Below, piece after piece: positions 1 through 37,527 of a stretch of DNA of 37,527 bases. Source of the stretch: a virus; the IMG/VR virus record IMGVR_UViG_3300042731_007586, positions 1-37,527 of that record; one strand, given 5' to 3'. The notes beneath the pieces are model-generated. The model worked only from the letters and a program-made list of their open reading frames with translations. It ran no database searches and was not told the origin of the DNA. A program made the position numbers and the translations under genes. Each line of letters opens with the position of its first letter. Position 1 is the stretch's first letter.

Positions 1-2
1 AA

Positions 3-110
3 AGGGTGGTTTTTGACGAAAGAACTTTTTCAATAGAAAGCGATGTGAGGCCGCATGGATTGTTTACTCCATCTCATTATACATTCTTTTTATTGCCTAC
101 AGAGAAATAA
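3..110 (+). CDS. 3' end of a probable head/neck protein (partial)
   Basis: An open frame enters from the left edge and ends with TAA at 108-110. It encodes about 35 C-terminal residues, including the stretches RPHGLFTPSHYTFF and LLPTEK. The composition looks like a real protein end, and the next gene starts one base after the stop, as expected in a packed late operon. The product cannot be identified from this fragment. Its place just upstream of tail-completion-like genes suggests a head-completion or connector protein, which is inference from order only. Confidence 0.55.
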   Translation, partial: RVVFDERTFSIESDVRPHGLFTPSHYTFFLLPTEK

Positions 111-111
111 T

Positions 112-756
112 ATGATATCACAAAGTGTTATAAGGTCTATAAATTCTCAGCTGCAAAGAGAGGCTGGTTCGAGAATAGAAAATATAGTGATAAAAGAATT
201 CTCAGTAATAAAAGAGAAAATGATGGAAGAATTTGAAAATCACCCAGTAACCATGGAGATAGAAGCTGGGCCATCTTCAGCTAATATTAGTACTACCCTT
301 GGTGGTTATGGAAATTTATTTACATTCATTGGGTTTCCAGAAGGAGATGACCCAATATCAGTGATAAGAAGAAGGCTGCAAGAAACAAGCATAAGGAAAA
401 CCTCATACAAAGGCGGAAAGTGGGAGTTCATAACAACAGAACCTACTAGAGAAGAAATTTTTGCAATAACACCGTTGCCATGGGCAAACGGGAGAAGTTG
501 GGTTGACGGAATAGAAACTGGATTGTCTGGCTTAGGTTATTATTTATATGAAAGCAGCAAAGATTTTAACAGCTCAAGGTCTGGACCCGCAATCCAGTTA
601 AAAGGAGGAAAAAAAGGTGAAAAATCTTTCGGGGGAGGCACAGGAGGGGCAATTAAAAATCAAAGATCGAGATACAGAAGAACCTCTTATATTTCAAAAA
701 TCCTAAGGGATTTTAGAGCAAGAGCTTTGGCTTTAACAAAAAGAAGCATAAGATGA
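112..756 (+). CDS. Putative tail-completion / head-tail joining protein
   Basis: A 214-residue basic protein. I place the start at the ATG at 112, one base after the upstream stop, because the longer version from 55 would overlap that gene by 56 bases and would add a hydrophobic, out-of-character leader. The N-terminal part is helical (residues 1-45). The middle contains the short motif TPLPWANGRSW. The C-terminus is Gly/Ser- and Arg/Lys-rich (SFGGGTGG, RSRYRRTSYISK). No catalytic motif is visible. Size, basic tail and position between a neck fragment and the major tail protein fit an HK97-gp10-like tail-completion protein, but I do not recognise the family directly. It overlaps the next gene by an ATGA junction, so the two are probably translationally coupled. 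Confidence 0.6.
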   Translation: MISQSVIRSINSQLQREAGSRIENIVIKEFSVIKEKMMEEFENHPVTMEIEAGPSSANISTTLGGYGNLFTFIGFPEGDDPISVIRRRLQETSIRKTSYKGGKWEFITTEPTREEIFAITPLPWANGRSWVDGIETGLSGLGYYLYESSKDFNSSRSGPAIQLKGGKKGEKSFGGGTGGAIKNQRSRYRRTSYISKILRDFRARALALTKRSIR

Positions 757-1613
757 AACCGAATTTTGCACATGAAGCCACCACAAGTTTTTCAATGTGG
801 TTCGAGCACCATCTAATTAAGCATGGAGAAGCTTTTAGTAATAAAACTGGAAAGTTATATTACATAGAAGATGATAGACTTCCTTCTTCATTTTTTAGAT
901 ACAGCAGTCCCTACAAACAATGGGTTACAGAAAGTGGGGCTGGAGGAGCATTTGTTCCTAATACAATATCTGGAAGTGCTGGAAAAGTGCAAAAAAACGA
1001 TCCAAATAATGGTTATTATATTGATTTTGATAACGGCGGAGTTGTAGTTACTGGAAATTTAGCGTCTGATTCTTTGAATTTAAGCGGAGCTTTTTCTGTT
1101 AAAGAATTTAATATATATAATACAAACGAATCAGAAGAAAACCTAGTTATAGAAAATAAATTTAATTCAAACAGTAGGTTTTCAATTCCAGAAAGTGGTA
1201 TAGATCCGTATAAAATGGTAACTCCTGCAATTTTTATAAACAATGAATATGTAGAAAATACTCCATTTGCATTTGGAGGAGAAGATAAAACTACATTAAA
1301 TTTTAAGTCTGTAGTTTTAGCGGAAAACTTATATCAAATAGATGGTTTATTGTCTTTATTTGCTGACACAAGAAATATGGGATATCCACATTTAAGCTTT
1401 TCAGACCACCCTATAAATGAGTATGGAGATTTAAAAACTGGTAAATATTCTTATGAAGAGGTGTCAAAAACAGCCACTCAGCTTCCTTTTTGTATAGAAA
1501 GAGTTACTACATCAAAAATAAGCGAAAATATAAGAACTAAAATATCTCCATCTCTTTTTGTTGGTTTTGTTGATTTCGAGGTGTCAAAATCAAGATTCCC
1601 AAGAATTTATTAA
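753..1613 (+). CDS. Putative neck / tail terminator structural protein
   Basis: A 286-residue soluble protein that begins inside the stop of the previous gene (ATGA at 753). The first 60 residues are aromatic-rich and helical (SMWFEHHLIKHG). The rest is predicted mostly beta, with many Asn, Ser and Thr. A segment around residues 160-215 (TPAIFINNEYVENTPFAFGG, then a stretch ending SLFADTR) looks like a conserved core. There is no signal peptide, membrane segment or enzyme motif. Its position just before the major tail protein is where phages usually encode the tail terminator or a second joining protein, so it probably caps the tail at the neck. That role comes from synteny only. It is followed by 95 bases of AT-rich DNA without a gene. 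Confidence 0.55.
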   Translation: MKPNFAHEATTSFSMWFEHHLIKHGEAFSNKTGKLYYIEDDRLPSSFFRYSSPYKQWVTESGAGGAFVPNTISGSAGKVQKNDPNNGYYIDFDNGGVVVTGNLASDSLNLSGAFSVKEFNIYNTNESEENLVIENKFNSNSRFSIPESGIDPYKMVTPAIFINNEYVENTPFAFGGEDKTTLNFKSVVLAENLYQIDGLLSLFADTRNMGYPHLSFSDHPINEYGDLKTGKYSYEEVSKTATQLPFCIERVTTSKISENIRTKISPSLFVGFVDFEVSKSRFPRIY

Positions 1614-1708
1614 AAATAAAAAAATTTTCCCATTATTATAGATTACATGTAATTTAAAATGAACCGATTTTGTAAATAACCAACTAATAATTAAACAATT
1701 TAAAGATC

Positions 1709-3469
1709 ATGGCTAGAAACAGAGTAATTTATCAAAGTGAAGCGCTTTTCGTGAGCCCCAATTCAACAGGGGCACATTTTAGTTGTACAGCAGTACTAAC
1801 TGGCTTGGGACCAACAGGGCTAAACACAACTGCCCCTATCCCCACATACAAAGGTGAAAGTGGAAATGCTCCAGGATTATACACCTTAACAAATCCAGTG
1901 GGACTAACGCAAGACCCAGCGATAACATGGGAAGGTAGAGAAGCTGGTTGGCATGCTTTAGGCGAGGATTTAAATAAGGCTACTCTTTCTACCAGTAACC
2001 TATCAGCTTTTGATATAAGAAATATTAGTGGCTCAGTAACTAGTAGTTTCACGGGAGCCCTGGATGCTATTTACTCTAATGCGGTAAACGGAGGCGGAGC
2101 AACCACCCTTTATACAGGAAGTGAAGCTGGATTTAGACATGTTGAGCCAGCAACTGCAACTGCCGCCAGAACATTAATAAATAATCAAACAGGAGACGTT
2201 CTTTTGTTTACCTCAGAAGAGGCATGGAACCACGCAAACCAAGCTTATTATCAGCCTGCAGGAACATCTTTAACTCCAATTGCTAATAAAAATATTAGTG
2301 CAGTAGGGGTATTTTTACAGCCATTCAGTGGTGGATATGAAAACTTGGTACAACAAGTTCACAGAGTTCAAAGCGCGAATTATAGTTTCACGATCAACAG
2401 AACTGATGTTAATACTTTTGGTCAATTAGCCAGAATTGATGCTATTGCCCTTGAGCCACCCACAGTGAATCTTGATTTCACATATTATCCTACAGATGGT
2501 TTCAACGAAAGAAACTTAGGTTTCTATGTTCAGGGAGCTGATAATGTAGGATTGAACATGGGATCTACTGTTAAAAATGCAAGTAGTGAGCATTTAAAAT
2601 CAGACAATGCTGGTAAAAGTTACTTTATCTTAACTACCCCAGAATCTACAGATGCATTTAGCGCTTCAGATGCTATATCTGAAAGAAGTGTTATTGGGCT
2701 AGGAAATGGATTCTTGAGCGATTACACCATAGAAGCCGCTGTAGGATCTATACCTACAGCCAATTCTACCGTAGAATTGTACAATGCTAAGTCAGACCTT
2801 GGTACTACTGGGGTTTCAATTCCAGGAGTTAACCTTCAAGAAGGAAGACCAGTTACTGGCATAAAATTTAGCCTTGGCCATCCAGAAGCTTTAAGAGGTG
2901 ATGATAATGGAGCATCTCCATCAACAGGTCAATTTGGAGTATCTTCGTTAACTGCTCTTCGACCAGGAGATGTTACTCTTGAAATTCCCGAAGAACTTTC
3001 GATGCTTTCTAAAGTTTCGGGCGATGGATCTATACACATCCAAAACTTTAGCCTAAGTATGCCTTTGAGCCGCAGTCCAATTGATAGATTGGGAACTAGG
3101 TTCGCCTTCTCTAGAGTAGTCGACCTTCCTGTGACCGCGTCCTTGAGCGTGAGTGCTCTTATGTCCGACATAGGAACAGGAAACCTTGCGAACCTACTTG
3201 ATGACTGTAAAGAACACGACATAAGAATAAAGATCAAGGGTCAAAATTCTTGTGAAGCTGGCGCTCCTAAAATCGATGCAATGACTATCGATTTCAAGGG
3301 AGCGAGAATAGACAGCGAATCTATATCTTCTGACATCGGAAGTAATAAAAGTATAGATCTGTCCTTTACAACTCAAATCGGAGGACCAACTGATTTAATT
3401 CATGGAGTGTTTATATCTGGTGCTAACAGAAATGTTATCGAAGAAACTCCAAGGATACCTAATTTCTAA
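1709..3469 (+). CDS. Major tail (tube) protein
   Basis: A 586-residue beta-rich protein at the lambda gpV position, between neck genes and the tape measure, and isolated by an intrinsic terminator. The tube-type core starts near residue 219 (HRVQSANYSFTINRTD, then PTVNLDFTYY and NERNLGF). It resumes near residues 445-560 (IQNFSLSMP, FKGARIDSES). Three other genes in this window share this layout. Residues 25-215 look like an insertion relative to those paralogs and may be surface-exposed decoration, since the protein is more than twice the length of gpV. The 3' half seems to use more C/G-ending codons than its neighbours, as expected for a highly expressed gene (not counted). No clear Shine-Dalgarno sequence precedes the ATG. 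The 95-base leader contains an AT-rich TTTTGTAAATAA stretch that could serve as a -10 region. Confidence 0.8.
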   Translation: MARNRVIYQSEALFVSPNSTGAHFSCTAVLTGLGPTGLNTTAPIPTYKGESGNAPGLYTLTNPVGLTQDPAITWEGREAGWHALGEDLNKATLSTSNLSAFDIRNISGSVTSSFTGALDAIYSNAVNGGGATTLYTGSEAGFRHVEPATATAARTLINNQTGDVLLFTSEEAWNHANQAYYQPAGTSLTPIANKNISAVGVFLQPFSGGYENLVQQVHRVQSANYSFTINRTDVNTFGQLARIDAIALEPPTVNLDFTYYPTDGFNERNLGFYVQGADNVGLNMGSTVKNASSEHLKSDNAGKSYFILTTPESTDAFSASDAISERSVIGLGNGFLSDYTIEAAVGSIPTANSTVELYNAKSDLGTTGVSIPGVNLQEGRPVTGIKFSLGHPEALRGDDNGASPSTGQFGVSSLTALRPGDVTLEIPEELSMLSKVSGDGSIHIQNFSLSMPLSRSPIDRLGTRFAFSRVVDLPVTASLSVSALMSDIGTGNLANLLDDCKEHDIRIKIKGQNSCEAGAPKIDAMTIDFKGARIDSESISSDIGSNKSIDLSFTTQIGGPTDLIHGVFISGANRNVIEETPRIPNF

Positions 3470-3490
3470 ATAAAAATTAGATTCATTTAT

Positions 3491-3518
3491 AAAACCCGCC
3501 AATCGGCGGGTTTTTTTT
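3491..3518 (+). terminator. Intrinsic (Rho-independent) terminator after the major tail gene
   Basis: A perfect hairpin is followed by a T-run. The left arm AAAACCCGCC at 3491-3500, the loop AATC and the right arm GGCGGGTTTT at 3505-3514 are followed by further T residues to 3518. It lies 21 bases after the tail-tube stop, so it probably ends the abundant tube transcript and limits read-through into the tape measure gene. The GC stem is conspicuous in this AT-rich sequence. Confidence 0.92.
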
Positions 3519-3547
3519 GTATTAGAGCAAATCAAATAAAGCCTTTT

Positions 3548-3576
3548 AAGTGTAATATTTATTAAGGAATAAGGAA
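3548..3576 (+). promoter_or_regulatory. AAGTGTA element with Shine-Dalgarno, upstream of tape measure
   Basis: AAGTGTAATATTTATT at 3548-3563 is followed by a purine-rich ribosome-binding stretch (AAGGAATAAGGAA) directly before the ATG at 3577. A transcription start is needed here because of the terminator just upstream, so TAATAT at 3553-3558 is a reasonable -10 candidate. The same AAGTGTA word recurs at 17853, 34999 and 36154. The promoter role is inferred. Confidence 0.4.
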
Positions 3577-6500
3577 ATGCCTCTAAAAATACCAACAGTT
3601 CAGGTAGGGCTTGAAAAGTCTATACAGAAAGCGGTTAAAAATGTAAGCGCTAGAGGTGGTTTGAATTTAAGCCTTGATGATAAAAACTTCACTAGACCTT
3701 TAGGTAAAATAACGGGCTCTGTAAGTGAATTCAATAAGTCGCTTGAAGCATCTAATGCTAGAGTATTAGCTTTTGGAGCTTCCGTGGGAATAATCCAAGG
3801 AGTTCAAAATGCATTTAAAGCACTTTTGCAAACTACAATTCAAGTAGAAAAGCAATTGACTGAAATTAATATCGTCATGGGTTTGACAAATTCCCAGCTA
3901 GACAATTTCTCTAAAGAATTATTTAAAGTAGCTAAAAATACGGCTCAATCATTCTCCACGGTAGCTACAGCAGCTACTGAGCTAGCCAGACAAGGTCTGA
4001 CAATGGAGGAAACTCTAAGAAGAACAAATGATGCCTTGATTCTAACTAGACTCACAGGTCTTGATGCAGCCAGTGCTGTAAGCGGTTTAACTGCAGCATT
4101 GAATACATTCAATAAAGCTGGATTAGATTCAACTAAAATTTTGAGTAAAATGGCTGCTGTGGATGTTCAGTTTGCAGTTAGTACAGAAGATTTGATAGAC
4201 GCTGTATCTAGAGCGGGCGCAGTAGCTCAAGATGCTGGAGTCAGCTTTGACCAACTCTTGGGTGCAGTTACAGCCGCACAACAACAAACCGCCAGGGGAG
4301 GTAAAGTTATAGGTAATAGTTTTAAGACTATTTTTACTCGCGTTCAAAGATCAAGCACTATCAATCGGCTAGAAGAATTAGGCATAGCCGTGAGGGACAT
4401 GGCTGGAAATACATTGCCAGCTATTACTGTTTTAGAAAACTTAGCAAAGACATATGAAAATTTAGCAGATACAACGAAAGCTGCGGTAGCCGAACAAGTT
4501 GGTGGAGTTTTTCAAATCAATATTTTAAAAGCTGCAATTAAGGATTTGTCAGAAGAAAATAGTATTTTAGCAAGAGCTACTCAAATATCCGCAAGTGCTA
4601 CTGACGAAGCTTACAAGAAAAATGAAATATTGAATAGATCTTTGTCCGCCTTAACTTCTCAGACTGCATCGAGCATAAAAGAGCTTGCGAATTTAATAGG
4701 TGATGTCGGTTTTTCTGACCAGATTAGAGATTACTTAACATTCATAAGAGATCAGCTTTCAAGCATAAATACATTTCTTGGTCAAAAAGAAGGAGAATCT
4801 GCTGGAGCCGACTTTGCTAATGGGTTGATAAAAGGAATTGGTAATGTAATAAGTGGACCTGGGTTAGTCTTGGCCGCTGGGGTATTAGTTAGGTTGTTCG
4901 CTACTACATCTAAATTCTTAATAGGTAGTGCTAAAGAACTTATGGGTGTTGTTAGTGCTTCTCAGAAACAGCAAAGAGTTCAAGAATCTATAGTAGCAAT
5001 ACTTGGAGAAAACAGCAATTTACAAAAAAGAATTTTATCTCAAGAAGGTAATAGGGCAGCTCAAGAAAAAACAATATTAACTTTACTTCAAGCTCAAGCA
5101 AGAGAACAACAAAGAATCGCAGCTGCAGCAAAAGCAGTAGGGCCAGCTATTTTAAGGTCTGGATTTAACACATCATTACAAAAAACCAGAAGTGGGGGAC
5201 ATGTACCAAATTACGCAAGCCCCGAAGAAAAGATTTTAGAAAAACAGGGAGCTATTGCAGGGGGGTATCAACCTGGAGCCGTGCGATCTTTAAATATAAA
5301 AGGCAGAGGGCGAGTAGTATACAATACAGCCGAAAAGGTCAAACAATTTGATGGCATGTCGGAACCCGCAATAATGCCTCCAAAAAATAGTAAAGCAGGA
5401 AAATCATTCAAGCAGAAATTTGAAAATATTCATGGCTTTAATCCTTATGCGAATAAAGGTATTATACCTAATTATTCAGCTTTTGATTACGACAAAAGCT
5501 TAATGAACACTCTTATTCTAAATAATTTTGGAAAAAATGGTAGAATTAAATATTTAGATGCGTTAAATTATATAGACGACAAGGGCTTAAAAGAATTATT
5601 AAATTCATTTGCCAAAAATATGGATCAAGATGTGGAATGGAAAGCATCGTGGCCAGGAATGTCAATAAATGATCTGTCCAAGAAATTTCCTCATTATGCG
5701 GCAGACGATCCATATGCTCCACCTGGAGATATTAATAGAGGATTATATAAAGGCCTTACAAATTCTAGAATAAAAGAAATATTACAGCAAGATGGAATTC
5801 AGCAAAGTTTTTATAAATACTTAAAAGGAAAAAGTAGCGGAATTGATATTGAGAATTTCTTAACTAAGGAAGAAAAAGATTTCTTTATGTCTGAATTTGG
5901 ATCCCTTCCTAGATTGAAACATGTAGATGATGGATCGTCCCCAGGAGGTAGAAAGGCTAATTTAAATGCATTTCAAGATGATTTCCTGACAACCAAAGCT
6001 CCCAAAGGAGAATCTCCATTAAAAAAGATTGAGAAAAAATTCAGGGCAACAATATCAAGTGAAATGCGGAGGTCGGATCTTCTTCAGCAAAATAAAGCAC
6101 TAAAACCTGAGGAAAAACAGATTTTGGGCCTACCTTTTGATCCAAATAGGAAACACATAGATCCAAGTGTTTATTATGCTAAGCCTGGGGATTATTCAAG
6201 GGCACAGCACATGATGCTAGAGAAGCAAATGGAGGAATCTCAAACAGGAGCCATGAAGGGAGCTGTAACTTCAAGCATAAGAACTAAGGGATTTAGCGTA
6301 ATAAATGCATTGGCGGATAAAAATTTGACAATGTCAAAAATGCAAAACATGAGGTTGATTGAAGAATTTGAATACTTAATGAATCCGCCTGATGTATCCA
6401 GAGTTGGGCAATCAGGTGCTATTATAAAAGGGCCAGCATTCGATCCGTATTCTTTTTCACAAGCTGAAGACAGAATTAGAGATAGGTTGAGAGTTCACCC

Positions 6501-9500
6501 AAGAATACAAAGATATTTCAAAGGATTAATGAAGAAAAGTATGGCAAGATGGGGCTTTTCTCAGGGAATGATACCTAACTACGGATTAAAAATTAATCCT
6601 GCAAATATTTCCAGGCTGGGAATGCCAAAGCCAAGCGAATTAAAAAGAAAAAATAATAAAAATATACCAAGACCTCAGCATGTTATAGGAATGACTGAGT
6701 TGGATCAAATTATTAGAAGTGGGTTATTTAAATCTATCAAATATCACCCATTAAAAGGAGGGCCAGTAATAGATGTTAATAATGCTAGGTATGGAGTTCA
6801 TAGCTTAAAAAAAGGAGCTTCTCCTCCAAAAGGTTTTAGTAGCTGGGACGACTTTGACCAAAACAATAAACTCGGCAGGACTAGAGTTGTTTATACACCA
6901 CCAAAAAGAGAAGGAGAAAGCCCTTTCAAGAGGCTTAGGTTGGATAGAATAGAAAGCGTCAATCATAGAGGGCAGATTTTTAAAGTAGATCCTAATATGG
7001 CTGCATCTGGATTAATTCCAAACTTCGCAAAATTCAGAGTAAAAACTCAACAGTTTGGTGGAGAAGATGGACCATTTGGGCCGCCAAGACAGGTTCAGTT
7101 TTCTTCATTTATAGGAGATAAAAAATTCGTAAAATCTCAAGCTACAGAAATTGATGATCCAAAGCAACCTGGCAAGACAGGATTGCAGGTTATATTTACT
7201 GGTGAATCTGATACATCATTAAGAGGAAAAGGTTACGGTCGTCAACTTTATGAATTCATGGCTCGTTATGCCAAAAAGAAAGGTTATACTGGTTTGTATG
7301 GAGATATGACTACATCAAAATCAGCTATGCGAGTAATTGATAGTATAGCTAAAAAAGGAAAATTTAAAATCGAGAAAAATAAAGATTTAAAATTCAGTAA
7401 GGATGAGCTTGAACCAGAAGGCAACTGGGGTAGCGACTCTTGGACTTATAGAATGTCAAATCAAGGTCATGTTCCTAATTATGCTGGATTATTTTCAAAA
7501 GGAGCAGAAAATATTTTAAGCAAAAACCTGCAATATGCTGGGGCAGTAAGTGATGCTATAAAAAGAGAGGCGTCATTTGGATTAACTCCAAAGGTCGTAG
7601 AAGCACCTTCTTTAAAAAGCTCAAAAAATCCTGGGCTAGCTGTTGTCAATAAAGAGCAAGAATCAGGAAGTTTACAAAAAGCTAAAATGCTTCACGGAGG
7701 ATTAAATCCAAATCAAAAAAGTGCTGCGGTTCCTAATTATGCATTAGACCTAAGCGATGTAATACAGGTAAGAAAAGGTGCTGACGATTTAATTGACGAA
7801 AGGGGGTTGAATTCAGTATCAAATTCATTCGAAAAATCAACTAAAATAATAAATCATTTTTCTACCGAATTAAAAGGGGCTCAAAAAATCTTAAAAACCT
7901 TAGGCAAAGGATATGCAGAGTCTTCTGAATTTATAAAAGAAGCAAACCTAAGAGAAAAAGCTAGGCTCGGAATTTTAGACAAAGAATCAAAAGAAAGAAA
8001 ACAATATGCTAGAGAATTCTTAAGAAAAGACGCTCTAGGTATGATTGCTCAAAGAGGAGGGGCTATAGGCGGACTAGCTACACAACTTCAACAATCTTCA
8101 AATTTTGAAAAAGATTTAAAATTTAGAATGGGAGTTGCAGAATTTGAAAATGACTTCGAAACCTTAAAGGGTTTGGAAAAGCTTGATCAGGCACTGGACG
8201 AAAGTGCCCAAGGAATGTTCAATAATCCAGAAACTAAAGCGTCTATTTTAAGAAATCAATTAAGAGAGGAATCTAGACAAGAGAGAGGGCTGAGAAGATT
8301 TCAAGGGCAAGAAGGGTTCTCAAAAAAAGAAATGAGGAAATTCTTTGCTCAAGAGTTTTTAGAGAACAAAGGGATTAACACAAAAGATATTAAAGAGGCT
8401 GAGTCTATAATGTCTAAAATGGACGCAAGAGGCAATAAAGAATTTAGAGATTTTGCTAAATCAAGAGGCGTGACTTCTTCAAATGCCGCACTAGCTAGAG
8501 GCGGATTAAAAACTGGAGATTTTAGAAATTTGATCGGAGCTAATGATGGGTCCAGCTTTATGACCCAACTAGCCAACTATCAAAAAATTTACGACGAAGG
8601 TGGAAAAGGGAAAATTGCAGCTAGAAGAAGGCTAATGAGAGAGGCCGCAAAGATAGCTAAGGATTCAGACTCAGCAGAGCAACTTCAATCCATGGTTCTG
8701 AACACTGAATCTAAACCTAAAAGCGAAAAGAAATCAGGATCCACAAGAACAGACAGGAGCAGAGTTGCGAGTGGTGGATTTTTAAAAGGAGTAGGGGGCT
8801 CTTTTACATCTGGAGTAAGAGGCTCTTCAGTTAGATCACAAGGATTTTTTGGTTCACTTGCAAACAGAACGGGGAGAGCTGTTGGAAATATAGGAACTGG
8901 AACAAGAAACTTTGCAACTAGAGGTTTTGGTGCTGCTGGCGGGCAAGTTGGGTTAGGTTTGTCGATAGCTGCACCTATGTTAGCGGGAATGGTTAGTAAT
9001 AGAACGGCAAGAGAAGATAGAGCCGTATTACAAAACGGACAGTTTAATGTTCAAGGAAGAGGTTCGGATATAGCATCAAGTACTCTAATGGGAGTAGGAA
9101 TGGGTGCTATTTTCGGGGCACCAGGAGCTGTGGTTGGTGGTGTTATAGGATTTATAAGTTCATTAAAAGAGGCTACTTTAACTATAGATGAGCAGATAAG
9201 AGTTAGAGAAAAAGAAATAGCATTAATTGGACAAAATATAAATGCTACCCAAAGTGTCCAAAATCTTTCCTCCGCGAGAGCTGAGGCTTTTGCGCAGGGA
9301 GATCAAAACAAAATAGCTGAGATAGACGTGGCTATGAACAGAGCTTTGGCTGGTGTTACCGATAAAGAAACTTTAAAAAGATTATCTGCAGCTGGATCTG
9401 ATAATGATGCTTTGGCTGAAATACAAAGAGACCTTCAAGATCAAATGACAAATGCTGTTAGTGTTCAAAACTTCGGGGTAGCATTAAAAAATTCTGACCA

Positions 9501-12500
9501 AGAAAAAGCCGCAAGAAATGCAGGGGTGGCTATGGGTTCTATGATAGCTCAATCCATAAGAAACGAAAATGTTGATGAGTCTTCCGCATTGGATGCTTTA
9601 AGAAGAATACAAACTAGTACTGCCGAAAAGGAGTCTAGAGGAATGATGGATACAGCCAGCTTGAATGCTTTAAGAAAAAAAGCAACAGGTGTTTTGGGGC
9701 AGCAAGATCTTTTAAGCACTGGAGGTGTATCAGGAGGAATAGCAGGAGGAATAGCTGGAGGATTAATGGCGACTGGAGGTGTGCTTAGTGCAACTGGGCT
9801 TGGATTACCAGTTGGACTTCTTATGGCGGCGGCTGGCGCTGGAATAGGTTTAGTAGGAGGAAGAATGACTGAAACTTATCTGGCTAAAGGTGATTTAGCA
9901 GAACAAACAGAAATGGGCTTAGATGAAATCAATGAATTAAATAAACTAGTCGAAGCTGGAGCTTTAACTGAAAATGCTATGAATCAGTTGGTAGCCGCTT
10001 TCAGAGAAGGGGAAATTAGCATGGGTGATATTGCTAAGGAAGCCGAAGATGCTGTTGTAGAATTTCAAAAAATTAAAAAGGCTTCAGATAGGGCTTCTGC
10101 GGCATTATTTAATATCGATCAAACATTCAAAAGAACAATACAAAAACTTTCAGTAAACTTAGAGGTTAATAAAATAAGACAAAATGCACAAAGTAGTGCT
10201 GAAAAATCTAATGCAAACTTTTCATCTCAGTTTCTTTCTCCTATAGATGCTAGTAAATTTTTAGCAAGAGAGCAGTCTAGAATATTATCTAACGAAGCTA
10301 ATTCTAGGATATCGAATTTTCAATCAGAGGGAGAAATTGCATTTTTAAGACAAGTTCAATCAAAATCTAAGCAATTAAATTTTGGTGGCCCACAGATGGA
10401 GTTCATAAGAAAAACTGTAGAAAATCAGGGAACCGCACCCATTGAATCTATGATAAGACGTAGAGAAATGAGCGGCACAATGACTATAAATTTATCAACA
10501 CAAAGACTTGATGATATATTTGAGGCGGTTGGAATCAAGGGAGGTGTTGATAACTTCAGTCAGGGCGATCAAATTAAAATGCCAGAAAATGTCAATGACA
10601 TGAAGGATCTTTTGGGAACTTCAAGAGCCGAAGAACAGTCCAGAATAATGCAAGAAATAATAAATAACTTGCCAAAGGTTAAAGCTGAGGGAACGATGGA
10701 CACTACTTTCACCAGGAATCTAGAAGAGCCTGATGCTCAAACATTATCTGAAATATTAGATGCTCAAAGAGAAAGATATAGAATAATTCAAGAAACAATA
10801 CTTGCTGAAAGAAAAAATCTGAGTATACAGATAGCTCAAAATACAATACAAACAAAAATACAGCAAGATTTAAGCAAGCTACAGCAACAAGCAAATAATA
10901 CTAGCTTATCTCAAGAAGGTAGCATGATGCAATTAAGAGGCCAAGCTTCTTCAGCTTTAAGTTTTAGCAATTTCAGATCGCAGTCTCCTTTATTTAGGGG
11001 AATGTCGTCGGACGAAGAAGAGAACAAAAGACAAGCAGGACTAAGAAAAAAGAACTTTGAAGAAGAGATGAAAGTGCGCAAAGCGGAAGCGCTAAACACC
11101 TTCAAAAAAGAAGCAACCAGACTGCTTGCAGAAAAAGAATTAATAAATGCCTTAAACAACTTAAAGCAAGCTATAGATGAGCAACTTGACATAGCTGAAA
11201 GCGAGGGGAATCAAGTATCTCAAGGAGAAAATAACCAATTAGTAGTAAAACCTATAGGACCAAATGAAACATCTGGAGCTGGTGCTGGAACTGGAGCCGC
11301 GTCTGGAAGAGGAATTTCTGTTATACCCACAATGGGAGGAAGTAAAGAACTAAACAAGAAAATAGAAGAAGAAAGTAAAGCTGTATCAATAGCACAACAA
11401 AACATCGAAACTAACGAAGGAAAAACAAAAAAACAAGAAGGGATCGTTTCTGATCTTGATACTAGAATCGAGCAATTAACAAAACTTAAAGGTAGATTGG
11501 AAAATATAAAAAACCTAGATGAAGGAGGATTTTTCTCGAATATAGGTTTGCAAAAAAGCGACCAAGAGGCAGAAAGAGATGCCATCTTTAGAGAGTTAAA
11601 AAAGAAAAGCCTTATAGATAATATGGGCGACATCACAAAGAAAGTTGTGATGAAGACTGGCATGGACGAAGGAGGGTCTTATCAATATGCGGAGCAACAG
11701 GATAAAACCGATGTAGAAATAGCTAATGAACTAGGAGATATAATAAATAAAGCTAAATCCAACAGAGAAAATGCTAATAGAAAAAAGGAAGAGGCTAAAG
11801 CTCAAGTCGAAAAGTTTAAAAAGGAAGTCGAAGATAGACGAAAAAATATCGCATTATTAAATGATACTTTCAAAGAAGATGTTATTGTTTTAAGCGATAA
11901 ATTAGCTGGAGAAAACATAAGTTTAGAAGATATAAATTTAAATGCTACTTCCAATCTTATTGATAGTGTTAATAGCTCAACAAGCTTGGAGCAGGGAGCT
12001 AAAGATTTGAACGAAAACTTAAAAGATCTAGCGGGGTCAGACGAAACTATAGCACTCAAATTAGGAGGATTGAATCAGGTTGTAAACAACCTAAATATTG
12101 GAATACAAGAATTTGAAAGGAACTTTAATGTTCAAGAGGCTTTAAGAGCGGTAGAAGAATTTAATCAAACTTTAAAATTTTCTACTTTTTCAACAGGCTC
12201 ATTTGACCAATTAAGAGATATTAGAAATCAAAATCAAAATATAGAAGCTGTTGCTGGAGCCAGTGTAATGAACAAGGTTGTTGACCAAGAGAGAAGACAG
12301 CAAAATTTTGATATAGTTAACCGAGATCCTACATCCACTTCCCTTGATAGAGCCAGAGCTAAAGCTGAATTAAATGCTTTCACTATAGGAACTAAACAAC
12401 AAAGAGATCAGATGGTTGGCATGAGAGACAGAATGAGGGATGAAAACCTTTTATTAACTCAAGCAGAGGAAGATAGAGCAAATGCATTGGCCAAAAAAGA

Positions 12501-13998
12501 TACTGCGGGCGTAGAGCAAGCCGACAAAGAAATAGAATCATTAAAAAATTCAATAAATCAGTTGGATAAAAGCATGCTTGAATTAGCTTCTCAAATGCAA
12601 AGAACTACTCCTAGAGACAATGGTTTTATTTCAGAATTCACTCAAAATACAGCAACAGGATTAGGCGTAGGTTTTGCCGAGATAGAATCTCAATCAGAGC
12701 AGATTTATACTAGATTGGGAATGCAACTTCCTTTATTATTCAGAGATGGATTGGTCGATGCTATGCAAGCAGCATTAGATGGAAGTAAAAGTTTAGAAGA
12801 TTCATTTAGACAGATAGGAATAACCCTACTTCAAAGTATACAGCAAGCATTTTTAACAAGCGCAGCAAATAGAATAACTGGAGCTATAGGTGGAATAATG
12901 GGATTCAACTCTGGAGGGTATGTGAATGGAGGAAGTGGAGCCAAAGATGATGTTCCTGCATTATTAATGGGAGGAGAATATGTAATCAAAAAGAGCGCTG
13001 TCCAAAAGTACGGAGTAAATTTTCTAGAAAATCTCAACAGGGGAGCCTTACAAGGTTATGCTGGAGGGGGGGCTGTTTTAAATATAGGCGGCCCAAAAGT
13101 AGCAGAAAGAGAAAAGTACACAGACGAAAACGAAGACGGAAATGTAACAAGGTATAGAGTAAAAAAAGCAGGTGTGGGTATTGACAGTCGGCTGTCTGCA
13201 TATGCAATAAATAATGACAGGTCGATACAAAAATATTTTAGAGATCAAGAGGAGCAATTCAACCAAGACCTCATGACCAAAAGGCAATTAAAGGCCAGAG
13301 AGAAAAATAAAAAATACCGAGAAGAGATGGAAAAAAATGCATTGCAAAATATGCTAATATCTGCAGTCGGTAGTGCGGTTATAGGAAAAGCTATATCATG
13401 GGGAACTGAAAAATTCAAACAAACTGATTTTTATAAAAACAGGCAAGCAAAAAAAATACAAAAGCAATTTAATAAGCAAGGCTACGCAGATGTAAAAGGG
13501 CAAAATATTGTTAATAAATATCCAAACCCCAGAGATAGAAGAATAATACAAGCACAATTAAAACAAACATATGCCGACAAGGGAGCTTTTGAAACTGCAA
13601 AACTGATGCAATTTTATGATCTTGGAGGTCAGGTAGACAGCGAAGGTTTTGATCTTTTCCAAAGAAACAACAAAGGTGGACCAGTTGTTCCGTCCATGTT
13701 AACTGGAGGAGAGTATGTAATGAGTGCAAGTGCAGTTAAAACTTATGGCTCTTCTTTAATGCAAGGATTGAATAGCGGAACAGTCGCAACAGGAACTGGA
13801 GCACAAGCTCAATCAGGGCAATCAGGGCAAGTAAGTAATGTTTCGCATGGAGATGTGAATATAAATATTAATGTTGATAGTTCTGGAGCTGCATCTGGAG
13901 ACGCTGATTTAAATACCCCCGAATTCGCTCAAAAAGTAAAAAGTGCAGTAATGAATGTTCTATCTCAAGAAAAAAGAGTGGGAGGTACTCTAAGATAA
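3577..13998 (+). CDS. Giant tape measure protein with modular cargo-like insert
   Basis: A 3,473-residue protein that should set tail length, fill the tail lumen and be ejected with the DNA. Residues about 50-400 form a TP901-type tape measure core (LARQGLTMEET, TGLDAASAVSGLTAALN, SFKTIFTR). Residues about 539-1389 are an insert punctuated by six P-N-[YF] motifs and containing a GNAT domain. A helical region follows to about 1750. Glycine-rich hydrophobic segments lie at about 1789-1806, 1829-1862 and 2049-2103 and could insert in membrane. A long Gln/Glu/Lys coiled-coil rod then runs to about 3090. The C-terminus has two copies of the GGEYV motif typical of tape measures (near 3139 and 3379). 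It ends with a beta strand and a helix (DVNINVDSS, then QKVKSAVMNVL). Lambda gpH has about 850 residues, so this is roughly fourfold longer. The family call is firm; the insert's function is open. Confidence 0.93.
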   Translation: MPLKIPTVQVGLEKSIQKAVKNVSARGGLNLSLDDKNFTRPLGKITGSVSEFNKSLEASNARVLAFGASVGIIQGVQNAFKALLQTTIQVEKQLTEINIVMGLTNSQLDNFSKELFKVAKNTAQSFSTVATAATELARQGLTMEETLRRTNDALILTRLTGLDAASAVSGLTAALNTFNKAGLDSTKILSKMAAVDVQFAVSTEDLIDAVSRAGAVAQDAGVSFDQLLGAVTAAQQQTARGGKVIGNSFKTIFTRVQRSSTINRLEELGIAVRDMAGNTLPAITVLENLAKTYENLADTTKAAVAEQVGGVFQINILKAAIKDLSEENSILARATQISASATDEAYKKNEILNRSLSALTSQTASSIKELANLIGDVGFSDQIRDYLTFIRDQLSSINTFLGQKEGESAGADFANGLIKGIGNVISGPGLVLAAGVLVRLFATTSKFLIGSAKELMGVVSASQKQQRVQESIVAILGENSNLQKRILSQEGNRAAQEKTILTLLQAQAREQQRIAAAAKAVGPAILRSGFNTSLQKTRSGGHVPNYASPEEKILEKQGAIAGGYQPGAVRSLNIKGRGRVVYNTAEKVKQFDGMSEPAIMPPKNSKAGKSFKQKFENIHGFNPYANKGIIPNYSAFDYDKSLMNTLILNNFGKNGRIKYLDALNYIDDKGLKELLNSFAKNMDQDVEWKASWPGMSINDLSKKFPHYAADDPYAPPGDINRGLYKGLTNSRIKEILQQDGIQQSFYKYLKGKSSGIDIENFLTKEEKDFFMSEFGSLPRLKHVDDGSSPGGRKANLNAFQDDFLTTKAPKGESPLKKIEKKFRATISSEMRRSDLLQQNKALKPEEKQILGLPFDPNRKHIDPSVYYAKPGDYSRAQHMMLEKQMEESQTGAMKGAVTSSIRTKGFSVINALADKNLTMSKMQNMRLIEEFEYLMNPPDVSRVGQSGAIIKGPAFDPYSFSQAEDRIRDRLRVHPRIQRYFKGLMKKSMARWGFSQGMIPNYGLKINPANISRLGMPKPSELKRKNNKNIPRPQHVIGMTELDQIIRSGLFKSIKYHPLKGGPVIDVNNARYGVHSLKKGASPPKGFSSWDDFDQNNKLGRTRVVYTPPKREGESPFKRLRLDRIESVNHRGQIFKVDPNMAASGLIPNFAKFRVKTQQFGGEDGPFGPPRQVQFSSFIGDKKFVKSQATEIDDPKQPGKTGLQVIFTGESDTSLRGKGYGRQLYEFMARYAKKKGYTGLYGDMTTSKSAMRVIDSIAKKGKFKIEKNKDLKFSKDELEPEGNWGSDSWTYRMSNQGHVPNYAGLFSKGAENILSKNLQYAGAVSDAIKREASFGLTPKVVEAPSLKSSKNPGLAVVNKEQESGSLQKAKMLHGGLNPNQKSAAVPNYALDLSDVIQVRKGADDLIDERGLNSVSNSFEKSTKIINHFSTELKGAQKILKTLGKGYAESSEFIKEANLREKARLGILDKESKERKQYAREFLRKDALGMIAQRGGAIGGLATQLQQSSNFEKDLKFRMGVAEFENDFETLKGLEKLDQALDESAQGMFNNPETKASILRNQLREESRQERGLRRFQGQEGFSKKEMRKFFAQEFLENKGINTKDIKEAESIMSKMDARGNKEFRDFAKSRGVTSSNAALARGGLKTGDFRNLIGANDGSSFMTQLANYQKIYDEGGKGKIAARRRLMREAAKIAKDSDSAEQLQSMVLNTESKPKSEKKSGSTRTDRSRVASGGFLKGVGGSFTSGVRGSSVRSQGFFGSLANRTGRAVGNIGTGTRNFATRGFGAAGGQVGLGLSIAAPMLAGMVSNRTAREDRAVLQNGQFNVQGRGSDIASSTLMGVGMGAIFGAPGAVVGGVIGFISSLKEATLTIDEQIRVREKEIALIGQNINATQSVQNLSSARAEAFAQGDQNKIAEIDVAMNRALAGVTDKETLKRLSAAGSDNDALAEIQRDLQDQMTNAVSVQNFGVALKNSDQEKAARNAGVAMGSMIAQSIRNENVDESSALDALRRIQTSTAEKESRGMMDTASLNALRKKATGVLGQQDLLSTGGVSGGIAGGIAGGLMATGGVLSATGLGLPVGLLMAAAGAGIGLVGGRMTETYLAKGDLAEQTEMGLDEINELNKLVEAGALTENAMNQLVAAFREGEISMGDIAKEAEDAVVEFQKIKKASDRASAALFNIDQTFKRTIQKLSVNLEVNKIRQNAQSSAEKSNANFSSQFLSPIDASKFLAREQSRILSNEANSRISNFQSEGEIAFLRQVQSKSKQLNFGGPQMEFIRKTVENQGTAPIESMIRRREMSGTMTINLSTQRLDDIFEAVGIKGGVDNFSQGDQIKMPENVNDMKDLLGTSRAEEQSRIMQEIINNLPKVKAEGTMDTTFTRNLEEPDAQTLSEILDAQRERYRIIQETILAERKNLSIQIAQNTIQTKIQQDLSKLQQQANNTSLSQEGSMMQLRGQASSALSFSNFRSQSPLFRGMSSDEEENKRQAGLRKKNFEEEMKVRKAEALNTFKKEATRLLAEKELINALNNLKQAIDEQLDIAESEGNQVSQGENNQLVVKPIGPNETSGAGAGTGAASGRGISVIPTMGGSKELNKKIEEESKAVSIAQQNIETNEGKTKKQEGIVSDLDTRIEQLTKLKGRLENIKNLDEGGFFSNIGLQKSDQEAERDAIFRELKKKSLIDNMGDITKKVVMKTGMDEGGSYQYAEQQDKTDVEIANELGDIINKAKSNRENANRKKEEAKAQVEKFKKEVEDRRKNIALLNDTFKEDVIVLSDKLAGENISLEDINLNATSNLIDSVNSSTSLEQGAKDLNENLKDLAGSDETIALKLGGLNQVVNNLNIGIQEFERNFNVQEALRAVEEFNQTLKFSTFSTGSFDQLRDIRNQNQNIEAVAGASVMNKVVDQERRQQNFDIVNRDPTSTSLDRARAKAELNAFTIGTKQQRDQMVGMRDRMRDENLLLTQAEEDRANALAKKDTAGVEQADKEIESLKNSINQLDKSMLELASQMQRTTPRDNGFISEFTQNTATGLGVGFAEIESQSEQIYTRLGMQLPLLFRDGLVDAMQAALDGSKSLEDSFRQIGITLLQSIQQAFLTSAANRITGAIGGIMGFNSGGYVNGGSGAKDDVPALLMGGEYVIKKSAVQKYGVNFLENLNRGALQGYAGGGAVLNIGGPKVAEREKYTDENEDGNVTRYRVKKAGVGIDSRLSAYAINNDRSIQKYFRDQEEQFNQDLMTKRQLKAREKNKKYREEMEKNALQNMLISAVGSAVIGKAISWGTEKFKQTDFYKNRQAKKIQKQFNKQGYADVKGQNIVNKYPNPRDRRIIQAQLKQTYADKGAFETAKLMQFYDLGGQVDSEGFDLFQRNNKGGPVVPSMLTGGEYVMSASAVKTYGSSLMQGLNSGTVATGTGAQAQSGQSGQVSNVSHGDVNININVDSSGAASGDADLNTPEFAQKVKSAVMNVLSQEKRVGGTLR
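5191..7743 (+). repeat. Six dispersed G-h-[VI]-P-N-[YF] motifs inside the tape measure
   Basis: Within the tape measure frame the motifs are GGHVPNYA (P544), KGIIPNYS (P631), QGMIPNYG (P1000), SGLIPNFA (P1148), QGHVPNYA (P1300) and SAAVPNYA (P1386). They divide about 850 residues into five modules of roughly 80, 360, 140, 145 and 80 residues. The first and last modules resemble each other, and the fourth is a GNAT fold. The motifs could be flexible linkers, docking strands or protease sites. Similar PNFA-type punctuation exists in other large phage proteins as far as I recall, but I could not check this. Confidence 0.7.
7030..7467 (+). other. GNAT-type acetyltransferase domain embedded in the tape measure
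   Basis: Residues about 1152-1297 lie exactly between the fourth and fifth P-N-[YF]-A motifs. A beta strand (GLQVIFTGE) leads into RGKGYGRQLYEF at R1216-F1227. This fits the acetyl-CoA pyrophosphate-binding motif A, [QR]-x-x-G-x-[GA], with R1216, G1219 and G1221. It is followed by the amphipathic helix ARYAKKKG, a strand, and a motif-B-like stretch (SAMRVIDSIAKKGKF). The length suits a single GNAT domain. The substrate is unknown, and no antitoxin-like partner lies beside it. Confidence 0.75.
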
Positions 13999-13999
13999 A

Positions 14000-14830
14000 A
14001 TGATAGGTTATGTACATAATGCAGATCAACAATTCCATATTAATGGGTTACATTTATCTGGAATTAGTTCTGTCAATGCTTCGTATAATATACCCACTGA
14101 AGATAATGACTTTCTTGGTTATGTTGGCTCAGCTGAATTCATGCAAACGGCCCCTGGTGTAGCGACTTTTTCTTTTGATAGAAGTATGGTAACTACAGAT
14201 GAGCCTATTACAGAACTAATAGGTTTAGAGGAAGGCTTTGATGGAGGTTTAACTTTTAATGGGAAAAATTTTAATTTCCAGAGTGGTTATATAAATTCTT
14301 ATCAGTGTTCTTTTTCTGTTGATAATGTTCCCGAGTCAAGTGTTTCGATAAATGCTTTTGGAGAAGTTGGACCAGAAGTAGAAATAAAAAAAAATGCAGA
14401 AAACCAAAAGAATCTTTTTATAGTAGCAAACAGTGGAATAAAAGTAGAATGCGGAGGAAGAGAAACTAATAGGGTTTTAAGCTTTTCTTTTTCAACTTCT
14501 ATATCTAATAAACCTGTTTATAAAATTGGATCAATATATCCTTGTGAGGTGGTATTAGGAACTCCATTAAAGCAATCATTTAACATAGAAATGGAGATAG
14601 ATCAATTTGATTCTAGGAATGTTTATGATTACATGCGGACGGGAATACATTCAGAAACAATAAGAGTTACTTTAAAAAATAAATGCGAAGAAGAGGGGGA
14701 GGTTGTATATACTTTCAAAAATGCCCATTTAATTTCTCAAAGCTTAAACACAGATGCAGAAAACAATACTAAAGTAGAATTGTCTTATTCAACTGTGTCT
14801 AGAGATAAACCAGAGATATCTTATGTATGA
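14000..14830 (+). CDS. Tail-tube-like distal tail protein (paralog 2)
   Basis: A 276-residue beta-rich protein that starts one base after the tape measure stop. It appears to be a shortened relative of the major tail protein. Its first half has SSVNASYNIP, then a Gly and a Pro-led strand (FSFDRSMVTTDEP). Its second half has VLSFSFSTSISNKP, YKIGSIYPCEV, then the FKNAHLISQS strand pair, in the same order as the tube and the protein at 35016-36161. Position between tape measure and tip genes suggests a ring at the distal end of the tube, comparable to Dit or other tube-tip adaptor proteins. No obvious Shine-Dalgarno sequence is seen at usual spacing; translation is probably coupled to the tape measure. 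It overlaps the next gene by ATGA. The paralogy is read by eye, not by a computed alignment. Confidence 0.6.
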   Translation: MIGYVHNADQQFHINGLHLSGISSVNASYNIPTEDNDFLGYVGSAEFMQTAPGVATFSFDRSMVTTDEPITELIGLEEGFDGGLTFNGKNFNFQSGYINSYQCSFSVDNVPESSVSINAFGEVGPEVEIKKNAENQKNLFIVANSGIKVECGGRETNRVLSFSFSTSISNKPVYKIGSIYPCEVVLGTPLKQSFNIEMEIDQFDSRNVYDYMRTGIHSETIRVTLKNKCEEEGEVVYTFKNAHLISQSLNTDAENNTKVELSYSTVSRDKPEISYV

Positions 14831-15588
14831 AATATATCAGACATCAAGAGTGCGAAATAGAAATAAACGAAGAAAAGTTCTTCGCTAAGTCGGCTAATTT
14901 GTCTTCGTCTTCAAATTTAGATTCTAATAGAACTTACGGCGGAGAATTGAGGCCATATCTAGCCACATCTCCAGTTTCAGCAACTGTTGGTTTTGATTAC
15001 TATTTAACTGGAAAAAATGATTCTATTGCTTTTTTAACGGGCAACATTCCATGCTCTGGTAGATTTTGCGGTATTGAATTTTCGGGAGCATATTTAACAA
15101 ATTATGCGATAGAAATAAGGCCATACAAACCAGTATCTTTTTCTGCATCATTTGATATATATAGCGGATTCAGCCAAGAAACAAAAACTGGATCTTTCAA
15201 GTCAGATCCAATAAAAGTAGCCAACGGAGCTTATACAGAACTAAATAACTTCAATAAAAATAATATTGGTATGGATTTTCCTCAAGAAATATCTTATTCT
15301 GTGCAATGCGAAAGGGTGCCTAATTATGTTATAGGGCAAGAGCATCCTATGGATGTAAGATTGGGGCAAATAAACAAGGAGATATCAATAAAAGGAGAAA
15401 ACATTGGTTCGGTTATTAATTATTCTGGAAGAGATTTTGCTAAAATAACAATTTCTCCAAAAAATATAGACTATGCTGCAAGGGGTCAAGAATTGACTTG
15501 TGAAGGAATGATTCAAAGTCAAAATCTAGATATAAGTTCAAATGGATTATTGAATGGATCGGTAAGTATAATTGAAAATGTTCGATGA
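14827..15588 (+). CDS. Tail-tube-like distal tail protein (paralog 3)
   Basis: A 253-residue beta-rich protein translationally coupled to its upstream neighbour by an ATGA overlap. It repeats the tube-like layout. The N-terminal half has KSANLSSSSNLDSN, a Gly-Gly, then SATVGFDYYLTGKND, which matches the tube protein's SANYSFTINRTD and NLDFTYYPTDG. The C-terminal half has EISYSVQCERVPNY, VIGQEHPMDVRLG and FAKITISPKN, matching the paralog just upstream. It probably forms a second ring between the tube and the gpM/gpL-like proteins. No enzyme motif or membrane segment is present. A minor tail protein of another fold remains possible because overall identity is low. Confidence 0.55.
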   Translation: MKYIRHQECEIEINEEKFFAKSANLSSSSNLDSNRTYGGELRPYLATSPVSATVGFDYYLTGKNDSIAFLTGNIPCSGRFCGIEFSGAYLTNYAIEIRPYKPVSFSASFDIYSGFSQETKTGSFKSDPIKVANGAYTELNNFNKNNIGMDFPQEISYSVQCERVPNYVIGQEHPMDVRLGQINKEISIKGENIGSVINYSGRDFAKITISPKNIDYAARGQELTCEGMIQSQNLDISSNGLLNGSVSIIENVR

Positions 15589-16559
15589 GTGATACTATCA
15601 ACAAATTAAACTTCTGGAATTTAAATAAAGATTATTATCTTGAAGCTGATAATTCTGGAGCCGATTTTTATAACTCTTATTCTGATTTCACCAAAAAATC
15701 AAAAACGGATATAAATTTAAAAAAATTTAAATACAATAACCCTTTCAAATTCATTCCTTCTTACGGCTCATCAATGTCTATAGCTTTTTTAAATAACATA
15801 GATAACTTTGGAGATTTTTACCTAATGCTAGAAGAGGATGGATTTAATAGAATAGCTCTAAGTCTATCTCTAAGATTTGAAAGCAGAGGGAATAAAGAAG
15901 CTAAAGATATTTTAAACTATATAGATAACAAGACCAAAGGAAGGGAAAATTATTTTCCTATTCAATACAACGATTCAGAAAATTTAACTAGTGAAAATCT
16001 GTATAAATCTTTATATTCATTAAAACCTTATGTAGTTCAAGAATTTAAATGTGAAGATTCTAATTCAATATCAACATATTTAGATAATAATTCTATTAGT
16101 TTAACATTGAATAATGATTTAATGTCTCGTTTTACTTCAAGAAATATAATATATGCTGAATCTTTACCAGAAAAAGAAAAACAATTAATAAAAAGCTACT
16201 GGAGGAAAGACAAATTAGATATTCAGCCAATTTATCCACTCAATAAGGGCGAGTCTTTTAACGAAGAAAGTATCAGGCTTGGATCTTCTAAGCCTTACAA
16301 GGTTTTAAATAAAATTAATCCTAAGTTTTATTCTTTTGAAATGGAATTTAAATCTATAGATGATGAAACTTTACTTAAGCTTTTGTCTTTTTTTATATCA
16401 AAAAACGGCATGGAAACATTTGAGTTCGACCTAAGGGAGCCAGAAGCAAAAACTATAAATCTAATGTGCTCAAAATTACAGCACGACTTTCTCTATATGA
16501 ACTCCCACACACTAAAGGCAACTGTAGCAGAAGTGCCAGTTCCTTTTAAGTATTATTAA
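15585..16559 (+). CDS. gpM-like minor tail protein, probable tandem domain
   Basis: A 324-residue protein, three times the length of lambda gpM. Its C-terminal part (about residues 235-320) follows the gpM pattern: a strand (YSFEMEFKSIDDE), a helix (TLLKLLSFFIS), an aromatic strand (METFEFDLREPE), a strand containing a Cys (INLMCSKL) and a final strand (HTLKATVAEVP). Residues about 95-190 seem to repeat this order (IALSLSLRFES, DILNYIDNKTKG, YVVQEFKCED, SISLTLNND), so it may be a tandem duplication. In lambda, gpM acts in tail-tip assembly just above gpL and gpJ. The gene overlaps its upstream neighbour by ATGA and is followed by a 35-base gap, the largest break in the tip operon. Confidence 0.65.
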   Translation: MSDTINKLNFWNLNKDYYLEADNSGADFYNSYSDFTKKSKTDINLKKFKYNNPFKFIPSYGSSMSIAFLNNIDNFGDFYLMLEEDGFNRIALSLSLRFESRGNKEAKDILNYIDNKTKGRENYFPIQYNDSENLTSENLYKSLYSLKPYVVQEFKCEDSNSISTYLDNNSISLTLNNDLMSRFTSRNIIYAESLPEKEKQLIKSYWRKDKLDIQPIYPLNKGESFNEESIRLGSSKPYKVLNKINPKFYSFEMEFKSIDDETLLKLLSFFISKNGMETFEFDLREPEAKTINLMCSKLQHDFLYMNSHTLKATVAEVPVPFKYY

Positions 16560-16594
16560 TCGAAAATTTAAAACTTAATCTTATAATATAACAT

Positions 16595-17500
16595 ATGGCA
16601 TTTTTAAAAAAAGAATCTGTTAATGAAGAGCTTTTTAATCATAGTAAAAGTGCTCAAGTCGAATTGTTAGAAATATCAGAAATACCAAATTCAGGAGATG
16701 TAATAAGGTTTCACGGAGGAGCTAATTCTATATACGAATCAATTTTTTTTGGGGGAAAGGAATATTATTATATACCATATGAAGGTACTGATTTTGGTAG
16801 TAGATCTGACGGGAGGATATCAAGGCCTACTATAAAAATTATAAACTTTAATGGTTTTCTTTCTAAATTTATGATCGGAAAAGATGATTTAATTAGATCA
16901 AGAGTAACTAGAGTTAGAACATTTTTTAGATTCTTAGATGAAGAGAACTTTTTAAATTATGAATCAGACAAAGAGTTTTGGTCAGAAATGGGAATAAATC
17001 CAGATCCAAATGCGACTCTGAGGCCAGATGTATGGTATATAAATCAAAAAATAGAAGAAAATAAATTTTATGTAGAATTTGAAATGTCTAATGCTTTAGA
17101 TTTAGAGGGAGCTGTTTTACCTAGAAGGCAAATATTAAATAATTACTGCACGTGGAAATATAGAGGAAAAGGATGCAAGTATAGTGGGGGAGTGGTAGCT
17201 GACTCGAACAATGTAAAGTTTGACAAAAATGGATTAAGGGATAAAGGGGAGTGGAACGATGATACAGACTACATATTGGGAGATGTAGTATATGTTTGGA
17301 CCAGAGAAGGAGAAGGTAGGAGAGCTATAGTTTATGTTTGTACAAACCCTCATAAATCCACTCAAAATTTAAGACCTTCTGTAAACAATAAAGATTGGGC
17401 TATGGATGCATGCTCTAAAACCCTTAAAGGATGCAGGTTAAGGTTTGGGGAAGATTCGGACCTTCCTTTTGGCGGATTCCCTTCAAGTAGACTATATTAA
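16595..17500 (+). CDS. gpL-like tail-tip protein with iron-sulfur cysteines and an inserted domain
   Basis: A 301-residue relative of lambda gpL. The N-terminal domain carries the family pattern: AQVELLEI, IRFHGGAN, then YIPYEGTDFGSRSDGR, SRPTIKIIN, and RVTRVRTFFRFLD. The C-terminal domain has four cysteines, C185, C194, C273 and C280, spaced C-x8-C and C-x6-C. As I recall, this equals the ligand spacing in lambda gpL, whose cysteines bind an iron-sulfur cluster. The ending RLRFG and PFGGFPSSRLY is typical of the family. Between the cysteine pairs is an insertion of about 55 residues, described separately. No Shine-Dalgarno sequence precedes the ATG; TATAAT lies at 16582-16587, eight bases upstream, so transcription from it would give a nearly leaderless message. 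The stop overlaps the next start (TAATG). Confidence 0.85.
   Translation: MAFLKKESVNEELFNHSKSAQVELLEISEIPNSGDVIRFHGGANSIYESIFFGGKEYYYIPYEGTDFGSRSDGRISRPTIKIINFNGFLSKFMIGKDDLIRSRVTRVRTFFRFLDEENFLNYESDKEFWSEMGINPDPNATLRPDVWYINQKIEENKFYVEFEMSNALDLEGAVLPRRQILNNYCTWKYRGKGCKYSGGVVADSNNVKFDKNGLRDKGEWNDDTDYILGDVVYVWTREGEGRRAIVYVCTNPHKSTQNLRPSVNNKDWAMDACSKTLKGCRLRFGEDSDLPFGGFPSSRLY
17240..17404 (+). other. Carbohydrate-binding-like (CBM5/12 type) insertion in the gpL-like protein
   Basis: Residues about 216-270 read EWNDDTDYILGDVVYVW, then a strand with VYVCTNPHK and a closing NNKDWAMD. A leading Trp (W220), a Y-x-x-G-D core (Y226, G229, D230), a mid Tyr/Cys strand and a closing Trp (W268) are the hallmarks of chitin-binding type 3 (CBM5/12) domains. 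It sits between the two iron-sulfur cysteine pairs, where lambda gpL has only a short loop. A glycan-binding role at the tail tip is inferred. Confidence 0.55.
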
Positions 17501-17871
17501 TGATAGAAGTATTAGATAGAATAAAAAAAATTTCAGAAAATCAACCAGAGCAAGAAGTTTGTGGATTTTTACTTAAAAATAAAAAGATTTTCGAGGCTGA
17601 GAATGTAGCCATATCAAAAGACGATTCTTTTGAAATAAAAACTAGCGATTATATCAAATGCGGAGGCAGAAAAAAAATTTACGCCATTTACCACTCTCAT
17701 CCATTTTGTTCTGAAGAATTTTCAAAAGAGGATGTTGGCATAAGTGACGCATTGATGATTCCGATTATTGTATACAGTATTATCAAAAGTAAATTTAATA
17801 TTTATATACCAAAATCTGTAAAAAGAAATAAAACAATAGATTCAATAGAAAAAAGTGTAGTTACTTATTAA
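17500..17871 (+). CDS. gpK-like tail-tip protein, JAMM/MPN peptidase domain only
   Basis: A 123-residue protein with a complete JAB1/MPN zinc metallopeptidase signature: E19 in EVCGFLL, then H65-S-H67, seven residues, S75-x-x-D78. This matches the canonical H-x-H-x7-S-x2-D with an upstream glutamate. Lambda gpK pairs such a domain with a C-terminal NlpC/P60 peptidoglycan hydrolase. Here the protein ends right after the JAMM domain, and I see no NlpC Cys-His pair in it or in its neighbours. It probably acts in tail-tip assembly or maturation. It starts on the last base of the gpL-like stop (TAATG), which implies termination-reinitiation, and is followed by a good ribosome-binding site for the next gene. 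Confidence 0.85.
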   Translation: MIEVLDRIKKISENQPEQEVCGFLLKNKKIFEAENVAISKDDSFEIKTSDYIKCGGRKKIYAIYHSHPFCSEEFSKEDVGISDALMIPIIVYSIIKSKFNIYIPKSVKRNKTIDSIEKSVVTY

Positions 17872-17883
17872 GGATAAAGGTTT
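17853..17883 (+). promoter_or_regulatory. AAGTGTA element with Shine-Dalgarno, upstream of gpI-like gene
   Basis: AAGTGTAGTTACTTATTAAGG at 17853-17873 closely resembles the sequence before the tape measure gene, including the TTATTAAGGA-TAA-GG ribosome-binding stretch directly before the ATG. It overlaps the last codons of the JAMM gene, so the similarity is constrained by coding as well. This may be an internal promoter or simply a preferred translation initiation region. Confidence 0.35.
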
Positions 17884-18600
17884 ATGAAGATATTTTTACA
17901 TGGAGAATTGGGTAAGAAATTTGGAGAAGAATGGAAGTTAAGTGTAAAGTCTCCAAATGAAGCATTTAGAGCTATAGATGCAAACAAAGATGGCTTTTTT
18001 AAGCATTTGTGCGAAAGAGATAAACATGGAGTATCTTACAGAATATTCATAGATAAAAAGGGAGTAAGAAACACAAAAGAACTAGCTATAGAATCTGAAA
18101 AAATAGAAGAGATGCATGTTCTTCCAGTAATAAAAGGAAGGGATAGAAGAAGGCGTAGAAGAAAAAACTACCAAATGTCAGCTTGGGGATTTGGGGCAAT
18201 GGGTCTTGGATATGGACTATCCTATTTAGGAGGTTTAATTGGAGGTTTTTGGGGAGGTCTATTAGGATTTATAGGAAATATAGGTATGGAAATAGGTGGA
18301 GCAATGATAATGGAAGGGGCAATAGGGCTGCTATCTAAAGAACCACCCAAGCCACCAGCAGAGGATACTGCGCCTCAGCAAAAAAGCACAACTTCATTTA
18401 CTTTTGCAAGACCTTTGAATACTGTGGTGCAAGGAGCTCCTATACCAGTTGGTTATGGAAGATTAAGGGTTGGAAGTCAGGTTGTTTCATCTTCGTTGAT
18501 GAACTCTAGAATGGTGGCATTTAATCAATCTAGATCGTCAACAAGTGAAGATGGTGGCAATTTACATGCTGCTGTTAATGTGGATCATTATACTCTTTAA
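17884..18600 (+). CDS. gpI-like tail assembly protein
   Basis: A 238-residue relative of lambda gpI. Residues 1-85 form a small beta-grasp-like domain (KIFLHGELGKKFG near the start, MHVLPVIKG at its end). A very basic linker follows (GRDRRRRRRKN). Residues about 100-150 are a Gly-rich hydrophobic stretch (GLGYGLSYLGGLIGG, then GLLGFIGNIGMEIGG), which could span or perturb a membrane. The family's most conserved block comes near the end: FARPLNTVVQGAPIPVGYG followed by RLRVGSQVVSS. In lambda, gpI is needed to assemble the gpJ-based tip but is not clearly retained in the virion. It is preceded by the strong ribosome-binding stretch AAGGATAAAGG and ends two bases before the gpJ-like gene. Confidence 0.88.
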   Translation: MKIFLHGELGKKFGEEWKLSVKSPNEAFRAIDANKDGFFKHLCERDKHGVSYRIFIDKKGVRNTKELAIESEKIEEMHVLPVIKGRDRRRRRRKNYQMSAWGFGAMGLGYGLSYLGGLIGGFWGGLLGFIGNIGMEIGGAMIMEGAIGLLSKEPPKPPAEDTAPQQKSTTSFTFARPLNTVVQGAPIPVGYGRLRVGSQVVSSSLMNSRMVAFNQSRSSTSEDGGNLHAAVNVDHYTL

Positions 18601-18602
18601 TC

Positions 18603-21600
18603 ATGCCTTTTAGACTAAATTGTTTTGCATCCAATACCTCTCCTAGATTATTTAAGAGAGAAATTAAAGGTAATTATAATCCTTCTTCGGATGACAAAGA
18701 AAAACTTCAGTCGGTATCTTTTGTAAAAGCTTTAGATTTAATATCTGAAGGCCCCATTGAAGGCTTCGTAGATGCAACTGGAAAGCTTGTGGGCCCTGAT
18801 GAAATGTTTAAAGGGGTTTACCTTAATGAAGTTCCAGTTCAGCTAACAACGGCATCTGCCTCTCCTATTTTTAATTTCAGGAACGTTTCAATGGCTTACA
18901 AGAAAGGGACTGAGGACCAAGCCCCTTTGTGGACAGACCAAGACGGAGATTTTTATTGGTTAAAAGACTTTTCATATACTTCTAGGACCGTGCCTGTTGG
19001 CGCCAATCTAGATAATCAAACCGTATTAGAGGTACAAGGTCAACCAAAGAAAATGAATGCCCAGGCTTCGTATTCAGTGATTGATCAAGATGTAGATTAC
19101 ATCGGTATGACTATAGCAATTTCAGAATGCTATACTACAGACGAAGACGGAGTTCATCAGATAAATGAAGGCGGATTTCAAATATGGGGAGACATAACGG
19201 GAGTTGTACACAGAAGCTTAGATGAAGGAGAAGTGGCAAGAATAAACGATGATGGAGTAAACGAATACAATGTAAGTGTAAATTTTAAAGGATTATGTTT
19301 AGGAAGTTATAAGGAAGATATATTTTTTAAGCTAAAAGATTCTAAAGATATAGGGTCGAGTAGGCCCAGGCATATACATATAAGAAATACCACAGCTCAA
19401 TCATTAAATTTTAGAACTAAATTTTCAGCTGGATTAGATTCTGTGACCGAAATCGTAGATGTTAATTTAAAAAACCCACACTCAGCTGTTGTCGCATCTC
19501 TTTTCAGTGCTGAAAATTTTGGGAGCGCTCCAGTAAGAAGTTATGACTTAAAATTAAAAAAAGTAAAAGTTCCAAGTAATTATGTTGATAAATTAGAAGG
19601 CCCAGCGGGGCCAACTAAAATTAGAGCTTATAGTACTGATATTGGTCCTGCTGGATCAGAGGGAGCTGATGAAAATAGACACGAAGGAATATGGGATGGA
19701 GAATTTAAAGAAGAACTAGAGTGGACAGACAATCCAGCTTGGATTTTATACGATCTTATAACTAATGATAGATATGGATTAGGAGAGTATATTAAAAATG
19801 CCGATGTAGATAAATGGGAACTCTACAAGGCTGCGAAATATTGCGATGAAGTTGTACCAACCTCTAGACCTACAAAAGGTGGAGACTTCATACAAGAAAG
19901 AAGATTTACATGTAATTTATTATTGCAAAATGCATCTGATGCATTCCAAACTCTAAACGAAATAGCTTCAATTTTCAGAGGTGTAGCGTTTTTTAATAAT
20001 TTAGAAATTTTTGTAGCAACTAATGTTCTAAAAAATCCAATAACAACATTTACGAACACTAATGTAGTAGATGGAATTTTTAGGTATGGGGGAGCTCCAG
20101 AGCATACCAAATTCACAGCGGTAAAAGTAGCTTATAAAGATAAAACAGACTCTTTTTTACCCAAATATGCATATATAGAGGATGCAGAAGGGATTATAAG
20201 ATACGGTTTAAGAGTCAAGGAAATGGCTGCCGTAGGATGCACATCTAGGGATCAAGCTTTAAGGTTGGGTAGGTGGACTCTATTAACATCAAATTTAGAA
20301 GAAGAAACTGTAAGTTTTGCAACAGATAGATCTGCTGAATTTATTCAGCCTGGAGATGTTTTTACAATAAGAGATGAATTAAGAAAAGAATTCAGAACAG
20401 CAGGCAGAGTAAAACATGTAGAGAATAGTCAAAATAAAGTTGACGAAAATTTCGTGATATTAGACCAAGAGTTTGATACAGAGAACTATGATGTAACTTC
20501 AATATCTTTTTTAATACCTGGAGCGGATTATCAAAACTCTATTGGGCATAATCAATTTAAAGAGTTTGTGCATAGAAATGGTTATAATATAGGGGCGGCT
20601 GATGCTGGAGAAAGAAATGCTCCTCATTTTTCACCACTAATAAAACTTAATTCTGAAACTTCATTAAATAATAATTTAAATAACTATTTAGAAAATACTG
20701 AATCTGGCGCAAAGATATTAACTGACGAAAATGAAGACATGGTTCTTTTTTCAGAAGTTTCTGGATCTAAATTGCCTAATGATGGAGGTCACAAAACATT
20801 TAATGATTATTTTTTAGATAGCAGTGTTTTGTCTAACTTAAGAAATGGTTCTGATAGAGCGGATTCTACAGATAAAATCCAACCTGGGTCTCTTTATTTA
20901 ATACACGGAAAAACTAAAGATGGGCAAAGTGATGATTTTGTAGGTAAGGACTATCAATTAATTTCTAAAGTAGAAAATGGAGATGGAACATTCTCAATAA
21001 GTGCATTAGAGTACGATTCTGGAAAGTTTGATAAAACAGATGTTTTATCTACTATATATACAGAAACCACATACGATTATGATCCTGGAGATGGAACGAG
21101 TGAACCAGGTGCAGATGATACCCCTCCTCCTCAACAACCAACGGTAGACCCTCCAGTCGTTCAAATAACAAACCCTGGATACCCAACTATAAATACCGTA
21201 GATTTAATAGTTCAAACCAGTGGGGTTGTGAACTCTCAAGGAGAAACGAAGTCAAGGGTTAACTTTTATTTCCATAACACAATGGAGAATGAGGTATATT
21301 ACAGAAGTAAGACTTCGCAAGGGTATTATGGAATGAGGGTCTCTAGGATAACTGATGAATATTATGGGAAGCTTTTAACATCTAGAGATAATGATTTAAA
21401 GGTAATACAGAATGGTCAATATGTAATTGATGGAATACAGAATTGTGGAGATTATAAAGTTTTATATGATAATACTAGCACAGATAGCGATAACCATAAA
21501 ACCCCAAGTGGTAAGGCTGTTTTTGGTGGTAGCGATAATGTTTCCGCAACCATAGGAGGATTTAATTCTTCAAATTTTAATCCATTTTTAGATGTTCATA

Positions 21601-24600
21601 GGTCAAGAACAGTTTCTGAATTTGGAGAGCTGGGCTTAAAAGGGTGTACATTATTTGAAACGGAATATGCAGACGTAATTACTGGAGATGTTCTATCTGG
21701 AGAATTTGATTTGCCAGACCCCAATTCATATTACGAATTAAGGTGGTACGAGGGGAATAGATTTGGAACAAGTCCAGAAAAAGTAATGATATTTAAGGGC
21801 GAAACAGATATTAAACCACCCGCTGTACCAACAAACTTTAATGTTTCAATGAACGATCTGTTCCCAAATCTTTTGAATTTTTCATGGGACCATCAAGAGG
21901 GAAAAGATAGTGATTTAATAGGATTTAGAATATATACAGGTCATGAAGGCGAAGAAAATCCTGATTATAAATTCACGGAATACTCGGATTATTTAAATCC
22001 TCATAATGAGTATAATACGCCAAAGCTAGGGTCTTCTTTTGCAGAGGTAGTAGGAAAAAATGCAAGGTATTTTACTTATGAAGCTGATACATCCGATGGC
22101 ACATTAAGGAATAATAAAGGGGAACCTATTGGGTTTGGAGATGCTGCAGCATTTCATATAAGAGCTTTTGATTATTCTGAAAATTTAAGTGACGGAAGTA
22201 ATAGTAACATATTAACTTTAACAGATATATCAGCGGCACCAAACTTATACTTGTCTGGAGAAATTAGAGAAGAGGGAATTGGTACAGATAGTTACAGATG
22301 GACTCCGACCATGCATGTTTTTTATTCTGGAAACTATCATACATTTAAATCTTTTAAGAATTACCATCTCAAAGTAACAGATGAAACGTATGGATTCGGG
22401 GCTCCAAGATCTTATGTAATAAACAAACAAGACATAAAAATTTCTCCAGAGCGATTTGGAGCAGCTACATCAGGATATTACGAATTAAAAGACGTTCTAC
22501 CAGGAGCAAATTATTACGGGGAAATATATGCCGTAATGAATGACGGTAGGGAATCAAGAGAGGGTAATCACAGGGGAGGTATACCTCAAGACACTTTTCC
22601 TCCAGCAAAATTAAATTCGTTCAGAGTATCTAAACAGTTTTCAAATTTTAGATTTTCCTGGGATCCGCCACTAGAAAGAGATGTAGCAAAAATTTTATTA
22701 TATACTGGAAGCGGTCATTCTAATTGGGGAATTCCTTTGGATGAGGAAGAAAATATAACTAACTTGACAGACCCTAAAATGGCTCCAGATGTCGAGCATT
22801 TTATAGTTTCAGACCCTACTGATTTTCCATCTTCACCTATAGATAAATTTAGAGAAATAGGGCAAGAGTCATGGGAGAAAACAAAATTTCCATTTCATGC
22901 TGTTCCAGTAGACACTTCTAATAATACTGGCATGTATGTGAATTACACATACAGATATGTAAATTTAGCTGGGCCAGAAGTTCATACTAGTGGCGAAGCT
23001 CATCCAGATGGAAGGTCTCTAGTTCATGTGTTTTATTCTGGAGTTGGCCAACAGGACGAATCTTTTAAGTATTACGAAACAGAATATCAGGATGCTACAG
23101 CTTCCGATTCATTTATAGTAAACTCTTATTCTGATTCAAAAAAAGCAGAATTAGATTATTCTAAACTAGGGAATGGATCTGGACACTTTAGTTTTGAAGC
23201 ATTAGGAACTCATTTTTATGAAGTCAGGACTAGAGTTATATTTGACTCTTTTGAGTCAAATTTTTCTGATGATATTGTATTAAGTAATTATGAATATGGT
23301 ATTGATGTTAATGACTTAGTTTATGCACCACCCGACAAAGTACCTCCAGGTAGACCAGAATGGATAACTGCTTCAAAAAATGGACCAAATGTATTTTTGT
23401 CATGGAGAAATCCTCCTGATAGAGATCTGAAATCTATTTTACTATATACTGGTTATCAGAACTTTACAGGGGAAGAAGATGGTACATATTTGCACCAAGA
23501 TAGCTTAACAAATGTAGATTTAATAGCTCTAAAAAACTTTAGACAAAACGCTGATACAGATTTATATTTTTGGCTTAGAGCCAAAGATAGTTCTGATAAT
23601 TTAAGTGAATGGAGCATAGGAAACACGGCTATCCCAGCAAATCAAAAAGATAGATTTGGAAAACCTTACAATAGCGGGCAGAGAATGACGATAGGCTTGC
23701 CCGAACCGCTACACAGAAAGCATATAGTTGCTACAACTGGAATTGAGATTGATGAGAGGGGCGATGGGTCTGCAAAACCTTATATATCATATGTTATTAC
23801 TGGAGTTTTGGATTACCAGAAAGCTTATTACAAAGTAGATCTTTCCAGAAAAAGTAATTATTCAATATTAAAAGGAACACAACAAATAGACATAGAACAT
23901 GGTCCACTAACCAACAGTATGACTGGTAGTGGGGTGTTTAATGATTTGATTTGTGATGAAGATTATTATCTAAGAGCTAGATATCAAGAGTTTGATGGTA
24001 GGGTAAGTGCATACACAGACTGTCTCCAGAACCCAATAAGAACTCCAAAAGATAATACTCCACCAAAAAATCCTACTGATTTTGTAATTGTATCAGGTCC
24101 AAAACAAAACATAATAAACTGGAAGTGGGAAGGGGGAGTATCTAGAGATTTAACTTCTCTCTTGGTGTATAGAACTGGAATACCTACAGGAAGAATAAAC
24201 AAAGACTCCTCAGAGGATAATGTTTGGTCTTCTGCCCATATTAGTGGATACTTTGAGGAAAATGAAGACGAGTATGCCTTTCAATTAGCTCCCTCGACAT
24301 CATTCATAGATAATGATGTGGTTTCTGGGTTGAATTATAATTGGGGAAAACCTGGAAATACAAACGGAAAGTATGAAAGGCCTTTGGAAAATGTATATTA
24401 TCATTACTTTATTAAGACTGTAGATAGGTCTGGAAATACTGGAATAGGTTTTGTTTCTGGAGTCTCTCAAGATACACATACATCTTATCCAACAAACATA
24501 TCTAAGACTTCTCATTCTTCTTTCGCGAATGATAGATACGCTCAAACACCACACAACCAAGGGTATGTCACAGGTGGAGCAATAAGTGCTAGTTACATTT

Positions 24601-27242
24601 CAAATGTATATGCTGGAGATATTATTTCTTCAAAAATAACTTCTACTGATTTTATTTTAGCCCACCCAAGTGGAAGAATATTGAGCGACTCAGTCCATAC
24701 ACTTGGGCCGTCATACGGACCTGACCCTGGCCCAAATGTTCATGAATATGATTATCTTGCTGGTCCTGGGTTATATATGGATCACAAGATGTTTAGAATC
24801 GGAGATCCCGAAGGTTTTGGCATGTTTTGGACTGGTGAAAAACTTGCAGATGGATCCTTTAAGCAGCCAACATTTATACATAGACCTGATGGATGGCATA
24901 ATATAGATATTAATCCAAATACCCTTGAGATAAGAGGAAATTTAACAGCTGGAACTATACAAATAGGAGCCAGTCAACAAGCAGCATTAGATGTCGATCA
25001 ATACGGAAACCTTAGTATAGGAGACCAGCGAAAGAACGTAAGAGGTTTCTTTACTGGAAACCTTGGGTACAGCGGGCTAATTCATGACAGCGAAGGAAAG
25101 CAACAGCCAGAACCACCCAATAATCTTCCAGTAAACCAATACGATGCAGGGCAAGCATTTGTGCAGTTAAATTTAGATGATTATACAAATGCAGAGCTTT
25201 CTGATTTAGCGGGAGGAGGAATGTTTATTGAAATGCATTGGTCTAGAAACGATGGCACTTATTATGGAGCAGAAACTAGATACATTAAAAGCATAGATTT
25301 AAGGGCTGACAGAGATTATGACCTCGGTTTTGGAAAAGTAAAATTAGGTGGTGCCGCTGGATCGTTAGATGGGGTTGATTTAAGTACTAGATTTGGAAAT
25401 ACAGAGAACTTAAAAGGTGTAACAACAAAGGGCCCAATAATTTATTATAACGAAGAAGATGATCCAGGACACCCATTATTAGGGCAACCAAAAGGTAGAG
25501 ACTGGTTCTTGATTCATGATACTAGATTTAAAGTTTTAAATGACGGATCTTTATTTGCTGATAATGCTCAAATAGGAGGCACGGTTGTAGCAAACTCTTT
25601 TCAAGCTGGGCAAAATATAATATTAGGCGACGAAGAGAATGCAGTAGAAACTTTAATATCTAGTTATAACTTTGTAGATGATATTGCTTGTAAAGACCCA
25701 ACACAAGATGCTAGAGGCTGGGGGATAAGAGGTGATGGTCATGCCGTTTTCAAGAGTATAGACATTAGATCTGGGATCATTAGCGGAGTTTCTTTAACCG
25801 CTGGAGATTGCGATAGCAAGGATCATTTTAGAGTAAATTCAAGGGGAGATATATCAGTAGGAGACAGTCAGGTATATAGTAGAAATAATTTTTATGTGAC
25901 TAGGAAAGGAGAGCTTCATGCTACAGATGCATTTTTCTCTGGAGACGTAACTATTACGGGAACTTTGGACGTTGGACAAGGTTTGCAGCTAGCAACAGAA
26001 ATAACTACAGACCCAACTGATCCAGCAAAATGGAACCAAAGAGGGGTAAAAGGTATTCTATTAACTAGCACAGACATAAGAACAACCAATTTTGATGATA
26101 GTGATTTTACACTTCCAAGTATGGTTGGTCACAATAGGCCGCAAAATAGAGGATGGAAAATCACCAACGATGGAAATGCTATATTTTTTGGAGCTTATGT
26201 GACAGGGGGGTTTTTGAGTGGTAATTCAATAATAGCAGGAGAGGGAACTCCAGATTATCCATATTTCAAAATAGCATCTGATGGAGAAATGCAAATAGGA
26301 GGTTTTGGGCCAGGTATTACAGCTGCTTCAGCCCCAGATTCTGGACAAGGTTTATATGTAAGCAGAAAAGGAAAGCTTTATGCACAAGATGCTTACTTTA
26401 GAGGAAGCATTACGGGAGATAGAGGGTTGATTGGGTCAATGTATTTTAATAAAGATTATCTAGCTACTTATGATTATAAAACTATAGGTCGGAACACAAG
26501 AGGTAGTGTAAAATGGGAAGCTGGAAAAACAGGTTTGTACTTTGGTAAAAATGGAGAATTTTCTGTAGCAAACAATGATGGATTGATAATGTCTTACGAT
26601 CCAGACTCAAATTCTGATTATATCACTATTACTGGTTTGGCTTCTAGCAGCAACAGGGGAGAGCTTAAAGCATTCTCAAATGAATTAGAAACAACTCCAT
26701 GGAAAGGCGATGGGAAAGGTAAAGGGTTTAGGTTTGCAGGTGATGGAGATAGTTGGTTATCTAGGTTCCAAACAGACCCTTACAGTGCTTCAGGTATAGC
26801 TGGATTAGTTTCGACTCAAATAAACGGAGACATTCAAAACCCAGAACCATTAAAAAAATATACAATAATGGCTAAATCTCCAATTGGATACAGAGTGCTA
26901 GGGATATATATGGAAACTGATGCGGGTACGGCAGATGTAGAATGGAGTAAGAATTCTACTAATACTGCTAACAGGTCTGTATTAGGTTTCACCGTGCCTG
27001 GTGCTGGATATTTGAATATATCTACAGATGTTAATGGATCTTATCATGATTTTATTGCAAAAACATACAAACATGGAACCAGTGAAACTGTAAATGGAGC
27101 AAACTATACAGTTTCAAATATTATTAATCCTGACTCTGCTGATTGTTATATAGTATGCACTCCTAAACAAGTGAGCAATGTAAATTCATTAAGGTTTAGG
27201 ATAGACTTGCAAAGAAATGGAAATAATGATGTTAGAAATTAA
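18603..27242 (+). CDS. Giant gpJ-like tail-tip / receptor-binding protein
   Basis: A 2,879-residue protein, against 1,132 for lambda gpJ. The N-terminus has the family opening (VKALDLISEGPIEGFV, then GVYLNEVPVQ). A Phage-tail_3-like hub domain covers about 370-600 (EETVSFATDRSAEFIQPGDV). A Pro-rich linker lies near 840-860 (DDTPPPQQPTVDPP). Four FN3-like domains begin near 1070, 1328, 1577 and 1815, each with a D-x-x-PP opening and a core Trp; three then carry a Y-T-G motif and the fourth a related Y-R-T-G. The last 800 residues are fibre-like repeats pairing strands such as FKVLNDGSLFADNAQIGG, GHAVFKSIDIRSG and GKLYAQDAYFRGSITG. The C-terminal 150 residues should be the receptor-binding end. 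It starts two bases after the gpI-like stop without a clear Shine-Dalgarno sequence, which suggests coupling. Confidence 0.9.
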   Translation: MPFRLNCFASNTSPRLFKREIKGNYNPSSDDKEKLQSVSFVKALDLISEGPIEGFVDATGKLVGPDEMFKGVYLNEVPVQLTTASASPIFNFRNVSMAYKKGTEDQAPLWTDQDGDFYWLKDFSYTSRTVPVGANLDNQTVLEVQGQPKKMNAQASYSVIDQDVDYIGMTIAISECYTTDEDGVHQINEGGFQIWGDITGVVHRSLDEGEVARINDDGVNEYNVSVNFKGLCLGSYKEDIFFKLKDSKDIGSSRPRHIHIRNTTAQSLNFRTKFSAGLDSVTEIVDVNLKNPHSAVVASLFSAENFGSAPVRSYDLKLKKVKVPSNYVDKLEGPAGPTKIRAYSTDIGPAGSEGADENRHEGIWDGEFKEELEWTDNPAWILYDLITNDRYGLGEYIKNADVDKWELYKAAKYCDEVVPTSRPTKGGDFIQERRFTCNLLLQNASDAFQTLNEIASIFRGVAFFNNLEIFVATNVLKNPITTFTNTNVVDGIFRYGGAPEHTKFTAVKVAYKDKTDSFLPKYAYIEDAEGIIRYGLRVKEMAAVGCTSRDQALRLGRWTLLTSNLEEETVSFATDRSAEFIQPGDVFTIRDELRKEFRTAGRVKHVENSQNKVDENFVILDQEFDTENYDVTSISFLIPGADYQNSIGHNQFKEFVHRNGYNIGAADAGERNAPHFSPLIKLNSETSLNNNLNNYLENTESGAKILTDENEDMVLFSEVSGSKLPNDGGHKTFNDYFLDSSVLSNLRNGSDRADSTDKIQPGSLYLIHGKTKDGQSDDFVGKDYQLISKVENGDGTFSISALEYDSGKFDKTDVLSTIYTETTYDYDPGDGTSEPGADDTPPPQQPTVDPPVVQITNPGYPTINTVDLIVQTSGVVNSQGETKSRVNFYFHNTMENEVYYRSKTSQGYYGMRVSRITDEYYGKLLTSRDNDLKVIQNGQYVIDGIQNCGDYKVLYDNTSTDSDNHKTPSGKAVFGGSDNVSATIGGFNSSNFNPFLDVHRSRTVSEFGELGLKGCTLFETEYADVITGDVLSGEFDLPDPNSYYELRWYEGNRFGTSPEKVMIFKGETDIKPPAVPTNFNVSMNDLFPNLLNFSWDHQEGKDSDLIGFRIYTGHEGEENPDYKFTEYSDYLNPHNEYNTPKLGSSFAEVVGKNARYFTYEADTSDGTLRNNKGEPIGFGDAAAFHIRAFDYSENLSDGSNSNILTLTDISAAPNLYLSGEIREEGIGTDSYRWTPTMHVFYSGNYHTFKSFKNYHLKVTDETYGFGAPRSYVINKQDIKISPERFGAATSGYYELKDVLPGANYYGEIYAVMNDGRESREGNHRGGIPQDTFPPAKLNSFRVSKQFSNFRFSWDPPLERDVAKILLYTGSGHSNWGIPLDEEENITNLTDPKMAPDVEHFIVSDPTDFPSSPIDKFREIGQESWEKTKFPFHAVPVDTSNNTGMYVNYTYRYVNLAGPEVHTSGEAHPDGRSLVHVFYSGVGQQDESFKYYETEYQDATASDSFIVNSYSDSKKAELDYSKLGNGSGHFSFEALGTHFYEVRTRVIFDSFESNFSDDIVLSNYEYGIDVNDLVYAPPDKVPPGRPEWITASKNGPNVFLSWRNPPDRDLKSILLYTGYQNFTGEEDGTYLHQDSLTNVDLIALKNFRQNADTDLYFWLRAKDSSDNLSEWSIGNTAIPANQKDRFGKPYNSGQRMTIGLPEPLHRKHIVATTGIEIDERGDGSAKPYISYVITGVLDYQKAYYKVDLSRKSNYSILKGTQQIDIEHGPLTNSMTGSGVFNDLICDEDYYLRARYQEFDGRVSAYTDCLQNPIRTPKDNTPPKNPTDFVIVSGPKQNIINWKWEGGVSRDLTSLLVYRTGIPTGRINKDSSEDNVWSSAHISGYFEENEDEYAFQLAPSTSFIDNDVVSGLNYNWGKPGNTNGKYERPLENVYYHYFIKTVDRSGNTGIGFVSGVSQDTHTSYPTNISKTSHSSFANDRYAQTPHNQGYVTGGAISASYISNVYAGDIISSKITSTDFILAHPSGRILSDSVHTLGPSYGPDPGPNVHEYDYLAGPGLYMDHKMFRIGDPEGFGMFWTGEKLADGSFKQPTFIHRPDGWHNIDINPNTLEIRGNLTAGTIQIGASQQAALDVDQYGNLSIGDQRKNVRGFFTGNLGYSGLIHDSEGKQQPEPPNNLPVNQYDAGQAFVQLNLDDYTNAELSDLAGGGMFIEMHWSRNDGTYYGAETRYIKSIDLRADRDYDLGFGKVKLGGAAGSLDGVDLSTRFGNTENLKGVTTKGPIIYYNEEDDPGHPLLGQPKGRDWFLIHDTRFKVLNDGSLFADNAQIGGTVVANSFQAGQNIILGDEENAVETLISSYNFVDDIACKDPTQDARGWGIRGDGHAVFKSIDIRSGIISGVSLTAGDCDSKDHFRVNSRGDISVGDSQVYSRNNFYVTRKGELHATDAFFSGDVTITGTLDVGQGLQLATEITTDPTDPAKWNQRGVKGILLTSTDIRTTNFDDSDFTLPSMVGHNRPQNRGWKITNDGNAIFFGAYVTGGFLSGNSIIAGEGTPDYPYFKIASDGEMQIGGFGPGITAASAPDSGQGLYVSRKGKLYAQDAYFRGSITGDRGLIGSMYFNKDYLATYDYKTIGRNTRGSVKWEAGKTGLYFGKNGEFSVANNDGLIMSYDPDSNSDYITITGLASSSNRGELKAFSNELETTPWKGDGKGKGFRFAGDGDSWLSRFQTDPYSASGIAGLVSTQINGDIQNPEPLKKYTIMAKSPIGYRVLGIYMETDAGTADVEWSKNSTNTANRSVLGFTVPGAGYLNISTDVNGSYHDFIAKTYKHGTSETVNGANYTVSNIINPDSADCYIVCTPKQVSNVNSLRFRIDLQRNGNNDVRN

Positions 27243-27251
27243 TATAATTAT

Positions 27252-27413
27252 ATGAACATTAGAGAATTAGATACATTAAATATTAAAGCTATGCTTTGTG
27301 ATATTTTATTAGAAAAAGAAAATATAGAGAAAAATATACAAATACTTAAGACGGAATTGGACAGAAGAGAAAGCGAGAAAAACTTTAAAGTCCAGAAATC
27401 AGATGGAGGTTAA
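27252..27413 (+). CDS. Small 53-residue helical protein
   Basis: A short ORF from ATG at 27252 to TAA at 27411-27413 fills the gap between the gpJ-like gene and the next large gene. The protein is charged and predicted as a single helix or coiled coil (KAMLCDILLEKENIEKNIQ, then LKTELDRRESEK). The Shine-Dalgarno sequence of the next gene (GGAGGT at 27405-27410) lies inside its last codons, so its translation should open the next gene. The tidy fit between neighbours and good codon use support a real gene. The function is unknown; a tip-assembly helper or small structural peptide is possible. Confidence 0.6.
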   Translation: MNIRELDTLNIKAMLCDILLEKENIEKNIQILKTELDRRESEKNFKVQKSDGG

Positions 27414-27419
27414 TAAATT

Positions 27420-30400
27420 GTGCCATTTGATCAGATCTATTGGAATAATTATGGCCAGGGTGATGTGGCCGAATCTGGGTATTTTGACAAAAGTGAATCC
27501 CTTGATGTAAGGTTTGGAGTAACAGCTACGGCAGATAGCCACTCAACCTTTTCTTTTTTTGGAAAAAGAAGGAAATTTTATTCAACTTTTTATGACTTAA
27601 CATACAGGGATACTAAATTCCCTTTTAATGCAAATAATATGGGCGCATATGGAAGGGGAGGTTTCTGGAAAACTTCACCAACAAGTGCAGAGCCTGATCC
27701 AGCTTTACCACAAAGCACTGGAAATGAAGACGGAAATTGCGACAAATCGAAAGGTTGGACGGATAGTGGATACGATGCAGGAAATGGGCAGATCTGTAAG
27801 CCTTTAAGGGAATATCAAGTACAAGTTCAATCCACTGTTTGTTATAGTTGGCCAGGTATAGAAGAACAAACATACTCTAGTTTCAATGTGAATGATATGA
27901 AAAAAACTGGCAATAATGGAAACAATATTGTTGCTGTTTATGGAGATAGCCCAACAGACGATGATTTATTCCAAGCACAAAATAGAGAAAGCTGCCACAA
28001 CATATCAAATACAGCAAGAGTAATAGATGCAGATCATCCGTTTATTGGAATACATGCAGATTATCCACTAACGGTTACCACAAAAAAAGCAATGCAAGGC
28101 TATTATGTAATCCTGAAAAGGAAAAGGTTTGTTTACAATGAATACGCAAGCAAACACACCGAACAGTATGGTAGCTATGGAAGCGCGCAGTTTCAAAAAG
28201 GAGGAAACATAAAACCATGCCATGTAGATACTAGGCAGGGTCATTATTTACATTACGACGAGGCTGGAGATCTAGTTGATTATCCGAAGCAATCAACGGA
28301 TCAAGAGGAGATGTGTGACCATATTGTAAGGGTAAGAACTTCTGCTTTAGGACAACCCTTTTCTACCACAAGAGATTATGTAGATGTTTATCCTGGCTGG
28401 GGTGGATATAATTTTAGGGCCGCTGGCGGTTTATCAGGAAGAACCGAAGCCGAAGACTTAAAAGGTTTATTTCGAAGTAGAGTTCCATATAAAGGTTGGT
28501 TTGTTCTTCCTTGGGATAATTTAGATACAGCTGTAAATACTTGGTATAGTGAATGGAACGAGCTAATAGTAGCTAAATTGTTGGCCCAATCAATATTACA
28601 AGGACAAATAGACATAGTAACTCCTTTACAACAGGCGTTTAACGATGCAAATACAGCCGCTAATGATGCTTATGCTGTATACAGCAATTTATATGACGAG
28701 GCTGAAGATTTAAAGGAGACATATGACAATAAAGTTACAGCAGCGAACACGGCAACCACAAATTATAATACTCAAGTTGCAATAGCTGAGTCGGCAGGAG
28801 CAACCGCTGAAGAAGAAACTACAAAACTGAATACTCTTAATACTCAATTTAATAGCAAGAATGCTGAGTACGAAACGGCTGTTAGTGATTATAATGATGC
28901 AGTCACAGCTCAATCTGATGCAGTTGATGCATATAATGCTGCATATACTACATTAGAAGGATGGTATAATTATTGTTGGGCGTGGGCGGGAGATAATCAT
29001 CCATTAAATACTAATATTCAAGCTTCTGAGGTAGATTGGGACAGTTTCGATTTATTGTGTGGGGAAACCGATTCAGGGAATCAATATTGGGGCGATGGCT
29101 ATTTTGCTTCTTATAATGCTGCATGGAATGCTTGGGTAGCTGCTGATCAGACTCTAAATCAAGCAAATGCAGCTGAAGATACTGCGCTAGCGACTAGAAA
29201 TACCTTGCAGGCCGAAGTTGAAGATCTTGACTCCCAAGTCAGTGCTCAAACTACAATTCAAGAGGCTGCCGTTGCAGCCTCGACAGCTGCAGATGCAGAA
29301 GCTACAAGGCTTCAGGGTATAATGGATGACAAAAAAGATGAAGCGGCCTCTGCTAAAACAGCATATGACAACAAAGTTATAGAAGTCAATGCCGCATGGG
29401 ACGTATATGAACCTCTTGACACAGAAAGAGATAATGCACAAACCACATTAAGCACCGCTCAAGCTCTTCAGATTTTAGCTCAAGATGTTTATGATGATGC
29501 AGCTCTGGCCGAAAGTGCTTACCCAGATAATGCAGGTAATGCTTTGAAAGATAGAATCCAGAACCCAGTATATTACGCTGATGATAGACTGAACTGGAGA
29601 ATGCCTAAATGGGATGAAGATGACGGAGGAATAGATATGGATAGAGCTGATCCAGATGGAGAAAATCACGACGGAAGTGTCAATTTGATTGACGCTGTAA
29701 TATCTCCAGAATTTGTGCCAAGGGAAAGGGCAGAAACAGGATCGGTTTATATAAAAAGCATAACAGTCAAAAAAAATGGAACTGGAGTATTGCAACCAGG
29801 ATATGATGCAGTTGGGCGGTACATAGAATTACCTAGCAATGAAATATATACTGACCAATCTAGTAAGATAAATGCTTCAGGAAGCTCAGGGCAAAAAATA
29901 GTTACATTTAAAAATATGTTTAGGAATGGATCTTCTTATTTAACTAGATATATATCTAATGAGTTCTTGATATCTTTTTCAGGGTCTACAAAAAAATATT
30001 CAATAGATAGTGTGTCGGGAAATAAAATCACATTGACTGAAAATTTATCTACCAGTTTAAACAACTCGACTTTCACTCTTCATATACCAAGAGGAGCTAG
30101 AGAAAAAGAAGAGTATACTTGGGGTAATTATGATCTTAGTGAATTCGATTCTGATACTTATGAAACATTAGTTGATTTAAATCAAAAACATCAATGGCCA
30201 GACGAGGATGGGAATGCAATAGATATGCCTGAAGAACTAATAGAAGATGATATGATATCAAGAGATCATGCTGGCTATGTATCTGACGAACTGCAATATC
30301 AACATGCTTTGCATGTTATAAACGATAGCACTACATGGTTGATTCGGGATTTATTCTTAGCAACATCCGCAAACACTAATGATAATACTTTAAACCTTAT

Positions 30401-31496
30401 TTATGCAGCAGATGGATTAGGAATGGGAGAGGGGCACTTGGGTAAGGCGGTTAGGCATCCGTATTTTGCAAACGAACTAGGGGAAAGTTTGAACATAAGA
30501 AACGACTTTTTTAATTGGGCATATCATGAGTATTTATATTTCTCTGCTCCTGCTGGTCAAGGTGGGCATTGTTCCTGTAAGGTTGGGGGGAATGTAACTT
30601 GGAATAAATATAGATGGATAAAATGGTGGGAAATGCCAAGAACTAATGCAATATTAGAAGATGATGCCGCAGTTCATTATAATAATAGTGGATTCTCTAA
30701 TTTAAGACAATCTGTATTTGATGGTTTTGTTAGCTATACTGATTTGTATGGAATTCAAATAGATACCAAAGCAAAACAATTTTTTTACGGAGGTGTTGAT
30801 AAGGCTTCGTCTGCAATTTGGCCATGTTATGAAAATAATATACCTCAAACAAGCCCAGAAGCATTTGATCAAAAATTCTCCACTCATTACCCTAGTTGGG
30901 GGGTAGAGTTTGAAGAAGCTTACACTAACTACAATCATTCCCTTAGGGGGGTCGATTTGGGAGCGGATGCAAACAATACTCCAACCATACAAAGAGTTCT
31001 AGATAGACCCTGGTTTACTTATTGCGCATTCAGTCAATGCCCAGGTCTAAAAACTAACATGTATGATTTTCAAGGAAACTCAAACCAAAGGTTGATGCAA
31101 CAATTTGCAATGAGCCATAGAGACTATACCGAGACCAGCCATAGTCAAAGAGCCATACCCTGGAAGGCTTTACAAAAATCAAAATATGAAAAAATATTAA
31201 AAAGGCCTTCTGTCTTAGCTCAATATGGATTTGCTGGAGATATGTTTGGTTATACTACGGCTGATGTTGGCTTCGCAAACAATACATGGGCCGACCATAA
31301 TATAACTGTATACGAGAGTAATAACTATTTACCCCAAGGATCTCATTTTGAAATATCTTTACATCAGGCAGGGACAGAATTTAATGATGATATAAGAGAC
31401 GAGTGGGAAAGAAGAATACCAGAAGAAAATTTAATAGGAGATGGAAGATCAAAAATATCTCTAGATAATTATACAGCTTATATAGTTGCTAAGTAG
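27420..31496 (+). CDS. Large tail-tip/fibre-associated protein with a helical hairpin
   Basis: A 1,358-residue protein starting with GTG, nine bases after GGAGGT, which decides the start. I do not recognise the family. Residues 1-385 are a Cys- and aromatic-containing globular part. Residues about 385-510 are an Ala/Asp/Thr/Asn-rich coiled-coil arm (FNDANTAANDAYAVY). Residues about 511-567 form a compact Trp/Tyr-rich tip with C519 and C547. Residues about 568-700 are a second arm of similar length. Then come an acidic loop (DPDGENHDGSVNLID near 740), a beta segment at about 770-900, and a C-terminal globular part with a Cys cluster (HCSCKVGG). No signal peptide is seen. Its position after the receptor-binding gene suggests a virion tip or side-fibre protein. 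It ends four bases from a convergent minus-strand gene, with no terminator visible. Confidence 0.6.
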   Translation: MPFDQIYWNNYGQGDVAESGYFDKSESLDVRFGVTATADSHSTFSFFGKRRKFYSTFYDLTYRDTKFPFNANNMGAYGRGGFWKTSPTSAEPDPALPQSTGNEDGNCDKSKGWTDSGYDAGNGQICKPLREYQVQVQSTVCYSWPGIEEQTYSSFNVNDMKKTGNNGNNIVAVYGDSPTDDDLFQAQNRESCHNISNTARVIDADHPFIGIHADYPLTVTTKKAMQGYYVILKRKRFVYNEYASKHTEQYGSYGSAQFQKGGNIKPCHVDTRQGHYLHYDEAGDLVDYPKQSTDQEEMCDHIVRVRTSALGQPFSTTRDYVDVYPGWGGYNFRAAGGLSGRTEAEDLKGLFRSRVPYKGWFVLPWDNLDTAVNTWYSEWNELIVAKLLAQSILQGQIDIVTPLQQAFNDANTAANDAYAVYSNLYDEAEDLKETYDNKVTAANTATTNYNTQVAIAESAGATAEEETTKLNTLNTQFNSKNAEYETAVSDYNDAVTAQSDAVDAYNAAYTTLEGWYNYCWAWAGDNHPLNTNIQASEVDWDSFDLLCGETDSGNQYWGDGYFASYNAAWNAWVAADQTLNQANAAEDTALATRNTLQAEVEDLDSQVSAQTTIQEAAVAASTAADAEATRLQGIMDDKKDEAASAKTAYDNKVIEVNAAWDVYEPLDTERDNAQTTLSTAQALQILAQDVYDDAALAESAYPDNAGNALKDRIQNPVYYADDRLNWRMPKWDEDDGGIDMDRADPDGENHDGSVNLIDAVISPEFVPRERAETGSVYIKSITVKKNGTGVLQPGYDAVGRYIELPSNEIYTDQSSKINASGSSGQKIVTFKNMFRNGSSYLTRYISNEFLISFSGSTKKYSIDSVSGNKITLTENLSTSLNNSTFTLHIPRGAREKEEYTWGNYDLSEFDSDTYETLVDLNQKHQWPDEDGNAIDMPEELIEDDMISRDHAGYVSDELQYQHALHVINDSTTWLIRDLFLATSANTNDNTLNLIYAADGLGMGEGHLGKAVRHPYFANELGESLNIRNDFFNWAYHEYLYFSAPAGQGGHCSCKVGGNVTWNKYRWIKWWEMPRTNAILEDDAAVHYNNSGFSNLRQSVFDGFVSYTDLYGIQIDTKAKQFFYGGVDKASSAIWPCYENNIPQTSPEAFDQKFSTHYPSWGVEFEEAYTNYNHSLRGVDLGADANNTPTIQRVLDRPWFTYCAFSQCPGLKTNMYDFQGNSNQRLMQQFAMSHRDYTETSHSQRAIPWKALQKSKYEKILKRPSVLAQYGFAGDMFGYTTADVGFANNTWADHNITVYESNNYLPQGSHFEISLHQAGTEFNDDIRDEWERRIPEENLIGDGRSKISLDNYTAYIVAK

Positions 31497-31500
31497 CAAA

Positions 31501-32604
31501 TTATGTTACTTGTGTAAAAGTAATATTTAAAGGACATTTATCGTCGTCGCAGAAAGGTTGAGATGTTGGGGCGTTAGCCAATGGTTCTTTTTTCTTGCCG
31601 TCGTATGTAGGATCATCATCATCGCCCTTAGGAGTATTTGCGCACACTTCGTCATCGCCTGGAGTTGTTCCATGACCACTTCTTCCTGGAAAATAATAAG
31701 AGTGTGTCTTATCTGGAATAAACGGATTAAGTAAAGGATTAACAAAAGCATTATAACCCTCTCTTTGGTAGTAAGCGTTTTTATATGCAGCTTGGAGTAT
31801 TGAGACGTTTGGCTTTTTCTTAAATCCTTTATGGAAGTAATTAGCTGGGTTTTGGTATTTAAGAGTTTCTATCGAAGCAATATCTATAGACCTTCCATGC
31901 GCATAAAAAGCATTTTCATCTTTTATAAAGCTAGAAACTATTGGTTTCAATCTTTTTTCTTGACCTTGTACTGTTTTGGTTTTAGTAGCCCCAGCCTCTT
32001 CGGATAGTTCTTCCAAACTTTTATTAACGACTAATGTGTCATATTCTGAAAGAAATTCTGATATCGTTTGCCTGTTTCCTTGTACAGTATCAGCCACATT
32101 AGTTTCCATACCAGTTCCATCTAAGACACTATTAATAGTTTTTTCTATGGGAGAATCGTAAATATTTTCAAAGCAAAGTTTGCCATTTTTGGCGTAAAAA
32201 ATTTTAAATTTTGTGTTTATCGGGTCGCCTCTATATGCCATAATTGTGCCAAGATTAACTGCATACTCACTTTCCTGGCCATCGCACTCTAGCATTAATT
32301 CAACGAAAACCACTTCGCCTTCTTTTATGTTTGAAATTTTTAATTGTGGGTAAAACTCATCTGGGTAAGAGAGGGAAGCATCCGCATTTGTTGAGTAACC
32401 TATGGCATTCTTAAAATTACTATGAATTCCAGTGATAGTCCAAGAATAACTTACTGGCACAAAGTTCATCCACGTGAAAAGAGGGGTGTGCAGAACAAAA
32501 TCAGCGGATGTACCATCTTCTTCTTCTACGGTTCTTAAAACACAGTTGCCTACTAAAACACCTGGTTGGTAATATTTTTGTTGTTCTTCAGTTAAATAAC
32601 TCAT
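31501..32604 (-). CDS. Uncharacterised minus-strand protein with acidic Cys-containing tail
   Basis: A 367-residue protein on the opposite strand to the tail operon, two bases downstream of its larger minus-strand partner, so the two form an operon. The first 150 residues are mostly beta (VLVGNCVLRTVEEED, then GEVVFVELMLECDG). The middle is helical and charged (SEFLSEYDTLVVNKS, EEAGATKTKTVQG). The last 60 residues are low-complexity, acidic and contain three cysteines (EVCANTPKGDDDD, PFCDDDKCPL). No family or catalytic motif is recognised. The location inside a late structural region suggests a virion accessory, adhesion or host-interaction protein, but this is context only. The upstream ribosome-binding sequence is weak (CAGGG). 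Confidence 0.6.
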   Translation of the reverse strand: MSYLTEEQQKYYQPGVLVGNCVLRTVEEEDGTSADFVLHTPLFTWMNFVPVSYSWTITGIHSNFKNAIGYSTNADASLSYPDEFYPQLKISNIKEGEVVFVELMLECDGQESEYAVNLGTIMAYRGDPINTKFKIFYAKNGKLCFENIYDSPIEKTINSVLDGTGMETNVADTVQGNRQTISEFLSEYDTLVVNKSLEELSEEAGATKTKTVQGQEKRLKPIVSSFIKDENAFYAHGRSIDIASIETLKYQNPANYFHKGFKKKPNVSILQAAYKNAYYQREGYNAFVNPLLNPFIPDKTHSYYFPGRSGHGTTPGDDEVCANTPKGDDDDPTYDGKKKEPLANAPTSQPFCDDDKCPLNITFTQVT

Positions 32605-32606
32605 TA

Positions 32607-34958
32607 TTAATACCCTGATTCGGAATCTGAAGTTGAATCTGATTCGTTTACATATTGATTATACTCTATACCTTTTTCTTCTAAATATTTCTCAATTATT
32701 CGGTTTCTTAGTTGATACTCTGAATTCAATTCTTCGGCTTCAGCTCTGTTTTGCGGCTTTAATGAGTCCATTGAATACTTTGCGACAGTATCCCCTCCTT
32801 CTGCAAAAGATTTTTTACTTTTTTCAATATAATCATCTTTAAATTTAATAGCTTTTTCCAACGCTAAGCTTTTATTACTCATAAGACTACCTATAAAATA
32901 ATAAAATTCAAATTCGTAATTAGGCTCTTCATGCCAAGGCTCATCTGTAGTATCTAAAAGAACTGACCAACCTCTATATTCAAGCCTTTCTTTCATGAAC
33001 AAAATTTCTTTATTTAAATCTTTCAAGGTAGTATACTTGTATTGGGAATTTTGCTCAAAGGTTGGCGTTGCTCCGTATCTATATGGATTTAGTCTTCCAG
33101 TGATGGTGGTTGTTTGTGGTTGTTGCTGTAGGTGAGATTTTAGATCTTCTGGGAAAACTCCTAATTTTGATTCGTTTTCTAAACACCAAGCCGAAAAAGT
33201 AGGCACCTGATGTGTCCCAGTGTAAATAACTGCATTATCTGGGCCATTACGAGGTTTTTGGCTTATCCCATTGAAAAAGCCCCCTATTTTGTTAGACATC
33301 ATGCAAGTATACAAAGCTTGGTGTATGCCTGTTTGATTTAAGTCATTAGCAGATACATCTAAATGTTGTAGTTTAAAATTATTTATAAATGCAGGAATGG
33401 TCCCGCGTGGGAATATGTGGTCAACGCTGTAATCAAATAGATCGTTTTTCCAATAATCGCATCTAGCATATTCTGGCACATCTTTATACATATATCTGTG
33501 GGCGTAGCCAGAGCTTTGAAGGTGCAAATTTTTATTAAGCTTACTAGTTGTATGATACTCATTCAAAAATGATATATTTGATCCACTGAAATTTAAAAAC
33601 CTTAATTCTGGTAATGAGTGAGGGTGAGCATGCCAGTATTTAAAGTTTTCGCAATTAATTATATGTATTTGGCGTACCGTTTGAATGGATCTAATATTCA
33701 TATTTGGTACCCTGAAAGCTTTAAAATCAGGAACATTATTCCACCTAAGTAACGAAAATCTATCATATTTGTGTCCCCAAAATGTATGTGGAGCTCCGTA
33801 TTGAAAGCCAAATTCTTTTTTATAAGTACTTTCGTCAGCCCACATAATTTGAGGGTAATCTAGAGATTCAGATAGAGTTTCATTTTCAACCTCTTCGAAA
33901 TCAAAAGACTCCTTTACATCTACTATATGCAGGGGTTTTTGGGCATTTTCAATATCAACAACATCGTCAAAAACAACCTTAAAAGTTTTTCTCACATGTT
34001 GCTTTTGAATTTCTTGAGGCATTACGATAGTATCAGAAGGTTCGTAGAAGGTTCCAGTTATTTGGTACTCTTCATTCCCTTCTCTAGGTAAAAAATGATC
34101 AAGGACAGGAACATTAAGAGGACTACAAACTCTTCCTATAGACATATCATAAACCATACATTCAGCAGAAATATAGGAAGCTATATTTCTGTTAAGATCA
34201 GCTCCGTCTACCGAAACACCTAACTCATAAACACCTGTTTTGTGATACCTTAATATACACGTTTCATAAGAATCATCATCGCCTGGGGTTGTAATAAGTT
34301 CACCGCTAATGAAATTTTTATCTGTTTGGTATTGTTCTCTAATAAGCAAGTTCCCTCTATAACCTTTAGATTTTGCTTGTATTAAAAAAGGGCCGAACCT
34401 AGGCTGATCTAAGGATCCTACTTTTGAAACATGCCAACCACTTGATCCGCTAACTAGATCTTCATCTATAATTTTTTGAATTTCAAAAGCTGTATAAGAA
34501 TAATTTATGGGTCTACTAATATACTCCTTTTGTGGTTCTTCGTCGGCAGCCACGTAAGATAATTGAAAGCTATTACTCTGAAGTTTTTTATAATGCTCAG
34601 CTGTATCGGGCTCAATAATTGCATGCATAAACCCTTTTGCTATCTTCATATTAAGAGCAAGCCAAGAACTATCTTCATTTAAGTCAGAAGCATCAAAACT
34701 ATCGTTTTCGTAATTATTTGGATCCCTCCAAGAATCTCTAGAAGAATTGGTTTCTCCAAATATATCTTTTTGATTCATTATTTCATCATAGGATACATTA
34801 AATGCTTTTGAAATTTTCTTTAAATAATAATCTGGTCTTTCTGTAAGGGCTTTCAGGGTGACTGGGTCTCCTTTTTTCCATGATGGATTTCTGTTGCTTA
34901 TAGCTCCAGCGCCAGCTCTTATAACTCCGCCACCAGTTTTTATATTTATTGTAGACAT
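32607..34958 (-). CDS. Leucine-rich-repeat protein on the minus strand
   Basis: A 783-residue protein. I use the ATG at 34958 rather than a TTG one codon upstream. The N-terminus is Gly-rich (TGGGVIRAGAGA). The region from about 100 to 400 is mixed beta, without recognised motifs. Residues about 430-545 hold leucine-rich-repeat units: VRQIHIINCENFKYW, LPELRFLNFSGSNIS and FKLQHLDVSANDLN, with about 60 residues between the second and third. A later segment (EILFMKERLEYRGWSVLLD) has the L-x-x-RGW-x-V ending that I recall closing LRR regions in some phage and bacterial surface proteins. The C-terminus is a helical, charged tail. A binding role, perhaps adhesion or receptor recognition, is likely. 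It is transcribed divergently from 35016 and heads a two-gene minus-strand operon. Confidence 0.65.
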   Translation of the reverse strand: MSTINIKTGGGVIRAGAGAISNRNPSWKKGDPVTLKALTERPDYYLKKISKAFNVSYDEIMNQKDIFGETNSSRDSWRDPNNYENDSFDASDLNEDSSWLALNMKIAKGFMHAIIEPDTAEHYKKLQSNSFQLSYVAADEEPQKEYISRPINYSYTAFEIQKIIDEDLVSGSSGWHVSKVGSLDQPRFGPFLIQAKSKGYRGNLLIREQYQTDKNFISGELITTPGDDDSYETCILRYHKTGVYELGVSVDGADLNRNIASYISAECMVYDMSIGRVCSPLNVPVLDHFLPREGNEEYQITGTFYEPSDTIVMPQEIQKQHVRKTFKVVFDDVVDIENAQKPLHIVDVKESFDFEEVENETLSESLDYPQIMWADESTYKKEFGFQYGAPHTFWGHKYDRFSLLRWNNVPDFKAFRVPNMNIRSIQTVRQIHIINCENFKYWHAHPHSLPELRFLNFSGSNISFLNEYHTTSKLNKNLHLQSSGYAHRYMYKDVPEYARCDYWKNDLFDYSVDHIFPRGTIPAFINNFKLQHLDVSANDLNQTGIHQALYTCMMSNKIGGFFNGISQKPRNGPDNAVIYTGTHQVPTFSAWCLENESKLGVFPEDLKSHLQQQPQTTTITGRLNPYRYGATPTFEQNSQYKYTTLKDLNKEILFMKERLEYRGWSVLLDTTDEPWHEEPNYEFEFYYFIGSLMSNKSLALEKAIKFKDDYIEKSKKSFAEGGDTVAKYSMDSLKPQNRAEAEELNSEYQLRNRIIEKYLEEKGIEYNQYVNESDSTSDSESGY

Positions 34959-34960
34959 CA

Positions 34961-34976
34961 AATATATTATACACTA
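34961..34976 (-). promoter_or_regulatory. Candidate promoter for the minus-strand operon
   Basis: On the minus strand the sequence TAGTGTATAATATATT lies two bases before the ATG at 34958. It combines the recurring AGTGTA word with a perfect TATAAT (34971 down to 34966). The last T is eight bases from the start codon, so a transcript from it would have almost no leader, and no Shine-Dalgarno sequence is present. The divergent arrangement requires some promoter between 34958 and 35016. Confidence 0.4.
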
Positions 34977-34998
34977 GATTGATTAAAAAACCATTTTA

Positions 34999-35015
34999 AA
35001 GTGTAAATTATTGTT
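34999..35015 (+). promoter_or_regulatory. AAGTGTA element upstream of tube-like paralog 4
   Basis: AAGTGTAAATTATTGTT directly precedes the ATG at 35016, with no Shine-Dalgarno sequence. It is nearly a copy of the element before the next gene (36154). If TAAATT at 35004-35009 acts as a -10 box, transcription would start at or next to the ATG. The minus-strand operon just upstream means this gene needs its own promoter. Confidence 0.4.
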
Positions 35016-36161
35016 ATGGTAAATAATTCCATATTAAGGTATAATTCAGCGAGATTATTTGGTCAATCTAGAACAGCTGGGGAAACATTGAATCCAATAT
35101 CTTTAGTGACTGATTTTGAGTTTGGTTTCAATATAAAAAGGGAAACTATAAAATCTGTTGGATATAGTGAGGTATTGAGGCCTATAGTATCAAATCAAAG
35201 GCCATATTTAAGCTTTTCTTATTTCCTTTCTGATGTAGATAATGAGAAGTTATTTAGAATGCCAGTTACCGCAAAAGAAGCGGTGGAAGAAAAAATACCA
35301 ATATTTACGGGTCTAGAGCCTATGGATTTGTTTTTTCTTTCTACAGAAACTGGAGATGACCTAGAATTTGTCGATCAAAACGAATTGTCCGCATGTATTT
35401 TCACGGAAGCTTTTATGACTTCATATAGCATGGAAATAATGACAACGGGAGTCGTTAAGGTTAGTGTATCTTTTGAAGCTGAAAATGTAAGGTATGAAAA
35501 ATTTAAAAACTTATCTGGTTATAAATTCATAGATTATGACGTAGAGGACTTACAAATAACAACAAGAACAGAATTTGAACTTAATGACGGAATTGAAGAT
35601 ATCAATTTAGGTGTTGGGGGGTTTTCGGTCCAAGGAAGATTGCAATCATTTAATTTTGCAGCAAATATACCAAATAAAACGCTTTATGATTTTGGGCAGA
35701 CTTTTCACAAAAAAGATATAAAATTTCCAATAGAAGGGAGAATATCCACTAAAGCCTTTATAAGTAAGCAGTTAGAGGGAGATTTAAATAATATACTTTG
35801 CTCGGACAGGGGGGTTGATTTTGTTTTTTCAAACTTTAGAGAAAGTTGTGATAACCCTGGTTATGATAATAACAAATCTGGGTTTTTATTTAAAGACGCG
35901 AGGATATCTTCTCAAAAGTATTCATTGAACTCGTCTAAAGGCAATTATTTCGTAGCAGATTTAAATTTTATTATATACATAACCAGAGAGAAGGGTGTTT
36001 ATATTTCCCAACACATAGTTGAAAATACTCAAGTTTTTCAAGGGGAGGACCCTAGTGAAATTTTAAATTTAGTACTAGAGTCTGCTGACGGAAGTGGAAT
36101 TCTATCAGAATTAGCTGGAAATATGATTTCTTCCATGAAGGAATTAAGAAACAAAGTGTAA
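35016..36161 (+). CDS. Tail-tube-like protein (paralog 4)
   Basis: A 381-residue protein whose two halves match the major tail protein in order. First comes VTDFEFGFNIKRETI, then a Gly, a Pro, LSFSYFLSDVDNEKLF (tube: SANYSFTINRTD, NLDFTYYPTDGFNERNLGF). Then come LQSFNFAANIP, GDLNNIL, FVFSNFRESC, FKDARISSQKY and a final strand (tube: IQNFSLSMP, GNLANLL, IRIKIKGQNSC, FKGARIDSES). It lacks the tube's 190-residue N-terminal insertion and adds a C-terminal helix (LSELAGNMISSMKELRNKV). Its place next to a tail fibre gene, away from the tape measure, suggests an alternative tube subunit, a fibre-attachment collar or a tip ring. It has no Shine-Dalgarno sequence, and an AAGTGTA element touches its start. 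Confidence 0.65.
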   Translation: MVNNSILRYNSARLFGQSRTAGETLNPISLVTDFEFGFNIKRETIKSVGYSEVLRPIVSNQRPYLSFSYFLSDVDNEKLFRMPVTAKEAVEEKIPIFTGLEPMDLFFLSTETGDDLEFVDQNELSACIFTEAFMTSYSMEIMTTGVVKVSVSFEAENVRYEKFKNLSGYKFIDYDVEDLQITTRTEFELNDGIEDINLGVGGFSVQGRLQSFNFAANIPNKTLYDFGQTFHKKDIKFPIEGRISTKAFISKQLEGDLNNILCSDRGVDFVFSNFRESCDNPGYDNNKSGFLFKDARISSQKYSLNSSKGNYFVADLNFIIYITREKGVYISQHIVENTQVFQGEDPSEILNLVLESADGSGILSELAGNMISSMKELRNKV

Positions 36162-36170
36162 GTATTATTA
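36154..36170 (+). promoter_or_regulatory. AAGTGTA element upstream of the tail fibre gene
   Basis: AAGTGTAAGTATTATTA at 36154-36170 spans the stop of the upstream gene and runs straight into the ATG of the tail fibre. It strongly resembles the element at 34999, and its second half (AAGTATTATTAAT) reappears exactly at 16548 ahead of the gpL-like gene. The role may be promoter or translation initiation; this is inferred from recurrence only. Confidence 0.3.
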
Positions 36171-37527
36171 ATGGCCATAGATAGAAAAATATCAGACTTG
36201 GACAACCTTCCAGGGTTGCAATTTACTCCACCACAAGATGGCGACTATTTTCTAATAGCCAGAGAGGATGTAAATAACTATAAATTAAGTTATACTAGGC
36301 TCGCCGATCAGATGAGGAAGGATGTTGTTTTTACAACAGGCGACCAGACCATAGAAGGGCAAAAAACCTTTGATGAAGCAATAATAGGGAACCTAGAAGG
36401 GTACTCAAAATATGTAAGAAATGGCTTGTATATAACTGGAGATCAAGAGGTTGGGGGAATAAAAACTTTTACCGAGTTTATTCTTGGAAATATAAGCGGA
36501 AATCTTTCAGGAACAGCTCAATATGTAGTAAGTGGAGTATATCAAACTGGAGATCAAACTATATATGGAGTTAAATCTTTTGAAGACGATATATTTATAA
36601 GTGGGAAATCTTTGGATTCTCACATCAAGTATGTTATATCTAACAGTAATTCAGATTTATCTGACAAAATATCAAGTGGAGTTTTTGTTACTGGGGATCA
36701 ATATATTAGTGGGATAAAAAGCTTTGATTCTTTTATTAGCGGAAATGTAAGCGGAAACCTTTCAGGCACAGCGCTTTATGTCCAGAGTGGTGTATATACT
36801 AGCGGCGATCAAAGTATTGAAGGTAGGAAAGATTTCCAGGGAGATCTTTTTATAAGCGGAAAACCATTTACGGATTATAGTACAAAACTATCTCCAGAAG
36901 ATGTTCTTGTAATAACTGGTCATGATCAAGTAATAACTGGTAAAAAGGTCTTTTACGATAGCTTGATTCCGTCAGGAGGAATAACAACAACTGGTGAAGA
37001 AAGAAGCTTATTAATAAAAGATCATTTGACCAATGTTGGTTATGTTCCAGACGAAGCTTTAACAATAGCTTTTCCTAGTGGTGTTTATGTAACTGGATCA
37101 GACTTCCATGTAGAGGGTAAAATATATGCAGGCGAAATTGAATCTGTAGACTCCATAGCTGGAGACTCTGGGGCTATGGTTCTCACAGATGGCAGAGACC
37201 CCGCTCTGTTTGAAGGTCCCGAAGAAAGTTTAACAATGGCTTTTCAGAGCGGTGTATTCATCACTGGCTCAGACCTTCACGTAGAAGGTAAAATATATGC
37301 GGGTGAAATCGATGCGGTAGACTCCATAGCTGGAGACTCTGGGGCTATGGTTCTCACAGATGGTAGAGATCCAGCCCTGTTTGAAGGTCCCGAAGAAAGT
37401 TTAACCATGGCTTTTCAGAGCGGTGTATTCATCACTGGCTCAGACCTTCACGTAGAGGGTAAAATATATGCGGGTGAAATCGATGCGGTAGACTCCATAG
37501 CTGGAGAATCTGGATCTATGGTTCTCA
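36171..37527 (+). CDS. Tail fibre protein with TGDQ and 57-residue repeats (partial, runs off the end)
   Basis: An open frame from ATG at 36171 to the window end, 452 residues so far. The N-terminus (RKISDLDNLPG, DGDYFLIAREDVNNYKLSY) looks like the virion-attachment part of marine-type tail fibres. Six repeats of the form TGDQ-x-I-x-G-x-K-x-F follow between about residues 55 and 265 (for example TGDQTIEGQKTF, TGDQTIYGVKSF, SGDQSIEGRKDF; the last is divergent, GHDQVITGKKVF). Spacer strands such as GNLSGTAQYV and GNLSGTALYV lie between them. From residue 293 a second repeat type of exactly 57 residues begins. Repeats of this kind usually build a trimeric beta-rich shaft, with the receptor-binding tip beyond the window. 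It starts ten bases after the upstream stop. Confidence 0.8.
   Translation, partial: MAIDRKISDLDNLPGLQFTPPQDGDYFLIAREDVNNYKLSYTRLADQMRKDVVFTTGDQTIEGQKTFDEAIIGNLEGYSKYVRNGLYITGDQEVGGIKTFTEFILGNISGNLSGTAQYVVSGVYQTGDQTIYGVKSFEDDIFISGKSLDSHIKYVISNSNSDLSDKISSGVFVTGDQYISGIKSFDSFISGNVSGNLSGTALYVQSGVYTSGDQSIEGRKDFQGDLFISGKPFTDYSTKLSPEDVLVITGHDQVITGKKVFYDSLIPSGGITTTGEERSLLIKDHLTNVGYVPDEALTIAFPSGVYVTGSDFHVEGKIYAGEIESVDSIAGDSGAMVLTDGRDPALFEGPEESLTMAFQSGVFITGSDLHVEGKIYAGEIDAVDSIAGDSGAMVLTDGRDPALFEGPEESLTMAFQSGVFITGSDLHVEGKIYAGEIDAVDSIAGESGSMVL
37047..37527 (+). repeat. 171-bp in-frame tandem repeats in the tail fibre gene
   Basis: Units start at 37047, 37218 and 37389, exactly 171 bases (57 codons) apart. 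The third is cut by the window edge. Units 2 and 3 differ at only about five of 139 comparable bases. Unit 1 is more diverged in its first third but nearly identical further on (CTCCATAGCTGGAGACTCTG and the following bases). The period keeps the reading frame. Such identity at DNA level points to recent duplication or ongoing homogenisation, and copy number may vary between isolates. Confidence 0.93.

Follow-up and report, generated by a model that had tools for sequence, protein, structure and literature searches.

In a viral contig of 37,527 nucleotides (IMG/VR record IMGVR_UViG_3300042731_007586, positions 1 to 37,527, hereafter the window), a homolog of the lambda tail hub protein gpL carries an additional stretch of sequence between two cysteine pairs. 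What is this stretch, and what might it do for the phage? The sequence-only reading had proposed a sugar-binding domain of the CBM5/12 type, placed beside a metal cluster at the very tip of the tail. We evaluated this proposal through profile searches, structure prediction, structural alignment, and a survey of related environmental sequences.

A gpL homolog with widely separated cysteine pairs

The 301-aa ORF matches PF05100 (Phage_tail_L) with E 3.5e-46 and 157.6 bits, against a curated cut-off of 25, and phrog_18 (minor tail protein) with E 1.4e-66. Its solved relatives, found with phmmer, include the F2-pyocin BHP (E 3e-26) and lambda gpL (8iyk_L, E 1e-22). The gene order is lambda-like, running from a protein in the gpM position through gpL, a JAB protein, and a gpI-like protein to a gpJ-like protein (Table 1); the gpM-position protein scores 32.5 bits against PF05939, under the cut-off of 39. 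A 3473-aa ORF at window 3577-13998 would be the tape measure protein by position alone, and an unusually long one. Four ORFs 3' of the gpJ-like gene (1358, 367, 784, and 381 aa; 27420-36161) had no PHROG match at E 0.01.

Table 1. Features of the gpL locus, in window positions
Feature	Positions	Strand	Basis
Minor tail protein, gpM position	15585..16559	+	PF05939 E 1.2e-7; phrog_14 E 2.2e-6
gpL homolog (minor tail protein / hub protein L), 301 aa	16595..17500	+	PF05100, phrog_18, lambda gpL
HDI-type domain, residues ~1-170	16595..17104	+	structural alignment with hub proteins
First cysteine pair, C185-x8-C194	17147..17176	+	kept in gpL alignment; C173/C182 of lambda
CBM5/12-like inserted domain, residues 208-270	17216..17404	+	alignment, AlphaFold2, CBM5/12 structures, profile matches
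L259, at the exposed chitin-binding Trp position of CBM5/12	17369..17371	+	gap-free 1ed7 alignment
Second cysteine pair, C273-x6-C280	17411..17434	+	kept in gpL alignment; C205/C212 of lambda
gpK-like JAB-domain protein	17500..17871	+	PF14464 Prok-JAB E 8.1e-7; phrog_30 minor tail protein E 9e-12
gpI-like tail assembly protein	17884..18600	+	phrog_32 tail assembly protein E 4.9e-36
gpJ-like central tail protein, 2879 aa	18603..27242	+	PF13550 Phage-tail_3 E 1.2e-17; position

The protein was modelled with AlphaFold2 as a monomer on a 38-row alignment, giving a mean pLDDT of 81 and a pTM of 0.55, with residues 170-181 poorly modelled. In structural alignment (VIA-align), residues 10-173 of the model align with the hub proteins of lambda, T1, RcGTA, R4C, JBD30, and T5, and lambda gpL matches this N-terminal part with Z 16.2. 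Lambda gpL (PF05100, 8iyk chain L) shares with the window protein the HDI domain, the C-x8-C/C-x6-C module, and the gene neighbourhood. It differs in the distance between the cysteine pairs, which is 22 residues in lambda (Cys173, 182, 205, and 212; PMC10721106) and 78 in the window, where the added residues form an extra predicted domain. Both the spacing within each pair and the enlarged gap between pairs had been noted from the sequence, and both are borne out: an alignment with gpL of seven cultured phages places the insertion between the usual cysteine pairs, which stand 21-22 residues apart in ordinary gpL without an insert. The four cysteine ligands are present, and the window protein may form a 4Fe-4S cluster. 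There is a fifth cysteine, C249, inside the insert; we rejected it as an additional ligand, as it aligns with the Cys of the YKC motif in ChiA1 and 5 of 29 aligned rows have Ala or Ser in its place.

Predicted fold and putative binding face of the insert

Residues 211-270 were modelled with a pLDDT of 90-95, with strands predicted at 215-219, 230-238, 241-249, and 268-270. When compared with known structures (VIA-align), residues 217-272 align with the CBM5/12 modules of Vibrio chitin deacetylases (Z 7.2-8.2, 24-28% identity, rmsd 0.7-2.0 A over 46-51 residues, the best rows reaching 0.7-1.0 A over 46-48), and the insert aligns with the chitin-binding domain of chitinase A1, 1ed7 (Z 5.8, rmsd 1.5 over 44 residues, 30% identity). 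The predicted insert therefore has the small three-stranded CBM5/12 fold, confidently folded rather than unstructured, as the sequence-only reading had anticipated.

Profile searches point the same way for the family, with a mixed outcome for the window itself. The CBM5/12 profile, a search with which had been suggested as a check, is Pfam CBM_5_12 (PF02839); it matches 14 of 22 sampled related inserts (best E 2.3e-5), but it matches neither the whole window gpL nor the window insert alone, which matches no Pfam family at all. No other Pfam family matches more than one of the 22. A profile of 29 inserts searched against the PDB ranks CBM5/12-bearing chitin deacetylases first (E 1.6e-4). A leave-out profile of relatives, from which the window and its three nearest rows were excluded, scores the window insert core at 60.6 bits, compared with 11.3 bits for the best of 2000 shuffles, which rules out a chance motif; the same profile finds no second copy of the insert in the window. 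One structural match in BFVD, from an uncultured Caudovirales phage, is named 'ChiA1_BD domain containing protein', so automatic annotation has already touched this module. We therefore class the window protein as gpL bearing a CBM5/12-like domain and stop short of calling it a proven member of CBM5/12.

The W...Y-x-x-G-D...W pattern had been read as the signature of a chitin-binding domain. W220, G229, D230, and W268 do stand at the residue numbers given for them, within an insert placed at residues 216-270, and they are consistent with the fold; they are scaffold positions, not sugar contacts. Across 29 aligned inserts, W220 is conserved in 27, D230 in 28, and both Y226 and W268 in all. In CBM5 the conserved Tyr and Trp are hydrophobic core residues (PMC8449059), and Y226 and W268 fit these roles. 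For ChiA1, W687 has been put forward as the chitin-binding residue, together with H681, T682, P689, and P693 (PMC2265269). The gap-free alignment with 1ed7 pairs PHKSTQNLRPS in the window with PHTSLAGWEPS in ChiA1, so that H253 and P261 match H681 and P689, while L259 stands at W687 and K254 at T682. The W687 position is aromatic in a single one of the 29 inserts. Chitinase A1 and the Vibrio CBM5/12 modules share with the insert the predicted fold, the W220/Y226/W268 pattern, and the gap-free PHxSxxxxxPS at the binding loop, yet they are attached to enzymes, whereas the insert sits in a phage hub and is without the exposed binding Trp. Because this Trp is missing, the window insert is unlikely to bind chitin in the canonical manner.

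Inserts at the same site in related hubs

Searching viral_contigs with the full-length gpL as a single query brought up no relatives; a query made from its C-terminal part did. The closest, L016 (JAQXAG010000048.1), is a 61.5-kb contig with 82% gpL identity and the same insert, and two IMG/VR contigs (57 and 163 kb) encode close gpL homologs with 77% identity, again with the same insert. We rejected an assembly artefact as its source, since distinct homologs carry it. The bin that holds the L016 contig is a Candidatus Neomarinimicrobiota MAG, which hints weakly at the host. Among the matches listed, no cultured phage was seen with a CBM5/12-like gpL insert.

A gapped DNA pattern on both cysteine pairs fetched 107 loci, in which the pairs are separated by 21-22 residues in ordinary gpL, by 77-81 in the window's type (about 20 other loci, some of them near-copies), and by up to 496 in others. 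To sample gpL with no selection for inserts, a pattern on the first pair alone was used, yielding 110 distinct gpL with both pairs; these are the first matches of a motif scan, a non-random sample in which some rows are near-copies. Among the 110 environmental gpL listed, 70 have no insert, 7 have short extensions, and 33 have long inserts. The long inserts comprise 23 CBM5/12-like, 4 bulb lectin, and 6 other domains, the weakest CBM calls being tentative because part of these inserts went into training the classification profile, which also covers the flanking WxxDxC. L214, classed as 'other', resembles a CBM by eye.

Across the family, long inserts range from 68 to 573 residues. Bulb-lectin inserts match PF01453 (B_lectin) in 7 of 7 members, find mannose-type lectins in the PDB (profile E 1e-28), and carry QxDxNxVxY-type motifs. 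In a third class (L069, L071, L183, L191, L208, L151, L192, and L040), a beta-rich stretch is flanked by two long helices, and the L069 model points to a stalk of paired helices carrying a beta-rich head. Structural matches of this stalked insert are mainly to helical stalks, many of them flagellar, and we did not take them as kinship. In L076, L108, and L233, 450-573 residues lie between the cysteine pairs, with CBM5/12-like resemblance in the final stretch only; L076 and L108 also have a weak PF09356 (Phage_BR0599) match near the C-terminus.

On a tree built on the HDI domain and first cysteine pair, the window falls within an all-CBM group of 27 rows (support 99/98). A second CBM group of 7 rows lies among rows without inserts (99/99), and the bulb lectins form one group (99/84). 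The CBM label needs three changes on this tree, of which well-supported branches force only one; repeated independent gain is possible, not forced, and we do not claim it.

The site is already known to accept a domain in distant hub relatives, going by RcGTA, R4C, and JBD30. In the RcGTA hub g13, residues 168-249 form a domain named oligosaccharide-binding that lies between two iron-binding segments (PMC7296036), and the R4C hub has a domain named oligosaccharide-binding between its cluster-binding segments (PMC10276861). By alignment and published domain limits, these occupy the same topological site as the window insert. The two hubs are distant from gpL in sequence, and their inserted domain has been compared to the insertion domain of LKA1 gp49 and to the T4 hub, whereas the window insert matched CBM5/12; 6tba_7A and 8gtc_P aligned to the window model over the HDI part only (VIA-align). 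In JBD30, Cys147/156/238/245 of the upper baseplate protein gp50 are described as a putative metal site, in passages that give no sugar role (PMC11445458); compared by cysteine spacing, gp50 shares x8 and x6 with the window protein, and its pairs stand 81 residues apart. Another parallel is found in the evolved Dit and Tal proteins of siphophages (PMC7291167), where a core tail-tip protein carries CBMs in its loops that serve as accessory modules for adhesion, although there the scaffold protein and CBM folds are other ones, hosts are mostly Gram-positive, and some binding was experimentally shown. We found no report of CBM5/12 or bulb-lectin inserts in lambda-type gpL in the open-access literature.

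Possible roles of the insert at the tail tip

The reading we lean towards, with moderate confidence, is that the insert provides an accessory, low-affinity glycan contact on the gpL hub that aids tail-tip positioning. The gene encodes the hub protein of a lambda-type tail, with the predicted domain at the place of lambda's 22-residue loop; going by the lambda structure, the hub would display three copies of it on its outer flank. Each could make low-affinity contact with host surface glycans, helping to hold or orient the tip while the gpJ fibre seeks the main receptor. The gpL identity with its lambda-like gene order, the fold, the lectin-type domains that relatives carry at this site, the long inserts in 33 of the 110 gpL listed, and the domains named oligosaccharide-binding in the RcGTA and R4C hubs all favour this reading, and the absent chitin-contact aromatic and the lack of a PF02839 match for the window insert count against it. 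What the analysis shows is the gene identity, the insertion site, the predicted fold, its recurrence, and the other lectin-type domains at the site; that the cluster forms, that the domain (modelled in a monomer) is exposed in the assembled tip, that it binds a glycan, and that binding helps adsorption is what we infer. The placement at the 'very tip' did not hold, because the gpJ fibre extends beyond the hub. According to a 2026 study, the gpL C-terminal region is a focus of hypervariability, presumably near the cell wall (PMC13243795).

The loss of the exposed aromatic with retention of scaffold residues would also fit a structural spacer, a CBM5/12-derived fold that has lost sugar binding and packs against gpJ insertions or accessory parts, shaping or stabilising the tip. 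The near-uniform length of the window's insert type across its clade (77-81 residues) would suit this role, and when the lambda tip opens, the 4Fe-4S module and HDII-ins1 move together as one rigid body (PMC11101478). Against this, relatives carry unrelated lectin folds at the site, among them bulb lectins whose sugar motifs look intact, and the length range of long inserts is ill-suited to one fixed contact; we consider a spacer rather unlikely. The same lost sugar face leaves the ligand open, and a host surface protein or other non-glycan ligand could be bound instead, but nothing points to a protein ligand and the other inserts at the site are lectin-type, making this very unlikely. Canonical binding of chitin or another GlcNAc polymer, tethering the phage to chitin particles or chitin-dwelling hosts, seems slightly less credible still: the nearest structures are chitin-binding modules and two ChiA1 face residues are retained, but the W687 and T682 replacements, with the Trp position non-aromatic in 28 of 29 inserts, speak against it.

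Relatives hold different lectin-like domains at the same spot, which makes it look like a socket for swappable host-sticking modules, and the site is probably a modular adhesion socket in gpL. More tentatively, and on balance short of what we would expect to hold, the loop between the iron-sulfur ligands could be a general cassette socket of lambda-type tails, which about a third of environmental gpL of this sequence type would use to display lectin-type modules on the hub flank, exchangeable for one another and including CBM5/12-like domains, bulb lectins, and perhaps a stalked beta-domain, and with the cluster as a clamp that lets foreign domains in without disturbing the hub. The gpL cluster is widely conserved and its function unexplained (PMC10721106); acting as a clamp at the base of a variable display loop, if it does so, would give it a structural role that can be tested. 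If true, gpL would also join Dit and Tal as siphophage scaffolds that display sugar-binding modules, and its insert would be a place to look for glycan specificity in uncultured phage genomes.

Additions were also observed elsewhere in gpL. A CBM5/12-like module (AWxxSTAYSVGDIVRA...) is fused at the N-terminus in L040, L048, L113, L120, and L147, with Pfam CBM_5_12 matches of E 0.003 in L048 and 0.03 in L040; L048, L113, and L120 also have long extra sequence C-terminal to the second cysteine pair. Finally, a lambda-like gpL at L121:9014-9880 carries the four-cysteine module twice in tandem, by duplication or assembly error.
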